The notes beneath the pieces were generated by a model that did no database searches, was not told where the DNA came from, and saw nothing but the letters and a program-made list of their open reading frames with translations. From positions 229,639 to 293,638 of the forward strand of contig NZ_CP044217.1 in the NCBI RefSeq assembly GCF_008727715.1: a stretch of DNA of 64,000 bases. The letters run 5' to 3'. Shown piece by piece: positions 1 through 64,000 of the stretch (position 1 is the stretch's first letter; every line of letters begins with the position of its first letter). Source of the DNA: Mesorhizobium terrae (lineage in GTDB: Bacteria > Pseudomonadota > Alphaproteobacteria > Rhizobiales > Rhizobiaceae). A program made the translations under genes and the position numbers.

Positions 1-123
1 GTCAAACAGACGGCTGCCCGCGAGGGCCGCAATCCGGCCACCGGGGGAACGATCAAGATCGCGGCATCGAAGAAGCTGACCTTCGCACCGGCGAAGGCCG
101 TCAAGGACGCGCTCAACGGCTAA
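1..123 (+). CDS. HU family DNA-binding protein, C-terminal part (gene starts left of the window)
   Basis: The first 40 codons of the window, ending in TAA, read as the last part of an HU/IHF-type histone-like protein. The stretch [14 protein letters not shown] followed by a Lys/Ala-rich tail is the conserved DNA-binding arm and C-terminal helix of HU. HU proteins are small dimeric nucleoid proteins that bend DNA with little sequence preference. The gene runs toward the leftward backbone block, so the two converge near base 140. Plasmid-borne HU copies are common on large rhizobial plasmids. The start and the N-terminal half lie outside the window. Confidence 0.9.
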
Positions 124-156
124 GGCCGCCGAGTGCGTCCGAGGCGCGAGGCGCCC

Positions 157-321
157 CTAGAAGGGCGGCTCGCTGCTGGCGAGGCCTTCCTGCTCGGCCC
201 AGATCGCCTCGCGTTCGGCCAGCGCCATCGCCAGCTCCTCCTCGATCCAGCGCCGCTCGTCCGCGTAGACGGCATTCCGCAGTTCGGCCCGAAGCTCCTC
301 AATGTGTTGATCGATCGACAT
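157..321 (-). CDS. small acidic conserved plasmid protein, 54 aa
   Basis: A 54-residue ORF starting MSIDQHIEEL. It is rich in Glu, Arg and Ala and is probably one long helix or helical hairpin. The ATG is preceded by AAGGAG with a 6-base spacer, which is a strong ribosome binding site and decides the start; the longer open frame upstream has no such signal. It is the last gene of the leftward backbone block and converges with the HU gene. I do not recognise a named family and no function can be given. The ribosome binding site and the helical, low-complexity-free sequence make it credible as a gene. Confidence 0.6.
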   Translation of the reverse strand: MSIDQHIEELRAELRNAVYADERRWIEEELAMALAEREAIWAEQEGLASSEPPF

Positions 322-608
322 CGTCGTCTCCTTGATGTTTGTGAAGGACGACGTCGGCGGCCGTGGCGGGCCGGAGGGGTCAAGGATCGCGGAGCGACCG
401 CCGGAGGCGGCGAGCGGGGGAGCCGATTTTCTGACGCCGCCCTCTTCGGGCGGCGGCGGAAAATTGGGGAACCGCGATGTCCTTGAGGCCTTCGGAACGC
501 CAGGGCACAATGGGACGATCTGAGCAGACCCACCGCTCCCGGTAGAGCGCCCGGCCAGCCGGAGCCGGGCTCGATGCCCGGTTGCGGCCTCACCATACGC
601 AGCGAGGA

Positions 609-630
609 AGCCCCGCCTTGCGGCGGGGCT
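609..630 (-). terminator. hairpin just downstream of the DUF736 gene
   Basis: A perfect 9-bp stem (AGCCCCGCC / GGCGGGGCT) with a 4-base loop lies 15 bases beyond the stop of the DUF736 gene on the minus strand. It is followed by TTCCTC rather than a clean T-run, so it may be a weak intrinsic terminator or an mRNA-end stabiliser. Confidence 0.5.
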
Positions 631-644
631 CGTTGGTCGCGGGA

Positions 645-962
645 TCAGGCGTCGCGCCGCCTCGGGCGGTTCCAGATGAGGGCGTATTCGCCGTCCTTCT
701 CGCCCGGCCAGAGCGCCGCCGAAATCGGGGCGACGAAGCTCGGATCGTCCAGCTTGATGGAGATGTACTCTTCGCCGTCGTCCGAGACCGCCTTCCAGCC
801 TGCGCCGACCTCGACGCCGTTGCCGGCGGTGATGCGGAAGTCCGGAGCGTCGCGCGAGACGCGTTCGATCGGGTTGAGGCGGGCGCGGAAGCCGACCGAG
901 AGAGTGCGGACGTTGCCGACGATGCCGTTGCCGTTGGTCGCGAAATTGCCGATGACAGCCAT
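645..962 (-). CDS. DUF736 family protein, 105 aa
   Basis: The protein starts MAVIGNFATNGNG and continues through VRTLSVGFRARLNPIERV, DAPDFRITAG and EYISIKLDDPSF to ALIWNRP. This is the full-length pattern of the DUF736 family, a small beta-rich protein of about 100 residues found on alphaproteobacterial plasmids and integrative elements. Its biochemical role is unknown. I chose the ATG at 962 because AAGGA lies just upstream (GGAAAGGAACCTATC before ATG) and the family begins here; the open frame extends 28 codons further without support. It sits in the backbone block and has a hairpin leader like that of ardC. Confidence 0.85.
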   Translation of the reverse strand: MAVIGNFATNGNGIVGNVRTLSVGFRARLNPIERVSRDAPDFRITAGNGVEVGAGWKAVSDDGEEYISIKLDDPSFVAPISAALWPGEKDGEYALIWNRPRRRDA

Positions 963-987
963 GATAGGTTCCTTTCCGGTTTGCTCG

Positions 988-1114
988 GGCCGCGCCCATC
1001 GCGGCCTCGATGACGGTGAAAGGACCGGAGGCGATCGACCCCGCACCCACCGGGGTCCCCGTTGCGCTTGCGCAATGGGGTGGTCCTCAGGGCCGGAACG
1101 AAGTGGAGGGCGGC
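988..1114 (-). promoter_or_regulatory. structured leader of the DUF736 gene, repeated in the ardC leader
   Basis: Upstream of the DUF736 start there are, in order: a perfect 7-bp hairpin at 988-1006 (GGCCGCG, 5-base loop, CGCGGCC) 26 bases from the ATG; a 7-bp hairpin at 1037-1057; an 11-bp hairpin with one mismatch at 1057-1080; and a 25-base motif at 1090-1114 containing GAACGAAGTGGAGG. The first hairpin is identical, loop included, to one in the ardC leader (3486-3504), and the 25-base motif recurs there with two changes (3585-3609). This suggests a duplicated promoter/leader unit read leftward. Confidence 0.5.
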
Positions 1115-1665
1115 CGGCAACGGCTATTTTGCCTCGCGATGCAAAGGCGGCGCAGCCGCCGGCGGAAAATGGCCGGGGCCGGACGTTGCGGGAAGGCGAT
1201 CGAGACGCAGTCAGCCTCAGGTCATACCGGACTCATCGAGGCCTGCGTGGGCGCCCGCCAGGCAGATTCGGACAGGAACCTGATCCTGGCTTCATGCTCA
1301 TCGGTGGAATTCGAGGACACGCCGACGGCCGCCGGACCGCAGAAGTGTTCCCACCATCGCCGACTACCCTGCCCTGCCGGATCGACCGATGCCGCCCGCG
1401 CCCGGCCGCTCCGACCGCATCATGGCCTGCGACGGCCGCGGGCGCCGTGCTGTGGAGGAATTCGGACGTTGGCGAAGTCCGCACCCGCCGATGCCGCGAT
1501 CTCCGTCTCGCACCGCATCATCAGCTGCTTTCCGGCTGCGCGTGCGACGGCCTTCGCGTCTCCTGTGCGCCTACGGCGGCGACGTTTGATCCCGCCATGC
1601 ACCCTCGGCCGCCGGGGCGGGGGATCCTGGCGCGTCCAGCCGGGCGCGGAGACGGAGGCGCACTG
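1115..1665. other. 551-base interval without a recognisable gene
   Basis: I see no ORF with a protein-like sequence and a ribosome binding site here on either strand, and no tRNA. The open frames are long only because of high GC content. The interval separates the DUF736 leader from the broken ParE toxin gene. It may hold promoter sequence for the leftward transcript. Confidence 0.4.
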
Positions 1666-1957
1666 TCAGCCGTCCGAAAGATCGTCAGGCCATTGCTGGG
1701 CGCCATGTAGAACGCGCAGGATCCGTACTGTCTCGCGGGTAACCTGGTAGGCCGCGACGTAAGGCGTCCCGGTGACGACAAGTTCGCGCGTTCCGGCGAC
1801 GCGGCCTGGCCGGCCGCTTTGGAAAGTCGCGAAGCCGCCGCGCAACGGCGACGATCCGCTCATCGATGGCGACGGCGGCTGCGGGATTCTGGGCTTCAAC
1901 ATGGGTGAAGATGCCGTCGCGATCGGAGAGCGCGAAAGCCGACCAGGTGAGCCTCAC
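1666..1957 (-). pseudogene. RelE/ParE family toxin, frameshifted
   Basis: Two overlapping frames together make one ParE-like toxin. The first 47 codons from the ATG at 1957 give MRLTWSAFALSDRDGIF...VARRLRDFPK. The family then continues in another frame as SGRPGRVAGTRELVV...YVAAYQV...VRILRVLHGAQQWPDDL. The switch falls at bases 1817-1822, within CCAAAGC on the minus strand. Loss of two bases, for example one AG of an AGAG run, would explain it, because the family normally has two residues between FP and GRPGR. The start overlaps the antitoxin stop by four bases, as in a normal antitoxin-toxin operon. ParE-type toxins poison gyrase or cleave mRNA; this one is probably dead unless ribosomes shift frame or the base call is wrong. 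Confidence 0.8.
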
Positions 1958-2262
1958 GATTTGAGGTCGCCGATCTTGCGACGCGCCGCGGCACGCCGCC
2001 CGGCGAAATGCGCTTCGACCTGGTCGTCGGGGATGTCAGGCCGGCTATCCTCCAGCGCTTCGCGAACCTTGGCGCGGAACCAGGCGTCGTGGGCCTCGCT
2101 GTTCGAGAGCAACTCCAACGGGAGCGCGCCCTCGTTGGCGGTGCGGGTGAGCAGAATGCGCACCGCATCCGACACCGTGAGGCCCATGTTCTCCAAAACG
2201 GCCGACGCGCGGTCGCGCACGTCCGAGTCGATCCGCGTTTGAACCAATGCGTTTGCAGGCAT
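1954..2262 (-). CDS. RelB/DinJ family antitoxin, 102 aa
   Basis: The sequence MPANALVQTRIDSDVRDRASAVLENMGLTVSDAVRILLTR is the ribbon-helix-helix DNA-binding domain of RelB/DinJ antitoxins. It is followed by an acidic, flexible toxin-binding tail (PDIPDDQVEAHF). These proteins bind and neutralise a RelE/ParE toxin and repress their own operon. The ATG at 2262 is preceded by AAAGGAGGCGCTT, a near-perfect ribosome binding site, so the 10 extra upstream codons are not used. Its partner toxin overlaps it by four bases and is frameshifted. The antitoxin itself is intact, which is the expected order of decay for such pairs. Confidence 0.85.
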   Translation of the reverse strand: MPANALVQTRIDSDVRDRASAVLENMGLTVSDAVRILLTRTANEGALPLELLSNSEAHDAWFRAKVREALEDSRPDIPDDQVEAHFAGRRAAARRKIGDLKS

Positions 2263-2538
2263 AAGCGCCTCCTTTCCCGCAATGTAATGCAACTGAATGA
2301 CGGATGCCAGCTTTATTGTGCGTGGGGCCTCAGGCGGTCTCCGATCGATAAAGGAATGCCGATGCTTTTCCTGTCGTCGATGGCGATGCCGGAATATCCA
2401 GGTCTGTCGGGAGTCCGAGCGATCTGCGCCCGCCGCTCCTCCGAATCATGGATTTCGGCGCGCCCCGCAGAGTGGGTCAAGCCGGAGCAGGCATTTGCCT
2501 GCCGGACAGCGGCCGCCGCCGGGGAGCGGAAAGGATCA

Positions 2539-3465
2539 TCAGGCTGCTTCCCGCTCCGTCGCCGGTTGCGGCTGGAGATCGTGCAGATATGCGACGGCAC
2601 GCTGCGCGTGGGCCGCGGCCTGGAAGATCGCCTTCCTGTCGCCCTCCAGCACGGTAAGCCACGACTGGACGTAGCTGGCATGGTCGGGGCGCGGCTCCAT
2701 TTCGGGAACGATGCCCAGGTCGGCGCAGAGGAAGCTGGCGCCGATGTCCGCGACCAGCTCCTCGCGGGCGCGTTCGCTCCGCTCCTTGTGGTAGCGGCTG
2801 AGGTCGCGGTTGAGACGATGGCTCCCGCCGGCCCAGTGGACACATTCGTGTCCGAGCACCGCGTAGTAGCTCGCCGCGTCGCGAAACGTCTCGAACGGCG
2901 GCATCTGCACCATATCGCTGGACGGCGAGAAGAATGCTTTGGGGCCGCCGTGCCGGATCACCGCGCCGGTGTTGGCGAAGAAGCTGTCCGCCTCGGCGAT
3001 GCGCTCGACTTGATCGATGACCGGCTCGGTCCGATTGTAGTAATGATCGGGAAGACCGTCTATCTGGTCGCAGTTAAAGACGGTGTAAGCCTTGAGGAAG
3101 GGGATGTCCCTTTCAACCTCGCCGCCATGGCTGTCGACCTCGGTCTTGGTGAAGCGGCTGGCATAGACGACGGTCGTACCGCTCTCGCCCTTGCGGACAT
3201 GCGCATCAAGCTCGGACGCCTGCCTGAAGGTCATCCACATCGGCGAGGTGAAGCCCCGCGCCATCGCCTCCGACCAGAGAAGCAACACGTTGAGCCCGGT
3301 ATAGGGCTGGCCGTTGTGACGCAACGGTCGCGTCACGCGGCCGTTGGCGTTGCGGGCGCCCCATGGCTGGACCCATGGCCGGACGCCCTTTTCGAGATCG
3401 ACGACGATGCGTTCGGTGATGCGCGTGTAGACGTCGGCGCGCGGGCCGGATTTCTTGGTCGTCAT
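2539..3465 (-). CDS. ardC: ArdC-type anti-restriction protein, 308 aa
   Basis: The N-terminal half (YTRITERIVVDLEKGVRPWVQPW, then GLNVLLLW and WMTFRQASELDAHVRKGE) is the single-strand-DNA-binding domain of the ArdC/TraC family. The C-terminal half is a zincin-like metallopeptidase with HECVH at about residues 206-210 and a downstream EELVADIGASFL that supplies the third metal ligand. ArdC proteins enter or act in the recipient during conjugation and protect incoming plasmid DNA from restriction. The start at 3465 has GGAGGATAGGAAA upstream; the ORF could run 22 codons further back but without support. Its leader carries the same hairpin and 25-base motif as the DUF736 leader. Confidence 0.88.
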   Translation of the reverse strand: MTTKKSGPRADVYTRITERIVVDLEKGVRPWVQPWGARNANGRVTRPLRHNGQPYTGLNVLLLWSEAMARGFTSPMWMTFRQASELDAHVRKGESGTTVVYASRFTKTEVDSHGGEVERDIPFLKAYTVFNCDQIDGLPDHYYNRTEPVIDQVERIAEADSFFANTGAVIRHGGPKAFFSPSSDMVQMPPFETFRDAASYYAVLGHECVHWAGGSHRLNRDLSRYHKERSERAREELVADIGASFLCADLGIVPEMEPRPDHASYVQSWLTVLEGDRKAIFQAAAHAQRAVAYLHDLQPQPATEREAA

Positions 3466-3484
3466 TTTCCTATCCTCCGTTTCG

Positions 3485-3609
3485 GGGCCGCGCCCATCGC
3501 GGCCCGTCGCGGAGGTCCAGTGCCGGGGCAATCAGGAGGGCCAGCGCACCCGACCAGGCCCGTCGCACTGCGACGGGCGGGGAAGGGCCGAAACGAAGTG
3601 GAGGACGGC
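3485..3609 (-). promoter_or_regulatory. structured leader of ardC
   Basis: A hairpin with an 8-bp stem (3485-3505), whose 19-base core is identical to the one before the DUF736 gene, lies 20 bases upstream of the ardC ATG. A second 8-bp hairpin (CCCGTCGC / GCGACGGG, 3559-3577) and a 25-base motif (3585-3609, two changes from 1090-1114) follow at similar spacing. The remaining bases up to 3795 hold no recognisable gene. Confidence 0.5.
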
Positions 3610-3795
3610 AAAGCCGTTGCGCGGACCGCCGGCCCCGGCAGGACCGCCGTCCGGGACGGGCCGCGGGCGCGGCCGTCCTTCCCTTCCTTTCCCTGCTTTC
3701 CGGCGTGCATCGACAAGACAACAGGCCGGCCCCGTCCGGGACCGGGCTGTTTGGCTCGAAGAAGGGGCGAGGCCGGAGCCTCGCCCGATTGAGGC

Positions 3796-4386
3796 TCAAC
3801 CGAGAGCCGCCATCTGCATCTCGGCCGCTTTTCGATCCAGCATATGGCCGGGGTTTTCGACGGGGCGCTCGAAGGGCTTCCAACGCTCGCCGACGACGTG
3901 CTCGTAGGCCGCGACGGCGCCCTCGGCGGCCATGCGTAGCGCATGGGCCTGAATGCCCATGTCGGCGGCGAACTCGCGCTTGCGCTGGGCGGCACTCTCG
4001 AAGCCGCCCGGACCGTCGAGGTCCTCGTCGCGCAGGTCGTTGGCGGCTTTTGCCGTCAGGTCGCGCGCTTCCGTCACCGCCCGGCTGTAGAACTGGCCTG
4101 CGCCGTGGGCGGAACCGACATAGGAGCCGACAATGCGTTGCAGGTGGATCTGCATGGCGCGCTCGCCCAGACCCTCTCCGAGCGCATCGGCAGTCTCGAC
4201 GATCATGCGCTCGTGAAGCTCGCGGATGCCTTCGCTGTCGATCACCGGAGATCCAAAACTCTCGGCGATCAGGGTGGCCTGTGTGGCGTCTGGGCAGGCG
4301 AGGCGAACCATTTCGAGGGTCGTGCCCTTGCGCAACGGGACGACACGAGCGGCCGGGCGCGGCACGGGAGCGGATTTCTTTGCCAT
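3796..4386 (-). CDS. conserved plasmid protein of unknown function, 196 aa
   Basis: A soluble protein with a basic, Pro-rich N-terminus (MAKKSAPVPRPAARVVPLRKG) followed by a mostly helical, Ala-rich body. No membrane segments or catalytic motifs are visible. The segment ATLIAESFGSPVIDSEGIRELHERMIVETADALGEGLGERAMQIHLQR looks like a well-packed helical domain. The ATG has AAGGAAAGGA ten bases upstream. It stands alone, with about 330-400 base spacers on either side, each containing GC-rich hairpins. I have the impression that similar proteins occur in rhizobial plasmid backbones next to ardC, but I cannot name the family. Confidence 0.65.
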   Translation of the reverse strand: MAKKSAPVPRPAARVVPLRKGTTLEMVRLACPDATQATLIAESFGSPVIDSEGIRELHERMIVETADALGEGLGERAMQIHLQRIVGSYVGSAHGAGQFYSRAVTEARDLTAKAANDLRDEDLDGPGGFESAAQRKREFAADMGIQAHALRMAAEGAVAAYEHVVGERWKPFERPVENPGHMLDRKAAEMQMAALG

Positions 4387-4788
4387 GGGATGTCCTTTCC
4401 TTCAGATGGGCCGATGGCTCGGGCCGGCCCTTGCCGGCCCTCCCTTCGGGCGTGCTCGGGAAAAACCGGCGGAAAGACGGGCGCTTCAGGGTCCGGGCCG
4501 GGCGGAATCGAGCGAGTCCGGCTTGCGGGCCAGCGGGGCTTTCCAGCCCCGCGCAGCCCGCGGGCCTGCCTTGGCGAGATCGGACGGCCCGGCCGCAAGG
4601 CGGCGCGAAGCGGCCTTGAAGCGCACGGCCGCCGGTTTACGAGCGCACCTTGATCCGAAGGGAGGCCGGCAAGGGCCGGCGTTTCGATAGACCGCCAGTA
4701 GGAAAGGACCCGCATGACGAATCCGGTCCCGCGGTCTGCGAAGAAGAAGCCGCGATGCCGCGCGGTGCGGCGGCCTATCCGAGACGCC
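4387..4788 (-). promoter_or_regulatory. intergenic leader with perfect GC-rich hairpin
   Basis: This 402-base spacer has no gene-like ORF. It holds a perfect 8-bp hairpin (GGGCCGGC, 4-base loop, GCCGGCCC) at 4421-4440, 35 bases upstream of the preceding entry's ATG, and further GC-rich inverted repeats near 4533-4550 and 4662-4680. The position matches the hairpins before DUF736 and ardC, though the sequence differs. Confidence 0.4.
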
Positions 4789-5091
4789 TCAGGCCGTCTT
4801 CGACATCCGCTCCAGAACCTCGGGTCGCCAAAGTCGGATGATCTCCTCGATCTGAGCCCGGTGGTCGATGGGATACTCGGCTTCCGCTCGGCTGGCGAGC
4901 CAGGCGAAAACGCTCGTCATGTCGCGGGCGATCGCCTTGTCCACTGCGAAGAGGTCGGCTAGGTCGAAGCCGCCGAGACTGTCCGCATTCCACCATGCGA
5001 GGATGAAGTCGGCGACACGGCGCGATTGGCCGGTGTCGCTGCGAGCGATGCGAAGAAGGCGCTCGAATGCCTCACGTGTCGGTTCGTCCAT
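4789..5091 (-). CDS. DUF7673-like small conserved protein, 100 aa
   Basis: The protein MDEPTREAFERLLRIARSDTGQSRRVADFILAWWNADSLGGFDLADLFAVDKAIARDM... has the features I recall for the DUF7673 family: an N-terminal helix with ARSDTGQSRRVADFILAWWNA and a second half ending IIRLWRPEVL. It is a small soluble helical protein of unknown role, seen on alphaproteobacterial plasmids and genomic islands. GGGAG lies 8 bases before the ATG. It is read in the same direction as the following small-gene operon but is 100 bases from it. The family assignment is from memory and needs a profile search. Confidence 0.7.
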   Translation of the reverse strand: MDEPTREAFERLLRIARSDTGQSRRVADFILAWWNADSLGGFDLADLFAVDKAIARDMTSVFAWLASRAEAEYPIDHRAQIEEIIRLWRPEVLERMSKTA

Positions 5092-5194
5092 GGCGAATGC
5101 TCCCTGCCAGACGTGCTATATCACGCCAGGACCGCTCTGGCACGGGTCTGCCGGCACGGTTCGCCAAGATGGTGAAATGCGGTCGCACCGGCTA

Positions 5195-5583
5195 TCAAAG
5201 GTAGATCATGCCGTTGTCGCCGACATAGACGCCGAACGCGCGCGCCGCGAAGTCCAGCCTGCTGGCGTGGGGCTCGGGCCAGTCCTCGTCCCAGAATCCG
5301 GCGCCGTGACCGCAGCGCGTCAGCCAGAAATCATGAGCCGCCATCGCCGCCTCGCGGTCATGGATCGGCCCCTCGAAATCCCGCGCGAGCGGCGCGTCGA
5401 GGCAATGGATAAGCCGGTGGTTCGCGTCATAGAAGGCGGTGGCAATCCGCTTCCATCCGCGCGCGCGTCTCGGCCGCGAGATCGCTCATGTCATGGCGGC
5501 GGTCGAGAGGAACACCGTCGCCGCCGCAGGATGACCACAGCGCGGTTCCGACATAGGACGCGATGAAGGACCAGGGGGCAGCC
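5195..5583 (-). pseudogene. small conserved plasmid protein, frameshifted by one base
   Basis: From the ATG at 5583 the frame reads MAAPWSFIASYVGTALWSS...ETRARMEADC and then falls out of frame to a stop at 5427. A second frame continues FYDANHRLIHCLDAPL...AAHDFWLTRCGHGAGFWDEDWPEP...FGVYVGDNGMIYL and stops at 5195. Proteins of this conserved family run continuously from a SYVGTALWSS start to an HDFWLTRNGHGAGFW core and a final GDDG.YY motif, so the two parts are one gene. The shift lies at bases 5440-5445, where TGCCACC fits an extra C relative to TGCACC. The ribosome binding site AAGGAG overlaps the upstream gene's stop. The function of the family is unknown. A sequencing error cannot be excluded. 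Confidence 0.75.
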
Positions 5584-5587
5584 ATCG

Positions 5588-5884
5588 CTAGTCTCCTTTC
5601 CCGGCCATGAGCCGCGCCCAGCTGTCCCGGAGGAATTTCGGGATATCGAGGTCGGGATCGACAAAGGCGTTGTCGATCCCCTCCGGCACGGCCGCGACCT
5701 GCGTGCCGCCTTCGGCGGGGGAGGCCGGCGGCTCGCACAGCGCGTCGAGAAAGGCTGCGAGCTGGGTGCGGTCCGCGATGCCGATCTTGATCGTGGCGTC
5801 CGGAGGGAGCTTTTCGCGGATGCGGTATTGCTCGGCGTCGCCCTTCATGGCGAACCACCGGCGCTTGACGTTGTAGACGATCAT
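5588..5884 (-). CDS. conserved plasmid protein of unknown function, 98 aa
   Basis: A small soluble protein, MIVYNVKRRWFAMKGDAEQYRIREKLPPDATIKIGIADRTQL..., with a basic N-terminal third and an acidic C-terminal half (DPDLDIPKFLRDSWARLMAGKGD). AGGAGG lies 8 bases before the ATG, and the ATG overlaps the stop of the upstream ORF by four bases (ATGA). This shows translational coupling within the five-gene run from 7567 down to 5195. No motif points to a function. It is short but intact, and its overlap pattern argues that it is real. Confidence 0.7.
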   Translation of the reverse strand: MIVYNVKRRWFAMKGDAEQYRIREKLPPDATIKIGIADRTQLAAFLDALCEPPASPAEGGTQVAAVPEGIDNAFVDPDLDIPKFLRDSWARLMAGKGD

Positions 5885-6261
5885 GATGCGGCCTCCTGTC
5901 GGTCGGGCACGGGGTGACGCTGGCGGAAGGCCGCGATCGCGCGATCCTTCCGGGCGAGCTTGCGTGACAAGGCGTCGATCTCGGGCTGTCGCTCCGCCCT
6001 GATCGCCGCCAAGTTCGATCGGTAGCGTTCGAGAAACGCACTCGGATCGGGCGGTTTGCCGCGCCTGTAGGCCCTGCGGCGCGGCTGCAATTGCGGGATC
6101 AGCGCCGTCATGCGCCGCGTGATCTGGCGCTCGATCATGTCAAGCTGCCGCTGTATCTGCCGACGCGCTTCCTCCATGCGGGAGAGCTGCGCCTCGCGTT
6201 CAGAGCAGCGGGTCGTAACGTGGTCCTCCGCTGCCAGCCGATGAAACTCGATGGGCCGCAA
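5881..6261 (-). CDS. coiled-coil-like ORF, possibly the displaced C-terminus of the DUF7007 gene, 126 codons
   Basis: The frame reads AEDHVTTRCSEREAQLSRMEEARRQIQRQLDMIERQITRRMTALIPQL...ALSRKLARKDRAIAAFRQRH: highly charged, helical and probably coiled coil. Its end overlaps the next gene by ATGA, so the frame is translated. However, it has no good start: the upstream limit is a TTG at 6261 and the first ATG is at 6177, neither with a ribosome binding site, and it overlaps the DUF7007 gene by 127 bases. The simplest reading is that it is the C-terminal part of that gene, moved out of frame by a one-base loss near 6230-6236. The alternative is an independent, translationally coupled gene. Confidence 0.55.
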   Translation of the reverse strand: MRPIEFHRLAAEDHVTTRCSEREAQLSRMEEARRQIQRQLDMIERQITRRMTALIPQLQPRRRAYRRGKPPDPSAFLERYRSNLAAIRAERQPEIDALSRKLARKDRAIAAFRQRHPVPDRQEAAS

Positions 6262-7100
6262 TAGACAGGATGGCGGTGCACATCGATGACGAAGCCGAAG
6301 CGGCCGACCTCGTACTCCTCAGCGGGCACGAGAAAGCGGCGCTCCTCGGTCCCCTCTCCGCGCCTGCCGCCAGGGGTGGCGACGACCTCCACGAAGCCCT
6401 TCTCGCGGTCCGACGTGATCGCCGAGACGACGATCCAGTCGTTCGCATGCTCTCTTTCGAAAGCGCGGCGGTCCTTCGACCGGGATTCGCCTGGTTGGAG
6501 GATCGTGCCGAAGATTGCTTCCCACGCATCCGGCCAGCTGTCCTTGACCGTGCGCTCCGCGCAGCGTCGCTCGAAGGCGGTGAAGAGATGAGGGACGCTG
6601 ATCGCGACGATGGCCCAGGCCTCGTCTTCCTCGTACCAGCCGCCGGCGAGGCGCAGCGTCGCATGGACTTTTGCGTTGCGAGCGCCCGACAGATGAAACC
6701 CGCCATGACCGGCCGTGCTGTGCAACACGACGTCCTCGGCATAGAAGGTCGCGCCCTGGGACGGTCCCCACGGCGTGCTGGCTGGGACATGCGCCTCGCG
6801 TCGGCCCAGCGCGCGCAGCTCTCGGGCGTGCTCGGCGCGTTCGAGCACGGCGGCGCGGAACGCGGCCGCGTCGGCGAGCTCACCGTCGTGGCTGTAGAAA
6901 TCGTCGCGCCTCCATTCCGGCATGGGACGCCGAATCCGCCAGCCGCTGGCGAGATAGTGCCTGCCGCCGCGGGCGGGAACCATCGCGTAGGCACGGTCTC
7001 CGACCTGGGCAACGTTCATGCCGTCGGCGCTGACACCGAAGGAAACCGCCGGAAAACCGGGGGCTTCATCGTTGGGGATCGGGGAAGCGTGCGCGCTCAT
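6135..7100 (-). CDS. DUF7007 domain protein, 321 aa as read
   Basis: The central part TPWGPSQGATFYAEDVVLHSTAGHGGFHLS, GGWYEEDEAWAIVAISVPHLF, WPDAWEAIFGTILQPGESRSKDRRAF, NDWIVVSAITSD and RFLVPAEEYEVGRFGFVIDVHRHPVYCGPSSFIGW matches what I recall as the DUF7007 family of plasmid and island proteins. Function is unknown. The start at 7100 has GAGGGGAGGG upstream and overlaps the previous gene's stop by ATGA. The last 42 residues after FIGW become Arg-rich and unlike a folded tail, while the other frame there gives a coherent helical sequence. A frameshift at about 6230-6236 probably truncates and garbles the native C-terminus. Confidence 0.7.
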   Translation of the reverse strand: MSAHASPIPNDEAPGFPAVSFGVSADGMNVAQVGDRAYAMVPARGGRHYLASGWRIRRPMPEWRRDDFYSHDGELADAAAFRAAVLERAEHARELRALGRREAHVPASTPWGPSQGATFYAEDVVLHSTAGHGGFHLSGARNAKVHATLRLAGGWYEEDEAWAIVAISVPHLFTAFERRCAERTVKDSWPDAWEAIFGTILQPGESRSKDRRAFEREHANDWIVVSAITSDREKGFVEVVATPGGRRGEGTEERRFLVPAEEYEVGRFGFVIDVHRHPVYCGPSSFIGWQRRTTLRPAALNARRSSPAWRKRVGRYSGSLT

Positions 7101-7567
7101 GCTGCGGCCCTCCCCTCGACGACATCCCCTGCCACCTGGTCCGCCGTGACCGGCTTCAGGATCGCATGGGGATAGCCGTGGCTCTTCAGCCAGTTCTCGG
7201 CGGCGGCATGGTGTTCGGCCAGATGCACCAGCTCGCCGTCAGGCCGGTCGAGAACGACGACCGAGCCGATGGCGGGCCGTTCGACGACGGTGAACTTCAG
7301 GTCGCTGTCGATCGAGAAGCTGCGGTGGACGCGAAGCACGACGACGCCACCGCTGCCGAAATCCCCCTCATGAAGCGTGAAGGACTCCAGGATCGTCGTG
7401 CTGCCGACAACGTGCCGTGGCCGCTTGGCGATCAGCCGGCCGCCATTGTTGCGATTTTCCCAAGCCGCGAGCTTCTTGCGATGGCGTTCCGGCGGACGCG
7501 GCGTTCCGTCGGAATATTTTACGATGGCGCCAAGCGGCACCAGGTCGAAAATTAATGAAGCGGACAT
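7097..7567 (-). CDS. conserved plasmid protein of unknown function, 156 aa
   Basis: The first gene of the small-protein operon. It starts MSASLIFDLVPLGAIVKYSDGTPRPPERHRKKLAAWENRNNGGRLIAKRP. CAGGAGGACAAGA directly precedes this ATG, so the 40 codons upstream in the same frame are not used. The C-terminal half alternates short beta-like stretches (GVVVLRVHRSFSIDSDLKFTVVERPAIGSVVVLD) with a final helix. No known motif is visible. Its stop overlaps the DUF7007 start. The family appears limited to plasmids and islands of this bacterial group as far as I can tell, and I cannot assign a role. Confidence 0.65.
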   Translation of the reverse strand: MSASLIFDLVPLGAIVKYSDGTPRPPERHRKKLAAWENRNNGGRLIAKRPRHVVGSTTILESFTLHEGDFGSGGVVVLRVHRSFSIDSDLKFTVVERPAIGSVVVLDRPDGELVHLAEHHAAAENWLKSHGYPHAILKPVTADQVAGDVVEGRAAA

Positions 7568-7655
7568 TCTTGTCCTCCTGTTGTTGACGATGAAAACAGA
7601 ACCGCCGCCGGACGAGCCGGCGGCGGGATCTCGTTCGATGATGCTTGGAAAGCGG

Positions 7656-9326
7656 CTATTCGGCCGCTTCGCGGAACTCGTCCTCACCCTCGTCGAGCTC
7701 TTCCGAGGCAGCGGTCAGGTCGTCGCCGGAGGCGGACTCCTCGTCCTCGTCCGGCTCGGGCGCATTGGTGGCGAGCCAATTCGCGAGTTCCTTTTCGTCC
7801 GGCGCGAACAGCGCGCTCGGGTGAACGAAACGGTCCTCCTTGAAGTGCTCGACAAGGGCTGCGCGCGTGTCCTTCACCCGCGCACGCGGCAGCACGGGCG
7901 TGCCGTTGCAGGACGCTTCGAGCGCCTGACGCGACAGGCACGACAGGAAATCCGCGGTGCCCATGTTGGGCAGGAAGATGTTCGCGCCGATCGCATCGCC
8001 GGCCACGCGCGCGACGATCCCGCTGTTGGAGGCGTTTCGCCGGCACGACAGGATCTCCTTAAGCGACAGGCGTGCGGCGACGCGCAACGTCTCCTCGCTG
8101 CACTGGAGCTGGCCCTCGGCGTTGAACAGGCTCGCCGCGCACCTGGCCAGCCGACTGCTGCCATAGAGCGACTCGCCGCCGTCGGTCCTGACCGAGACGT
8201 TCTGTCCCGCGAGGGCGAGGATCAGCAGCGCCATCAGCGTGTCGTCCTCGATCGGCGCCCGGTCGAGCGCCTCGCGCAGCGCATCGGTGCGGAAGTCGCC
8301 GATCATGTTCATGCCCTTGTTGGTGACCGGCGGGCGGGGCTTCGCGACAGTGCCGATATCGTCGGCGTCCTTGCCATTTTTCTTCGCCTCCGGCATGCGG
8401 TAGGTCACGCTTTGGACCTTGCCGTCGCGATCGAGATACATGGCCACGCAGTCGCTCTTGGCCGCCTTGCCGTGGACACGCTCGGCCTTCGGCGGCAGCA
8501 ACGGCTGACCCCAGCTGTTGGCCTCGGTGATGAGGCCGCGCTTCGGCAGGTGATTCGCCATCCACTCCTGCTGCGCGCCGAGGAACGCCTCGACATTGGT
8601 GGTGTAGCGGCCGTCCTCGTCGGCCGGCCCGAACAGGTCTTCCTCCCATTCGATCCCATAGGCGCGCGCCAGCTCGTCGTCGAAACTGGCGTCCTTGGCG
8701 TACATGCGGGTCTTGGCCAGCGCGTTCGCCACGTTCCACCAGCCGACCCTCGGATCGGCCTTGGACGGCTTGTGCGCCTTCCAGACTTCCTTCTGCTCAT
8801 CGAGCGAAGCGGACGCGATGGTGCGCAGCTGCTGCTCGTTAGGCATATCGCCCTTGGCCATCTGGTCGAGCATCGCCGGCAGCACGTTGGCAAACAGCCT
8901 GAGCTGCTTGATCCGCCGCGGCGTCAGCGCCAGCGCGACGGCGATCGCGTCCTCGGTCCAACCGAGAGCGACCAGGCGCTCGATCGCCCGCCACTGGTCG
9001 ACAGGGTTGAGCGGCTCCCTGACGATGTTCTCCGCGAAGGAGCGCATCGCGCCGTTGGCGCCGGCGTTGTCGTTGTCGGCATCGTTGACGAGGATGTCGA
9101 TCTCTTCGATTCCGGCCTTGAGCGCGAGCCTGACACGGCGACGGCCGGCCTCGATGACGAAGCCGTTGCCGCCATCGCCCTGCGGCGTGACGACAGGCGG
9201 ATGCACGATGCCGATCGCCTTGATCGACGCCAGCAGCAGAGCGTCGGCCTGTGGCGACGGCTTGGTCTGGCGCGAATGGTTTGGGTTCTCCACCAATGCG
9301 CGCGGATTCATCTTCATGAGATACAT
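7656..9326 (-). CDS. large ParB/RepB-like protein, 556 aa
   Basis: The N-terminus (MNPRALVENPNHSR, SIKAIGIVHPPVVTPQ, FVIEAGRRRVRLALKAG, ENIVREPLNPVDQWRAIERLVALGWTEDAIAVALALTPRRIKQLRL) is a ParB-type nuclease-fold domain with an ENxxRxxxxPxDQ box, followed by a helix-turn-helix. The remaining 350 residues are a family-specific extension ending in an acidic tail (EPDEDEESASGDDL...EELDEGEDEF). Such ParB-like proteins are regular members of rhizobial plasmid backbones and are distinct from the RepB partition protein encoded at 26516-27502. They are probable DNA-binding proteins, possibly for segregation or transfer. The ATG at 9326 has AAAAGGAG upstream. The long upstream open frame is unused. 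Confidence 0.8.
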   Translation of the reverse strand: MYLMKMNPRALVENPNHSRQTKPSPQADALLLASIKAIGIVHPPVVTPQGDGGNGFVIEAGRRRVRLALKAGIEEIDILVNDADNDNAGANGAMRSFAENIVREPLNPVDQWRAIERLVALGWTEDAIAVALALTPRRIKQLRLFANVLPAMLDQMAKGDMPNEQQLRTIASASLDEQKEVWKAHKPSKADPRVGWWNVANALAKTRMYAKDASFDDELARAYGIEWEEDLFGPADEDGRYTTNVEAFLGAQQEWMANHLPKRGLITEANSWGQPLLPPKAERVHGKAAKSDCVAMYLDRDGKVQSVTYRMPEAKKNGKDADDIGTVAKPRPPVTNKGMNMIGDFRTDALREALDRAPIEDDTLMALLILALAGQNVSVRTDGGESLYGSSRLARCAASLFNAEGQLQCSEETLRVAARLSLKEILSCRRNASNSGIVARVAGDAIGANIFLPNMGTADFLSCLSRQALEASCNGTPVLPRARVKDTRAALVEHFKEDRFVHPSALFAPDEKELANWLATNAPEPDEDEESASGDDLTAASEELDEGEDEFREAAE

Positions 9327-9400
9327 GGAATGCTCCTTTTCAGGGGTTTTGGACGCAGCGGCTTGCCGGTCCTTCTCCGTCTTCTTGCCGAAGACCCCTT

Positions 9401-9425
9401 CCGGCCCGCGGAGCGGACGGGCCGG
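9401..9425 (-). promoter_or_regulatory. leader hairpin of the large parB-like gene
   Basis: A perfect 8-bp inverted repeat (CCGGCCCG / CGGGCCGG) with a 9-base loop lies 75 bases upstream of the start of the parB-like gene. It resembles in kind the hairpins before the DUF736, ardC and 196-residue genes. Confidence 0.4.
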
Positions 9426-9598
9426 TGCAACTGCGGCCGAGCATCCCTGCCCGGCCGGCCAAGCGGGGCTTACAGCCCAGCGCAGGGCGCCGAGCCGGGA
9501 TCGCGAGCGGCGCGGTTGAGCGCCAGCGTCGGCGGCCCGCCCGATCTGCGAGCGGCTTTTCCCCTCCCCTTCCTCGCCTTTTCTCCTTTGCGACGGTG

Positions 9599-10393
9599 CT
9601 AGAAACGCGGTGTGCGGCGGCGACGCCGCCAGACTGGCCGCAGGCGATGCCGACTGGCCCGGATCATCGCTCGGGCGCGCTCGGCGCGAAACCGTGCATC
9701 GAGGGCAGCGACGATCTTCCTGGCGGGCAGGATTTCGGAACGGGTGCGGGTTGCAAGCACAAGGCGTTGCCGGTCCATGGCGACGACCACGGCGCGACCT
9801 GCAGCCCGTCCGGGCAGGAGCCCCCACAAAAAGCGATGCTCGACGTCAGAGTTCGGGTGAAGTTGAGCTATGCCGGCGAAGTCGAAGAATACCGGCACGG
9901 TGCTATCGAGCCAGTCCCGAGGAAAGTACTCATCGGGAAACGGCGTCGTGAACAGTCCCCGCCACGGAGTGGTCCCGAATGCGCGCCGGTGGTCCGCGAA
10001 TCTCGGCAGATCGCGCTTCAGGCGTGTTCCATCGACGATCCAAATCATGTTGCCATAGAAGGCTTCGCGCGATTGCCGCTCGACTGGCGAGATGTGCGAA
10101 TGCTGGAATTCGAGCACGAGACCAGCGTTGGTCCGCACGTCGGCGATGTGCTTCTGGCCTCCTTCGATGACGATAACCTCCTGCCATGACGTGTGGTACT
10201 GCTGCTTCCAGCTGCGATGCCACGCTGTCTCGGGCTCCCACCAGGGATCGCAGGAGCGAACGCCCTTGTGTGCCCAGTGGTGAATCCTTTGGCTTCCGCA
10301 TTTCGCGATCATTGTCTGACCGCAGCCGCAATATATTCCTGAAAGGCCTGGCGCTGCCTCGCGCCTGTGATTGTCGATGAGTGCGTACCGCAT
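9599..10393 (-). CDS. CoiA-like nuclease family protein, 264 aa
   Basis: The N-terminus holds CGCGQTMIAKCGSQRIHHWAHKG, the Cys pair and HxWAH motif typical of competence protein CoiA and related proteins. It is followed by AWHRSWKQQY and HIADVRTNAGLVLEFQHSHIS, which has the D...ExQ core of a PD-(D/E)XK nuclease. CoiA helps process incoming DNA during transformation in Gram-positives; in plasmid backbones the family is probably a nuclease acting on DNA. The C-terminus is Arg-rich (RLRPVWRRRRR). It is a single gene between the parB-like gene and the methylase-helicase, all in the same direction. Substrate and role are not known. Confidence 0.75.
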   Translation of the reverse strand: MRYALIDNHRREAAPGLSGIYCGCGQTMIAKCGSQRIHHWAHKGVRSCDPWWEPETAWHRSWKQQYHTSWQEVIVIEGGQKHIADVRTNAGLVLEFQHSHISPVERQSREAFYGNMIWIVDGTRLKRDLPRFADHRRAFGTTPWRGLFTTPFPDEYFPRDWLDSTVPVFFDFAGIAQLHPNSDVEHRFLWGLLPGRAAGRAVVVAMDRQRLVLATRTRSEILPARKIVAALDARFRAERARAMIRASRHRLRPVWRRRRRTPRF

Positions 10394-10655
10394 GGATTCT
10401 CCATATGCGTTGCGGCAACCGCCAGATCGGCGGCAGCCTGATTTTGGTTATTGATGGAAATCTTAGGCAGCGCGGCCAGCGCAGGCTGGTGCGGTTTCTT
10501 CTTATCTTCGACGTTACGGAGAACCGTCGCCGGTTATCGGGATGGCTCGAAATAGGTGTCCGGCGCCATCCTTTGCTCGGACAGAGCGAACCTATCGAAT
10601 ACTGCCCGGCGGTCAAGCAGCGTTGCGATAGTCGCGCATTAACGTAGACATGGAA

Positions 10656-10686
10656 ATGGCCGGTCGCGCGAGACGCGACCGGCCAT
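10656..10686 (-). terminator. strong hairpin terminator after the methylase-helicase gene
   Basis: A perfect 13-bp inverted repeat (ATGGCCGGTCGCG / CGCGACCGGCCAT) with a 5-base loop starts 9 bases past the stop of the leftward 1698-residue gene. On that strand it is followed by TTCC. It is the strongest hairpin of the left block and probably ends that transcript. Confidence 0.7.
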
Positions 10687-10695
10687 CATGAGCGA

Positions 10696-13600
10696 TCATG
10701 CAGCAACTGCGGCAGACTGATGGATACCATCTATGTCCTTCGCCAGCGCCGCCTCGACTTCGGCAAGCTGCCGGCGCTTTTCCGCCAGCTCGCCGGCGAA
10801 CGCAAACTCACCGCCGTTGCCATGGGCCTCGTAGGAGGCGAGTCGGCGCCGCGCATCGGCCAGGTGCTGGCGATAGCGCTCCTGCTCGTTCTCGAAACCG
10901 CCGATCGCGTGCTCGAGGCGCGAAACCGCTCCGAGCGGCGTCACCGTGATCGGCAACTCGATCTCATCCTGGACCCCTGTGCGCAGCAGCAAGGTCGCGT
11001 AGCGATATCCATCCCTGCCGGTCCGCTCGCCGGCATATTCGAGATCGAACCCGCCGATCGAGGCTATCACCCTCTCGCCTTCCTGCTGGCGCTGCACCAG
11101 AGTCAGGATCTCCTTCATAAGCGCCCGGCCCGCGTCCTTGCGCTCGGGATAGGACTTGCCGCGGACGCTCATAGCGAAAGCGTCGCCACCAGTCGGGACA
11201 AGACGCCCGATGTCCTGCCCGACCTCGGCAACGCGGCGCGTGCAGCGTTCGATTTCGCGCTCGGCATCGCGCAGCTGCCGGCGAACGGCGTGCTGGTCGT
11301 CGATATGGGCGGCGCGCAGACGCTCCAGCCGGGCGATGTCGGTCTCGAGCCCGGCCTTCTGCATCAGGCGCTGGTCGCCGCTGGCGACGGCCTTGGCCAT
11401 GGCGAACTGGTTCGCCTGTCCTTCGCCCAAATCCTCCAGCTTACGGATCGACATGTCGCCGGAGAGTGCCGCAGCGATAAACCGGGCCTTGCGCTCGTTG
11501 TTTTGCCACATGGTGGCATCGAGGCTCCCTTCCGTGGCATAGGCGAAGATATCGACCTCCTGGTTCTGATTGCCCTGTCGGGCAATGCGGCCTTCCCGCT
11601 GCTCGATCTGCGACGGCAGCCAGGGGACGTCGAGATGGTGCAGTGCCTTCAGCCGAAGCTGTGCGTTGACTCCAGTGCCCATGGTTTCGGAGGATCCAAT
11701 CAGGAACCGCACCTTGCCGGCGCGCGTGTCGCCGAACAGCCGCTGCTTCGCCTCCGACTTCTTGTAGTCCTGCATGAAGGCGATCTCGGAGGCCGGCACG
11801 CCGAGGCGAATCAGCTCGTCGCGGATCCAGCGATAGGCCGAGAAACCTCGCGTCTTCTCCACGCTGATCGTGCCGAGATCGGAGAAGATCATCTGCGCAG
11901 CGCCCGGAAGCTCGTAGGGCTTGCCGTCGGCACGAACGTAGGTGTCCTCCGCTGTCTCCCGCCAAATGCGGAAGGCGTTGGCGACCAGCCTGTTCAGCTT
12001 GTTTTCGGGCTCGTTGTCGTTGTCGGGATCGACAAGGCGCAGGTCGATCGCGGCGTGCCGGCCGTCGGTGATGACGGAGAGCAGGATGTCGTCGCCGGGC
12101 TGCGGCGGACGATTGCGATCCTCGATCGCCTTGATGCGCGCCGCCAAAACCAACTGGTAGTTCTTGAAATCTTGCGTCGGCTTCGACGTCACGATCTGGC
12201 GCTTACCGGTCGAGATTGCAGGGACCTTCACGTATTGGCGCAAGTCCTCCGGCATCACCACGTCCGCGAAGGACCGGAACATGGCGATCAGCTCGGGCAC
12301 GTTGACGAAGCTGGCGAAGCGCGAGACGGGCTTGTATTTGCCCGACGGCTGTAGCTCCAGTTCCGTCACCGTTTCGCCGAAGGTCGACGCCCAGGCGTCG
12401 AACTCGTGCAAGCCACGCACCATCAGCGCGGCAAAGTCCATAAGCCGCTGCACCGTGAACATCTCGCCGAGCGTATTTGTGATGGGCGTGCCGGAGGCGA
12501 GCACGAGCGCCCGGCCGGGGTTCTTTGTTTCGATGAAACGGGACTTCACATAGAGGTCCCAGGCGCGCTGCGAGCCGTTCGGGTCGACACCCTTCAACGT
12601 GCTCATGTTGGTGGCGAAGGAGAGCTTTCTGAACTCCTGCGCCTCGTCGACGATGATCTGATCTACGCCGATCTCCGCGATGGTCAGGAGATCGTCCTTG
12701 GGCGTGGCAAGCGACTCCAGACGCTCCTGCAGGCCCTCCTTCAAGCGCTCAAGACGCTTGCGCGAGACCCGGTCCTCGTCATCGACGTCGAGAAGAAGCT
12801 TCTCGTAAAGCTCCAGCTCGTCCTGAATCATCTGCTGCTCGAAGACGGCCGGCACGCCGATGAACCGGAACGCCGAATGCGTGATGATGATCGCGTCCCA
12901 GTTCGCCGTGGCCGCACGCGACAGGAACCGGGCGCGCTTCTCCTTGGTGAAATTGGTCTCGTCGGCAACGAGGATCCGCGCCATCGGATAGAGCGCCAGG
13001 AATTCGCGTGCGACCTGAGCGAGGCAATGGCCGGGCACGGTCACCATCGCCTTGTTGATGAGGCCGAGCCGTCGCTGCTCCATGATGGCGGCGGAATAGG
13101 TCATCGTCTTGCCGGCGCCGACGGCGTGGGCGAGATATGTCGAGCCCGAAGCGATGATCCTCCAGATGCCGCGCTTCTGGTGCGGATAGAGCGTGAACGC
13201 TCCGCTGGCGCCCGGCAGTTGAAGGTGCGAACCGTCAAACTTGCGTGGCGCGATATTGTTGAAGCGGTCGTTGTAGACGCGCGCCAGCCGGTCGGTCCGA
13301 TCCGCGTCGGACCATATCCAGCGCTGGAAGGCGTCCTTGATCTTCTGGAGTTTTTCCTTCGCCCCCTCGGTGTCGACCACGTTGAGGACGCGGCGCTCCT
13401 TGCCGTTCTCCTGGACCGTGTCGAAGATCTGCGGCACGCGGCTGTTGAGCGCATCGGTCAGCAACTCGCCGGCGTGCCGGCGATTGGTACCCCACTCGGA
13501 CGTGCCGGCCGCGAGATAGGCGAGCTGACCGGCCCGTACCGTCCACGACGCCAGTTCCGGCATGTGGTGGATCTTGATGTCGGCGCCCATCGTCTCCTTG

Positions 13601-15792
13601 ACAAAGGCGACGACGTCGGCGGCAGGAATCCACGGTGCGCCAAGACGGGCGGTGATGTCGGAGGGCCGAAGATCGACCGGCTGCACGGCCTGAAGGGCCG
13701 CAACGTTGCGTTCGTAGGCGGGATCGAGCGCGGCGGCCGCCTCCGCCGCCTGCAGCTTGTCACGGACAGGCCCGGACAGATAGGCATCGGCCATCTGCCA
13801 CGAGCCCTCGGCGGGGTCGCGGAAAATGGCGCTGCCCAGTTCTGCCACGACGTCGTCCGGATCGCGGTGCAGAAGCTCCGCGATATGGTCGAGGTCGACG
13901 CGGCCGCGTTCGTTCAGCACGACAACCAGCGCATCGGCCGCACTTGCGATCACCGGCGGGGCCGGCGGCGAGATCACGCGCTCGGAGAAGATCGGTCCGG
14001 GCCTCGCCGTATCGTTCTCTAGATCGTAGTCTTCTATTGCAGCTACGAGCCAGCAATCGGGATCGTCGAGGAACGGCGCGAGGTTGGGGCGGCGGTGCGT
14101 CTCGCGCACCTCGCCGGTCTCGTCATCTTCAGCGATCGAGACGGTGGTGTGGTTGATCGGGCCGAAATCGCGCACGAAGCTCGACCAGGCGATGCGCAAC
14201 TTGACCTGAAGCTCTTTCCAGGGCTGGTCGAGCTCCTGGGCCTTCAGCACCTCGCGCACGGCATTGCGAACGGGGATCAGCTTCTGGACGATGCGGACAT
14301 GCTTCTCCGGCATGCCCTCGGCGCTGCGACCCTTGCGAACCTTCACAGCAGCAGGTTCGCCGTCGATGAACTGCATCAGGCCCTTGGCATTGTCGACGAA
14401 GAAGCTGCCCTCACGGACATGGCGTTCGGTAGGAAGATCGATCGGCGCGTTGTCGACCGCATCCTCCAGACCGAAATCGATCTCGGTGGGCTCGCCGTCA
14501 TAGCGGTGTTCCGGGAGCAGGGAGATGGCCACGTCGAGCGCGGCCGCCAGGTCCTCGCCCTTCCGCGGCAGGCATGTGTAGGTCTCGCCGAACGGACCCG
14601 AGGTCAGTGCGTGCGTGCCAAGCACGAAATCCGGATGGCGGGCGAACCAACGGTTGGTCCGGATCGCGCCCTCGTCCTCTGTCGCCGGCCGGACCTCCTC
14701 GACGTCGAGCCAGGACTGGTTGCCTTCCGGCTCGCCGATCTTGCGCTTGCGGAAGAAGAGGATGTCGACGACCACGTCCGTGCCGGCGTCGGCGCGGAAA
14801 CTACCCTCGGGCAGGCGAATGGCGGCGATCAGGTCGGCCGACTTCGCGATATGCTCGCGCGCCGCACAATCTGCCTTGTCCATGGTTCCGGAGCTGGTGA
14901 CGAAGGCGGCAAACGCTCCCGGCTTCAACAGGTCTATCGCTCGCGCGATGAAATAGTCGTGCAGACGAAGACCGAGTGAGCGGTATGCCCGGTCCGACCG
15001 CACGGTGCGGTCGGAGAAGGGTGGATTGCCGATGGCGAGGTCGAAGCTCGTCGGCAGCTCGGTACGAGCGAAATCACCAGTGAGGACCCTTGCCCACGGC
15101 TGTAACAGACGGGCGATGCGCGCTGTGACGGGATCGAGTTCGATGCCGGTGACGTGGGAGACATCGCGCAGGCCTTCGGGCATCAGCGCCGCGAACAGTC
15201 CCGTGCCGATTCCCGGCTCCAGCACGCGACCGCCCCGCCATCCCATACGCTGGAGGCCGGACCAGATCGCCCGCACGATGAACGCGGGCGTGAAATGGGC
15301 ATATTGCGTGCAGCGCGCGAGCGAAGCGTAGTCGGTCTCGCCGACGGCGTCCTCAAGCGCCGAGCCGATCTCGTCCCAGCCCTTGCGGAACTCGATCTCG
15401 CCGGGTCGCCGGAAGACGTGGTTCGCAAGGTCGGATGCGCCGAAGCCGATAAAGCGGATCAGCGTCTCCTGCTCCTCACGCGTGGCAGGCCGCTCGGCCG
15501 CCTCGATCTCGGCGGCAAGGCGGATAGCGGCGATATTGTCTCGAGCCCGCTCCTTCCAGCCACGCGCCAGCCCGCGATCTCCGCCAAGATAGAAGTTCGA
15601 TCCACGGGACCGGGAGACTGACGGCTCCGGCTTCGCGGCTTTCGGTTCCGGCACAGCCGGCGCCGGTGTCGAGGGATCGGGATCGTCGTCGGGATCGAAG
15701 TCGCCCGCGAAGGCGGTGACGCCAAGCCCGAGGCCGGACGATAGCGCGGTGTTGCCGAAGAGGTCGATGGTGAAAGGATCGTCATTAGACAT
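10696..15792 (-). CDS. DNA methylase-helicase fusion (DarB-like), 1698 aa
   Basis: The N-terminal third is a SAM-dependent DNA adenine methylase: LEPGIGTG at residues 191-198 is the SAM-binding motif and NPPF at 256-259 the catalytic motif. The middle and C-terminal parts form an SF2 helicase/translocase: YPHQKRGIWRI, Walker A AVGAGKT near residue 890, DEAQ near 1049, ASGTPITNT, and QREGRIARQGN near 1400. The last 250 residues are coiled-coil-like (RRQLRDAEREIERCTRRVAEV). Such giant fusions are regular plasmid and phage backbone proteins; phage P1 DarB has the same order and protects DNA from type I restriction. Start ATG at 15792 has AGGAG ten bases upstream. A role in protecting transferred DNA is inferred. 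Confidence 0.85.
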   Translation of the reverse strand: MSNDDPFTIDLFGNTALSSGLGLGVTAFAGDFDPDDDPDPSTPAPAVPEPKAAKPEPSVSRSRGSNFYLGGDRGLARGWKERARDNIAAIRLAAEIEAAERPATREEQETLIRFIGFGASDLANHVFRRPGEIEFRKGWDEIGSALEDAVGETDYASLARCTQYAHFTPAFIVRAIWSGLQRMGWRGGRVLEPGIGTGLFAALMPEGLRDVSHVTGIELDPVTARIARLLQPWARVLTGDFARTELPTSFDLAIGNPPFSDRTVRSDRAYRSLGLRLHDYFIARAIDLLKPGAFAAFVTSSGTMDKADCAAREHIAKSADLIAAIRLPEGSFRADAGTDVVVDILFFRKRKIGEPEGNQSWLDVEEVRPATEDEGAIRTNRWFARHPDFVLGTHALTSGPFGETYTCLPRKGEDLAAALDVAISLLPEHRYDGEPTEIDFGLEDAVDNAPIDLPTERHVREGSFFVDNAKGLMQFIDGEPAAVKVRKGRSAEGMPEKHVRIVQKLIPVRNAVREVLKAQELDQPWKELQVKLRIAWSSFVRDFGPINHTTVSIAEDDETGEVRETHRRPNLAPFLDDPDCWLVAAIEDYDLENDTARPGPIFSERVISPPAPPVIASAADALVVVLNERGRVDLDHIAELLHRDPDDVVAELGSAIFRDPAEGSWQMADAYLSGPVRDKLQAAEAAAALDPAYERNVAALQAVQPVDLRPSDITARLGAPWIPAADVVAFVKETMGADIKIHHMPELASWTVRAGQLAYLAAGTSEWGTNRRHAGELLTDALNSRVPQIFDTVQENGKERRVLNVVDTEGAKEKLQKIKDAFQRWIWSDADRTDRLARVYNDRFNNIAPRKFDGSHLQLPGASGAFTLYPHQKRGIWRIIASGSTYLAHAVGAGKTMTYSAAIMEQRRLGLINKAMVTVPGHCLAQVAREFLALYPMARILVADETNFTKEKRARFLSRAATANWDAIIITHSAFRFIGVPAVFEQQMIQDELELYEKLLLDVDDEDRVSRKRLERLKEGLQERLESLATPKDDLLTIAEIGVDQIIVDEAQEFRKLSFATNMSTLKGVDPNGSQRAWDLYVKSRFIETKNPGRALVLASGTPITNTLGEMFTVQRLMDFAALMVRGLHEFDAWASTFGETVTELELQPSGKYKPVSRFASFVNVPELIAMFRSFADVVMPEDLRQYVKVPAISTGKRQIVTSKPTQDFKNYQLVLAARIKAIEDRNRPPQPGDDILLSVITDGRHAAIDLRLVDPDNDNEPENKLNRLVANAFRIWRETAEDTYVRADGKPYELPGAAQMIFSDLGTISVEKTRGFSAYRWIRDELIRLGVPASEIAFMQDYKKSEAKQRLFGDTRAGKVRFLIGSSETMGTGVNAQLRLKALHHLDVPWLPSQIEQREGRIARQGNQNQEVDIFAYATEGSLDATMWQNNERKARFIAAALSGDMSIRKLEDLGEGQANQFAMAKAVASGDQRLMQKAGLETDIARLERLRAAHIDDQHAVRRQLRDAEREIERCTRRVAEVGQDIGRLVPTGGDAFAMSVRGKSYPERKDAGRALMKEILTLVQRQQEGERVIASIGGFDLEYAGERTGRDGYRYATLLLRTGVQDEIELPITVTPLGAVSRLEHAIGGFENEQERYRQHLADARRRLASYEAHGNGGEFAFAGELAEKRRQLAEVEAALAKDIDGIHQSAAVAA

Positions 15793-15876
15793 CGGGATTT
15801 CTCCTGTGATGAAGGCGCACGCGATCGACCGGCCAGGCAGGCTGGCCGCTCGATGGTTGCCGCGGTTGAAGGGGAA

Positions 15877-16275
15877 TCAGCGAGTAATCAGCGAGAACAC
15901 GATTTCGTCCTCGGTGAGATCCATGTTGATATGCGTGGCGCGACGATTGCGGTCGAAGAGCGGGATCAGCTGTTCGGCTGCGATGAATTCGACGCCGTCA
16001 TCGCCGCCGAAATGGCGACGCTTGTAGTGCCACCAGTCGCGGTTGCCGACCGGGTGGCATTGCTCGGAATAGAGGACGAGGGCACGCTCGCCCTCGGCGA
16101 GCTTGCCATTGGACATGATGTAGACGCCCTCGTCGCCTACCAGCCAGAGACCGGGTTTCTCGCCTTCGCCGGGCCTGGTTCCGTAGTATGGATTGCGAAA
16201 ACCGCCGTTGGCCTTGGCGTCGGCAATGCCGCGTTCGATGACCTTGCGAACCGCAAGGATGGGGAATGTGAACAT
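15877..16275 (-). CDS. DUF3085 family protein, 132 aa
   Basis: The sequence FTFPILAVRKVIERGIADAKANGGFRNPYYGTRPGEGEKPGLWLVGDEGVYIMSNGKL...VLYSEQC matches the DUF3085 family, small proteins of unknown function found on plasmids and islands. I chose the ATG at 16275 because GGAGGGG lies 5 bases before it; two ATGs five codons upstream overlap the stop of the DUF1419 gene and lack a site. The ribosome binding site overlaps the end of the DUF1419 gene, so the two form an operon. The protein is soluble and beta-rich with no visible catalytic residues. Confidence 0.8.
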   Translation of the reverse strand: MFTFPILAVRKVIERGIADAKANGGFRNPYYGTRPGEGEKPGLWLVGDEGVYIMSNGKLAEGERALVLYSEQCHPVGNRDWWHYKRRHFGGDDGVEFIAAEQLIPLFDRNRRATHINMDLTEDEIVFSLITR

Positions 16276-16286
16276 CGTCCCCTCCA

Positions 16287-16889
16287 TCACGCTGCAATCG
16301 CGTGAGGGAGGTGGCGCAGATGCACCGGCAGCTTGGACGCGACCTCGTCATCCGTGAGTTGGTCTAGCAGTTTGAAGGGATGGGCTTGACCAGAGAGATA
16401 GACGATGACGACGCGCTTCCCTCGCAGGGTGATCGGAAAGCGCCAGTCTGCGTAGCCGCGATAGTCGTCGTGAGTGCTCGACCAGATGTGCTCGATGCGC
16501 TCCTCGCGCGTCATCGCCCGAACCGGCCGCGACTCGCGCTCGACGATGATATCGCGCATCAGGTCGGGCGAGCGCCTGTCGTTCAGGTCGCAATAGCCGT
16601 GGAAATACCGGATGCGGTCATCGACCCTCAACGTGAAGAAGACGCTCGTCACATTGCCGGTCAGGAACTCCCGCATCGCGAACATGCCGTAGCGCATCCA
16701 GAGCGGCGGCAGGAGCTCGAACATGTAGTTGTGATCGGCCTGCGAAACCTCGAACCACTCGCCCCGGTAAAGGGGGGCTGCGTCATCCTCGAAGCGGCTC
16801 GGTCGCTGTGCATGGCGATCGAACATGCGGAACATCTGCCGGCGATCGGCGATGCCCTGATAGATCTTGCGGATCGGAGAAGAGGTCAT
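16287..16889 (-). CDS. DUF1419 family protein, 200 aa
   Basis: MTSSPIRKIYQGIADRRQMFRMFDRHAQRPSRFEDDAAPLYRGEWFEV...MFELLPPLWMRYGMFAMREFLTGNVTSVFFTLRVDDRIRYFHGYCDL is the conserved body of DUF1419, another plasmid-backbone family of unknown function. The start at 16889 has AAAGGAG ten bases upstream; 14 further codons upstream are ignored. It is the first gene of a two-gene operon with DUF3085. Its constant linkage with the methylase-helicase, DUF3085 and toprim genes on such plasmids suggests a role in transfer or establishment, but this is inference. Confidence 0.8.
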   Translation of the reverse strand: MTSSPIRKIYQGIADRRQMFRMFDRHAQRPSRFEDDAAPLYRGEWFEVSQADHNYMFELLPPLWMRYGMFAMREFLTGNVTSVFFTLRVDDRIRYFHGYCDLNDRRSPDLMRDIIVERESRPVRAMTREERIEHIWSSTHDDYRGYADWRFPITLRGKRVVIVYLSGQAHPFKLLDQLTDDEVASKLPVHLRHLPHAIAA

Positions 16890-16961
16890 GTGCGGGCTCC
16901 TTTGGCCTCGTCGGGCCGGAGCGCGGCTCATCCTCTCTGGATGTCCATCCTCTTCGGCCCT

Positions 16962-17987
16962 TCAGACCCCTCCCCCGCGGCCGCCTCTCCGCCCGGCCGG
17001 GTGAAGGGCCGGCGCAGCCGGGCGAAGCTTTACCCTTGACGCGGCCGGCGGGCATGCGGCAGCCGAGTTTCCTCTCCTCCTTTCTTCTTCACCCTCCACC
17101 CTCGCCTTCAGGTCGGCGTTCCAGTCGACAATGCGTGGCCGAAGACGGACGAAGCCGCATCCCATCTTCATCGACGCATCTTCCAGGCGGTCTGCATATC
17201 GGTCCCCTTGGGCGTTGTCGTCGGTGGCGGCGACCAAGAGCGTGTTGTCACGCGCCGCGAGCCTGCGGATTGCTTCGTCGGTTGCCGGCGACCAGCCGCC
17301 GCCGGTGCTGAGATACAGGCTGTCTGCGCGCTCGTATTCGAGCGCGGCGAGGCTCATGGCGTCGATGGCCGCTTCGGTAACGCAAAGACGAAGGGCGTGG
17401 ACCGGGCCGAACTGGAAGAGGACCTTCGCGCCTCCTGTCGAGAAGCCGCGCCACTCGGGGCCGCGCTCCTCCCAGCCTGTGATGCGTCCACAGCAATCCC
17501 GGTGTGCCGCCCACATGCTGCCGCGCGGACCCTCGCGGAGCACGTCATTTCGGATTGCGGTGCGGATGATGGCATCGGGCAGGACCCGTTCGCCGTGAAG
17601 ATAGCACCAGGTCATCGATCCGGGCCACGGCTTGCGGCGCCTCGTCCATCGGTCGGGAATCGGGGCGGCCGGCTCTATCTTGCGCAGTGGTCGCGACCAA
17701 TCCGGATCCTGGGGGACAAAGCCGATAAGCGAAGCGACGCGTTCTAGAACTTCAACGAAGGGAACGCGGTCGAGATGTTCGACCAGGCTGAAAACATCGC
17801 CCTTGGCGTCCGACAGCGGATCGAACCATCCCCGGCCCCCGTGGATCACTATGACGATCTCGCGGTCGCGGCGGTATTTGACGGCTCTGCGCGTGCTTTC
17901 CTTCAAGTCGATGGCGAAACCAGCCTTTTCCAGCACGGCCGCGCACGGCACCTGGTCACGCAATTCTATCAGTTCATTCTTTTCCAT
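16962..17987 (-). CDS. DUF3991 and toprim domain protein (primase-like), 341 aa
   Basis: The N-terminus (LRDQVPCAAVLEKAGFAIDLKESTRRAVKYRR...IIVIHGG-like IVIVIHGGRGWFDPLSDAKGDVFSLVEHL) is the DUF3991 domain with its GDVFSLVEHL motif. A toprim fold follows: LCVTEAAIDAMSLAALE supplies the conserved glutamate, and LLVAATDDNAQGDRYADRL the acidic pair. The arrangement resembles plasmid primases and anti-restriction proteins that synthesise primers on the transferred strand. The C-terminus turns into a low-complexity Arg/Pro/Ala tail. The start ATG at 17987 has no clear ribosome binding site and overlaps an upstream frame, so translation may be coupled to it. Confidence 0.8.
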   Translation of the reverse strand: MEKNELIELRDQVPCAAVLEKAGFAIDLKESTRRAVKYRRDREIVIVIHGGRGWFDPLSDAKGDVFSLVEHLDRVPFVEVLERVASLIGFVPQDPDWSRPLRKIEPAAPIPDRWTRRRKPWPGSMTWCYLHGERVLPDAIIRTAIRNDVLREGPRGSMWAAHRDCCGRITGWEERGPEWRGFSTGGAKVLFQFGPVHALRLCVTEAAIDAMSLAALEYERADSLYLSTGGGWSPATDEAIRRLAARDNTLLVAATDDNAQGDRYADRLEDASMKMGCGFVRLRPRIVDWNADLKARVEGEEERRRGNSAAACPPAASRVKLRPAAPALHPAGRRGGRGGGV

Positions 17988-18357
17988 AGCTTTGCCGGCC
18001 CGCACTTGCGGCCGCCTTTCCTTCTTTTCCTTTCCCCGCACCTCGCGGAGCCCCTTCCGGACGCCGCGAAGAGCAAAGGGGGCAAGGGCGCGGCTGGCAC
18101 CAGCTGAGGAGAGTATGAGCGCGCACCGGCCGATCCGTGCCAGCCGCGGCGCAGCTTCCCTTGCCGCCGCAGCTCGCAAGCGGCACCGCCGGAAGGAAAA
18201 GGGCCGCCTCAATGAGCCGGCCCGCCGTCGAAGCGATTCCCTCCGCGAGGGTCTTGACCTCGTCGACATCGATCTCCGCGCTCGGCAGGATGCCGAACTC
18301 GGTGTCCGTCTGGTCGCCAAGCACCTTGGCAGCGATACGCTCGACACGGCGCGTCAT
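17974..18357 (-). CDS. possible small ORF overlapping the primase start, 127 codons
   Basis: The first 55 codons read MTRRVERIAAKVLGDQTDTEFGILPSAEIDVDEVKTLAEGIASTAGRLIEAALFL, a plausible small helical protein. The rest is Cys/Arg-rich and looks like out-of-frame sequence. The open frame also continues upstream of the ATG (DPLTPGRLE). It ends 14 bases inside the primase gene, which would fit translational coupling. I do not recognise it. It may be a truncated or frameshifted relative of a backbone gene, and the frame could be coincidental. Confidence 0.3.
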   Translation of the reverse strand: MTRRVERIAAKVLGDQTDTEFGILPSAEIDVDEVKTLAEGIASTAGRLIEAALFLPAVPLASCGGKGSCAAAGTDRPVRAHTLLSWCQPRPCPLCSSRRPEGAPRGAGKGKEGKAAASAGRQSYGKE

Positions 18358-18622
18358 CTCGAGGCGGCCCGGCGTGAGAGGGTCATGAGCAGGCTGCGTC
18401 GGGGATCGGCACCCTTCACGATCAGGTGCGCAACACGGTGCGCCAGCGTAGGCGGGGCTTGCCCACCGCGATAGGGGCAGTCCAAATGTAACCCGAGGGC
18501 GTCCGTGAAACTGGCACTATTCGGCCCGAACTCTTGCGAGCGCCATCGCGAGCGCGTGTCACGTCTTGGTTGGCAAAACCTCTATTTTCACCGACTTCGA
18601 ACGACCAGAAGACGCGTTTCCA

Positions 18623-18644
18623 CTTTGGGGATTTGTCTCCAAAG
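18623..18644 (+). promoter_or_regulatory. inverted repeat, probable operator of the XRE regulator
   Basis: CTTTGGGGA, a 4-base spacer and TCTCCAAAG form an imperfect 9-bp inverted repeat (one mismatch) centred about 70 bases upstream of the XRE gene. Its size and position fit autoregulation by a dimeric helix-turn-helix repressor. The interval 18358-18704 holds no recognisable complete gene. Confidence 0.45.
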
Positions 18645-18704
18645 GACTTACATCGAATAGCGGTTCGAGGCATAACGCCCAGGGATACTAGAAGGTGAGT
18701 TTTG

Positions 18705-19043
18705 ATGCCGCAGCATCCAAAAGCTGGAAAGCACGCGGCCGGATTGGCGCCGGATTGGGACGATGCCGAGCGTCTGCACAAGCGTTTGAGCAATGCGCTT
18801 ATCCGGATTCGCGATGTATACGGCCTGACCAGCAAGGAAATGGCAGAACGTCTTGATGTGACCGAAAGCTATATGTCCCAGGTATTCAATGGACGCCGTG
18901 ACGTTCGTCTGTCGATGCTGAACCGGATTTCGAAGGCGTTCGACATTGAAGCATTCGAACTGCTGGAAGATAAATGGGGCGAGGCGAAGTTGCGGCGGCG
19001 GCGAAGGAAAACGACCCGGCCACGCACAGCCGCTACCGAATAG
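18705..19043 (+). CDS. XRE family helix-turn-helix regulator, 112 aa
   Basis: Residues 25-85 (RLSNALIRIRDVYGLTSKEMAERLDVTESYMSQVFNGRRDVRLSMLNRISKAFDIEAFELL) form a Cro/CI-type helix-turn-helix with the recognition helix ESYMSQVFNG. The C-terminus is strongly basic (LRRRRRKTTRPR). GAAGGTGAG lies upstream of the ATG at 18705; a TTG directly before it is less likely. It is transcribed rightward, opposite to the backbone block, and converges with the RcgR/RcgA pair. It probably binds the inverted repeat at 18623-18644. A role in controlling transfer genes is possible from position but not shown. Confidence 0.85.
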   Translation: MPQHPKAGKHAAGLAPDWDDAERLHKRLSNALIRIRDVYGLTSKEMAERLDVTESYMSQVFNGRRDVRLSMLNRISKAFDIEAFELLEDKWGEAKLRRRRRKTTRPRTAATE

Positions 19044-19124
19044 GGGCACAGTCTTTGTATGTCGCCGCATGTGAACAGCACGGAGACCCGAGACCTTGCT
19101 GATGATCCGAGCAGCTTACGCCGG

Positions 19125-20150
19125 TCATCTTAGCGGGGTCGGCCGATCAGTTCTCGAAAGAAACCGCTTCAGGCTTAAACCCGCCAACAAAACGTAGGGC
19201 GGCATTGCCAGCGAATAGTGGCCGCAGTTCAACTCAAGAACGTTGGGTCTGGCGCCGGTGTCCTTCAGCTTCCGCATGAAGCTTGCCGACAGTTCCGGCA
19301 AAACCACCTTGTCTCTCTTGGCCAATACGACGTGCAGGGCAAGATCCGTCCGTGCCAGACGATGAACATAGTTCTCCAGATTAAGCGGACCCCATGCCCG
19401 CCTGAGATCAGTCAGATCGATCTCAGGTTCAAGGCTATGGCGTATCGCTCGCGTTGCGCGACCTGTCCAAACCATATCGGCCAGGCTTCCCGCCGTCAGA
19501 AACAACGAAGCTCTCGACACGGCCAGGTCATGCGCCGCGACCAATCCAGCGACCCAGGAACCCAGGCTCATACCGAGAACTGAAATGTCCCTATAGCCTT
19601 CGCGCTTCAACCAGCGAATGAGCTTTCGGCCGTCCAATACGGCCTGCCTCATGGATTGGATCGTTCGACCAAGGTTGGCGCTGAGCATATAGTCCGCATG
19701 CGAGGAATCGAGACGGCTGCGCTGGAAATGATAGGGCATTGCGAGCTCGACAACCGTGATGCCGCGTTTGGAGAAAAAGCTGGCAATCTGGCGATTCCAG
19801 GAGCTCGCATTCCAATGATGAAAAATCACCAACGCCTGATCGCACGATCCGCTGTCGGTGATTTTTGCCCAGACCACATCGTTTTCTTCGACGTCAGTCG
19901 AAATGTCCGATGGAAATTTGAGCCATTCGCCCTGTCTTTCAAAACCCTGGCCGTTGCCGCCCGTCTCATTGAAAAAGGCTGGGTCGGCCACGGCTTGGTC
20001 GGCCAGGACACAAAACTCCTCGATAGTTCCTGCCTGCTTTTCGCCTGGGAAGGCGCGATCGGCGTCGAGGATGAAAGCGGTTGCCTTCTTCCCTTCCTCA
20101 CCGCGACGTGCCCGCCGTTCGTCCCAGCGATCAAGCCATCTATGATACAC
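19125..20150 (-). CDS. rcgR: alpha/beta hydrolase, RcgR-like (putative lactone hydrolase), 341 aa
   Basis: The sequence carries an alpha/beta hydrolase fold: a strand and oxyanion region (ALVIFHHWNASSWN), the nucleophile elbow GMSLGSW in VLGMSLGSWVAGLVAAH, and late DKVVLPE and CGHYSLAM, which probably supply the acid and histidine. It sits directly behind, and overlaps, the RcgA membrane protein. That pair matches RcgA-RcgR, described for rhizobial plasmids as affecting conjugative transfer, with RcgR classed as a putative quorum-lactone hydrolase. I chose the GTG at 20150, which overlaps the rcgA stop; no ATG with a site exists, so the start is uncertain. Confidence 0.75.
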   Translation of the reverse strand: MYHRWLDRWDERRARRGEEGKKATAFILDADRAFPGEKQAGTIEEFCVLADQAVADPAFFNETGGNGQGFERQGEWLKFPSDISTDVEENDVVWAKITDSGSCDQALVIFHHWNASSWNRQIASFFSKRGITVVELAMPYHFQRSRLDSSHADYMLSANLGRTIQSMRQAVLDGRKLIRWLKREGYRDISVLGMSLGSWVAGLVAAHDLAVSRASLFLTAGSLADMVWTGRATRAIRHSLEPEIDLTDLRRAWGPLNLENYVHRLARTDLALHVVLAKRDKVVLPELSASFMRKLKDTGARPNVLELNCGHYSLAMPPYVLLAGLSLKRFLSRTDRPTPLR

Positions 20151-21753
20151 TTTGATCGTTTCCCAACTTACTCGCGCTCCCTTGGCCGAACCCCGGGTCG
20201 ACCAGGCCGTATGTTGCGAGCAGCACTCCAACGCCGAGGAGGATCGAGAAGCCTGAAAATGTATCGAGCAACAAGTAGCTGGCAACGAGCAGTGTCACGA
20301 CCGCCGACATCTTCCACAAAGGGACTTGGGATTGACGTCCGACGCCCAAACGGATCGCGCCATGCAGAAAAACGACACAGGCCGAAATTGCGATGAGAAG
20401 ACTGCTGAAATGCGTCGGCAATCTATAGCTGAATCTGTTGCCCGCATGAGCGCGCTCATACACGGCCGACGATAGATCGCCGACCAACCAGGTTACGATA
20501 TTCGTTCCGTCGGATGCGAGGTACGAGCTTTGAAGCTTCATGACCGTGGCGATCAGGACGCCCAAAATTGTGCACCGGAACACCCACCGCATCACTCTGA
20601 AGCCGGCTTCATCTAGATCTGGATCACGTTGGATGTCCGATCGAAATTTCGATGCCTCGCGAATTTTCCGCAGGTCGTCGATGACCGAATAGAGCAAAAT
20701 GAGACCAGCGAAGAACAGATAGAAGCACAGGCACATATATACGTAGGCGACCCCTGTGAACGCGATCTCCGTCGGCACCGATATGGCCTCCGGGCGTATG
20801 ATCGCCAACTTTCCCCAGTCTATAGCATAGTTGCCGCCGCCTTTGATCAACGGGATCAGACACACGCCGATCCACTGGAAAAGTCCGGCGAACAACACAC
20901 AGATCAGAAAAACCGCCCAGAAAGAATAAGATGACGCGTCTATGACGGCTTCCCAAGTATGGAAGCTTTCACCCAGATTGCCGGATCCTACAAGCTTTGG
21001 TCGCTCTTCGTATTTCCACGAGGTCACGAGTTCAGACACGAAGGCCAGGAAGAGAGGCAGGAACACCATGAACACGAACGTCCAGTTCGCGGCCCACAGG
21101 AATCCAACTTGCTTAACGATGCCGTCCGCACGCGCATATTTCACGTTGTGAATGCCGAGCATAAACGACAAAAATCCAAGTGCGGAGATGCCTGCGAACA
21201 CCGAGGCTGGCAGATTCAAGGGGGAGCCGTGGCTAAAAAGCGCTTCCGATCTCCTCGCTAGACTAAGACGTCTGGTCGCTTCCGCTGCGTCCGTATCCCG
21301 TGCCAGTTCCGCCCGGGGCTCTGTCGCGGCTGCGGAAGTGCTGAAAGGCGCTGGATTTGGACCCGGGAGCGCATCATCGATTCCCGTTCTCTTCGATTCG
21401 CGCCGCTTGGCCGTCAGTCGCGATTGCGCGGCACTGAGCGCCACCTGCCATTCCCCAGTTGCGATTGGATCATCGCACCCGAAAACCCTTGCCAACCAAC
21501 GAATGTTAGCGGCGCTAATCCCTTTGTCGTTCTCCTGAAACCAAAGCTGTACTGTCCGCAGGTCGACTCCAATCCGGTTGGAATCAATCTGTGAGATCGC
21601 CTCGGCAAGAAGTTCGGGCGTCCATGGTCCGGCGGGAAAACCATCTGCGCCCATTGGCCGTCCAGCGCCCGCCGCAGCAAATCGCCTGAACAGCTCTTTG
21701 AAATCACTCCCCTCAGGTGGCGATGGGAGAAAATATTTTCCGTTTTTTATCAA
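20140..21753 (-). CDS. rcgA: RcgA-like membrane protein (putative transporter), about 537 aa
   Basis: The N-terminal 130 residues are soluble (SPPEGSDFKELFRRFAAAGAGRP...AEAISQIDSNRIGVDLRTVQLWFQENDKGISAANIRWLARVFGCDDP), with a helix-turn-helix-like pattern. About seven or eight hydrophobic segments follow, for example PASVFAGISALGFLSFMLG, WAVFLICVLFAGLFQWIG, YVYMCLCFYLFFAGLILLY and VTLLVASYLLLDTFSGF. This layout, together with the RcgR hydrolase overlapping its end, fits RcgA, a membrane protein reported to influence rhizobial plasmid conjugation. The frame is open to 22218, but the protein-like part begins near 21750; a TTG at 21753 is a tentative start without a strong ribosome binding site. 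Confidence 0.75.
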   Translation of the reverse strand: MIKNGKYFLPSPPEGSDFKELFRRFAAAGAGRPMGADGFPAGPWTPELLAEAISQIDSNRIGVDLRTVQLWFQENDKGISAANIRWLARVFGCDDPIATGEWQVALSAAQSRLTAKRRESKRTGIDDALPGPNPAPFSTSAAATEPRAELARDTDAAEATRRLSLARRSEALFSHGSPLNLPASVFAGISALGFLSFMLGIHNVKYARADGIVKQVGFLWAANWTFVFMVFLPLFLAFVSELVTSWKYEERPKLVGSGNLGESFHTWEAVIDASSYSFWAVFLICVLFAGLFQWIGVCLIPLIKGGGNYAIDWGKLAIIRPEAISVPTEIAFTGVAYVYMCLCFYLFFAGLILLYSVIDDLRKIREASKFRSDIQRDPDLDEAGFRVMRWVFRCTILGVLIATVMKLQSSYLASDGTNIVTWLVGDLSSAVYERAHAGNRFSYRLPTHFSSLLIAISACVVFLHGAIRLGVGRQSQVPLWKMSAVVTLLVASYLLLDTFSGFSILLGVGVLLATYGLVDPGFGQGSASKLGNDQSVS

Positions 21754-21931
21754 ACTCTTACAGGCGATGGGTTCGTATCGCTTCGCTTGTCTTCGTATCG
21801 TATCGTGCCCTCGTCCCCAATCAAAGTTTCTATCAGTTCGATTTTGCCCTGCATAGGAGCGGACCAGGGCGATCGGCAGGAGAGAGCAGGGCGTCGGGGG
21901 CCAAACACGCTGTGACCGAAGGACGCCAATC

Positions 21932-22261
21932 ATGCGACTCGAAACTACTTGCCCGAATTCATCAGAGAATGCAGATGGAGGCGTTTTCGCAGCAATATCC
22001 GTCCATCGCCGCAAAATGCGTGACCTGGTGAATTTTACTCGCGACTGCGACAACAATTTCCACACCGACCAATTCTCCGCGAGACAAATGGAACGTTTGT
22101 CGCGAGACGAGCAACTGGCTTTGAGCGCAGTCGCAGAGATGGCCGTCGCGTCAGCCGACGATCGTCGGGCAAAGGCGGTGTATCTGGCCGAACTGATCGA
22201 CGCTGATCCTGAGTGCATGAGGCCCGATGATCTTGTGGCCGCATTGCTGTCGTTGGCGTGA
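21932..22261 (+). CDS. hypothetical protein, 109 aa
   Basis: A rightward ORF divergent from rcgA. GAAGGA lies 8 bases before the ATG at 21932. The first 28 residues look less structured; from MRDLVNFTRDCDNNFHTDQFSARQMERLSRDEQLALSAVAEMAVASADDRRAKAVYLAELIDADPECM onward it is acidic and helical. A second ATG at 22016 could be the real start. It ends 25 bases before the stop of the converging 456-residue gene. No family is recognised. It may be a small regulatory or structural plasmid protein, but nothing in the sequence says which. Confidence 0.5.
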   Translation: MRLETTCPNSSENADGGVFAAISVHRRKMRDLVNFTRDCDNNFHTDQFSARQMERLSRDEQLALSAVAEMAVASADDRRAKAVYLAELIDADPECMRPDDLVAALLSLA

Positions 22262-22286
22262 ACATGGCAACGTCTCTCGGGCCAGT

Positions 22287-23657
22287 TCAGCCGTTGACGA
22301 AACGAAGTCGCCTATGCGCCGCGTGGGCCAGCACCCATCGCTGCAGGTCCTCGCCGAGGGCTTGTGCGTTGGCCGGCCGGATGTCAACGGGATGGATCTC
22401 ATAAGTCGGGCCGATTTCCTTCATCCGCGGCAATGTCCTTGCCTTGGCGGCGCGATATTGTTCGGTGTCCATGCCCATGGCTTCGATGACAAGGTGCATC
22501 GGCCGGTGGTCCGCAAACACTGTTTCAAGCACGAAATCCGGTCGGCATAAGCCTTTCGGGGTCGCGATGGCGAACAGCGGCCTTCTAATTGTGATCCGCA
22601 GTCGCGGCGCAGCTTCAAAAAGCGATGTCTGCAGCCAGATCAGCAAATTCGTTACGTCGCGTTCGAATCCCGATTCGACAGGGTAAAGCGTCTCGCCATT
22701 GAACACGGGCTGCGCATAGGCCTGCACGGCACGTAGATCGCCATCGTCATCATCGCCGAAGTCAGCGTTTGCGATCACGAGATACGGCCCGCGGTGTCGG
22801 GGATCCCCGCGCAGCGGCTGCCGCACCCGAGATAGGACCTCGATCGGCGTCGACGTCGCGGCGGGATAGATAGACGTTTGGGTGACGCTCGTCGAAAACA
22901 GGATCATGAAACCGGTCCGACGCTGGTTCGGCGCCCAATCCGGCCGTGACTTGCGCAGCAAACGCTGAAACCGCGAGTTCTTGTCGCCGTAGTCACCAGC
23001 CCAGATCGTCGACAAGGCCCCGAAGCGCCAGGTACGTGTGACGCGCATTTTAGCGCCGGCGTTGCGCAGGGCCTCGAGCTGACTTTTCAGTTGGTATTGC
23101 GGGGGCCAATCCTGAAGCGGCCTGAGAACATTGATGCCGGCGCTGTCCATAAGCCTCCAAAGCACAATAGAAAGCCTGGAAGGGCGGTCGTTTCGTTCGC
23201 GGTCAGGATCGGGCGGATTAGGATCTGGATCCGCGAGTTGAGTCGGAATAGCCGGGAGCGCATCGACATAGGTGGTCTCGCGGCGCGGCACCGGCCGCAG
23301 ATTGAAGGCGCGATCGTGAGCAGGCGGGTCGAAGGCTCGATCGACATGGAACGGGCAATCGTCAGCATGGTTCGGCCGATCTATGCGAGTATGGGGATCT
23401 CCGTCGGCCGGGGAGAGCCGGCGCAAGGTAAACGTCCGTTCCTGTTGCTGGGGGGCGAGCAGTGGCTTATGCGCACCGCCGATGCAATCGCATTCAATCC
23501 AGCCGTCGCGGAGCTTCGCCTGGCGAATGACTGCGAGGGCGATTGCGTCCTGCTCGCTGGATGACGAATGCGCGTACCATGACCGCAAGGCCTCGGCTTC
23601 CTCCGTGGAAATCACGTCGACGGGGTAGTCAGGCCTACCTCTGAGGACGATCCTCAT
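22287..23657 (-). CDS. unknown protein with zinc-binding-like N-terminus and nuclease-like C-terminus, 456 aa
   Basis: The N-terminal region has a CDC...H pair (WIECDCIGGAHKPLL) followed by RPNHADDCPFH, a spacing that could bind zinc. The middle holds LSIVLWRLMDSAGINVLRP and a helical region. The C-terminal 120 residues contain RPDFVLETVFADHRPMHLVIEAMGMDTEQYRAAKARTLPRM, with the D...ExxG...K pattern of a PD-(D/E)XK nuclease fold. It is a single leftward gene between the rcgA region and pseudogene debris. The overall layout reminds me of DUF1173-type plasmid proteins, but I cannot assign it firmly. A plausible role is DNA processing; this is inference only. Confidence 0.6.
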   Translation of the reverse strand: MRIVLRGRPDYPVDVISTEEAEALRSWYAHSSSSEQDAIALAVIRQAKLRDGWIECDCIGGAHKPLLAPQQQERTFTLRRLSPADGDPHTRIDRPNHADDCPFHVDRAFDPPAHDRAFNLRPVPRRETTYVDALPAIPTQLADPDPNPPDPDRERNDRPSRLSIVLWRLMDSAGINVLRPLQDWPPQYQLKSQLEALRNAGAKMRVTRTWRFGALSTIWAGDYGDKNSRFQRLLRKSRPDWAPNQRRTGFMILFSTSVTQTSIYPAATSTPIEVLSRVRQPLRGDPRHRGPYLVIANADFGDDDDGDLRAVQAYAQPVFNGETLYPVESGFERDVTNLLIWLQTSLFEAAPRLRITIRRPLFAIATPKGLCRPDFVLETVFADHRPMHLVIEAMGMDTEQYRAAKARTLPRMKEIGPTYEIHPVDIRPANAQALGEDLQRWVLAHAAHRRLRFVNG

Positions 23658-24012
23658 GGCGGATCAACATAGCTGAGCTGAGCAACCGCTGCACGTGTCG
23701 GCTGAGGCGATGTGCCCCACGGGTTACGCCCGTGCGCCAAGAACGCCTGTATAGCGCACAAGTTACCCTGCGGGCTTACAGACGGTCGCGCTTTGAACTG
23801 TCTTTCTTGCCGCAAGCGGTTCTCCCGAGCGATGCCTGGGCTGGCCTACGGGAACGAAAATTCGCTTTCCGCTGACCACGCCAACGTAACGTTCTTGATC
23901 TCTAAAATGATACTCTCGTATAATTTGGTCCACGTCCAGTATGTCCCTGCCCCTCCGAGAAAGGGCAGGCTTGCGTGATCTGGCTTGCTCATTCCGGTAC
24001 CGCGGTCGACTA
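23658..24012. other. 355-base interval without a clear gene
   Basis: On the minus strand, bases 23763-23945 read DILDVDQIIREYHFRDQERYVGVVSGKRIFVPVGQPRHR, which looks protein-like, but it has no supported start and lies beside a dead parB. It may be a remnant. A hairpin with CTGCCC arms is at 23946-23968. Nothing else is recognisable. Confidence 0.35.
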
Positions 24013-24564
24013 CTATCCCGGCCCGAGACGCCTGGTGAGTTCTTCAAGGGATTCGAGTGGACGACAGACAATCGTCCCCCCTTTGACCTTGCCTTTAAGT
24101 GCAATCGTCACATTCATACCAATTGCATCGGCAAGCCGCTATTCCAGCAAGAGCAAGTCGGCATCGTTCTCCGAAGCAGCTGGACGCGATACCGATGGCC
24201 TCTCGACCGCAGGCGTCCGCGCGAGGGCTTCTGCCTGTCACACGGACAGACCGTTCTCGACGATGTGACGCGCAACCTCAGCGGGGTCATAGGAGGTAAC
24301 CAGCGTGCGGGCGCGCCCTGCGGACAAGGCCCCGCTGACCAACATATCGTGAACCACGTCCGGTAGCTTCAGAAGTTTCAAGGTGTTGGTGACGTGGCTC
24401 CACCTTCTGCGGATGACTTGCGCCCGGGCCAGCGTGTCAAGCGAAGCCAATGCGGCTCCGGCCTGGAAAGCGGCGTCGCTCGGCCCACCGCCGGCGGCCA
24501 GCACCCAGGAGGAGACGGTCGGCGGCACGGACGGAGTGGTGGTTGCGCGATCGAGAAGAATCAT
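24013..24564 (-). pseudogene. chimeric remnant: DUF1403 N-terminus joined to a chromosomal-type ParB fragment
   Basis: From 24564 to about 24420 the frame reads the start of a DUF1403 protein (WVLAAGGGPSDAAFQAGAALASLDTLARA; compare AAFMAGSALNSLDNLVRA in the intact DUF1403 gene at 31942). It then switches, in frame, to a ParB core (SHVTNTLKLLKLPDVVHDMLVSGALSAGRARTLVTSYDP, NGLSV). The ParB sequence continues past an in-frame TGA (24240-24238) as QAEALARTPAVERPSV, past a TAG (24141-24139) as RLADAIGMNVTIALKGKVKGG, and ends ESLEELTRRLGPG with TAG at 24013. This is a recombination junction followed by point decay. The ParB part resembles the Spo0J/ParB family rather than plasmid RepB. Confidence 0.8.
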
Positions 24565-24890
24565 GGTTTCGAGCGTAAGATGCTGGTGTGCTTTGCGCCA
24601 TCAATTTCGACCAAAAACGCACAGCTTGTCGACAACTCAAAACGAACGATAATCTTGTGTTCGATGACGCTCTCGGAGTCTCGTGGACTCGACAATTCGA
24701 GCCGGGAGATCGGAAATTGTGTCGGCCCCGCACGCGCAGCACCCGCCTCTATTCCAACCGAACAGCCCCCAACCAGCCTGTGGCGTGATAGCTACCATTT
24801 AATGCAAAAGCCTTCGTTACGGTTAACGGGTCCTTTCCAAGCCGCTGGCACGAGATCTAGGGTGAGCTGCGGCCGACATGAGGATCAACG

Positions 24891-25091
24891 ATGGCATCGA
24901 ACTTTGCACACGCGCGCGAACTCCTCGCCAAGGCCAAACTGGAGCTGTCTGGCGATGACGAAACGAGCTGGAAATCGCGCCGCGCGATCGATCTCCTCAT
25001 CGGCGCCATTATGACCGAGGAATATGCGAGCCCTCGTCCGCCGGCGGAGATCATCTCATTTGAACTAGCGGCCCGGCAACGGCAGGGGTGA
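24891..25091 (+). CDS. small hypothetical protein, 66 aa
   Basis: MASNFAHARELLAKAKLELSGDDETSWKSRRAIDLLIGAIMTEEYASPRPPAEIISFELAARQRQG is a plausible compact helical protein. GAGGAT lies a few bases upstream of the ATG. It is convergent with repC, whose stop is 60 bases away. Small ORFs at this side of repABC are common, and one in this position could be transcribed toward the replication operon, but I recognise no family and have no evidence for function. Confidence 0.45.
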   Translation: MASNFAHARELLAKAKLELSGDDETSWKSRRAIDLLIGAIMTEEYASPRPPAEIISFELAARQRQG

Positions 25092-25150
25092 CTTTTTTGT
25101 CCAGGAAACCATTGCCTCATCGCGCGAGCAGCCCAACTCTCCGAACCCAG

Positions 25151-26356
25151 TCATCCTGCCATCCTCGCAGTGGAACCGTTCGATTTGAACGCCGCCATCA
25201 GCATCGGCCCGACGGTGAACTCCCCTGCCCTTGCCTTTTCGGTAAGCGCCCGCAGGTAGCCGCCAGCCGAATTGATGTGCTGAGCGCGCTGCAGGATACA
25301 GGCAACGACGATCGCCGCGGTTTCCGGCCCCATGACATGGCAGGCATCCTCATACGCCGATGGCGAGACCCCCAGATACCCCCTCACCTGGGCGGCGACG
25401 GCCATTAAATCTCGCCAACTCCCGATCCCGTCGGCGGCGTAGTCGATGATTTCTGGGCAAGCCTTCAGCACAAATCCAAGCGGATAGCCTTTCGGCGGCT
25501 TCTGCGGTTCTCGTCTAGGCTCGACCGTCGCCCCGCTTTTTTCGAAAGCAGGTTCAAATTCAAGAAGAGAGTCGGTATTTGAATCAGACTGCTGCCGCTC
25601 AGTTCGATCGTCATTGCCGATTGAATCTTCGACATTCATGTGAGAATTCAGCAGGATATCGACCTCGTCGCGGATAGCGGCCAGATCACTCACAATCGGC
25701 TCCAGATCAGAGGTGGCCGCGCGGCGCGGAATCGCATCCACAATGGCCCGAAAACGCCTCCAGAGACCGCCCCAGTCGCCTGGAACGTCTTCCTCGACGG
25801 CCGCCTCGATCAGCTTGCTGATGTCCCTGCGGTGCAGCGTGATGCGTTCCCGCATGAGCTTCAGCGCCCGATTACCCGCACGGACTCGCTCTGCGGCCTC
25901 TGAGAATTCGACAGCGCGCACGAGCATAGGTGCTAGTGAGAAACCAAAGGCTTCCTCGAAGGCCCCTCCCCTGCCCTTACGGGCGTATCGTTTGCCGTTG
26001 GGGCTGTCCCGCCGGATGATCAGGCGGTTGTCGACCAAGGCCGCTAGGTGCCGCCGCAAGGTCGGTTCCGACATTCCGTGCGCCCGCAGGATCAACTGCC
26101 GGTTCGACGGGAATACGACCAGGCCGTTTTCCTCCGACAGCTCGTCGTCGGGATAGAACGACAGCAAGGCCGCCAGGACCGCGAGAGCGCGATCGCCTAT
26201 ACCGACGACAGATTTGCCTTCGCAGAGATCTCGGTAAGCCTGCCACTTGTCGACGGCCTTGCCGTGAGGGATCTCATTTGCCTCGTTTTGCGCCGCCAGT
26301 AAGGCAAGCGACATTGGCCGCCGCCCAAAAGGCGTCGTTGCAATGCCCGTTCCCAT
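25151..26356 (-). CDS. repC: RepC replication initiator, 401 aa
   Basis: The sequence follows the RepC pattern: TTPFGRRPMSLALLAAQ, KWQAYRDLCEGKSVVGIGDRALAVLAALLSFYPDDEL, then LVVFPSNRQLILRAHGMSEPTLRRHLAALVDNRLIIRRDSPNGKRYARKG with a winged-helix DNA-binding domain, a variable acidic linker, and a C-terminal PEIIDYAADGIGSWRDLMAVAAQVRGYLGVSPSAYEDA domain. RepC starts replication of repABC plasmids, and the origin normally lies inside repC itself in an AT-richer stretch; here bases 25540-25640 in the linker are the less GC-rich candidate. It is the last gene of repABC, separated from repB by 159 bases that hold a candidate antisense RNA. Confidence 0.95.
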   Translation of the reverse strand: MGTGIATTPFGRRPMSLALLAAQNEANEIPHGKAVDKWQAYRDLCEGKSVVGIGDRALAVLAALLSFYPDDELSEENGLVVFPSNRQLILRAHGMSEPTLRRHLAALVDNRLIIRRDSPNGKRYARKGRGGAFEEAFGFSLAPMLVRAVEFSEAAERVRAGNRALKLMRERITLHRRDISKLIEAAVEEDVPGDWGGLWRRFRAIVDAIPRRAATSDLEPIVSDLAAIRDEVDILLNSHMNVEDSIGNDDRTERQQSDSNTDSLLEFEPAFEKSGATVEPRREPQKPPKGYPLGFVLKACPEIIDYAADGIGSWRDLMAVAAQVRGYLGVSPSAYEDACHVMGPETAAIVVACILQRAQHINSAGGYLRALTEKARAGEFTVGPMLMAAFKSNGSTARMAG

Positions 26357-26454
26357 GTCTTTCCTTCACCCTCTCATTGGGCAAAAGAACTCTGCTCGCC
26401 GAATCGACGCCTAAGACTCTTGACAGTGATTCGCGGAAATGAGATTCTCAGCTT

Positions 26455-26508
26455 GTCCAGAGATGAGAAGGGCTTCCGCGACGGTGACGTTCGGGGGCCT
26501 TTTTCTTT
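26455..26508 (+). ncRNA. candidate counter-transcribed RNA (incA-type) controlling repC
   Basis: The repB-repC spacer on the strand opposite repABC carries TTGACA at 26420-26425, a 17-base spacer and GATTCT at 26443-26448 as a possible promoter. A stem GGCTTCCG / CGGGGGCC (8 pairs, two G-U, 26471-26478 with 26492-26499) follows, then TTTTTCTTTT. This would give an RNA of about 55 nt, the size of the antisense RNAs known in this place in repABC plasmids, where they lower RepC synthesis and set incompatibility. The -10 match is poor, so the start is approximate. Confidence 0.7.
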
Positions 26509-26515
26509 TGCGGTT

Positions 26516-27502
26516 TCAGTTCTCCTGTTTCGACTTCCAATCGGCGTAGAGATCGTCCAGCCGATCTGCTAGATATCTGCCAAAGTCAGCGTCGGAACCT
26601 GACGCCTTCAGCGAAAGCACGAGCGCCTTGCCGTTGTCTTTGACCTGAGCGGCGACCTTGGTGCCCGTTGGTTTCCATTGTGGGGCGGCGGTCTCTGCCT
26701 TCGGCTTCTTGTTCGCCGCTGCCAAAACTGCCATGAAGCGCTCGTCCGAGCTCAGGGTTTCGAAATTGGCCTTCTGAATCGCTTCCTTGACGGCCAACAG
26801 CGCCTTCCCGTCTGCAAGCTTGTCAGCGACCTCCATCCAGCGGCGCCGACCTGCAGACGGTGCGGAGCCAACGGCCCTGACGATGGAGACGGGGATAGCC
26901 TTGGCAACAGACAACAGTTTCGACAGCTCTGTTTTGTCCGTCGACAACGCTTCCATAATGACGTCTCGCTTGAAGCCGTGGTTCTCAAGTGACGCAGCAA
27001 AGGCCGCTCTCTCGATGTAGCTCAAATCCCTACGCGCCGTGTTCTCGACACCCTGCGCAACGATGAGTTGATCATCCGTCATAGGGCGGACAACCGCCCT
27101 CACCTTCAGCTTGAGATATCGAGCGGCATTCAGCCTTCTATGGCCGTAGGCTACTTGGTAACGGCCTTCAAGATCGGGATGCTGCCGGACAAGGATCGGA
27201 ACCTCCTGCCCGTTGTTCTGGATGGATTGAACGAGTTCATCGTCTTTGCTTGCTTCGACGTCAAATCGGTCTCGAATGAACGAACCATCGATCAGAGCCG
27301 GATCGAGTTCGACGACCCTCTCTCCCGAAGCAAGGGCTTCTTGCAGGGCCTTCGTCTCCTGATCCATGCGATCGAGGGCCAAGCCCATGGTCCGAACAGG
27401 GCCAGCAAGAACTCTACCGCCCTCGCCTTCCTCAAAGTTGGCCGCGGCCAACTCCCGGCTTGTGTCGGCAAAAATGCCCGTCAATTTATCTCGTCTGCTC
27501 AT
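26516..27502 (-). CDS. repB: RepB partition protein (ParB family), 328 aa
   Basis: The ParB signature is clear: DDELVQSIQNNGQEVPILVRQHPDLEGRYQVAYGHRRLNAARYLKLKVRAVVRPM, then DQLIVAQGVENTARRDLSYIERAAFAASLENHGFKRDVI and the helix-turn-helix region. RepB binds parS and is needed with RepA for segregation. I start it at the ATG at 27502, which overlaps the repA stop by four bases (ATGA) as usual in repABC operons; an ATG four codons earlier is less likely. A parS-like palindrome lies inside the gene at 27436-27453. The protein is of normal length for the family and shows no lesion. Confidence 0.95.
   Translation of the reverse strand: MSRRDKLTGIFADTSRELAAANFEEGEGGRVLAGPVRTMGLALDRMDQETKALQEALASGERVVELDPALIDGSFIRDRFDVEASKDDELVQSIQNNGQEVPILVRQHPDLEGRYQVAYGHRRLNAARYLKLKVRAVVRPMTDDQLIVAQGVENTARRDLSYIERAAFAASLENHGFKRDVIMEALSTDKTELSKLLSVAKAIPVSIVRAVGSAPSAGRRRWMEVADKLADGKALLAVKEAIQKANFETLSSDERFMAVLAAANKKPKAETAAPQWKPTGTKVAAQVKDNGKALVLSLKASGSDADFGRYLADRLDDLYADWKSKQEN
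27436..27453. repeat. parS-like palindrome inside repB
   Basis: The perfect palindrome GTTGGCCGCGGCCAAC, extended by A and T to 18 bp, fits the rhizobial parS consensus GTTNNNNGCNNNNAAC bound by RepB. It encodes part of ELAAANFEE near the RepB N-terminus. Two further copies lie upstream of repA. Confidence 0.8.
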
Positions 27503-28710
27503 GAGCGCCCCCACACGCGCATCATGCCGTTCAGGATTTCCCCATTCACAGCGTCGAGGGATTCAATTACGCGATCATAGGTCGAGCGGCGGACCTGGCC
27601 ACGCTCGATCTCGTAAAGGGTCTGCTTAGTAAGACCTGCATCTGCGATCGCCGTGGACTTCAGGACAGTGGCGGCGAGGACTTCGTCGCCGAAAAGACTA
27701 CGGAGAAGCCCAACAATCTGAGCCTGCGGACCGTCATGCGGTTCGTGACGAGTGACCACGTAGCGGATGAAATCGTGGTTGAGATCACCGCCGGCTCTAC
27801 GGACAACCGACAGCAAGTCTGACGTCATCAATAGAAACTGCGACATCGATGCGACGTCGACCATCTGCGGGTGGATGGTGATCAGAAGACTAGTGGCAGC
27901 GCAAACTGCGCCCAAAGTCAGGTAGCCGAGTTGCGGCGGGCAATCGATGACGACAACATCATAGTTAGCCTCAACCTCGGCGATGGCGTTGCCGACACGC
28001 TTGAAGAATATATCCTGATTGCTGGTCTTCCGCTCAATTAGCGCGGTAGGCGTCTCGTGCTCGAACTCCATCAGTTCTAGATTACCTGGAACGAGGTCGA
28101 GCCCTGCGAAGTATGTCTTGCGGACGATCTCCTTCAGCGGTCGCCGCTTGTCGTCGTAGCGGATCGCACCATACAGCGTGTCACCTTCCTGCAGGTCAAA
28201 TTCTGGCTGAACGCCGAGCATAGAGGACAGCGAGGCCTGAGGGTCGAGGTCGATGGCCAGAACACGATATCCTTGCAGAGCCAGAAACTGAGCAAGGTAA
28301 ACTGTCGTCGTCGTCTTTGCCGATCCACCCTTAAAGTTGGCAACGGCAATCGTCTGCAACTTTTCTCCCCGCCGACGCCACGGAAGGTGAGAGACCGCGT
28401 CCTTCGGCTTAACGGCAGCGATGTGATGACGGAGTTCGTTAATCTGCTCGAGTGTGTAGGAGCGCCGTCCGGTGGCCGACACGTCAGGCGAGGGGCCTTT
28501 GCCATCGAGCGATAGCTGGCGGAGATACCCGTCGGACACTCCCAGGAGCTGCGCGGCTTCCCCAGACGTGAAAGTCTTCATGGACTTCTGAGACGACGGC
28601 GGGAAAAGACGCTCTCCGAGCAACTGCAGCTGTTTAGACAACTGTCGCGCATGCTGAGCGATGCGGGCGTCCGACGAAACGGCCGTTGATACGTTTGAAT
28701 TCTGCAACAT
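27499..28710 (-). CDS. repA: RepA partition ATPase (ParA family), 403 aa
   Basis: An N-terminal helix-turn-helix (TFTSGEAAQLLGVSDGYLRQLSLDGKGP) is followed by the deviant Walker A motif NFKGGSAKTTTT at about residues 125-136, the switch LAIDLDPQASLSSMLG, and YDVVVIDCPPQLGYLTLGAV. This is a full-length repABC-type RepA, which moves plasmid copies apart with RepB and represses the operon. It is the first gene of the operon. GGGA lies 8 bases before the ATG at 28710. A long inverted repeat (28721-28767) directly upstream is a likely autoregulatory operator. Confidence 0.95.
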   Translation of the reverse strand: MLQNSNVSTAVSSDARIAQHARQLSKQLQLLGERLFPPSSQKSMKTFTSGEAAQLLGVSDGYLRQLSLDGKGPSPDVSATGRRSYTLEQINELRHHIAAVKPKDAVSHLPWRRRGEKLQTIAVANFKGGSAKTTTTVYLAQFLALQGYRVLAIDLDPQASLSSMLGVQPEFDLQEGDTLYGAIRYDDKRRPLKEIVRKTYFAGLDLVPGNLELMEFEHETPTALIERKTSNQDIFFKRVGNAIAEVEANYDVVVIDCPPQLGYLTLGAVCAATSLLITIHPQMVDVASMSQFLLMTSDLLSVVRRAGGDLNHDFIRYVVTRHEPHDGPQAQIVGLLRSLFGDEVLAATVLKSTAIADAGLTKQTLYEIERGQVRRSTYDRVIESLDAVNGEILNGMMRVWGRS

Positions 28711-28720
28711 CGATTTTCCC

Positions 28721-28767
28721 TTTCGATGCGCTTTTTAGGCCGCAGATGCTAAAAAAGCGTATCGAAA
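28721..28767 (-). promoter_or_regulatory. long inverted repeat upstream of repA, probable repABC operator
   Basis: The arms TTTCGATGCGCTTTTTAG (28721-28738) and CTAAAAAAGCGTATCGAAA (28749-28767) pair almost completely around a 10-base centre. The nearer arm begins 11 bases before the repA ATG. Size and position fit binding by RepA or RepA-RepB for autorepression; the repeat could also fold in the repA mRNA leader. Confidence 0.6.
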
Positions 28768-28834
28768 ATGACATGATTCGGTAACCATGCCAAGAACCCT
28801 TTGAAATCAAGGGGATCCGTCAGGCATCTGAGCA

Positions 28835-28854
28835 AAGTTGGCCGCGGCCAACTT
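28835..28854. repeat. parS-like palindrome upstream of repA, copy 2
   Basis: A perfect 20-bp palindrome with the core GTTGGCCGCGGCCAAC, 125 bases upstream of repA. The core is identical to those at 27436 and 28900. Confidence 0.85.
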
Positions 28855-28899
28855 GCGGAACGGACGACTCACCCAACGAGATGACAACAATAAGGACAG

Positions 28900-28917
28900 A
28901 GTTGGCCGCGGCCAACT
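28900..28917. repeat. parS-like palindrome upstream of repA, copy 3
   Basis: A perfect 18-bp palindrome with the same core, 45 bases from copy 2. Together the two upstream copies form a probable centromere cluster for RepB. Confidence 0.85.
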
Positions 28918-29019
28918 TATATCGGAGCCCCACAAAGGGCGGTTCAAGCGAAGCAACTTGGAATCACAGACACCAGCAAAGAGCCCGGCAGCCTTCGACA
29001 CCAGAGAAGGAATTCACGC

Positions 29020-29187
29020 ATGTCAAGCATGGCCGCCGACATCATTTACCTAGCGGAGCACCGCGGATCGAACCCGGCATCGAGCACTTCAGGCAGCATC
29101 TGGCTGACCGGAAGGCCTTTCAAAACGAATACGAACCCGAATGCGCAGCGCGTTCGATGTCGTGAAAACCGCCGCCGCCGTAGGTGA
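29020..29187 (+). CDS. small hypothetical protein upstream of repABC, 55 aa
   Basis: The ORF starts MSSMAADIIYLAEHRGSNPAS and ends in a run of arginines. AAGGA lies 9 bases before the ATG. The MAADIIYLAEHR start resembles short conserved ORFs I have seen in rhizobial genomes, but the second half looks random. Its TGA overlaps the ATG of the next small ORF (TGATG). It is divergent from repA. No function can be given and it may be a truncated gene. Confidence 0.4.
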   Translation: MSSMAADIIYLAEHRGSNPASSTSGSIWLTGRPFKTNTNPNAQRVRCRENRRRRR

Positions 29188-29375
29188 TGGATCACCTGCC
29201 CTACGAGGAATTCGAGTATTGGCTGGCCGACCGGATCAAAAAGCGCGGCCTGATGCGTACCGCACGGCGGCGACGTCAGAGTATTGCTCCTGGGATGACC
29301 ACCGCCCAACCCGCTGCGCATAGTTCTATCTCTTGCGCTTCGGTTGCCTGCTCGCCGGTTGGGACGCGGCTATAG
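29187..29375 (+). CDS. small hypothetical protein, 62 aa
   Basis: MDHLPYEEFEYWLADRIKKRGLMRTARRRRQSIAPGM gives a credible first half with an acidic helix followed by a basic patch; the last 25 residues are Ser/Ala/Cys-rich and may be out-of-frame tail. The start overlaps the previous ORF's stop, suggesting coupled translation. No family recognised. Either a short DNA-binding protein or the 5' part of a decayed gene. Confidence 0.35.
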   Translation: MDHLPYEEFEYWLADRIKKRGLMRTARRRRQSIAPGMTTAQPAAHSSISCASVACSPVGTRL

Positions 29376-29576
29376 CCGATTAGGCGCCCCTGCCATCCAC
29401 TGGAAGTTCGACTTTGCGTGTCCGACGCCATGCGAGTCTCTTCCGGGCCGCGGCTTGCCCAAACTACAAATACAAGGGAGAAGAGCGAAGGTCTCTCGAA
29501 GGCTGACCCGCCGTCGCTCGACCGTAAGCGAAGGCAACTTGTGTCGTTGGGCCGAAGAGACTAACTTAAAAGCACT

Positions 29577-29840
29577 ATGAATACGCATTTGGCTTCAGTT
29601 CTGACGACCGTGAACGCACCCTACAGTGATCAGCTGGACGGGGCGGCACTGGCGCATTGCCTTGCGGACCTCGACTTGGCCAAACAACATCCGGGCCATG
29701 TCAGTGCGTTTTTCAGCGAGGTTCCCCTCGCACAGCAGGTCGAGTTCGCCGCTGCCCACGACCTTGCGGTCCCCGCCCTGAAGGCCTTTGCCGTCGAGTT
29801 CTCTGCCTGGTCCGGCGAGAGCTACCCGCTCGCTGCGTAA
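29577..29840 (+). CDS. conserved partner gene of an AbiEii-type toxin, 87 aa
   Basis: MNTHLASVLTTVNAPYSDQLDGAALAHCLADLDLAKQHPGHVSAFFSEVPLAQQVEFAAAHDLAVPALKAFAVEFSAWSGESYPLAA is a small Ala-rich helical protein. Its TAA overlaps the ATG of the nucleotidyltransferase gene by one base, so the two form an operon; similar small ORFs precede this toxin class in related genomes as far as I recall. It may act as the cognate antitoxin or chaperone. It lacks the winged-helix domain of the classical AbiEi antitoxin. No ribosome binding site is obvious at 29577. Confidence 0.55.
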   Translation: MNTHLASVLTTVNAPYSDQLDGAALAHCLADLDLAKQHPGHVSAFFSEVPLAQQVEFAAAHDLAVPALKAFAVEFSAWSGESYPLAA

Positions 29841-30532
29841 TGGCCAAAAGCAAAACCCGGTGCCCGTCCGAATGGCGACAGCTTTTCCGCATCGCAGTCG
29901 ACCTCATCGACTAGCTCCGCGCAAAGGTGGGTGGTTACGACTTCGAATGGTCGTTTGGCGGCGGCACAGCCATGATGATCCAGATCGCCCATCGCGAAAG
30001 CCATGATATCGATATTTTTCTCGATGACCCTCAATTGCTCGGGTTTATCGACCCGTCCAGAAGCGGCTTGCACTTCAACATAGCGCCGACTGACTATCTG
30101 GGCGATGGGCTTCACTTTCAGAAATTCGCTTTCGAGGACATCGGCGAGATCGATTTCATCGTTGCCGGGCCGCTGACAGAAGCCCCTTTCGTGACACGGG
30201 AAGTGGAGGGTAGGGCGGTGCGGCTCGAGACGATCCCCGAGATCATCGCCAAGAAGGTCTACTATCGGGGATCTGAAGCCAAGCCACGGGACATTTTCGA
30301 CATCGCCGCCGCTGCTCGTTCGCATCTCGGAGACATGGTCAATGCCCTGCACGCGTTCCCGGTGCAGGTTTCCCGGACGAAGGCGCAGCTGGAAAAGTTG
30401 AATCCGGAATTTGTCCGCCTCACCATTGCACAGCTAATGATCATGCCGGACTACGAGGCATCGGCCGCCGATAGTCTGGACACGGCACTGGCTGTGCTCG
30501 ACGAGGTGCTGGTATCGCCCGCAACGCGCTAA
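29840..30532 (+). pseudogene. AbiEii/AbiGii-type nucleotidyltransferase toxin with premature stop
   Basis: The frame reads MAKSKTRCPSEWRQLFRIAVDLID, then a TAG at 29912-29914, and continues without a shift as LRAKVGGYDFEWSFGGGTAMMIQIAHRESHDIDIFLDDPQLLGFI...ETIPEIIAKKVYYRGSEAKPRDIFDIAAAA. GGGTA and HDIDIF are the nucleotidyltransferase motifs (G-G-T, D-x-D). The TAG stands where a Q is expected (CAG to TAG, a C-to-T change). The remaining 206 codons are undamaged, so the mutation is recent. These enzymes act as toxins in abortive infection and plasmid-addiction modules. Reinitiation at the ATG codons near 29970 would delete only the first helices but also part of the active-site region. Confidence 0.85.
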
Positions 30533-30583
30533 CCGCCTCGCACTTCGCCCAGCAATCCAAACGGGCAGGGGAGGGGGCTTTTC

Positions 30584-31864
30584 TTAGAGCCCCGACGCCT
30601 TGGTGAGATTGACGCGGAAACGATCGCGACGCCGCTGATATTTTCGCGTCATCTCCGCGCTCGCGTGGCCGAGCTGCTTCTGGACGTAACGCTCGTCGAC
30701 CTCGGCCGAGGAGGCAAGGCCGGCGCGCAGCGAATGGCCGGCAAACACCACGCCGCGTTCGCCTTCGGGCAGATCGCCGCGCACGCCGGCCGCCAGCACT
30801 GTGCGTTTGACGAGCCGGGCGACCTCCTGGTCGTTGAGCCGGTCGGCGCCGACCGCTTTTCCCTGGCCAGTGACGCGCCGAAACAGCGGGCCATGCGCGA
30901 TACGGGCGAGCTTGAGCCAGGTCTCCAGCGCCACGACAGGGCAGGTGGCGTCGGACGAGCCGCGCCCGACCTCGACCTCGCGCCATCCGGTCTTACCGCG
31001 CAGGCGCAACAGCATGCCCTTGTCGAGGATTTCCACCCAGCCCGAAGCATCCTCGGTCTGGTCGCGGCCGACATCGAGCCCGACGACCTCGGAGCGGCGC
31101 AGGCCGCCGGCAAAGCCGAGCAGCAGCATCGCGCGATCGCGCAGGCCACGCAGGGTGCCGCGGTCGAGTGTTTCGAGCATGGCGATCAGATCCTCGGGCA
31201 GCACCGCTTCCTTCTGGCGGGGCGGGGCGGCGTGCTTGTTGCGGATACCGGCCATGACGGTGGCGATGGCGCGGTCTTTCCTGTCGAGCGGCTGGCCGCG
31301 CTGCGAAAAATTCCAGGTTAGCGCCGAGAGCCGGCGCTCGATCGTCGCCACGGATTTCTTGTCCCCTGAGACAGTGTCTGTTGCGCTGCCGGAGGCAAGC
31401 GCGGTGATGTAGAGTCCCACCGCCTGAGGATCGGGCGGCAGCGTCGCAAACCCCTGGCGCCGGCACCAGGAGGAAAAATGCTTCCAGTCGGAGGCGTAGG
31501 CGCGGCGTGTGTTGCCTGAGCTCGCCGCCTCGACATAGTCGCGAGCCCGATCGGCCAGCGCGTCGAGATGCGCCGGCAGGCGCGGGGCCGAGACGACCGG
31601 AAGGGCAGGGGAGGGGGCTTGGGCCGGCGGCACATCCGGCGCGCGACCCATCTCCAGGACGACGTCGACGATGTCGGGCAGATCGTCGGCGACCGGCACG
31701 TCGTCCTCGGCCGAAGCCGCCGGCGTAGTTTGGTCGACACCAGCGGGCGTTTCCTGTGATCGAGCGGAGCCGTGCCGAGTGCGATTTTCGGGGTTTTGCT
31801 CGACGAGAGAGGCCATTTCGTCAGTAGAGCAGATAACGACGGATAATGCAATTTTATCGATCAT
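30584..31864 (-). CDS. tyrosine recombinase/integrase, up to 426 aa
   Basis: The catalytic domain carries the tyrosine-recombinase residues: R in FAGGLRRSEVVGLDV, HSLRAG (HxxR), and LGHASAEMTRKYQRR with the second His and nucleophilic Tyr. The core-binding domain is SSGNTRRAYASDWKHFSSWCRRQGFATLP. The first 90 residues are a Pro/Asp-rich linker. Start is either the ATG at 31864 or the one at 31816 (MASLVEQN); neither has a clear ribosome binding site. It is divergent from DUF1403-scpB with 77 bases between. On rhizobial plasmids such recombinases often act as resolvases or mediate integration; no att site was identified. Confidence 0.88.
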   Translation of the reverse strand: MIDKIALSVVICSTDEMASLVEQNPENRTRHGSARSQETPAGVDQTTPAASAEDDVPVADDLPDIVDVVLEMGRAPDVPPAQAPSPALPVVSAPRLPAHLDALADRARDYVEAASSGNTRRAYASDWKHFSSWCRRQGFATLPPDPQAVGLYITALASGSATDTVSGDKKSVATIERRLSALTWNFSQRGQPLDRKDRAIATVMAGIRNKHAAPPRQKEAVLPEDLIAMLETLDRGTLRGLRDRAMLLLGFAGGLRRSEVVGLDVGRDQTEDASGWVEILDKGMLLRLRGKTGWREVEVGRGSSDATCPVVALETWLKLARIAHGPLFRRVTGQGKAVGADRLNDQEVARLVKRTVLAAGVRGDLPEGERGVVFAGHSLRAGLASSAEVDERYVQKQLGHASAEMTRKYQRRRDRFRVNLTKASGL

Positions 31865-31941
31865 TTTATCACATCGACATGCCGTGCGGATAGAGGCGTT
31901 TTCGCTCGCATAAACCGCACATCGCGTTTACGCTGTCCGCG

Positions 31942-32895
31942 ATGAGTCGGCAGCCTACACCCGCCTTGCAAACCTCCTGCCCGGTTCCCCGCGCGCCGGC
32001 GTGGGCGACGCCGCGCGGCCGTAGCGAGAATCCGGTCGAGGCCGCCTTCATGGCCGGCAGTGCCTTGAACTCGCTCGACAATCTCGTAAGGGCAGAGCCC
32101 GAATGGAGCGCCGCGTGGCGGCATCGACTGGCGCTGAAAGCCGCAGCCGCATGCGTGACGCTGATCGGCCGTAGCGAGGATGAAGCGGCCTTGCGGGACG
32201 CCTGGTTGCTGCGCCACACCGGCGACGAGCCAGGCCCTGCCGGCAACGTGCTCGCCGCATGGCGGCGTCTCGCCGGGCGCTCGCTGCCGCCGAGCGTTGA
32301 GGAATTGCGGACGGTCGTCGCCCTGCTCGGCGTCGGCTGGTCGGACGGTTTTTGCAACCTGATCGACGTCACAAGGGAAGAGGTGCGCAGCGGCGCGCCA
32401 GCCCCGGTCGTCGCCGCGCGCACCGCCGCCGCCGTCATGCGGGAGGACCGACAAGCCGAAATTTTTTCCTGGTGGCTGGCCGATTGCGCGCTGTCGTGGC
32501 GCATGGGCTGGACGCATGCCGTGCCGATCCTCGGTCTTCAGATTCATGCGCCGCAGCTGCGTTCAGGCTTTGAAGGCCGGCGCGCGCGACCGGGCGGCGA
32601 CGGGTTCGAGCGGGCCGCCTTCATTGCCGCGGCCCTCGGCGCCGCCGATGCCTGCCGCCTCGCGGCGGATATGGCGGCGCAGGCCGAACGGCTGCGGGCG
32701 GCCGTGCCAAAACTGCGGTCGAAGGCGGCCGGCGAGGTCGTCGACCAGCTGCGCGGCGACGATGCGGTATCGGGAACGTTGACCACCAAAAACCTGTCGC
32801 GCTGGGCCAGCCGGCGCCTGTTCGATCGGCTGCAAACACTCGGCGCCGTGCGTGAGCTGTCCGGCCGCCCGGCCTTCCGCATCTACGGGCTGTGA
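31942..32895 (+). CDS. DUF1403 family protein, 317 aa
   Basis: The N-terminal PVEAAFMAGSALNSLDNLVRAEPEWSAAWRHRLALKAAAA and middle WLLRHTGDEPGPAGNVLAAWRRLAGR...VGWSDGFCNLIDV are hallmarks of DUF1403, a family of unknown function mostly on alphaproteobacterial plasmids. The C-terminus (SRWASRRLFDRLQTLGAVRELSGRPAFRIYGL) resembles a winged-helix fold. It is the first gene of an operon with scpB: its TGA lies three bases before the scpB ATG. The constant pairing with ScpB suggests a role in plasmid segregation or as a kleisin-like partner, but that is inference. A fragment of a second DUF1403 gene lies at 24420-24564. Confidence 0.85.
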   Translation: MSRQPTPALQTSCPVPRAPAWATPRGRSENPVEAAFMAGSALNSLDNLVRAEPEWSAAWRHRLALKAAAACVTLIGRSEDEAALRDAWLLRHTGDEPGPAGNVLAAWRRLAGRSLPPSVEELRTVVALLGVGWSDGFCNLIDVTREEVRSGAPAPVVAARTAAAVMREDRQAEIFSWWLADCALSWRMGWTHAVPILGLQIHAPQLRSGFEGRRARPGGDGFERAAFIAAALGAADACRLAADMAAQAERLRAAVPKLRSKAAGEVVDQLRGDDAVSGTLTTKNLSRWASRRLFDRLQTLGAVRELSGRPAFRIYGL

Positions 32896-32897
32896 CC

Positions 32898-33635
32898 ATG
32901 ACGGAGAGCGCAACCACGCGGCGACGGGGAGGGCAGGGCGGCGCAGGTCGATCAGCTGACCAGCGATCAGGCGACGGTCGGCCAAATGACGGTCGATCAG
33001 CTGACCAGCTGTTTGATCGGGAGCTGGATCATCTGCCGCCGCAGATGCGCTGGCGCGAATGGATGATGCGTGTCGAGGCAACGATCTTCGCCGCCAGCGA
33101 GCCGGTCGGCCGCGAGGTACTGGCGCGCATCGTCGGCAAGGACTGCAGCATCGACCTGTTGATCGACGACATCCGGGATGAGTTGCGCGGGCGGCCGTAC
33201 GACCTGGTTTCCGTCGCCGGCGGCTGGAAGCACCTGACCCGGCCGGCCTATGCCGACGCCATCCGTACGGCTGTCGGAGGCAACGAACGATCGGTCGACC
33301 TCACCCAGTCCGAAATCCTGGTGCTGATGTGTATTGCTTACTTCCAGCCGATCACCCGCACCGAGCTGTCCAGCTTCTTCGGCAAGGAGATTTCGCGCGA
33401 TCTGATCGGCCGTCTGCGCGGCGCTGGCCTGATCGCCTCGGGACCGCGCAGCCCGACGTCCGGAGCGCCTTACACCTATGTCACGACGAAAGAGTTCCTG
33501 CTTGAGTTCGGCCTCGATACCCTGCGCGACCTGCCCGACTTCGAGGCGCTGGAGGACGCCGGCTTGCTCAGCAAGGAAAAGCTGCTGGCCGGCGATATCA
33601 TGCCAGGGCTCGCAGACACCGCCTTCGACGAATGA
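32898..33635 (+). CDS. scpB: plasmid-encoded ScpB (SMC-Scp complex subunit), 245 aa
   Basis: From about residue 50 the protein follows ScpB: MRVEATIFAASEPVGREVLARIVG, IDDIRDELRGRPYDLVSVAGGWKHLTRPAYADAI, QSEILVLMCIAYFQPITRTELSSFFGKEISRDLIGRLRGAGLI, and TTKEFLLEFGLDTLRDLPDFEAL. These are the paired winged-helix domains that bind the kleisin ScpA in the condensin complex. No scpA or smc gene is in the window, so it may work with the DUF1403 protein or with chromosomal partners. The first 45 residues are low-complexity and contain an internal repeat (RSADQ twice) encoded by a repeated DNA motif. Confidence 0.88.
   Translation: MTESATTRRRGGQGGAGRSADQRSGDGRPNDGRSADQLFDRELDHLPPQMRWREWMMRVEATIFAASEPVGREVLARIVGKDCSIDLLIDDIRDELRGRPYDLVSVAGGWKHLTRPAYADAIRTAVGGNERSVDLTQSEILVLMCIAYFQPITRTELSSFFGKEISRDLIGRLRGAGLIASGPRSPTSGAPYTYVTTKEFLLEFGLDTLRDLPDFEALEDAGLLSKEKLLAGDIMPGLADTAFDE
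32946..33009 (+). repeat. two copies of a 19-base motif, 45 bases apart, inside scpB
   Basis: GGTCGATCAGCTGACCAGC occurs at 32946-32964 and 32991-33009, a distance of exactly 15 codons, with a partial GCGATCAG/GACGGTC echo between. The motif holds the near-palindrome GGTCGATCAGCTGACC. It encodes RSADQ-type residues in the disordered N-terminus of ScpB and could also be a protein-binding site. Confidence 0.7.
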
Positions 33636-33914
33636 ATGAACTGCAACCTTGCACGAGCCGGCCGCGATCTTGGTTGGCCGCGGCGTTTTGATAAAGTAGT
33701 CATGCGTGGCACTGCGGATTGCCCTTTGCCAAGAGCCGCGATCCGAGGCCGCGTCCTTAGGCGGAACGACAGGAGAACCGTCGCGCTCACTCCATTCAAG
33801 CTGAAGGCGGGCGGTTTGCTTTGGCTTAGCTGAAGCGTTCGCCTTCGATGTGCTCGCGCCCCTGTTAGGACCCCGTCTGACCCGCTCATCCCTCCCTCTT
33901 TGGCGAAGGATCCT

Positions 33915-33941
33915 GCCGGCGGCGACAAGACCGCCGCCGGC
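33915..33941 (-). terminator. hairpin downstream of the hsp20 remnant
   Basis: A perfect 10-bp stem (GCCGGCGGCG / CGCCGCCGGC) with a 7-base loop sits 12 bases past the stop of the Hsp20 fragment on the minus strand. There is no T-run. It is probably the terminator of the former hsp20 gene. The rest of 33636-33914 shows no gene. Confidence 0.5.
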
Positions 33942-33953
33942 GCCTACCATGCG

Positions 33954-34065
33954 TCAGTTCTTGGTGACAATACGCTTGACCTGCGACTGCGCCTTCTCGG
34001 TCTTGGGTAAGGTCACGGTCAGCACGCCGTTCTTGAAGCGCGCATCGACCTCCGGGAGAAATTTG
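33954..34065 (-). pseudogene. C-terminal remnant of an Hsp20 family small heat-shock protein
   Basis: On the minus strand the sequence ends LPEVDARFKNGVLTVTLPKTEKAQSQVKRIVTKN then TGA. The GVLTVTLPK motif is the conserved end of the alpha-crystallin domain of Hsp20 proteins. Upstream of about base 34065 the similarity stops and AT-rich sequence begins, so only about 35 of roughly 150 codons remain. The break marks a rearrangement boundary between the ScpB region and the LysR-sulfonate region. Confidence 0.85.
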
Positions 34066-34145
34066 CCCGCACCATGATGCATTACCAATGATCTTAATAT
34101 TAGATTATTTCTATTATTCTATTCGACAACGCTTATCAATTTTGC

Positions 34146-35039
34146 ATGACACTCGAACAGCTTCGTATCTTCCTCGCCGTGGCAGAGCGCGGGCACGTCA
34201 CCAGGGCGGCGCGCGTGCTAAACCTCACGCAATCAGCGGTCTCCGCCGCGATCTCTACGCTTAAGGCGCAGCATGGGGTGCGGCTTTTCGACCGGATCGG
34301 TCGCGGCATCGAGATCACGGAAGCCGGTCGCACTTTCATGGGTGCGGCGCAGGCCGTCATGGCTGAGGCAGAGACAGCGCGACTTGTGCTTGCGGATCTG
34401 GCGCAGGACGTCCGGGGGCGGTTGCGCATCCATGCGAGTCAAACAGTGGCAAGCTATTGGCTGCCGCCATTTCTGATAACGCTACATGAACGCCATGCCG
34501 GCCTGGATATGGCACTTATGGTCGGCAATACTGCTCAGGTGGCGCAGGCTGTGACAAATGGTGCGGCAGACCTAGGCTTTGTGGAAGGTGACGTGACCCA
34601 GAACGATCTCAGGCGTCGCGTCGTTGCTCGCGATGAACTTGTATTCGTGATGTCGCCCGACCATCTTTTGGCAAAATCTCGCTCGCTCGGTGCGCTGGAT
34701 TACGGACGGACAAGCTGGGTCCTGCGCGAACTCGGGTCCGGTACGCGGTCGGAATTTGAGGCGCATCTGAGCGCCATGAGGCTGTCGATCGATGATCTCG
34801 ATATCGCGCTCGAACTGCCCTCGAACGAGGCAATTCTGGCCGCTGTTGCTGGCGGACGTTGTATCAGCATGCTGTCACGCCGCGCGGTCGAGGGAGCGGT
34901 GTCGCAGGGAGTCGTGCGGATACGCTCCGTCACATGGGCACCAAGGCCCGAACGCAGCTTTGCTGTCCTGACCCATCCCGCGCGCCACCGCACCCGCGCG
35001 GCCGAAGCGTTGCTGAACCTCATCGACGAGGCGCGCTGA
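34146..35039 (+). CDS. LysR family regulator, 297 aa
   Basis: The N-terminal winged helix MTLEQLRIFLAVAERGHVTRAARVLNLTQSAVSAAISTLKAQHGVRLFDRIGRGIEITEAGRTF is typical LysR, followed by a periplasmic-binding-type effector domain (RGRLRIHASQTVASYWLPPFL...). Its closest relatives in type are CysB/YeiE-like and other sulfur or anion-responsive members, judged only from the DNA-binding region. It is preceded by an unusually AT-rich 60-base stretch, likely its promoter. Its 3' end overlaps that of the convergent second LysR gene by 20 bases. It may control the sulfonate operon or an unlinked target. Confidence 0.9.
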   Translation: MTLEQLRIFLAVAERGHVTRAARVLNLTQSAVSAAISTLKAQHGVRLFDRIGRGIEITEAGRTFMGAAQAVMAEAETARLVLADLAQDVRGRLRIHASQTVASYWLPPFLITLHERHAGLDMALMVGNTAQVAQAVTNGAADLGFVEGDVTQNDLRRRVVARDELVFVMSPDHLLAKSRSLGALDYGRTSWVLRELGSGTRSEFEAHLSAMRLSIDDLDIALELPSNEAILAAVAGGRCISMLSRRAVEGAVSQGVVRIRSVTWAPRPERSFAVLTHPARHRTRAAEALLNLIDEAR

Positions 35040-35973
35040 CGGTATCGGTGCTCCCGATCGTCGGAGGCTCACGTTGAGGCGGTGGCTGCGCAATTTGCGA
35101 CCAGACTTCACTGGCGACCGGTCCTGACGTTCCCAACAACCTGACAGCCGTAATTTCCAGCGGGCAGGAAAGCAGCATCTCAGAGATGTCCACGACAACG
35201 CCGTCTCTGATGCGTTGCTTGGCAAGCGATTCGGGCACCCAGGCCACCGCTATGCCGACTGCCGCCATCTCGAGCGCGGCAAGTGTGAGCGCCGTTTCTG
35301 CGATCGGCATGAGCCTTGTTGCACCGCTCAGGCGCGGCAGGATCAGTCTTCCCATCATGCTGCCAAAAAACACGTTACCTGGATAAGCGATATAGGGAAC
35401 CTCGTCCCCCGCAATTCTCAGAGCCAAATCGTCAAGCGCACCGGCATCGAAGACCGGGATGAGCCGGTCGAAGCCGATAGTAGCCGATTCGACATACCCG
35501 GCATTAACGGGATGATCCTCTCCCGGCACACGGTAGATAACGGCGATATCGGCTTGGCGTGAGAGCAGAAGGCCGACGCATTCATCGAGATTGGCCGAGC
35601 GAAGGCGGACATGGATCGTCTCGTTTTGCTGCCGCAACTTCTTGAGAAGGTGCGGCGTCAACGCCGTCGTCAGTGAATGCTGGCTTGCAAGGACGACGCG
35701 ATTCGAGGCGACGCGAGCGTCGAGTTTGAGATCCACGACAAGCTGACGCAGATCTACGGCAAGCTTTTGGATTTGATCGCGCTTGTCGGCCATTGTCGGG
35801 CGTACCTGCACCGGCTTTCGGGTCCGGTCGAACAGTTCGGTTCCGACATGATCTTCGATGTTCTGTATTCGCCTGGAAAAGGCTGATTGCGTGAGAAACC
35901 GCCGCTCCGCCGCTTCATGGAACGATCCGGTCTCGGCGACAGCAAGGAGATCCTCAAGCCATTCGAGGCGCAT
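35020..35973 (-). CDS. LysR family regulator, divergent from the sulfonate operon, 317 aa
   Basis: MRLEWLEDLLAVAETGSFHEAAERRFLTQSAFSRRIQNIEDHVGTELFDRTRKPVQVRPT is the LysR DNA-binding domain; the effector domain follows from NRVVLASQHSLTTALTPHLL. The gene is divergent from the cysteate lyase gene, with 110 bases between that contain a perfect inverted repeat (35984-36006). This is the standard arrangement for a LysR activator of an adjacent catabolic operon, as with CuyR before CuyA. The inducer is probably a sulfonate or its breakdown product; this is inference from the neighbours. Confidence 0.92.
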   Translation of the reverse strand: MRLEWLEDLLAVAETGSFHEAAERRFLTQSAFSRRIQNIEDHVGTELFDRTRKPVQVRPTMADKRDQIQKLAVDLRQLVVDLKLDARVASNRVVLASQHSLTTALTPHLLKKLRQQNETIHVRLRSANLDECVGLLLSRQADIAVIYRVPGEDHPVNAGYVESATIGFDRLIPVFDAGALDDLALRIAGDEVPYIAYPGNVFFGSMMGRLILPRLSGATRLMPIAETALTLAALEMAAVGIAVAWVPESLAKQRIRDGVVVDISEMLLSCPLEITAVRLLGTSGPVASEVWSQIAQPPPQREPPTIGSTDTVSAPRR

Positions 35974-35983
35974 GACGGCTCCA

Positions 35984-36006
35984 TAAGATGCAATATGTGC
36001 ATCTTA
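35984..36006. promoter_or_regulatory. LysR operator between the regulator and the sulfonate operon
   Basis: TAAGATGCA, a 5-base spacer (ATATG) and TGCATCTTA form a perfect 9-bp inverted repeat 10 bases upstream of the lysR ATG and 78 bases before the lyase ATG. It contains the T-N11-A pattern of LysR sites. It probably serves both autoregulation and activation of the operon. Confidence 0.8.
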
Positions 36007-36083
36007 GGTGGATAATTTCGAATTTGCACGAGTCATTTTGACGTGCGAGTGTCACTTTGCTCAAGTTTCGGAAGGTTTATCAT

Positions 36084-37106
36084 ATGCATCTCGCTCGCTT
36101 TCCACGCGTCTTCCTGGCCCATCTGCCGACGCCTCTCGAAAAGCTCGACCGGCTCAGCCGGGAGCTTGGCGGACCGGAGATCTGGATAAAGCGCGACGAC
36201 TGCACCGGGCTGTCGACTGGCGGCAACAAGACCCGCAAGCTGGAATTCCTGATGGCCGAAGCTCAAGCCATGGGCGCCGACACGGTGATGACACAGGGCG
36301 CGACGCAATCTAACCACGCGCGCCAGACGGCGGCTTTCGCGGCAAAGCTTGGGATGGGCTGTCATATCCTGCTTGAGGATCGTACCGGTTCGAATGACTT
36401 GAATTACAACAGCAATGGCAATGTGCTGCTCGACCATCTGCACGGAGCGACCACATCGAAACGTGCGGGCGGGGCCGACATGCAGACCGAGATGGAAAGC
36501 GTGGCCGAGAAACTACGCGGAGAGGGTCGTAAAGTCTATGTTATTCCCGGTGGCGGCTCGAATGCCACAGGCGCGCTAGGCTATGTCAACTGCGCATTCG
36601 AACTGTTGTCGCAAGCTAACGACAGGAGCCTTGTGATCGATCATATTGTTACCGCAACCGGCAGCGCTGGCACGCAGGCCGGCCTCGTCACAGGGCTGAA
36701 GGCTATCAACGCCAATATTCCGCTGACCGGCATCGGCGTGCGCGCGCCGAAGGAAAAACAGGAAGAGAGCGTTTACAAGTTAGCTCTTCAGACAGCCGAA
36801 AAGCTCGGCTGCTTCAATGTCGTTGCGCGGTCGGACGTGGTCGCCGACAGCAACTATGTTGGGCAAGGCTATGGCATTCCGCGTGAGGACACGTTGGAGG
36901 CGATCCGCATGTTCGCTCAGCTTGAGGGTATTCTTCTCGATCCCGTATACTCGGGCAAGGGCGCGGCGGGCCTGATCGACTATTGCCGCAAGAGCAAGTT
37001 CAATAAGGGAGAGCGAGTGGTCTTCCTGCATACCGGCGGTTCGGCGGCTCTCTTCGGCTACAACGCTGCCTTCGCGGAAGACCAGACCAAGCTCGCGGCG
37101 GAATAG
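36084..37106 (+). CDS. cuyA: L-cysteate sulfo-lyase / D-cysteine desulfhydrase family PLP enzyme, 340 aa
   Basis: [60 protein letters not shown] is the start of the CuyA/DcyD group of fold-type II PLP enzymes; GNKTRKLE carries the PLP lysine, and [22 protein letters not shown] and [16 protein letters not shown] are conserved substrate and phosphate-binding loops. CuyA splits L-cysteate into pyruvate, ammonium and sulfite; DcyD does the same with D-cysteine, releasing sulfide. Linkage to a Tau-type sulfonate importer and an HpsN-like enzyme favours the sulfo-lyase role. GGAAGG lies 8 bases before the ATG at 36084. First gene of a seven-gene operon. Confidence 0.85.
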
Positions 37107-37108
37107 CC

Positions 37109-38317
37109 ATGGCGCGACAGCGGTTCACCGGCAGCTTCACGCAGCAGCTTCCAATCCCTGACGAGGGCATCACCGCAGCTGCCGCCGTAATGCGTTCGGG
37201 CCGACTGCATCGCTACAATATCGCCGGCGGCGACGAGAGCGAGGCGATGGCCTTGGAACGCGAATATGCGGCCTGGCAGGGCGCGCGTTTCTGCCTTGCA
37301 GTCGCGTCGGGCGGACAAGCGATGCAGATCGCGTTGCGTGCGGCCGGCGTCCGTGCCGGCGAAACGGTTCTGACCAATGCCTTTACTCTTGCTCCCGTGC
37401 CCGGGGCTATCGCAGCGGTCGGCGCCAAGCCGGTATTTGTCGAAACAACCGAGGATCTCGTTATCGATCTCGACGATCTGTCGAGCAAGGCAAAGCGCAC
37501 CGGCGCACGCTACCTGCTTCTGTCGCACATGCGCGGCCATATGTGTGACATGGAGGCGCTTCTGGCAGTCGCCACAGAGATCGATCTGACGGTAATCGAG
37601 GATTGCGCCCACACCATGGGTGCGACTTGGAATGGGCGCCGCTCAGGTTCCTTTGGGCTTGCTGGCTGTTTCAGCACCCAGACCTACAAGCATTTGAATT
37701 CGGGTGAGGGCGGATTGCTGACCTCGGACGACGCCGAATTCATTGCTCGCGCCACAATCCTGTCGGGCTCTTATATGCTCTACGAGCGACATGGCGCGGG
37801 ACCGAATCCAGACACGTATACCAATATCCGGCTGGACACGCCAAACATGTCGGCTCGCATGGACAATTTGCGCGCGGCCCTACTGCGCCCACAACTGCAA
37901 GGCATCGAACAGGCCATCTGCGCCTGGAACGCGCGGCACGATCTGTTGGCCGCAAGGCTGGCCGCTAACCCTGAGATCCGCATACCGCACCGGCCCGCTG
38001 CCGAACGATATGTCGGATCCTCTATTCAGTTTATGATCCCGGTGATTTCGGCGAAGTCCGCGCGCGTCCTGCTGAGACTTCTTGCCGATATGGGGGTCGA
38101 GGTAAAATGGTTTGGGGCAAAAGCGCCCGCAGGTTTCACATCGGACCACCATAGTTGGCGCTACGCAGGCGCGCAGGATCTGCCGCGCACCGATGCAATC
38201 CTGGCAAGTCTCTTCGACATGCGACTACCGCTCACCTTCAGCCTCGACGATTGCGAGCTGATTGCCGACCACATCCTCGATGCCGTGACGGCCGTCGCGC
38301 CGAAAGTCGAGGCATGA
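37109..38317 (+). CDS. DegT/DnrJ/EryC1/StrS family PLP aminotransferase, 402 aa
   Basis: The sequence has the DegT-family layout: ALEREYAAWQGARFCLAVASGGQAMQIAL, ETVLTNAFTLAPVPGAIAAVGAKPVFVE, LTVIEDCAHTMGATWNGRRSGSFGLAGCFSTQTYKHLNSGEGGLL. The lysine in YKHLNSGEGG binds PLP. Members usually transaminate sugars, but some act on small keto compounds or amino alcohols. It starts two bases after the lyase gene stop and overlaps the next gene, so it belongs to the same operon. A role in moving an amino group to or from a C3-sulfonate (for example sulfopyruvate and cysteate) is inferred from context. The usual sugar substrates would be out of place here. Confidence 0.85.
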   Translation: MARQRFTGSFTQQLPIPDEGITAAAAVMRSGRLHRYNIAGGDESEAMALEREYAAWQGARFCLAVASGGQAMQIALRAAGVRAGETVLTNAFTLAPVPGAIAAVGAKPVFVETTEDLVIDLDDLSSKAKRTGARYLLLSHMRGHMCDMEALLAVATEIDLTVIEDCAHTMGATWNGRRSGSFGLAGCFSTQTYKHLNSGEGGLLTSDDAEFIARATILSGSYMLYERHGAGPNPDTYTNIRLDTPNMSARMDNLRAALLRPQLQGIEQAICAWNARHDLLAARLAANPEIRIPHRPAAERYVGSSIQFMIPVISAKSARVLLRLLADMGVEVKWFGAKAPAGFTSDHHSWRYAGAQDLPRTDAILASLFDMRLPLTFSLDDCELIADHILDAVTAVAPKVEA

Positions 38318-39048
38318 TGCGCCGCGTCGGCATTCTCGGAGGCATGGGTCCGGAGGCGACGGTCCTTGTCATGCAAAAGGTTCTGGCCGCCGTCCACGCC
38401 GACGACGATGCAGGCCATATACCGCTGATCGTCGACCAGAACCCCCAAGTGCCTTCGCGCATCCGCCATCTGATCGAAGGCGTCGGCGTTGACCCCGCGC
38501 CAGTTTTGGCAGACATGGCCCGCCGTCTGGTCGCAGGCGGGGCCGAGGCACTTGCCATGCCTTGCAACACCGCGCACCATTATGCGCCTGCGATCCTTGC
38601 CGCCGTCGACGTGCCGTTCCTGGATATGGTTGCGCTGGCGGCCGATCGTGCGGCGGAATTGGCCGGCTCTGGAGGTCGCGTGGGCATCCTTGCTTCACCC
38701 GCGGTGCGCAAAGTGGCCCTGTTCGATACGCCGCTGACCGCACGACGACTGACGCCACTTTATGCCGATGACGATGAGGCCCTGCTGGCCGCAATCCGCC
38801 GCATCAAGGCCGAGGGGCCTTGCCACGCGGCACGCCAGGCGCTCCGCAACGCCTCGACCGGTCTGGCAGCGCGCGGGGCGTGCGTGCAAATGATCGCTTG
38901 CACCGAATTCTCTCTGATCGGCAATGCAGTGGCCGATCGTGTCACGGCCTTGGACACGCTTGACTGTCTGGTGCAGGCAATTGTCGCCTTTGCCGCATCG
39001 GGCCCAATAAACGCGCTAACGCGCTTTAACTGCCTTCAAAAACAATAA
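38317..39048 (+). CDS. Asp/Glu racemase family protein, 243 aa
   Basis: MRRVGILGGMGPEATVLVMQKVL opens the aspartate/glutamate racemase fold. The two catalytic cysteines are in AMPCNTAHHY and MIACTEFSLI, both conserved, so it should be an active two-base racemase. It starts in the ATGATG overlapping the aminotransferase stop; I prefer the second ATG (38317), with GAGG at suitable distance. In this operon a racemase could interconvert D- and L-cysteate, which differ from aspartate only by a sulfonate in place of the carboxylate, feeding the L-specific lyase. That substrate is a hypothesis. Confidence 0.88.
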   Translation: MRRVGILGGMGPEATVLVMQKVLAAVHADDDAGHIPLIVDQNPQVPSRIRHLIEGVGVDPAPVLADMARRLVAGGAEALAMPCNTAHHYAPAILAAVDVPFLDMVALAADRAAELAGSGGRVGILASPAVRKVALFDTPLTARRLTPLYADDDEALLAAIRRIKAEGPCHAARQALRNASTGLAARGACVQMIACTEFSLIGNAVADRVTALDTLDCLVQAIVAFAASGPINALTRFNCLQKQ

Positions 39049-39091
39049 CAAGAGCGAAACGCCAACCGATACCAACAATGGAGGAATGACA

Positions 39092-40084
39092 ATGACATCG
39101 ATTTTCGGGAAGACGATCCTGCTGGCAACGACCGCGATCATGGTATCTTCGAGTTTGGTTCAGGCGGAAACCCTGACGATCGCTACTTTCAGCGATCCGA
39201 CGCCCATGAACGCCGCCCGCGCTCAGCACGATTTTGAGAAGGCCACCGGCTGGACGATCGACTGGCGCGTCTTCGATTCGGGAACCGATGTCATCGCGGC
39301 GATGGCGTCGGGCGATGTGAAGGTGGCCGAGCTCGGCTCCTCGCCTCTCGCGATCGCGGCCACACAGGGCGTCGATTTGAAGATGTTCATGTTCTCCTAC
39401 GCGATCGGCGATTCCGAGAGCCTGATCGCGCGCAATGGTTCGGGGATCGAGACGCTGGCCGACATCAAGGGCAAGCGCCTGGCGGTTCCGGTCGGCTCGA
39501 CCGCTCACTTCTCGCTGATGGGCGCGATAGCTCATGCTGGTTTGCAGCCCGGCGATGTGACCGTGATGACGATGAAGCCCGATCAGATCGCGGCAGCCTG
39601 GGGCCAGGGCACGATCGACGCAGCCTTTATTTGGCCACCGGCGCAGACCGAGATCCTCAAGACGGGAAAGCGCATCGTCTCGGCCAAGGATACGGCTGAG
39701 TGGGGATATCCGACGTTCAACGCCTGGACGGTCAACTCGGACTTCCTCGCCTCGCACGAGAAGGAGGTTGTCGCGTTCGCGAAGGCGATGAACGCGGCAA
39801 ACATGGCCTATCTCAAAGACCCCGCTGCTTGGACGCCGGAAAACGAGAAAGTCAAGCAGATTGCCAGCGTGACCGGAGCCACTGCCGAACAGATTCCCGA
39901 TATACTGAAAGGCTACACCTTCATCCCGTTGCAGGAGCAGGTGACTGCCAAATGGCTGGGTAATGCGCCGATGGCACTCAAGGCGACGGCCGATTTCCTC
40001 AAATCCGCAGGTCGGATCGACGCTACCGCAGACGACTATTCAAAGTTTGTCACCAGCACGATAGCGCAAGAAGCAGCTAAATAG
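39092..40084 (+). CDS. tauA: Tau-like sulfonate ABC transporter, substrate-binding protein, 330 aa
   Basis: A signal peptide (MTSIFGKTILLATTAIMVSSSLVQA, cleavage after VQA) is followed by ETLTIATFSDPTPMNAARAQHDFEKATGWTIDWRVFDSGTDVIAAMASGDVKVAELGSSPLAIAATQGVDL. The DSG...A.ASGDV....LGSSPLA pattern is that of taurine-binding TauA proteins. It would capture a small sulfonate in the periplasm. The ATG at 39092 has GGAGG 7 bases upstream; the ATG two codons earlier is too close to it. Together with the next two genes it forms a complete importer. The exact ligand (taurine, cysteate, cysteinolate or dihydroxypropanesulfonate) cannot be read from sequence. Confidence 0.88.
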   Translation: MTSIFGKTILLATTAIMVSSSLVQAETLTIATFSDPTPMNAARAQHDFEKATGWTIDWRVFDSGTDVIAAMASGDVKVAELGSSPLAIAATQGVDLKMFMFSYAIGDSESLIARNGSGIETLADIKGKRLAVPVGSTAHFSLMGAIAHAGLQPGDVTVMTMKPDQIAAAWGQGTIDAAFIWPPAQTEILKTGKRIVSAKDTAEWGYPTFNAWTVNSDFLASHEKEVVAFAKAMNAANMAYLKDPAAWTPENEKVKQIASVTGATAEQIPDILKGYTFIPLQEQVTAKWLGNAPMALKATADFLKSAGRIDATADDYSKFVTSTIAQEAAK

Positions 40085-40091
40085 TCCGACT

Positions 40092-40118
40092 GTCCCGCCC
40101 GGCCACACCGGGCGGGAC
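40092..40118 (+). terminator. strong hairpin between tauA-like and tauB-like genes
   Basis: A perfect 11-bp stem (GTCCCGCCCGG / CCGGGCGGGAC) with a 5-base loop, 7 bases after the binding-protein stop. No T-run follows. Such hairpins commonly protect the 3' end of the binding-protein mRNA so that it is made in excess over the ATPase and permease. Confidence 0.7.
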
Positions 40119-40142
40119 GGCGCGCTGACCTGGGAGGAGCCA

Positions 40143-40934
40143 TTGCGCCTGAACATCGACGACGTCTCTGTAGTCTATCCCGCGTCCGACGGACGACCAC
40201 CGGTCGCTGCGCTCAGCAAGATCATGCTGGAGATCGGTGACAGCGAATTTGTTGTCGCGCTCGGCGCATCGGGCTGTGGCAAATCGACCTTGCTTAACCT
40301 GATTGCGGGCTTTCTCGCCCCCACATCGGGACGATTGACGCTTGATGACGCGCCCGTGAGAGGACCAGGCGCGGACCGCGCGGTCGTTTTCCAAAAGCAT
40401 GCCTTATTGCCTTGGTTTGACGTCCTGGACAACGTTGCCTTCGGCCTTCAGGTCCAGGGTGTAGCCTTGGCCGCCCGCTATGAGACGGCCAACCGCTTTA
40501 TCGAACTCCTCGGACTGGATGGCTTTCAGAAATCGCCAGTCTACAAGCTATCTGGCGGCATGCAGCAACGCGTGGGAATCGCGCGCGCGCTGACTTGCGA
40601 TCCGAAAATCCTTCTCATGGACGAGCCTTTGGGCGCGCTCGACGCTCTCACGCGCGAGAAGGCGCAGGAGTTAATCCTCAGCATCTGGAATGAGTCCAAC
40701 AAATCAGTCTTCTTCATCACCCACAGCGTCGAGGAGGCCCTTTTTATGGGGACCAAACTGATCGTGATGTCGCCACGGCCAGGGCGCATAACCCATGCAT
40801 TCGACCTGCCCTTTTCCCGGCAATTTCTTGCCGGCTCTCCTGCAAGGGGTGTCAAAGCTTCGCCGGAGTTCATCAATTTGCGTGAACAGGTTCTGAAGAT
40901 CATTTTCGCAGACGAGGAGGCGGTGGCGACATGA
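40143..40934 (+). CDS. tauB: Tau-like ABC transporter ATPase, 263 aa
   Basis: Walker A GASGCGKST, signature LSGGMQQRVGIARAL and Walker B ILLMDEPLGALDAL are all intact; the length is normal for a nitrate/sulfonate/taurine-type ATPase. It starts at a TTG (40143) preceded by GGAGGAG; there is no ATG at the family's usual start. Its stop overlaps the permease start by four bases (ATGA). It powers sulfonate import with the binding protein and permease on either side. Confidence 0.9.
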   Translation: MRLNIDDVSVVYPASDGRPPVAALSKIMLEIGDSEFVVALGASGCGKSTLLNLIAGFLAPTSGRLTLDDAPVRGPGADRAVVFQKHALLPWFDVLDNVAFGLQVQGVALAARYETANRFIELLGLDGFQKSPVYKLSGGMQQRVGIARALTCDPKILLMDEPLGALDALTREKAQELILSIWNESNKSVFFITHSVEEALFMGTKLIVMSPRPGRITHAFDLPFSRQFLAGSPARGVKASPEFINLREQVLKIIFADEEAVAT

Positions 40935-41800
40935 GCGAACAAGCCGATCTGGAATCGCCGATCGCCAAAGGGATGTTTGGAAGGATTTCGCGAGCGCGCC
41001 CCACAAAGCCCGGAGAAATTTACGGGGTGCCCGGGCAAGGTAATACACTTTGGCTCTCGGCCTTGTCGATCGCTTTTTTCTTCGCCGTCTGGTGGCTGGT
41101 CACGGAAATGGGCTGGGTCAGACCGCTGTTCGTACCCTCGCCAGTCTCGATTGTCAGGAAATTCTTCGAGATCTGGAACAGCGGCTTCACCGGCACGCCG
41201 TTCGTTGAGCATGTGCTTATATCGACCGCGCGCGTGTTCGGCGCGTTCTTGCTGGCCTGCGCGATCGGCCTACCGCTCGGGCTTGCGATGGGAATGAGCC
41301 CGGTGGTGCGTGGCATCTTCGACCCTCCTATCGAGTTTTACCGGCCGATCCCGCCGCTGGCCTACCTCCCACTGATGATCATCTGGTTCGGCATTGGCGA
41401 AATGTCGAAGGTGCTGCTGATTTTTCTATCAGTGTTCGCACCGGTCGTGCTCGGCGCCCGCTCTGGCGTGCGTTCCGCGGCGATCGAGCAGATCCACGCA
41501 GCCTATTCCTTCGGAGCGACGCGCTGGCAGGTGATGCGCTACGTCATTCTGCCGTCTGCATTGCCAGAGATACTGACCGCTATGAGGATCGGTATCGGTT
41601 TCGGTTGGACCACACTCGTCGCCGCAGAGATGGTCGCTGCCACCAAGGGCCTCGGCTACATGGTGCTGTCCGCGAGCCAGTTCCTGCAGACGCCGGTCGT
41701 TATCCTGGGCATCTTCATTATCGCCATCATCGCTTTTGCCTTCGACCTTTTGATGCGGTTCCTTGAACGACGTCTCGTGCCCTGGAAGGGCAGGATGTAA
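40931..41800 (+). CDS. tauC: Tau-like ABC transporter permease, 289 aa
   Basis: Six or so hydrophobic segments, starting LWLSALSIAFFFAVWWLVTEMGW, and the EAA loop (SAAIEQIHAAYSFGATRWQVMRYVILPSALPEILTAMRIGIGFGWTTLVAAEM) define a TauC/SsuC-type permease. The N-terminal 30 residues are soluble. It completes the importer and is translationally coupled to the ATPase gene. The following dehydrogenase gene starts 18 bases later, so all belong to one operon. Confidence 0.9.
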   Translation: MSEQADLESPIAKGMFGRISRARPTKPGEIYGVPGQGNTLWLSALSIAFFFAVWWLVTEMGWVRPLFVPSPVSIVRKFFEIWNSGFTGTPFVEHVLISTARVFGAFLLACAIGLPLGLAMGMSPVVRGIFDPPIEFYRPIPPLAYLPLMIIWFGIGEMSKVLLIFLSVFAPVVLGARSGVRSAAIEQIHAAYSFGATRWQVMRYVILPSALPEILTAMRIGIGFGWTTLVAAEMVAATKGLGYMVLSASQFLQTPVVILGIFIIAIIAFAFDLLMRFLERRLVPWKGRM

Positions 41801-41818
41801 CCGGAAAGCCAAACCCCT

Positions 41819-43105
41819 ATGAAATATCTTAAAAGAGCCGCGCGAACGGCGGAAGCGGATCAATCTGACGTTAGCGCCGCTGTCCAGAAAATATTGTCGG
41901 AGATCAAGATCAATGGCGAAGCAGCCGCACGCTGCTACGCCAAGGAGTTCGATAAATGGGACGGCGAAATCGTTATTTCGCAAGAACAGCGTAAGGCGGC
42001 AGCGGCCTTCCTGCCAGATCAGCTAAAGGCCGATATCCACTTCGCCCATGACAATGTCCGCCGCTTCGCCGAGGCGCAGCTAGCAACCGCCACGGATTTC
42101 GCGGTGGAAATCCTGCCGGGTTTGACGGCGGGGCAGAAGCAAATCCCGGTTTCTTCAGCGGGCTGCTATGTCCCAGGCGGCCGCTATAGTCACGTGGCGA
42201 GCGCGATCATGACGATCACCACGGCGAAGGTTGCGGGCGTGTCCCATATTGCCGCTTGTTCACCGCCGCGCCCGGGTGTTGGGATCCCGGCTGCGATTGT
42301 CTACACGATGGATCTGTGCGGCGCCGATATCATCCTGAATATGGGCGGCGTGCAGGGCGTCGCCGCAATCGCGAACGGCCTGTTCGGCGTCAGGAAGGCT
42401 GATATTCTCGTCGGCCCGGGCAACCAATATGTCGCGGAGGCTAAGCGCATCCTATTTGGCCAGATCGGTATCGACATGGTCGCCGGTCCGACGGACAGCA
42501 TGGTGATCGCCGACACGACAGCCGACGCCGAACTGGTCGCCGCGGATCTGATTGGGCAGGCCGAGCACGGCTGGAATTCGCCGGTCTGGCTCGTTTCTTC
42601 AGATGCGGCGCTTGCCGCGCGCGTGATGACCCTCGTGCCCGAGCTGATCGAGGCGCTACCCCAACCGAACCGAGACAGCGCCCGGGCGGCATGGGCCGAT
42701 TTCGCTGAAATCATCCTATGCGCGGACGCTGAGGAGATGGCTACAGTCGCAGATGACTACGCGCCCGAGCATTTGCATGTCCAGGCCGACGATCTCGACT
42801 GGTGGCTCAATCGCCTGCGCGCATATGGGTCGCTCTTTCTCGGCGAGGAGACCACGGTGGCCTTCGGGGACAAAACATCGGGCCCCAACCATGTCCTGCC
42901 CACCTCCGGGGCCGCGCGCTACACTGGTGGGCTGTCGGTGCACAAGTTCATGAAAACCGTGACGTGGCAACGGGCAACCCGTGCCGCAGCACGCCCCTTG
43001 GCGGAGGCCACGGCGCGAATTTCGCGGCTGGAAGGCATGGAGGGTCATGCAAGGACGGCCGACATCCGGCTCACAAAGTTTTTTCCCTCAAGAGCTTCAA
43101 TCTAA
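41819..43105 (+). CDS. hpsN: HpsN/HisD-like NAD-dependent alcohol-to-acid dehydrogenase, 428 aa
   Basis: The sequence is a full HisD-fold enzyme. The zinc and catalytic residues known from histidinol dehydrogenase are visible: Q and H in GQAEHG, E-H in YAPEHLHVQ, D in FGDKTSGPNHVLPT, and the C-terminal H in EGMEGHA. GCYVPGGRYSHVASAIM is the NAD-binding region. In sulfonate operons this family contains HpsN, which oxidises dihydroxypropanesulfonate to sulfolactate. Because HisD itself oxidises an amino alcohol to an amino acid, oxidation of cysteinolate to cysteate is an equally reasonable guess here, next to a cysteate lyase. It is the last gene of the operon. True HisD is unlikely, as no other histidine genes are near. 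Confidence 0.85.
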   Translation: MKYLKRAARTAEADQSDVSAAVQKILSEIKINGEAAARCYAKEFDKWDGEIVISQEQRKAAAAFLPDQLKADIHFAHDNVRRFAEAQLATATDFAVEILPGLTAGQKQIPVSSAGCYVPGGRYSHVASAIMTITTAKVAGVSHIAACSPPRPGVGIPAAIVYTMDLCGADIILNMGGVQGVAAIANGLFGVRKADILVGPGNQYVAEAKRILFGQIGIDMVAGPTDSMVIADTTADAELVAADLIGQAEHGWNSPVWLVSSDAALAARVMTLVPELIEALPQPNRDSARAAWADFAEIILCADAEEMATVADDYAPEHLHVQADDLDWWLNRLRAYGSLFLGEETTVAFGDKTSGPNHVLPTSGAARYTGGLSVHKFMKTVTWQRATRAAARPLAEATARISRLEGMEGHARTADIRLTKFFPSRASI

Positions 43106-43233
43106 GCGCCGCGAATGTTGATTAATGAGGGTGTGGCGTCAATCTGATATGACGTGTGATGATCTACGGTTTGCGGAACGGCGTAGTCTGAGGAGTGCTA
43201 CGATTCCAATCGCTCGCCAGTGCGTTCGACAAT

Positions 43234-44172
43234 CTATTTGCGGGAGAAATTCGACCGGCCAGTATCGATTTGCCTTGAGGCTTGCGCCAGACGCCGCCGG
43301 AAAGCTCCCGGCTGGCTGCCAAAACGCTGCGCAAAAGCTTCGTAGAAGCGTGAAAGGGACCCGAAACCCGACTCAAATGCAACATTTGCGATCGGCATGT
43401 CGGTTGCGATCAGCAAGGACTGCGCCGTATCGAGCCGCTGGCGCACGATCGACTGGTTGATCGTCAGGCCGACTGCGCGCTTGTAGATAGTCATCGCGTA
43501 GTTGGTATGTAGATTAACTGAGCGCGCAACATGCTCGACTGTGATGGCCTCCAACGCGTTCTCGCTAATGAAGCGGGCCATACGTTCGACGTGGACTATC
43601 CTTTCGCCGTCGCCGTGGTGAGCCACATTCATGGCCTCGCCCACCTGTCTCAGATCGCGCCACCCTTCCCGATCAAGGCGGCGAACACGGGCTGTCAATT
43701 CGTCGCGCACGATCTGCTCCAGCGCGGTGTCCCTCGAAAGGAGCTCGTCTCGCCAGCGCCTGAAAATATCATGGTCGTAGCTTTTGATATCGAGCGCCTC
43801 GATCATGGCTCCACGAAACACCGCCTCGCGAAAGCTGCTGAGGCTCGGCAAGCCCAAAAAAACCGACATCGGAACATAGAGGCAGACAAAATGCGTCGGC
43901 TCGTCGAGTTCGATGACCTGATGCGGGATCATGCCCCAAAACAGCACCAGACGGCCGGCAGACACCGTCAGTTCACGTCCGTCGAACCAGTAGGTCATAC
44001 GGCCGTCGAGCACGAAGTTGAATTCGATCTGGCTGTGCATGTGGGGGCCAGGCATGCGCATCACACGATCGCTCGACCCAGCGCAAAATCTGTGATCGCC
44101 GAACACCACCAGCGGATGTGCCGGATTCAGTTCCGGATGCGCCGGAACGCTTTCGTCTTGAGGAGACCGCAT
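43234..44172 (-). CDS. AraC family regulator of the galactoside operon, 312 aa
   Basis: The N-terminal cupin-like sensor (MRMPGPHMHSQIEFNFVLDGRMTYWFDGRELTVSAGRLVLFWGMIPHQVIE) is followed by a C-terminal double helix-turn-helix (ITVEHVARSVNLHTNYAMTIYKRAVGLTINQSIVRQRLDTAQSLLIATDMPIANVAFESGFGSLSRFYEAFAQRFG). The domain order and GPHMHSQIE motif resemble MelR-type regulators of melibiose use. It is divergent from the binding-protein gene with 162 bases between, and probably activates the galactoside operon when an alpha- or beta-galactoside binds. It converges with the sulfonate operon, 128 bases away. Confidence 0.92.
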   Translation of the reverse strand: MRSPQDESVPAHPELNPAHPLVVFGDHRFCAGSSDRVMRMPGPHMHSQIEFNFVLDGRMTYWFDGRELTVSAGRLVLFWGMIPHQVIELDEPTHFVCLYVPMSVFLGLPSLSSFREAVFRGAMIEALDIKSYDHDIFRRWRDELLSRDTALEQIVRDELTARVRRLDREGWRDLRQVGEAMNVAHHGDGERIVHVERMARFISENALEAITVEHVARSVNLHTNYAMTIYKRAVGLTINQSIVRQRLDTAQSLLIATDMPIANVAFESGFGSLSRFYEAFAQRFGSQPGAFRRRLAQASRQIDTGRSNFSRK

Positions 44173-44334
44173 CTCGACGCCGGGCCTACCTTAGAAAACC
44201 GGAAGAATGCTCAAAAAACTCGGTAGAAGCTTACGGCATTCACGGTCAGATTCAAGCCGCTCACGCTACGTCGCCAAAATGACGCGTGAGGCTGGCGGCG
44301 TCTGAAACAGTCGCCGCTTCAAGGGAGGAACAAC

Positions 44335-45567
44335 ATGAACAGCTTGAAAAGCTTGGCTGGGCTGGTGCTCGGCGTCGCCATGACTTGCGCGCCGGCGGTC
44401 GCCGGCGAGATCGTGCTGAATTCGGACCAGTCAGATCCAGCGCCGAAGAAGGCAATGGAGCAGTTGATTGCAGATTTCGAAAAAGCCAATCCCGGCGTTA
44501 CAGTGAAATGGAACAATTTCGACCACGAAGGCTACAAGGCGGCAATCCGTAACTTCCTGACCGCCGATCCGCCCGACGTCGCGGCCTGGTACGCCGGCAA
44601 CCGAATGGCGCCCTTCGTCAAGGCCGGGCTGTTCGAGGACGTCACCGACGTCTGGACCGCCAATGGGCTGGACGACCAGTTGAAGTCCGCCGCCTCGGCC
44701 TTGACCATCGACGGCAAGAAGTGGGGCGTCCCCTACACTTACTATCAGTGGGGCATCTACTACCGGAAGGATGTCTTTGCCAAAGAAGGCATAACGCCTC
44801 CAAAGAACTGGGAAGAGCTGATGGCGGCATGCGCCAAGCTGAAGGCGGACGGCATCACGCCTTTCGCCATCGGCACCAAGGCCCTGTGGCCGACCGGCGG
44901 GTGGTTCGACTATCTGGACCTGCGCGTCAACGGCTATGAGTTCCACATGGACCTGACCGCCGGCAAGGTGCCCTACACCGATCCCAAGGTGAAGGCAGTC
45001 TTCGCGAAGTGGGCTGAGTTGGTGAAGCCGGGTTATTTCCTGGAGAATCACGCCGCGCTCGACTGGCAGGACGCAATCCCGCAATTCGTACAGGGCAAGG
45101 CGGCAATGTATCTCATGGGCAATTTCGCGGTTGCGCCGATGAAGGACGGCGGCTTGAAAGAAGACCAGATCGGCTTCCTGCAGTTCCCCGAGATAACGGC
45201 CGGACTGCCGATGGCGGAAGACGCGCCGACCGATACCTTTCATATTCCCTCAGGTGCCAAGAACAAGGACGACGCCCGGAAATTCCTGGCCTTCCTGGCC
45301 TCGCCGGGCGCTCAGACCAAAATGAACGACATTCTTGGCCAGCTTCCGGTCAACAACACGTCGGCGAAACCGAGCGATCCGTTCCTTGAAGCCGGTTTTA
45401 TCATGCTGTCAAACGCGCACGGTCTGGCGCAGTTCTATGACCGCGACGCGCCGGCCGAAATGGCAAAGGCCGGAATGGAAGGCTTCCAGGAGTTCATGGT
45501 CAAGCCCGACAAGATTGACGCCATCCTGGATCGTCTCGAGAAGGCGCGACAAAAAATCTACAAATAG
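44335..45567 (+). CDS. sugar ABC transporter substrate-binding protein, 410 aa
   Basis: A signal peptide (MNSLKSLAGLVLGVAMTCAPAVA) precedes a family-1 solute-binding protein: ADFEKANPGVTVKWNNFDHEGYKAAIRNFLTADPPDVAAWYAGNRMAPFV, and WGVPYTYYQWGIYYRKDVFAKEGITPPKNWEELM. GGGAGGAAC lies just before the ATG. It is the first gene of the operon, and the linked GH36 and GH42 enzymes point to galactosides such as melibiose, raffinose or lactose as ligands. A hairpin terminator with a T-run follows and should make this product more abundant than the downstream ones. Confidence 0.9.
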   Translation: MNSLKSLAGLVLGVAMTCAPAVAGEIVLNSDQSDPAPKKAMEQLIADFEKANPGVTVKWNNFDHEGYKAAIRNFLTADPPDVAAWYAGNRMAPFVKAGLFEDVTDVWTANGLDDQLKSAASALTIDGKKWGVPYTYYQWGIYYRKDVFAKEGITPPKNWEELMAACAKLKADGITPFAIGTKALWPTGGWFDYLDLRVNGYEFHMDLTAGKVPYTDPKVKAVFAKWAELVKPGYFLENHAALDWQDAIPQFVQGKAAMYLMGNFAVAPMKDGGLKEDQIGFLQFPEITAGLPMAEDAPTDTFHIPSGAKNKDDARKFLAFLASPGAQTKMNDILGQLPVNNTSAKPSDPFLEAGFIMLSNAHGLAQFYDRDAPAEMAKAGMEGFQEFMVKPDKIDAILDRLEKARQKIYK

Positions 45568-45580
45568 CGCCTGATCGGCG

Positions 45581-45618
45581 GGAGCCGGGCATCTCTCTCC
45601 CTTGCCCGGCTCCTTTTT
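45581..45618 (+). terminator. intrinsic terminator between binding-protein and permease genes
   Basis: An 11-bp perfect stem (GGAGCCGGGCA / TGCCCGGCTCC) with an 11-base loop, followed directly by TTTTT. It lies 14 bases past the binding-protein stop and 27 bases before the permease start, so it is probably a partial terminator inside the operon. Confidence 0.85.
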
Positions 45619-45644
45619 CAACCGGTATCGCAACGGTAGGCGCC

Positions 45645-46553
45645 ATGAGCGTATATCAACATTCATTCGCCAGGGCCGCAAAGGGCTGGCGCAAACGTCT
45701 GGCCCCTTGGCTTTTTCTGGCCCCCGGGCTCCTGTTCTTTGCGGTATACGTCGTAGTTCCGATCTTCCGGTCGATCTGGATAAGCTTCTACGAGTGGGAC
45801 GGATTGTCGGCTGCCACCTGGATCGGTGTCGCCAACTATCGGGAGCTTCTGAGTGACGACGCCTTCTACACGTCGCTCTACAACAACATTCTTTGGCTGG
45901 TCTTGTATCTTCTTGCCGTGCCGGCCGGTCTCGGCGTTGCCCTTTTCCTGAACCAGACCGTCACCGGTATCCGCCTCTACAAGTCGCTCTTCTTCTTTCC
46001 GTTCGTGATCAGCCAGGTGGTCGTCGGCCTGATCTTCACGTGGTTTTACGCGCCAAACTTCGGTCTCTTTTCCAAGCTGATCGAAGACATCACCGGCCAG
46101 CAGATCGCAATTCTCGGCGACGAGCGCTTCGTCACCTTTGGCATCATTGCCGCCGGTCTCTGGCCGCAGATCGCGTACTGCATGATCCTCTACCTGACCG
46201 GCTTGAACAACATCAATCCCGAACAGGTCGAGGCGGCGCGCATGGACGGCGCCAAGGGGTGGTCGATGCTGTGGAACATCGTCATCCCGCAACTCAGGCC
46301 AGCCACTTTCATCGCGGTCGTGGTGACGGTCATCGGCGCGCTGCGTTCGTTCGACCTGGTGTCGATCATGACGGACGGCGGTCCCTATGGCTCGAGCCGC
46401 GTCCTGTCCTTCTACATGTACGAGGAGGCTTTGTCGGAATACGGCTACCGGATGGGCTACGGCGCGGCGATAGCGGTCGTCTTATTTGCCATCATGATGA
46501 TCTTCATCACGTTTTTCATCTTCCGGATGCTGAGGCAGGAGAGGAACACGTAA
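45645..46553 (+). CDS. sugar ABC transporter permease, MalF/UgpA type, 302 aa
   Basis: Six transmembrane segments (first: LAPWLFLAPGLLFFAVYVVVPIFRSIWISF) and an EAA loop (NPEQVEAARMDGAKGWSMLWNIVIPQLRPATFIAVVVTVIGALRSFD) mark a MalF-type permease. Its TAA overlaps the ATG of the second permease by one base, so the two are made together and form the membrane channel with the ATPase at 49515. A short N-terminal cytoplasmic stretch (YQHSFARAAKGWRKR) precedes the first segment. Confidence 0.92.
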   Translation: MSVYQHSFARAAKGWRKRLAPWLFLAPGLLFFAVYVVVPIFRSIWISFYEWDGLSAATWIGVANYRELLSDDAFYTSLYNNILWLVLYLLAVPAGLGVALFLNQTVTGIRLYKSLFFFPFVISQVVVGLIFTWFYAPNFGLFSKLIEDITGQQIAILGDERFVTFGIIAAGLWPQIAYCMILYLTGLNNINPEQVEAARMDGAKGWSMLWNIVIPQLRPATFIAVVVTVIGALRSFDLVSIMTDGGPYGSSRVLSFYMYEEALSEYGYRMGYGAAIAVVLFAIMMIFITFFIFRMLRQERNT

Positions 46554-47404
46554 TGTTTCCGACACCCGTTCAAAAGGCTCGGCCGTGGGTAAGGGTCGGC
46601 TACCAGGTCGGTCTTCCGGTGGCCCTGGCGGTCTGGCTGCTACCACTGATCGGAGTGGCGGTCACCTCCGTTCGTCCCGCCGGCGATCTGGCCGCGGGCA
46701 ACTATTTTGGCATCCCATCCGGCTTTGCAGGGGTGGAGAACTACACCGCCGTCTTCAGGGACTCGCCTATCGGCTGGTACATTCTCAATTCCTTCAAGGT
46801 CACCATCCCCACGGTTGTCGGCGCGGTCGCTCTTTCCTGCCTGACCGGCTTCGCGCTCGCGGTCTACAAGTTCCGGGCCAACCTTCTGATCTTCTTTCTC
46901 TTCGTGGCGGGTAATTTCATTCCTTTTCAGATATTGATGGTGCCCGTCCGCGACATGACGCTCAAGATCGGCCTTTACGACACCACGCTGGGGCTGGTCC
47001 TGTTCCATGTCGCCTTCCAGATCGGCTTCTGTACGCTGTTCATGCGCAACTTCATCAAGGGCCTTCCCTTCGCCCTGATCGAATCGGCGCGCGTCGAGGG
47101 CGTATCGGAATGGAAGATCTTTCGGCATGTGGTGCTGCCATTGATGCGACCAGCCATCGCCGCGCTCGCGGTCCTGATCTTCACCTTCGTGTGGAACGAT
47201 TATTTTTGGGCAACCGTCTTGGTGCAGAGCCAGAACGCCATGCCCGTGACGGCCGGCCTTTATTCTCTCAACGGTCAATGGGTCGCCGCCTGGCATCTGG
47301 TGTCGGCGGGCGCCATCGTCGCCGCCCTGCCGCCCGTGATCATGTTCTTCCTGATGCAGCGACATTTCATCGCCGGCCTTACTCTCGGAGCCACCAAGGG
47401 ATGA
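46553..47404 (+). CDS. sugar ABC transporter permease, MalG/UgpE type, 283 aa
   Basis: Starting MFPTPVQKARPWVRVGYQVGLPVALAVWLLPLIGVAVTSVRP, it has six membrane segments and the MalG-type loop LIESARVEGVSEWKIFRHVVLPLMRPAIAALAVLIFTFVWNDYFWATVL. The frame stays open far upstream, but the ATG overlapping the first permease's stop is the family start. Its TGA overlaps the alpha-galactosidase ATG by four bases. Partner of the permease encoded just before it. Confidence 0.92.
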   Translation: MFPTPVQKARPWVRVGYQVGLPVALAVWLLPLIGVAVTSVRPAGDLAAGNYFGIPSGFAGVENYTAVFRDSPIGWYILNSFKVTIPTVVGAVALSCLTGFALAVYKFRANLLIFFLFVAGNFIPFQILMVPVRDMTLKIGLYDTTLGLVLFHVAFQIGFCTLFMRNFIKGLPFALIESARVEGVSEWKIFRHVVLPLMRPAIAALAVLIFTFVWNDYFWATVLVQSQNAMPVTAGLYSLNGQWVAAWHLVSAGAIVAALPPVIMFFLMQRHFIAGLTLGATKG

Positions 47405-49503
47405 GACGCCTCGTCTCGATCGGAAACGAACGGCTATCGCTTGTCCTTGCACTGCAGGACGAGGGCATGCCCGAGATGGTGTATTTTGGCCCCGGGTGCC
47501 CCGGTGAAGAAATCTCTCTTTCCGCCGAGCGCGCGAGCCGTATCAACGGCATGGACGTGTCGGTGCCGAGCGCGGTGCTGTTGCCTGTCGGCGGCCTTGG
47601 CTTCTTCGGCTGGCCGGCGCTGGCCGGGCATCGCAACGGCCGTGACTTCCTGCTGAATTTCCAGGACTGGCAGGTCGAGCACACGACAATGGGCGTGGTG
47701 CTTCGCGGTCTCGACCGGGTTGCCGCGATCGCCGTTGCCTTCGAGCTTGCTATCCACGACTGCGGCGTCGTCGCCACCGCGGTCACCGTTACCAACCACG
47801 GAACCGAAACATACACACTAGACCGGTGCATGGCCGCGACCATGGCGGTGGGCGACGGCCCGGCAGTGCTGACGAGCTTGTCCGGTATGTGGGGGCGGGA
47901 GTTCCGCCTTTCGTCCGAGCCTCTCGGCCGCAGCCTGTGGATGCAGGAGAGCAGGCGCGGCCGTACCTCGCACGACCGGTTCCCGGGTCTTTTTCTGACG
48001 ACCGGACGAACCACATACGCCATCCATGTCGGCGCCAGCGGCAACCACCAGCTCGCCGTCGATCTCATCGATGACGGCCGCCGCCTCGTGCATGGCGGAG
48101 AGCTGTTCGAGCCGGGCGAGGTATTGCTGGAGGCCGGGCAAAGCTACCATAGCCCGCAGGCATATCTCACCGCATCTTTCGACGGGGTCGCCTGCGCAGC
48201 CTCGAGATTGCGCGCTGTCGTAGACGAAGCGATACTGGATTGGCCCGACGCCAAGGCGCCGCCTCGCCCCGTCACGCTCAACACCTGGGAAGGCTCCTAT
48301 TTCGATCATCGGCTGGACGCCCTCAAGGCGCAGGCCGAGGTTGCGGCCGAGCTTGGCGTCGAGCGCTTCGTCCTCGACGACGGCTGGTTCGGCCGACGCG
48401 ACGACGACACGTCCTCGCTCGGAGACTGGAGCGTCGACCACAGGAAGTATCCCTCGGGACTCGAGCCACTGATCGACCACGTCATCGGACTCGGCATGGA
48501 ATTCGGCCTGTGGTTCGAGCCCGAGATGGTCAGTCCCGATTCCGACCTCTATCGGGCGCATCCGGATTGGGCGCTGGGGATCGCCGGCAGGCCGCGCCCT
48601 CTCTCGCGTCAACAGCTGGTGCTCGACCTGACGCGCCAGGAGGTCAGCGACTACCTGTTCGACCGGATCGACGCGATGCTTGGGGCGCACCGCATCTCCT
48701 ACGTCAAATGGGATATGAACCGTGACTTGACCAATGCAGGCGGCTTCGACGGACGAGCCGTGACGGCAAGCCAGACGCGCGCAGTGCACGCGCTGATGGA
48801 CCGCGTGCGCAAGCGCCATCCCGCGGTCGAGATCGAGAGCTGCGCCTCGGGTGGCGGCCGCGCCAACTATGGCGTGCTGCGACATACACACCGCATCTGG
48901 ACGTCGGATTGCACCGATGCCCTGGAACGGCTGGAGATTCAGCGCGGCGCCACGCATTTCTTTCCGCCCTCGATCCTGGGCGCCCACATATCCGGCTCGC
49001 CGAACCATCAGACGGGGCGCCGCCATTCGCTCGCCTTCCGCGCCGTCGTGGCGCTGGCCTATCATCTCGGCGTCGAACTCGATCCACTGACGCTCGCGCC
49101 CGACAAGCGCCGCGAGTTGGCTCAGTGGATCGCGCTGCACAAGCGTCTGCGGCCGCTGCTGCACGCGTCGAGGGCGTCCTTCGCCGGCAATCCGGTCGAC
49201 GGACGCTATGTCTGGGGCGCGGCACTGCCGGACCGAATCGCGCTTTTCGTCGCGCAGGGGCCGACGATGCTGGCGGAGCAGCCACCGCCGCTGCAGGTTG
49301 CCGTGCCTCAGGCAACAGCCCGACGCTGGCGCATCGCAGCAGTTCATCCCGCGGCGCCCGCCTTCGTTCGTTTATCCGCCGGGCAGCAGGCGCTTCTGGC
49401 CGGAGAAAGCGATTTCAGCCTGGACACGTTGCGCCATGCCGGCCTGGCGCTACCGATGCTACGACCCGAGAGTGGCGTCATCCTCGAAATCGAACCCGTT
49501 TAG
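47401..49503 (+). CDS. GH36 alpha-galactosidase, 700 aa
   Basis: The N-terminal beta-sandwich is followed by the catalytic barrel: NTWEGSYFDH, VERFVLDDGWFGRRDDDTSSLGDW, FGLWFEPEMVSPDSDLYRAHPDW, YVKWDMNRDLT (the Asp of KWDMN is the nucleophile), EIESCASGGGRANYGVLRHTHRIWTSDCTDALERLEIQRG (acid/base Asp in SDCTD). All are intact and the length is normal. It releases galactose from alpha-galactosides such as melibiose and raffinose. No signal peptide is seen, so it acts in the cytoplasm on imported sugar. Start ATGA overlaps the permease stop. Placed between the permeases and the ATPase, it is clearly part of the import operon. Confidence 0.92.
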   Translation: MRRLVSIGNERLSLVLALQDEGMPEMVYFGPGCPGEEISLSAERASRINGMDVSVPSAVLLPVGGLGFFGWPALAGHRNGRDFLLNFQDWQVEHTTMGVVLRGLDRVAAIAVAFELAIHDCGVVATAVTVTNHGTETYTLDRCMAATMAVGDGPAVLTSLSGMWGREFRLSSEPLGRSLWMQESRRGRTSHDRFPGLFLTTGRTTYAIHVGASGNHQLAVDLIDDGRRLVHGGELFEPGEVLLEAGQSYHSPQAYLTASFDGVACAASRLRAVVDEAILDWPDAKAPPRPVTLNTWEGSYFDHRLDALKAQAEVAAELGVERFVLDDGWFGRRDDDTSSLGDWSVDHRKYPSGLEPLIDHVIGLGMEFGLWFEPEMVSPDSDLYRAHPDWALGIAGRPRPLSRQQLVLDLTRQEVSDYLFDRIDAMLGAHRISYVKWDMNRDLTNAGGFDGRAVTASQTRAVHALMDRVRKRHPAVEIESCASGGGRANYGVLRHTHRIWTSDCTDALERLEIQRGATHFFPPSILGAHISGSPNHQTGRRHSLAFRAVVALAYHLGVELDPLTLAPDKRRELAQWIALHKRLRPLLHASRASFAGNPVDGRYVWGAALPDRIALFVAQGPTMLAEQPPPLQVAVPQATARRWRIAAVHPAAPAFVRLSAGQQALLAGESDFSLDTLRHAGLALPMLRPESGVILEIEPV

Positions 49504-49514
49504 GAGCCTGAACC

Positions 49515-50611
<1,097 letters not shown>

Positions 50612-50612
<1 letters not shown>

Positions 50613-52555
50613 TGCTTGGCGTCTGCTATTATCCAGAGCACTGGCCGGAGGCCTGGTGGGCCGAAGACGCGCGCCGCATGCGCGCTCTTGGCATATCCTA
50701 CGTACGCATCGGCGAGTTCGCCTGGTCCAGGCTCGAACCAAAGCGAGGCGCTTATGATTTTGCCTGGCTGGAGCGCGCCATGGACACGCTGGCCGGGGCG
50801 GGTCTGAAGATCGTGCTGGGCACGCCGACGGCGACTCCGCCCAAATGGCTGATGGACGAATATCCGGACATTGCGCCTGTCGACGAGCAGGGCCGCGTCC
50901 GCGGCTTCGGTTCGCGCCGGCACTACACGTTTTCGTCCGAGAGCTGGTGGCGTGAAAGCCGTTCGATTGTTGAAGCGATCGCCACTCATTTCGGCGAGCA
51001 TCCCGGTCTCGTCGGCTGGCAGACGGACAACGAATACGGATGCCACGATACCGTGCTTTCGTGGGGCCCCGAGGACCTGAAAGCCTTTCGCAAGTGGTTG
51101 CGACGGCACTACCAGACGACCGACCAGCTCAACGAGGCCTGGGGCAACGTATTCTGGTCGATGGAGGTCCAAAGTTTCGACGAGGTATCGCTACCCATAC
51201 TTGCCGTCACCGAGACAAATCCGGCGGCGCGACTGGACTTCTGGCGGTTCAAGTCCGAGGAGGTCAACGCATACGACCGGATGCAGTGCGATATCATCCG
51301 CCGCTTTTCTCCAGGACGTTGGGTCACGCACAACTTCATGGGTTTCTTCAACGAATTCGACCACTGGCAGCTGGGCCGCCACCTAGACCTGGCGTCTTGG
51401 GATTCCTACCCTATAGGCTTCGTTGAGCGTTTTCCCTTTTCTGAACAAGAGCGCGGGCGTTGGGCCGAGACGTCGCACCCGGACATTGCGCCGTTCCATC
51501 ACGACCTCTATCGGGGCGTGGGCCAGGATCGCTTCTGGGTCATGGAGCAGCAGCCTGGTCCCGTGAACTGGGCATCCTGGAACCCGGTGCCGAAGCCTGG
51601 AATGGTCCGCCTCTGGACCTGGGAAGCGTTTGCGCACGGCGCGGAAGTGGTCAGTTACTTCCGCTGGCGACAGGCGCCATTCGGGCAGGAGCAGAACCAT
51701 GCCGGCCTTAACCTGCCCGGATTGCACGAACTGTCCCAGGGTGGCCGGGAAGCCGAAGCGGTTTCAACGGAGTTGCAAGTCGTGGGGCCGCTTGGTGCGG
51801 CCTCGCGCGCACAGGTGGCGATCGTCTACGACTATCAGGCCTCCTGGGTGACGCGCATCCAGCCGCAGGGCCGGGACTTCTGCTACCACGAACTGGTTTT
51901 TCGGTGGTACGAAGCCGCGCGCAGACTTGGCCTTGACATCGACTTCGTGGCGCCGGGCGCATCGCTGCAAGGCTACGGGCTCGTGCTAGTGCCATCGATG
52001 CCGATCGTGTCGGATGCCGCAACCGAAGCCTTCGCCAAAGCTTCGGGAATTCTGCTTTTCGGCCCGCGCACGGGATCGCGAACTTCAAGCTTTGCCATCC
52101 CCGACAACCTTCCTCCGGGACCGCTGGCAGACCTCACCGGCACCCGGACAATCGAGGCTTCGTCCCTGCGCCCGAACGTGCGCCATCGCGTCTCCGGCGC
52201 GGTCAGCGGCCACGCTATTCGTTGGCGCGATCATCTGGAAGCAAAAGGTGAGATCATCGCTCGATTTGATGACGGCTTGCCGGCGCTCGTCTCAAACGGC
52301 CGGTCCTTTCTGCTGGCTTGTTGGCCGGATGGGGAGTTGACGCAGTCCGTCCTGTCTGCGGTCGCGACGTCCGCTGCCTTAGATACCTGTTCCCTGCCGG
52401 ATCACGTGCGGCTGAGACGCAGAGACGGACTGACATTCGCGTTCAACTACGGCGGGGTCGAATGGATCTGTCCCGACGGGGTCGAGATTCTGGTCGGAGA
52501 CCGTGTTTTATGCAGCCAGCAATTGGCGATTTGGCGTAGTCCAGCTCCACATTAA
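50612..52555 (+). CDS. GH42 beta-galactosidase, 647 aa
   Basis: The barrel begins MLGVCYYPEHWPEAWWAEDARRMRALGISYVRIGEFAWSRLEP. Catalytic acid/base Glu is in WQTDNEYGCHDT and the nucleophile Glu in FWVMEQQPGPVNW. The trimerisation domain (VAIVYDYQASW, then LVLVPSMPIVSDAATEAFAKA) and a small C-terminal beta domain follow. It hydrolyses beta-galactosides in the cytoplasm. It overlaps the ATPase stop by one base and ends the operon. Having both alpha- and beta-galactosidases behind one importer suggests broad galactoside or plant-oligosaccharide use. Confidence 0.93.
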
Positions 52556-52826
52556 GATTAGAGTCGCAGTTGTCCGGTGGTTTTTCGTCTGGCCTATCTT
52601 TGTTGGCTTTTGCGCAGGTTTCCGGCGTGATTGCCAGTCCGTCGCGAAAGATTGTTGCTGGCATAAATGGCGCGAATAGCTCCAGAACGCATTATAAGCC
52701 TTCGAGCCAAGTGTGTAAGGGTTCATCCGGGGGTCAGGACTTCATTGACCGAAGCGAAAAGACAACGGCTGCTGCGATGCAGATTGCCGAGAAGAACGTG
52801 TGGGCGCATCGGTCATAGCAGGTGGC

Positions 52827-54032
52827 CTAAGTAGCCCGGTCCAGTACGTCGATGAAACGGTCCACCTCTCCAAGCGTGTTATAGTGGACGAGCGAAGCGC
52901 GCACGATGTTCTGCGCCGGCAGGCCGAGCGACTCCACCAGCCGTCGCGAATGGAAGTCGCCGTGGCGGATGCCGATGTGGCGTGCGTCGGTCGCGGCGAT
53001 CAGGGCAAGCGGGTCTGCGCCTTCGAGGAGGAAGGAGATGGTCGGCACGCGCACCGTGCCATCGGAACGGCTGTCGCCGAGGACGCGGACAGTGTTGCGG
53101 CCGCGCAAATAGGCGAGCAAGTGCTCGGCCAGCGCCATCTCCTGTTGGGTGACGGCCTCGAAAGCCGCCTCCACCGACGCCCGTCCCGATGTTCCACCCA
53201 ACTCTTCCAGATAGTCGACGATGGCCGCGCTGCCCCAGGCAAGCTCATAAGCCGGGTTGCCCGGCTCTAGCTTCATCGGCACTTTGTCGCGGCCGTAGAA
53301 ATAGTGATAGAGGCCGTCGAGTTCGAGCAGGTGGTCGTACTTTCCATACAGCACCGCCAGGTGCGGCCCGTAGGTCTTGTAGAGCGAGAAGACGTAATAG
53401 TCGCAATCAAGCGCCTGCACGTCGATAGCCCGGTGAGGGGCGAGCGCCACGCCGTCGACGCAGATGCGCGCGCCGTACCGATGGACCAGATCGGCGATCT
53501 CGCGGATCGGGTTGATCGTGCCCAGGATGTTGGAAGCGTGGGTCACGCAAACCAGTTTGGTGCGCGGCCCCATCAGCGCCTCCAGGTCGGCGAGGTCTGG
53601 CTTCAGCGTTTGCTTGTTCAGCGGCCAGAATTTTACGACGACGCCGCGCTCCCGCAGGCCGACCCAGGGGCCAATGTTTGATTCGTGGTCGAACTCCGTC
53701 ACCACGATCTCATCGCCGGGGGCGAGGCTGCCGGCCATGGCGGTGGCGAGAAGCCTGAGCAGCATCGTCGTCGAGGCGCCGAACACCACTTCTTCGGCGC
53801 GTCGTGCGTTGAACAAGAGCGCGATGCGCGCCCGCGCCTCGGCCAGCCGTTCGGTGGCGTGTCTGGACGTCTCGTAGCTGGCGCCGGTCTGCACGTTGGT
53901 AGTCAGCAGGTAGTCTGATATCCGGTCCGCCACCGACTTCAGGGCCTGCGAGCCGCCGGCGTTGTCGAAATAGGCCCAGCCGCTGCCGAGCGCGGGGAAC
54001 TGGTTGCGGACATGGTCGAGATCAAGCGGCAT
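52827..54032 (-). CDS. class V aminotransferase-fold PLP enzyme (VC1184-type), 401 aa
   Basis: YFDNAGGSQALKSVADRISDYL, ASYETSRHATERLAEARARI, EIVVTEFDHESNIGPWVGL, THASNILGTINPIREIADLVHRYGARICVDGVALAPHRAIDVQALDCDYYVFSLYKTYGPHLAVLYG is the pattern of cysteine desulfurase-like proteins of the VC1184 subgroup; the Lys of SLYKTYGPH binds PLP. In the region where desulfurases carry the catalytic Cys (GHHCAQPL-like) this one has IGIRHGDFHSRRLVE, without Cys, so it is probably a lyase, racemase or aminotransferase rather than a desulfurase. GAGGA precedes the ATG at 54032, which overlaps the permease gene end. Likely acts on the amino compound imported by the linked transporter. Confidence 0.85.
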   Translation of the reverse strand: MPLDLDHVRNQFPALGSGWAYFDNAGGSQALKSVADRISDYLLTTNVQTGASYETSRHATERLAEARARIALLFNARRAEEVVFGASTTMLLRLLATAMAGSLAPGDEIVVTEFDHESNIGPWVGLRERGVVVKFWPLNKQTLKPDLADLEALMGPRTKLVCVTHASNILGTINPIREIADLVHRYGARICVDGVALAPHRAIDVQALDCDYYVFSLYKTYGPHLAVLYGKYDHLLELDGLYHYFYGRDKVPMKLEPGNPAYELAWGSAAIVDYLEELGGTSGRASVEAAFEAVTQQEMALAEHLLAYLRGRNTVRVLGDSRSDGTVRVPTISFLLEGADPLALIAATDARHIGIRHGDFHSRRLVESLGLPAQNIVRASLVHYNTLGEVDRFIDVLDRAT

Positions 54033-54699
54033 GGCGGGTCCTCGAAAGCTTGTGCTCCAGCACGCCGACGACACGGACGAGCGGCAGCAGTATGAGAAGA
54101 TAGATCGCCGCGGCGGCGATCAGCGGGGTTGGATTGGCGGCGAGTGCCTGCGCCTGGTTGGCCTGTTTGAGCAGGTCCGGCATCGCCACGACCGAGGCCA
54201 GCGCGGTGTCCTTCATGACGTTGATGGCGTTGGAGGTCAGCGGCGGCAGCACGGTGCGGATCGCCTGCGGCAACACCACCTTGCGCAGCGTCAGGACGAA
54301 ATGCAGACCGAGCGCCCGCGCCGCCTCGAACTGGCCGCGCGGCACCGCCTCGATGCCGGCGCGGATGATCTCGGCCGAATAGGCGGCAGACACCAGCGAG
54401 ATCGCGCTGGCCGCCGCCACGAACGACGACAGCCGGACGCCGGCGAAGGGCAGCGCGTAGTAGATGACGAACAGCAGCACCAGCACCGGCAGCGAGCGAA
54501 AGACGTCGATGAAGGCGATGGTCACCCACTGCACCGGGCTCGCGGCATAGAGCCGGCAGATGGCGACGGCGATGCCGGCGAGGAAGCCGATGACGATGCA
54601 GGTGAAGCCGAGCGTAAGCGTGGTGGCCAGGCCGCTCAGGATGAGCGGCAGCGTTTCCACGAAGACGCGGGGGTTCAGGAAGGTGTCGAAGACGGACAT
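54022..54699 (-). CDS. amino-acid ABC transporter permease, 225 aa
   Basis: A His/Glu/Gln-type permease: PLILSGLATTLTLGFTCIVIGFLAGIAVAICRL, DVFRSLPVLVLLFVIYYALPFAG, and the EAA loop SAEIIRAGIEAVPRGQFEAARALGLHFVLTLRKVVLPQAIRTVLPPLTSNAINVMKDTALASVVAMPDLL. It is encoded directly after the binding protein and overlaps the PLP enzyme gene. No ATPase gene is present in this cluster, so it must borrow an ATPase encoded elsewhere or the cluster has lost one. Five membrane spans are expected. Confidence 0.9.
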   Translation of the reverse strand: MSVFDTFLNPRVFVETLPLILSGLATTLTLGFTCIVIGFLAGIAVAICRLYAASPVQWVTIAFIDVFRSLPVLVLLFVIYYALPFAGVRLSSFVAAASAISLVSAAYSAEIIRAGIEAVPRGQFEAARALGLHFVLTLRKVVLPQAIRTVLPPLTSNAINVMKDTALASVVAMPDLLKQANQAQALAANPTPLIAAAAIYLLILLPLVRVVGVLEHKLSRTRHAA

Positions 54700-54760
54700 G
54701 CGGGCGCGCGCTCCGGCGTCCCGTGCCGACGCGCGGGGCGCACCGGCGCGGCCGCGTTGG

Positions 54761-55558
54761 TCAGGGCTTCGGCATGTCCATGACGGTGACGGTCGCCAGC
54801 CCGCTCTCCGGGTCGGCGCCGAACCAGGCCTTGTAGATCGAGGCCATCGTGCCGTCCTTCTTCATGGCGCTGATGGCGTCGTTCACCTTTGCGGCCAGCG
54901 GCGCGTCCTTGGCGAACATGACCGAATACTGCTCGCCCGTCTTGATGCGCTCCACCACCTTGAACTGCGGCTTGTCCTTCACGTAGTAGAGCAGCGCCGG
55001 AATGTCGGAAATGTAGCCGTCAATGCGGCCGGCGGAGAGGTCGAGCATGGCCGGCTGCAAGCCCTCGTATTTGCTGACGCTGGCGATCTTGGTTTCCGCC
55101 ATGTGGGCTGTGACCCAGATGTCGCCGGTGGAGCCGGTGTCGACACCGACCGTCTTGCCCGCCATTCCCGCCAGGCCGGTGATACCGCTGTCGGCCTTCA
55201 CCGTCAGCGACTGGTCGCTGTCGTAGTAGGGCTGGGCGAAGCTGACCGATTGCAAGCGCTTCGGCGTAATCGTGATTGACGACACGGCCGCGTCGATCTG
55301 GCCGGACTGCACGGCCGCGAAAAGCCCCGCGAACGGAATGTTCGTGAACTTGACCTCCGAGCCGAGGCGCTTGCCGACCTCGGTCATGAGGTCGACCTCG
55401 AAGCCGACGATCTTGCCGCTGGCGTCCTGGAATTCCCACGGCACGTTGCCGACATTGGCGCCGACGTTGAGTTCCGCGCCTTGCGCCGATGCGGCGAAAA
55501 CCACCAGCGCCGCCGCTCCCGCCCAGCGCAACCGACGCAGCAAAGTTGTGACTTGCAT
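54761..55558 (-). CDS. amino-acid ABC transporter substrate-binding protein, 265 aa
   Basis: The signal peptide (MQVTTLLRRLRWAGAAALVVFAASAQG) is followed by a family-3 binding protein: GANVGNVPWEFQDASGKIVGFEVDLMTEVGKRLG, IPFAGLFAAVQSGQIDAAVSSITITPKRLQSVSFAQPYYDSDQSLTVK. CGGGAGGAAATCAA before the ATG at 55558 fixes the start; 26 upstream codons are not used. The ligand is probably a polar amino acid. A near-perfect palindrome lies 20 bases upstream of the start, within the promoter region shared with the divergent GntR gene. Confidence 0.9.
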   Translation of the reverse strand: MQVTTLLRRLRWAGAAALVVFAASAQGAELNVGANVGNVPWEFQDASGKIVGFEVDLMTEVGKRLGSEVKFTNIPFAGLFAAVQSGQIDAAVSSITITPKRLQSVSFAQPYYDSDQSLTVKADSGITGLAGMAGKTVGVDTGSTGDIWVTAHMAETKIASVSKYEGLQPAMLDLSAGRIDGYISDIPALLYYVKDKPQFKVVERIKTGEQYSVMFAKDAPLAAKVNDAISAMKKDGTMASIYKAWFGADPESGLATVTVMDMPKP

Positions 55559-55578
55559 TTGATTTCCTCCCGTAAGAA

Positions 55579-55604
55579 AACTGGTTAGACCGGTCTGACC
55601 AGTT
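55579..55604. promoter_or_regulatory. GntR/FadR-type operator
   Basis: A 26-bp palindrome with one mismatched pair, half-site AACTGGT and centre AGACCGGTCT, lies between the binding-protein gene and the divergent GntR gene. TGGT...ACCA with a central symmetric core is the usual form of FadR-subfamily sites. Its closeness to the binding-protein start suggests repression of the transporter. Confidence 0.8.
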
Positions 55605-55698
55605 ACCATGCAATCACAAATCGATGGGCGGTGCAAGCGGAGCGATCGACAGCGGAACGGATCGCATAACGCACACCGGATGCTAAGAAGGGAAAACG

Positions 55699-56451
55699 AT
55701 GCGGCGCGATCCGATCGGACTGCGTCAAGTCACGATGCCCCCGTCAGGGAATAGGAAGGTGCAGGCCGTGCTCAATCGAACCCCCGTGACCCATGCCGCG
55801 GCTAAGCAGATTCAAACCATGATCCTCGACGGGAGCCTGGGGCCGGGCCAGAAGATCCCGTCTCAGCGCGAGCTGGCAGTGAGGCTGAAGCTCAGCCGCG
55901 CTTCGTTGCGTGAGGCGCTGCTGACGCTCGAGGCGATCGGCCTCATCGTCACCCAGCCGGGGCGCGGAACGTTCGTGGCCGAAATGTCGTCCAGCGGGCG
56001 CACCATGATCTCATGGCGCCACAGAGACTATTCGGTGAAAGACGTCTTCGAGACGCGCATCATGCTGGAAAGCCAGATCGTCCGGCTCAGCGCAGCGGTC
56101 CTCACGGCTGGCCAGATCGATGAACTGACGCGCCTGACCGACCAGATGGAGCGGAGCTGGGCCGCCGGCGACCTGCTCGGCAACGCCGAGGCCGATTTCG
56201 AATTCCACGGCATCATTGTGTCTGCCTGCCCCAACCGGATGCTGGTCGATCTCTACGACGCCAATCGCGACCGCATCCATTCCACGCAGATGCAGCCGAT
56301 CGCGGTCACCGACCCGGCGCGCATGCGCAGTTCGATCGCCGAGCACCGCCTGATCGTCACGGCGCTCCGCGACGGCGATGCCGGGCGCGCCGCCGAGGCC
56401 GTCGCCATGCACATCGCCAACACCGCCTGTTGCGCTGGAGTTTCAGCCTGA
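55699..56451 (+). CDS. GntR (FadR subfamily) regulator, 250 aa
   Basis: The N-terminal winged helix AAKQIQTMILDGSLGPGQKIPSQRELAVRLKLSRASLREALLTLEAIGLIVTQPGRGTFVAE is followed by an all-helical FCD effector domain (DVFETRIMLESQIVRLSAAVLTAGQIDELTRLTDQME, DFEFHGIIVSAC, EHRLIVTALRDGDAGRAAEAVAMHI) with the expected Asp and His metal ligands. It is divergent from the amino-acid transporter genes and probably represses them through the palindrome at 55579-55604. GGGAAAAC lies before the ATG. The first 25 residues are probably disordered. Confidence 0.9.
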   Translation: MRRDPIGLRQVTMPPSGNRKVQAVLNRTPVTHAAAKQIQTMILDGSLGPGQKIPSQRELAVRLKLSRASLREALLTLEAIGLIVTQPGRGTFVAEMSSSGRTMISWRHRDYSVKDVFETRIMLESQIVRLSAAVLTAGQIDELTRLTDQMERSWAAGDLLGNAEADFEFHGIIVSACPNRMLVDLYDANRDRIHSTQMQPIAVTDPARMRSSIAEHRLIVTALRDGDAGRAAEAVAMHIANTACCAGVSA

Positions 56452-56527
56452 TTGCAATGCTAAAGCAGTATCGAAAGAACAATCGTAGTGTATGCTCGAG
56501 TTGGGGCCATTGGAGAGACCGTATGGC

Positions 56528-57418
56528 CTAACGCGTCAGCAAATTTCCTTCCAACAATAACCCTAGGACCGGATTTGGAAATTTTCTCGCAATCGTCACG
56601 GCATAAAAGGTTTCGGCTATGCCCGGCAACCTGTCGGCCTCGACCAGAACACCAGATTCCAGCTCGTCCTTCACCACGATCGGCGGAAGCACGGCAAGGC
56701 CGACATCTTCGCGCGCCAAAAGCCGCATCATCGCCATATCTTCTACCTCTGCCACGATTTGCGGACGGATGCCCAGGCGAGCTACAAGCGCATCAAAGCC
56801 GATCTTTACGCTGCTATCCATCGTCGGCAGGATGATCGGATGTGAGTTTAGCCTCTCGGCTAAGTCGTCTTTCCTAATTTTGCCAAGCCGAGCTCTTGTT
56901 CCTATCAAGCTCACAGGCTGTTCAGCGAGGCGATGAGCGACAAAGCGTGTTAGTTCATCGCGTGCAGGCGCCTGGTTAACAAGCACAACATCAAGACTGA
57001 GCGCTTCGAGCGATTGAAGAAGCTCGCTGCTGCTGCCTGACCGCAAAACAAACTCAATATCGTTTCGCCCTATTAAGGGTTTCAAAAACGCCATTTGGAA
57101 ATTGCGAGAAAGCGTAGCCAGCGCGCCAACCCTGAGAACGCGCCGCACCTCGCCCGTGTTACGCAAAGTGCCGATCAATTCTTCGCCCGCAGCGAAAATC
57201 GCATCGGCGTGGTCCAGCGCGATCCGTCCAGCTTCTGTCAGATGAAGCTGTCGACCGCGCCGTTCGAACAAAGCATGGCCAAATCGCGCTTCGAGTTTGC
57301 GAATTTGCACCGACAATGCTGATTGCGTGAGGTTCAGTCGCTCTGCCGTGCGTGTCAGATTCCCGTCGTGGGCGACCGCCCAAAAATACCGCAGATGGTT
57401 GTAATTGAACGTGCTCAT
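56528..57418 (-). CDS. LysR family regulator divergent from dabBA, 296 aa
   Basis: MSTFNYNHLRYFWAVAHDGNLTRTAERLNLTQSALSVQIRKLEARFGHALFERRGRQLHLTEAG is the winged-helix domain; an effector domain follows. It is divergent from dabB with about 100 bases between, so it is the likely regulator of the bicarbonate-transport operon, comparable in position to CbbR-type regulators near carbon-concentrating genes. The YFWAVAHDGNLTRTA start is closer to the NhaR/YfeR-like branch of LysR than to classic CbbR, so the inducer may be a salt or pH signal rather than a Calvin-cycle intermediate. Confidence 0.9.
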   Translation of the reverse strand: MSTFNYNHLRYFWAVAHDGNLTRTAERLNLTQSALSVQIRKLEARFGHALFERRGRQLHLTEAGRIALDHADAIFAAGEELIGTLRNTGEVRRVLRVGALATLSRNFQMAFLKPLIGRNDIEFVLRSGSSSELLQSLEALSLDVVLVNQAPARDELTRFVAHRLAEQPVSLIGTRARLGKIRKDDLAERLNSHPIILPTMDSSVKIGFDALVARLGIRPQIVAEVEDMAMMRLLAREDVGLAVLPPIVVKDELESGVLVEADRLPGIAETFYAVTIARKFPNPVLGLLLEGNLLTR

Positions 57419-57420
57419 AA

Positions 57421-57439
57421 CGTTCGATTATAGCGAACG
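57421..57439. promoter_or_regulatory. LysR-type inverted repeat between lysR and dabB
   Basis: CGTTCG, a 7-base AT-rich spacer and CGAACG form a 6-bp inverted repeat containing a T-N11-A pattern, 3 bases upstream of the lysR ATG. It is a candidate autoregulatory and activating site. Confidence 0.55.
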
Positions 57440-57520
57440 ATATAGCACAAACAATGCATTTTATTCGCCGCATTGCGGCTGATACCCCATTCGTGATGAC
57501 AACCTTCATTGGGGATTGCC

Positions 57521-59092
57521 TTGCCATATTATCTGCTTCCGCTCATTGCGCCGCTGGCTCTTGTGGTTTCCACGATCGCATCCTTCGTTTCGCCAGGACG
57601 CCGCTCTCGACTAGCCCCCGGCTTCGCCGAGATCGCTGCGCTTCTGGCGTTAGCGTCCGCGTTTGGCTCGCTCGGTATTCTTATCCTTAGCGGTCCGGGC
57701 GAAAGCCCGCTCATCGGGATGGCCGGGATCGGCTTGTCAGTGCGCCTTGACGCCGTCAGCGCCTCGATGCTGCTGCTCGTCGCGTTCGTCGGCTGGATCG
57801 TTGTGCGCTATGCTCGGACCTATCTCGATGGCGAGGCGCGCGCGAGCGCGTTCACAGGCTGGCTGTGCGCCACCCTTGCCGCCGTGCTGCTGCTCGTTCA
57901 GGCGGGCAATCTCGCCCAGCTTGTGTCGGGGTGGATCGCGACCAGTCTCTGCCTGCACAGGCTGTTGCTCTTCTATCCCGATCGGGTCGCCGCGCGCCGC
58001 GCCGCGCGCAAGAAGCTCATTTTTACCCGGCTAGGGGCGGCAAGCCTTATCATCGCCGCCGTTCTCCTAACATTCGTCTATGGCACAACCGATATAGCGG
58101 CGATCAATGCCGCCGCGAGAGAAGGCGATGGTTCGTCGCTGGCTGTTTTTGCAACAGTTTTGATCGCGCTGGCGGCCTTGCTGAAGTCGGCGCAGTTTCC
58201 GACCCATGGCTGGCTTACCGAGGTGATGGAGGCGCCGACGCCAGTGTCGGCCCTGCTGCATGCCGGTGTCATCAATGGCGGCGGTTTCCTGCTCATTCGC
58301 TTCGCAGACGTGATGTTGCTGTCGCCCGGAACGCTGGCCGCGTTGGCTATGCTTGGTGGTTTCACGGCGCTCTTCGGGGCGCTTGTGATGCTGACGCAGC
58401 CGGCGGTCAAAACGTCACTCGCCTGGTCGACGGTGGCACAGATGGGCTTCATGACTTTGCAATGCGGATTGGGACTGTTTTCGCTGGCATTGCTGCATAT
58501 CGTGGCTCATTCGTTTTACAAAGCTCACGCGTTCCTCGCCTCGGGCGGCGCGGTCGACCAGGTCGCCGCGATCCGGCGGCCAGGGCCGGTGGCGATCCCC
58601 GACGGTGCGGCAGTCGGGTGGGCCTTCCTCGCGGCGATCGCGATCTATGCCGCGATCGGCGCGGCCTTCGGCATGATGTTTGGGTTCCACCATAAGTCGC
58701 CGCAATCTCTGGCGCTGGGTGCAATCCTGATTTTTGGCGTCGCCTATCTGCTGGCGCAGGGGCTGGCAGACGCCGCGCCGCGGGTTCTAACACGTAAGAC
58801 GGCCCTGTACTCAGTCGCGGCGGCGGCTGGCTACTTCGCACTGCAGACCTTGGCCGAGTGGCTAACCGCAAGCGTGCTTCCCGCACCGCTTGCGCCGGGG
58901 CGTCTTGAATGGACGCTCATGGTGCTGGCGATCCTCTCCTTCGGAACGGTGGCTGTAGCGCAAGCTCTGTTCCCGCTCTGGGCCCATCACCCAGCCGCGG
59001 CCGGTCTTCGCGTTCACCTCTCGAACGGCCTCTACATCAACGCAACACTCGATCGAATGCTCGGCGGCTGGTCCGTCCGCAAGGCGTCGTGA
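57521..59092 (+). CDS. dabB: DabB, NuoL-like membrane subunit of an inorganic-carbon transporter, about 523 aa
   Basis: A polytopic membrane protein of the NuoL/Mrp proton-channel family: [71 protein letters not shown], and [35 protein letters not shown] carry the lysine, glutamate and histidine residues of the proton path. About 13-14 membrane spans are expected. Because DabA follows directly, this is DabB, which couples ion flow to bicarbonate uptake. The start is not an ATG: TTG at 57521 (GGGG upstream) or TTG at 57509. It is shorter than NuoL, as is normal for DabB. Confidence 0.9.
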
Positions 59093-59117
59093 CGGCCGGA
59101 CACTAAGGAACACGCAA

Positions 59118-61547
59118 ATGCTGATGATCAAGACTAACACTCCACCCCTCGACGTCGCGGCAATTATTGCCGCGGCCGAAAGGGCGGCGCTCGCCATCCC
59201 GCCGCTTTGGCCGCTGGCTTCAAGCGTTGCGGTCAACCCATTCCTGGGACAAATCCATGAGCCTCTATCGACAGTGGCCGCCCGCCTAAGACGGGTCGCG
59301 GGAGCCGCACTCACAATGCCCCGCGCCTGGTACGCCGAGCGTATTCACGCGGGCGAAATCGCCGAAGCGGATCTCACGGCAGCCTTTGAGGCTGCACCGG
59401 AGATCTGGCGGCCAGATAGCCTTGCTTCATTGAAGTCAGCCATTGAAGCGAGCGCACCGACCCCCGTTATGCTTCCGACGATGGCGGAGCTCGCGGCCGA
59501 AGCCTCGGGTATAGATTGGACCGGCGTGATCGCCGAGCGCTTCGGTCAATGGGCGGCCGGCTATTTCGATGCGGGCCAAGCCTTGTGGACGGCGCCTCAG
59601 GGCGGCTGCGCCTATGCTGCGTGGCGCTCGGCCGCCGCCCACGATCTCACCCCAGAGATTCTCGGGCTGACGGGCTTTGCCATGCATGTGGCTCAAGCCC
59701 CAGAGCGCGCTGAGGATGCCCTGATCCAGTCGATCGAGAAGCTCGGACTCTATGGGGCGGCGCTCGAAAGCTATTTGCACCGGCTGCTGATGAGCCTTGG
59801 CGGCTGGGCGCAGTTTGCCCGGTACAAGCTCTGGCAAGCCGAGCTCTCGGGCGGGTCGGACAAGACGATCACCGATCTTCTGACAATTCGTCTCGTCTGG
59901 GAACAAGCACTGTTTGAGCAACACAAGCTTCGCATCGCTTGCCAATGGAAAGAGGCGCTTTGCGCCTATGCCGCGCCGGTCGAGCCGACACCGGACGATG
60001 CAATCGATGCAATCTTGCAGGAGGCGACCGAGCGCGCGGCGCAGCGGCAGCTGGGCAAGCTCCTCGGATCGCCGGCTCCCTCTAGATTGCAAGCGCGTCC
60101 AGCATTGCAGATGGCCTTCTGCATCGACGTTCGCGCAGAGGTGTTCCGCCGGGCATTGGAAAGCCTCGACCCCTGCATCGAGACATTGGGTTTCGCTGGG
60201 TTTTTCGGCATCGGCATTTTGCATCGTCGCTTCGCGTCGGATGTCGCGGAGGCACGCTTGCCTGTGCTTATTGCACCGCAAGTACGAACATGCTCGGGCG
60301 GGCATTCACATGATGTCGAGGCTCGGGACCAAGCAGCTCGGCTCCTGGCGCGTGCCAAGCGCGCCTGGGGGCGCTTCAAGCTCGCCGCTGTCTCCTCATT
60401 CGCTTTCGTCGAGGCGGCCGGGCCGATCTATGTCGGCAAGTTGGTGCGCGATGGTCTGGGACGCGCCAGCAACCGGATGCCGGATGACCCGGCACCAAGG
60501 TTCGAACCAGCGCTCGATCCCGAGGCTCGCATCGGCATAGCCGAAAGCGTGCTGAAGGCGATGTCGCTGACCGAACGTTTTGCACCGCTTGTCCTTATCG
60601 CTGGCCATGGCGCCAACGTCATAAACAATCCTCATGCCAGCGCGCTCCATTGTGGCGCCTGCGGCGGCTATTCCGGCGAGGTGAACGCGCGGCTACTCGC
60701 TACGCTCCTCAATGACCGCGAGGTGCGCGCCGGCGTCGCGGAGCGCGGGATCACCATCCCGGACGACACGCTGTTTATCGGAGCGCTGCACGACACAACC
60801 ACTGATCGTGTGACGATCTACGGCGAAGACTCTCCATCAGCGCTACACAAGGAGAGCGTCAAACAGGTAAAAACCTGGCTTGCGACGGCCGGCGCTCTGG
60901 CACGGAGCGAACGCGCATTGCGCTTGCCCCGGGCGTCGGGAGGGCGCGACATCCTCCACCGCGCCCGCGACTGGGCCGAAGTCCGTCCGGAATGGGCGCT
61001 TGCCGGTTGCCAGGCCTTCATCGCCGCGCCGCGCCATCGGACTGCGGGTCGCGACCTCAAAGGACGTGCATTTCTGCACGGCTATGACTGGCGCCGGGAC
61101 GATCAGTTTAGCGTTCTGGAGCTGATCTTGACAGCGCCGGTCGTGGTCGCGAGCTGGATCAGCCTGCAGTATTACGGATCGACTGTCGCGCCAACGGTGT
61201 TCGGAGCCGGCAACAAGCTCCTGCACAACGTTACCGCCGGCATCGGCGTGGTCGAAGGCAATGGCGGGCTCTTACGTGCCGGGCTACCCTGGCAATCGGT
61301 TCACGACGGAGAACGGCTAGCTCATGAACCACTGCGCCTGACCGTGTTCGTCGAGGCGCCCCGCGAGGCAATTAGCACGATCCTCAAACGTCACGATCAA
61401 CTGCGGGCGCTGGTCGACAACAAATGGCTCCATCTTGTTGCCCTCGATGACCAGGGCCGCCCGGCTTGGCGGTACGCCGGCAAACTTGGCTGGGAAGCCT
61501 TTGACCAAGGGCACGTTGAACCGGAACGGACGATGGTGGTCGCATGA
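59118..61547 (+). CDS. dabA: DabA (DUF2309), carbonic-anhydrase-like subunit of an inorganic-carbon transporter, 809 aa
   Basis: The family N-terminus [29 protein letters not shown] is present. The zinc-site residues are C335 and D337 ([16 protein letters not shown]), H497 ([15 protein letters not shown]) and C512 ([11 protein letters not shown]), with the H-C spacing of 15 seen in characterised DabA. DabA resembles a beta-carbonic anhydrase and is thought to convert CO2 to bicarbonate in one direction, driven by DabB. Length is normal for the family. AAGGA lies 11 bases before the ATG. Its TGA overlaps the cysD ATG by four bases, linking it to the sulfur gene. Confidence 0.93.
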
Positions 61548-62440
61548 ACGGGTTGCCCGCCCATCTGGCGGCCTTGGAGTCAGAGGCGATCCATGTCTTG
61601 CGCAATGGATTGTCGGAGGCGCGCAACCCCGTGGTGCTGTTTTCGGGCGGCAAGGACTCGACCGTCCTTGCCCATCTCGTGCTGCGCGCCTTCTTCCCTT
61701 CGAGGCCGCCGATCCCGCTCTTGCATATCGACTCGACATGGGAGTTCGCTGAAGTTCTCGCCTTCCGCGACGCCTTCGCGGACCGCCATGGCTTTCGGCT
61801 GATCGTTCAAGTCAACGAGCACGGACGGACACAGTCTATCAATCCGTTCGACCATGGCGATCTCTACACCACCATCATGCGCACTGATGCGCTCAGGCAG
61901 GCACTGACTGTCGGTGGTTATGACATCATCTTCGGCGGCGCCCGACGTGACGAGGAAGCAACCCGCGCCAAGGAGCGCATCGTTTCGGTACGGAGCACCA
62001 ACCATGCCTGGGAGCCTCGCCTGCAGCGTCCCGAACTCTGGCGCTGTTTCAATTGGCGGATGAAGCCCGGCGAGACTATCCGCGCTTTCCCGCTGTCGAA
62101 TTGGACCGAGCACGACCTGTGGACCTATATCCTGATGCGTGAGCTCGAAGTCGCGCCTCTCTACATCGCTCATGAGCGCAAGGTCGTCACCCGAATGGGA
62201 ATGCGGATCGTCGTCGACGATCCGGTCCGCATGCGCTGGCAGCCTGGCGAAACCGCACTGCCGGAGAAGGTGCGCTTTCGTACGCTCGGATGCTGGCCGG
62301 TGACGGCGGCGCAGCCTTCCGAAGCAGAAACCATCGCCGCTGTCGTGCTCGAAACCCTGCGCGCCGAAACCTCCGAGCGCCGCGGCCGTCTCGGCGACGA
62401 TGGCTCGCTCGAGCGTCAGAAACGGGAGGGCTATTTTTGA
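61544..62440 (+). CDS. cysD: CysD-like sulfate adenylyltransferase subunit 2, 298 aa
   Basis: The PP-loop SGGKDST in [97 protein letters not shown] and the ending [10 protein letters not shown] are all CysD hallmarks. CysD makes adenylyl sulfate from ATP and sulfate together with the GTPase CysN, but no cysN is present in the window. It is translationally coupled to dabA. It may pair with a chromosomal CysN, or this paralogue may have a different adenylation substrate. Confidence 0.9.
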
Positions 62441-63336
62441 GCAACGACGGTCATTCGCAAGCCACGATTGGGTGTCCGCTGTCCGGTCCTTATGCTCGCC
62501 AGCGCGCCGTGCTGGCCACCATGCATGGCAAAGAGGCGGCAATCGTGCCGGCTTTCCAGGAGCGACTCGAGCTTACTGTCGAGACCCCGTCCGCGATCGA
62601 CACCGACGCGCTGGGCACCTTCACAGGCGAGATCCCGCGCGCAGGCACGATTCGCGAGGCGGCCATAGCCAAGGCGCGGCTTGGGATGGCGGCGACGGGG
62701 TTGTCGATCGGCATCGCCAGCGAAGGCAGCTACGGTCCGCATCCGCATGTGCCGTTCATCCCCGGCGGGGTCGAGTTGATGGTTCTCGTGGACGACGGCC
62801 GCGGCATCGTCGTCAGCGAGTATCTGATCGATGATGCCCCGGTCTACGAGCACGTCGTCGCGGCCGAGATCGGCGATCTCAGGACGTTTCTCGACCATAT
62901 CCGTTTCCCCGATCATGCCGTGATCGTACGACCTCATGAACCCGACGATGGTAGCGTTCTCATTCACAAAGGGCTGCGCACAGCTGAAGCGCTTGAAAGC
63001 GCACTCGAAACTTCAACCTTGCGATCGCGCGACAACCGCGCGCTCATTCAGACAGATATGCGCGCCCACATGAATCCCACGCGTATGGCGAGCATTGGCC
63101 GCCTGGCGCGTGCCCTTTGCGATCGGCTGGCGACCCCGTGTCCGGCCTGCGGCGCCCCCGGTTACGGGCAAATCGACGTAGAGACGGGGCTTCCCTGCGA
63201 ATGGTGCGGCGCCCCCAGCATCATGGTTCGTTATCAGATCTTCGGTTGTGTCGCTTGCGAGTTTCGCGAGATGCGTCCCCGCCCCGACGGGCGCACCCAT
63301 GCTGATCCTGGCCATTGCCCGGAATGCAATCCGTGA
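62437..63336 (+). CDS. DUF6671-like zinc-ribbon protein, 299 aa
   Basis: The N-terminal two thirds (GPYARQRAVLATMHGKEAAIVPAFQERL, TDALGTFTGEIPRAGTIREAAIAKARLGMAATGLSIGIASEGSYGPHPHVPF) match the DUF6671 family, of unknown function. The C-terminal part has two CxxC pairs typical of zinc ribbons (TPCPACGAPGYG with LPCEWCGAPS) and further cysteines (GCVACEFREMRP, HCPECNP). The start is a TTG at 62437, whose TTGA overlaps the cysD stop; GGGAGGG lies 8 bases upstream. It is the fourth gene of the dabBA-cysD operon. A nucleotide- or metal-related role is possible, but nothing in the sequence proves it. Confidence 0.75.
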   Translation: MSNDGHSQATIGCPLSGPYARQRAVLATMHGKEAAIVPAFQERLELTVETPSAIDTDALGTFTGEIPRAGTIREAAIAKARLGMAATGLSIGIASEGSYGPHPHVPFIPGGVELMVLVDDGRGIVVSEYLIDDAPVYEHVVAAEIGDLRTFLDHIRFPDHAVIVRPHEPDDGSVLIHKGLRTAEALESALETSTLRSRDNRALIQTDMRAHMNPTRMASIGRLARALCDRLATPCPACGAPGYGQIDVETGLPCEWCGAPSIMVRYQIFGCVACEFREMRPRPDGRTHADPGHCPECNP

Positions 63337-63417
63337 TCGGCGTGACCGACCAGGAACCGATCGCAAACCGGCTGTTGGAGCCGTGGAAGATGCTTGCTCG
63401 CGCTAGGAGTAAATTCG

Positions 63418-63651
63418 ATGTCTTGGTATGACGCTAGCTTGAAAGAAACCGATGCTCGAATTGCTTGGATTCTGGCCCATCCGGGCATGAGCGTGTGGCT
63501 GAAAGAAGCGCTTCGGGCTGCACTTGAGCGCGATCCGGTCGATATTCTAAATGATCTCGAAATCCTCATCTACCTGCTGCGCGCCCGATCCGATGCCCTG
63601 ATTCACGCAGCACTTGGTGCAGAAGGAGGTGACCTTGCACGAGAGGATTGA
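63418..63651 (+). CDS. small conserved helical protein, 77 aa
   Basis: MSWYDASLKETDARIAWILAHPGMSVWLKEALRAALERDPVDILNDLEILIYLLRARSDALIHAALGAE is a compact all-helical protein. TAGGAG lies before the ATG at 63418, supporting it over an earlier in-frame ATG. I recall similar short proteins (SWYD...TD.RI..IL.HP...WLK.AL....ERDPVD...D.EIL) as common hypothetical genes in Rhizobiales, with no known role. It follows the DUF6671 gene by 81 bases in the same direction and could be read from the same transcript. Confidence 0.65.
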   Translation: MSWYDASLKETDARIAWILAHPGMSVWLKEALRAALERDPVDILNDLEILIYLLRARSDALIHAALGAEGGDLARED

Positions 63652-63808
63652 GCTGACGTCCTCGGCAGACTGGTACGGCCTAACGTAGTGTACGCGATCT
63701 CGTAGAGAGCAGGAGTCGCTCACCTGTCACTAAATCGGCAGACTGCAGGTGGTGATCGATTTCCTGACGAAGAATTCGCAGGTGGCCGGTTTCGACCAAA
63801 ACTCGACA

Positions 63809-64000
63809 TCATGAACAATCGTCGATGAGCTTGGCGTGTGAGGACGGAATGCGCTTTGCATCAACATTTCTCGGCACTCCAATGCGCGCTCCCACGCTAC
63901 GCCGTGTGTGGTCCGTCCCTATCATCTGCTTCGCGAACTGATCCAGCGACAAACATGGCGCGTAAGAAACGAGAGCGATAACTGCCGGAGATTCGTCATC
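63809..64000 (-). CDS. possible C-terminal part of a leftward gene entering from the right
   Basis: On the minus strand an open frame runs from the right edge to a TGA at 63809-63811: SPAVIALVSYAPCLSLDQFAKQMIGTDHTRRSVGARIGVPRNVDAKRIPSSHAKLIDDCS. It is protein-like but I do not recognise it, and the open frame is short enough to be chance. The 157 bases between 63652 and 63808 show no feature. Confidence 0.25.
   Translation of the reverse strand, partial: DDESPAVIALVSYAPCLSLDQFAKQMIGTDHTRRSVGARIGVPRNVDAKRIPSSHAKLIDDCS

Follow-up and report, generated by a model that had tools for sequence, protein, structure and literature searches.

A putative LysR-controlled plasmid operon for cysteinolate degradation that joins an HpsN-type dehydrogenase to CuyB and CuyA

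The question raised by this locus is which sulfonate is degraded by an operon that places a dehydrogenase of the histidinol dehydrogenase (HisD) superfamily beside the enzymes of cysteate dissimilation. Within the window, i.e., the whole 64,000-nucleotide stretch of Mesorhizobium terrae DNA that was analysed, seven genes, all open, intact and on the + strand, form an operon located on a plasmid, in the order cuyA, degT, cuyB, tauA, tauB, tauC and hpsN, with intergenic gaps of 2, −4, 37, 58, −4 and 18 bases. In our reading a LysR regulator controls these genes, whose products would catabolise an alcohol of the C3 aminosulfonate type. Cysteinolate is the most likely candidate (probability roughly 0.6); it is 2-amino-3-hydroxypropane-1-sulfonate, i.e., taurine carrying an additional CH2OH group. 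The preliminary description of seven tightly spaced or overlapping genes with intact catalytic residues was borne out, including the gene order, and the search of other genomes that it had proposed recovered the full seven-gene order from four named plasmids; of the 80 genome-contig loci retrieved with DegT as query, 16 have it as well. Judged from sequence comparison, this recurrence is more than chance. Ancylobacter pratisalsi is one of the environmental carriers.

The lyase (36084..37106, + strand; NF052482, 548.6 bits, cut-off 450) and the racemase (38314..39048, + strand, start at 38314 or 38317; NF052483, 276.8 bits, cut-off 190) both score over curated NCBIfam cut-offs and by this family assignment are CuyA, a PLP enzyme, and CuyB, in which we take C83 and C195 to be the racemase cysteine pair. 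These two enzymes are common to the known dissimilation of cysteate by CuyB and CuyA, to which the window operon adds an HpsN-type dehydrogenase and a DegT aminotransferase. The CuyA family is named D-cysteate sulfo-lyase in NCBIfam and D-cysteate is its preferred substrate (PMC11382572), which implies that CuyB would turn L- into D-cysteate, i.e., the reverse of the direction first suggested for this locus.

The added dehydrogenase (41819..43105, + strand) shares its Pfam family with HisD, and enzymes of that family convert an alcohol to an acid by removing four electrons. Its nearest solved structures are those of an (R)-dihydroxypropanesulfonate (DHPS) dehydrogenase (8wwe, 609 bits) and a Sulfopropanediol 3-dehydrogenase (8v35, 526 bits), whereas HisD structures reach 235 bits or less. 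The hallmark of HpsN is a G-R-Y-A/S-H motif with His126, a position at which HisD has mostly Leu and no His (PMC11382572). The window enzyme differs from HisD in carrying this motif (GRYSH at residues 121–125, with the His at H125), and its E317, H318, D351 and K352, which correspond to Glu318, His319, Asp352 and Lys353 of CpHpsN, are all intact; the His is likewise present in every HpsN of the cuy (55/55) and DHPS (66/66) contexts described below. Given H125, the low HisD scores and a separate HisD-like gene on another contig of the same genome (546 Pfam bits), identity as histidinol dehydrogenase was rejected: by motif and structural relatives the enzyme is an HpsN-type sulfonate dehydrogenase, so that the HpsN half of its initial HpsN/HisD-like label stands and HisD itself does not. 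The HpsN enzymes known so far are R-specific for DHPS, and they tolerate an amino group at C2 within limits. RpHpsN oxidises L-histidinol weakly, 691-fold less efficiently than DHPS (PMC11382572, PMC11131964), CpHpsN has no activity on L-histidinol (PMC11382572), and CpHpsN was crystallised with L-cysteate bound like its own product (PMC11382572, PMC11131964). L-cysteate inhibits CpHpsN at the millimolar level only (IC50 2.4 mM; PMC11382572), which shows binding and not cysteinolate oxidation.

The genomic neighbourhood of hpsN carries most of the argument on substrate. HpsN genes fall into two contexts, namely DHPS operons with hpsO/hpsP, and loci with cuyA/cuyB, often together with degT and TauABC. 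Among 140 distinct HpsN, 55 adjoin cuyA and/or cuyB (cuy context) and 66 make up a wider DHPS class, 62 of which adjoin hpsO/hpsP; these counts leave out one locus with both contexts (L046), two where degT is the sole marker and 16 whose neighbours are uninformative. A single member, L232, was put in the DHPS class on a 35% SDR match but groups with the cuy-context sequences, so its label is probably wrong. The window HpsN groups with those that adjoin cuyA/cuyB. Context switches numbered at least four in one analysis and at least five in another, and L007 and L127 are nested together within the DHPS clade. The residue at Cp 321 is T in 51/66 DHPS-type and 0/55 cuy-context HpsN, and as a specificity residue it is suggestive only, since it fails an independent-pairs test of four pairs (H/Q, 1.6 same and 0 opposite; H, 1.5 and 0.5).

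The two contexts also differ in what surrounds them. A sulfolactate dehydrogenase of the SlcD or Ldh2 type, SuyB or ComDE was found by tblastn within 8 kb of 35/62 hpsO/hpsP-adjacent HpsN (38/66 in the wider DHPS class) and of 0/55 cuy-context HpsN, in a search whose dehydrogenase queries were one SlcD-like and one Ldh2 protein, so that a divergent enzyme would escape it. Within the reach of this search, the absence of a sulfolactate dehydrogenase noted initially for this operon holds for all 55 cuy-context loci; at L128 (Mesorhizobium sp. 131-2-1) an Ldh-family gene, 42% identical to the query, lies about 13 kb from hpsN. A DHPS-type TRAP importer adjoins 38/66 of the DHPS class and 0/55 of the cuy class, although its absence partly defines the latter, excluding L046 alone. 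Compared with DHPS catabolism by HpsN-HpsO-HpsP in Cupriavidus pinatubonensis and Ruegeria pomeroyi, the window HpsN shares the GRY(A/S)H motif and the intact E/H/D/K residues, whereas tblastn detected none of hpsO/hpsP, SuyAB, ComDE and SlcD in the window, which has LysR instead of LacI and TauABC instead of TRAP. Both kinds of HpsN occur together in five organisms (Paracoccus seriniphilus, on plasmids, and genomes G004, G035, G038 and G412), which argues for different substrates. Taken with the counts of 0/55 against 35/62, this favours direct oxidation of cysteinolate to cysteate over a DHPS route, and the early suggestion that the HisD-like enzyme performs this oxidation is the best fit to the comparative context.

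A CuyA-type DHPS operon would read the same genes otherwise: HpsN would yield R-sulfolactate, an unlinked dehydrogenase would convert it to sulfopyruvate, DegT would be the missing sulfopyruvate/cysteate aminotransferase, and CuyB and CuyA would finish the route. We consider this unlikely, even if it has several observations behind it. A route through CuyA has been published in which no aminotransferase gene is assigned in R. pomeroyi, and the title of a 1999 paper on Paracoccus pantotrophus names an L-cysteate:2-oxoglutarate aminotransferase activity. The closest relative of the window HpsN is a true R-DHPS dehydrogenase; degT-cuyB adjoins an hpsNOP operon at L046/L155, with no cuyA at that locus nor, at E 1e-100, anywhere in the genome that holds it (G024); and across 198 genomes of one family DegT is present in 79/82 with HpsN compared with 83/116 without it. 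The M. terrae genome does hold one Ldh_2 gene, but it is just 34% identical to the Ldh_2 of an hps-suy operon. Further against a DHPS route, tblastn located the sulfolactate dehydrogenase that such a route calls for within 8 kb of none of the 55 cuy-context hpsN, and an organism with both operon kinds would own two gene sets for DHPS.

The DegT/DnrJ/EryC1/StrS-type aminotransferase itself (37109..38317, + strand) matches PF01041 (191 bits) with no NCBIfam equivalog, and its K194, standing in the DegT lysine motif, is presumably the PLP lysine. No degT was found within 8 kb of 16/55 cuy-context hpsN, which counts against the DHPS route, led us to reject DegT as an obligate operon part and means that the set occurs without a neighbouring transaminase gene. 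The core cysteinolate route does not require DegT, which could be an accessory C2 aminotransferase acting on cysteate/sulfopyruvate or on cysteinolate/3-hydroxy-2-oxopropanesulfonate. A solitary degT copy lies elsewhere in all eight genomes with degT-less loci that were looked up, and DegT may act from there. The neighbours of solitary degT in roseobacters, which we take to be glmU, glmS, moaA-like and phosphatase genes, were uninformative as to its role. DegT co-occurs with HpsN in 42/48 and with CuyA in 26/48 genomes (derived from 50 of the 80 loci), a weak signal because DegT is present in 162/198 genomes of one Rhodobacterales family. With copies in most sampled genomes of that family, the solitary DegT might be a cysteinolate aminotransferase that provides the sulfonolipids of roseobacters with their cysteinolate head group, an idea to which we give small odds.

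The importer genes resemble tauABC to different degrees. The binding protein (39086..40084, + strand) exceeds the taurine equivalog cut-off (TIGR01729, 325.6 bits, cut-off 304.25), and the TauB-type ATPase (40143..40934, + strand; NF008421, 327 bits, cut-off 357) and TauC-type permease (40931..41800, + strand; NF007545, 313.1 bits, cut-off 342) have taurine equivalogs as best matches, below cut-off. A TauA relative of any match quality lies beside hpsN in 30/55 cuy-context loci, and one of 45% identity or more beside 25/55 compared with 1/66 of the DHPS class; TRAP or OpuAC-type ABC importers replace TauABC in some relatives. The operon might instead scavenge cysteate and taurine-like compounds, with HpsN as a passenger or acting on a side substrate, and sets of cuyA, degT, cuyB and transporter without adjacent hpsN do occur (L022/L172, L037). 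This seems improbable given that hpsN moved into the cuy context several times and in the window starts 18 bases after tauC.

In 29 loci, among them the window (35020..35973, − strand; Pfam HTH_1/LysR_substrate), a LysR relative and cuyA point away from each other with little intergenic DNA between them. The palindrome AAGATGCA-N5-TGCATCTT at 35985..36005 is probably the operator of this regulator: of 28 distinct intergenic regions between LysR and cuyA, 21 carry the core TGCA-N5-TGCA at a constant offset, compared with a mean of 0.006 in mononucleotide shuffles.

For cysteinolate, we propose import by the TauABC-type transporter, followed by HpsN, whose family and catalytic residues are observed and which would oxidise CH2OH to COO− with 2 NAD+ to give cysteate. 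CuyB would interconvert L- and D-cysteate and CuyA would cleave D-cysteate to pyruvate, ammonium and sulfite, both by family membership in the window and activities from the literature. The R preference of known HpsN, if kept, would give L-cysteate and would explain the presence of CuyB alongside CuyA in 51/53 cuy-context hpsN loci. Sulfite might leave through a YeiH-type exporter encoded elsewhere in the genome; such an exporter adjoins hpsN in 15/55 cuy-context loci. In agreement with the preliminary description, tblastn found no YeiH in the window, and Pfam scanning of 41 window ORFs found no sulfite oxidase or TauE. Elsewhere in the genome, an Xsc route was rejected (best match 290.8, cut-off 676.4), and two PF04295 genes, 30–32% identical to SuyB, gave no support for SuyB. 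Another amino alcohol sulfonate, or an N-acyl or ester conjugate of cysteinolate (e.g., one derived from bile salts or lipids) released by an alpha/beta hydrolase, is a very slim prospect: roseobacters have lipids whose head group is cysteinolic acid, and such a hydrolase lies near 11/55 cuy-context hpsN, but tblastn found none in the window or near the other 44. We put at about even odds that the operon represents a dedicated cysteinolate pathway with direct oxidation to cysteate, assembled repeatedly in evolution from a DHPS-type dehydrogenase, the cysteate racemase and the D-cysteate lyase.

According to passages of PMC8703288, the cells of marine algae contain cysteinolate at levels comparable to those of DMSP and DHPS, and we found no genes named for its breakdown in the literature searched. 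This breakdown can be probed with the binding protein and the four enzymes of the operon, which lend themselves to purification. The split of HpsN between two contexts means that metagenome hpsN reads may not all signify DHPS use and, if the proposed pathway is true, an abundant algal aminosulfonate would be converted to pyruvate, ammonium and sulfite by a conserved gene set.

The preliminary description had proposed a sulfonate operon of seven genes at 36084-43105, and all seven open reading frames were recovered from the window sequence, open and in the same direction, with intergenic gaps of 2, −4, 37, 58, −4 and 18 bases in order. A LysR gene (35020-35973, minus strand) is divergent from the first gene, cuyA. 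With NCBIfam models, gene 1 was identified as CuyA, D-cysteate sulfo-lyase (548.6 bits, cut-off 450), gene 3 as CuyB, cysteate racemase (276.8 bits, cut-off 190), and gene 4 as a taurine binding protein (325.6 bits, cut-off 304.25), while TauB and TauC both fall under their equivalog cut-offs; for DegT, PF01041 is the sole Pfam match and no NCBIfam equivalog scores above its cut-off. Of 28 distinct intergenic regions between LysR and cuyA, 21 have a TGCA-N5-TGCA palindrome core at a constant offset (35989-36001 in the window), against a mean of 0.006 and a maximum of 1 in mononucleotide shuffles; these 21 regions come from related loci and do not represent 21 independent events. A YeiE-like LysR gene (34146-35039, plus strand; NF040889 195 bits, under the cut-off of 480) overlaps the end of the operon's LysR gene. 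Because a LysR gene 47% similar to it adjoins a weakly YeiH-like gene (29%) immediately before the operon of Mesorhizobium sp. 1M-11 (locus L011), the window may have lost an exporter gene at this place.

The last gene of the operon resembles HpsN far more than HisD. Its closest solved relatives are 8wwe, titled (R)-DHPS (dihydroxypropanesulfonate) dehydrogenase (609 bits), and 8v35, Sulfopropanediol 3-dehydrogenase (526 bits), whereas HisD structures reach at most 235 bits. It carries GRYSH, given as the HpsN motif in PMC11382572, and keeps H125, E317, H318, D351, K352 and H358, which are named in that source or in PMC11131964. Where Cupriavidus pinatubonensis HpsN (CpHpsN) has Ser226, the window enzyme has Thr, a residue shared by 34 of the 35 DHPS-type enzymes compared. 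The same genome encodes two further PF00815 genes, one of which matches HisD much better (546 bits). One HisD-superfamily gene of the large contig, the third in this genome (L175, G000:C2:428000-442000), adjoins an Xsc-like ThDP-enzyme gene; one HpsN-like sequence of unclear class, probably this gene, has Leu, not His, at the HpsN His126 position.

A total of 140 distinct HpsN from loci fetched by DegT, HpsN and operon-DNA searches were labelled by their tblastn neighbours within 8 kb, the DHPS context being defined by hpsO/hpsP, a DHPS TRAP importer, SuyB, ComDE or SlcD nearby. This gave 66 HpsN in DHPS context, 55 beside cuyA and/or cuyB (the cuy class), two with degT only, one mixed and 16 unclear. 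Within the cuy class, cuyA was found in 53 of 55 loci (51 of these also with cuyB), degT in 39 (a count inflated by DegT-led loci), TauA at ≥45% identity in 25 and a YeiH-type exporter in 15. None of the 55 was found to have SuyB, ComDE or, with one SlcD-like and one Ldh2 sequence as queries, a sulfolactate dehydrogenase within 8 kb. At least one of these genes occurs in 38 of the 66 DHPS-class loci (Fisher p = 1e-13), a partly circular comparison, as they form part of the definition of that class; counted more cleanly, the figure is 35 of 62 beside hpsO/hpsP. Across the whole fetched stretches, only one cuy-class locus, L128 from Mesorhizobium, shows an Ldh-family gene (42% to the query), ~13 kb from hpsN. 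Five organisms hold both kinds of HpsN (Paracoccus seriniphilus and genomes G004, G035, G038 and G412), the DHPS label of G038 resting on comDE.

In a tree of 69 HpsN, the window enzyme falls in a starred set of 26, of which 25 stand beside cuyA/cuyB and one is unclear. Two Paracoccus cuy-context HpsN, paired at 100/100, are nested in the DHPS clade, and a Pseudomonas one groups with CpHpsN, both on long branches; the starred branches require the cuy label to have been gained or lost at least four times, and a quick tree of 108 rows at least five. Position 321 in CpHpsN numbering (window H320), two residues past the catalytic His, is H in 46, Q in eight, S in one and T in none of the cuy class, against T in 51, Q in five, E in five, H in three and S in two of the DHPS class. 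Among four usable independent pairs, H/Q scored 1.6 the same way and none opposite, and H alone 1.5 vs 0.5, so that on the tree the separation of the two contexts by this residue is suggestive only.

Since the set shows no gene for the step from sulfolactate to sulfopyruvate, the simplest substrate would be cysteinolate, oxidised directly to cysteate by the HpsN-type enzyme. HisD oxidises a 2-amino alcohol, and R-sulfolactate and L-cysteate (R) have an identical arrangement. Because of this shared arrangement, an R-preferring enzyme would yield L-cysteate, and CuyB would then be needed ahead of a D-preferring CuyA; alternatively, an enzyme with altered preference would yield D-cysteate, leaving CuyB to serve L-cysteate only. 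PMC11382572 gives D-cysteate as the preference of CuyA, and describes a CpHpsN crystal structure with L-cysteate in a geometry resembling that of its own product (IC50 2.4 mM) and CpHpsN as inactive on L-histidinol. Ruegeria pomeroyi HpsN (RpHpsN) oxidises L-histidinol with an efficiency 691-fold below that for DHPS, according to PMC11131964. With HisD, RpHpsN and CpHpsN, the chemistry proposed here has precedent. The natural compound is called D-cysteinolic acid in one paper title, whereas an older title has 2-L-amino-3-hydroxy-1-propanesulfonic acid. Passages of PMC8703288, PMC11131964, PMC8319176, PMC11631085, PMC9695272 and PMC8027193, and a reference entry in PMC11286703, name no breakdown genes for cysteinolic acid, and the cluster is perhaps already described in a review from 2022 on the metabolism of this compound or in a 2024 J. 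Biol. Chem. paper cited for CuyB; 'cysteinolic' occurs in the literature searched, 'cysteinolate' does not.

DegT is absent next to 16 of the 55 cuy-class HpsN (tblastn, ≤8 kb). Among 198 related genomes of one family, it occurs in 79 of 82 with HpsN vs 83 of 116 without (Fisher p = 3e-6), and operon and solitary copies are intermixed on a quick tree, forcing at least 10 changes. Elsewhere, degT-cuyB adjoins hpsNOP without cuyA (L046/L155), degT-tauABC adjoins hpsNOP-comDE (L049/L146), and one locus (L288) combines a GntR/aminotransferase-type regulator, alanine dehydrogenase, aldehyde dehydrogenase, phosphotransacetylase, degT and hpsN. These contexts suggest DegT as a candidate C2 transaminase of C3 sulfonates. 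A roseobacter lipid has a cysteinolic acid head group, and passages of PMC11631085 and PMC8319176 give no gene as identified for the first step of its synthesis, so a biosynthetic role of solitary DegT copies is possible.

The search of other genomes proposed in the preliminary description did find the same gene set, in the order LysR, cuyA, degT, cuyB, tauABC, hpsN, on four plasmids (Ensifer adhaerens, Shinella sumterensis, Ancylobacter pratisalsi and Paracoccus alcaliphilus), three of which also have an alpha/beta hydrolase gene together with an exporter gene, YeiH-type or putatively for sulfate. The complete cuyA-degT-cuyB-tauABC-hpsN order was present in 16 of 80 loci (the best 80 of 105 from a DegT search of genome contigs). 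At L278 (3881-7590, genome G412), the cuyA-degT-cuyB-hpsN set has, in place of TauABC, a binding protein of OpuAC type and a permease of the ABC class, so that the importer can be exchanged.

The window is the final 64 kb of the second contig (293,638 bases), which, because it holds repC-, repB- and repA-type genes (profile matches at 25151-28710, minus strand), is by its gene content a repABC plasmid. Directly downstream of the operon (43234-52555) lie an AraC regulator, a sugar ABC importer, a GH36 alpha-galactosidase (Melibiase) and a GH42 beta-galactosidase; further on (57509-62440, plus strand), proton-antiporter-type and DabA inorganic carbon transporter genes precede a PAPS-reductase-domain gene. 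A 1698-aa open reading frame (10696-15792, minus strand) with weak Eco57I-methylase and helicase matches is possibly a restriction or defence gene. HpsN at E 1e-150 was found in M. terrae only among nine genomes of its genus, and DegT in 15 of 151 genomes of its family; the operon is likely accessory, horizontally moved cargo.
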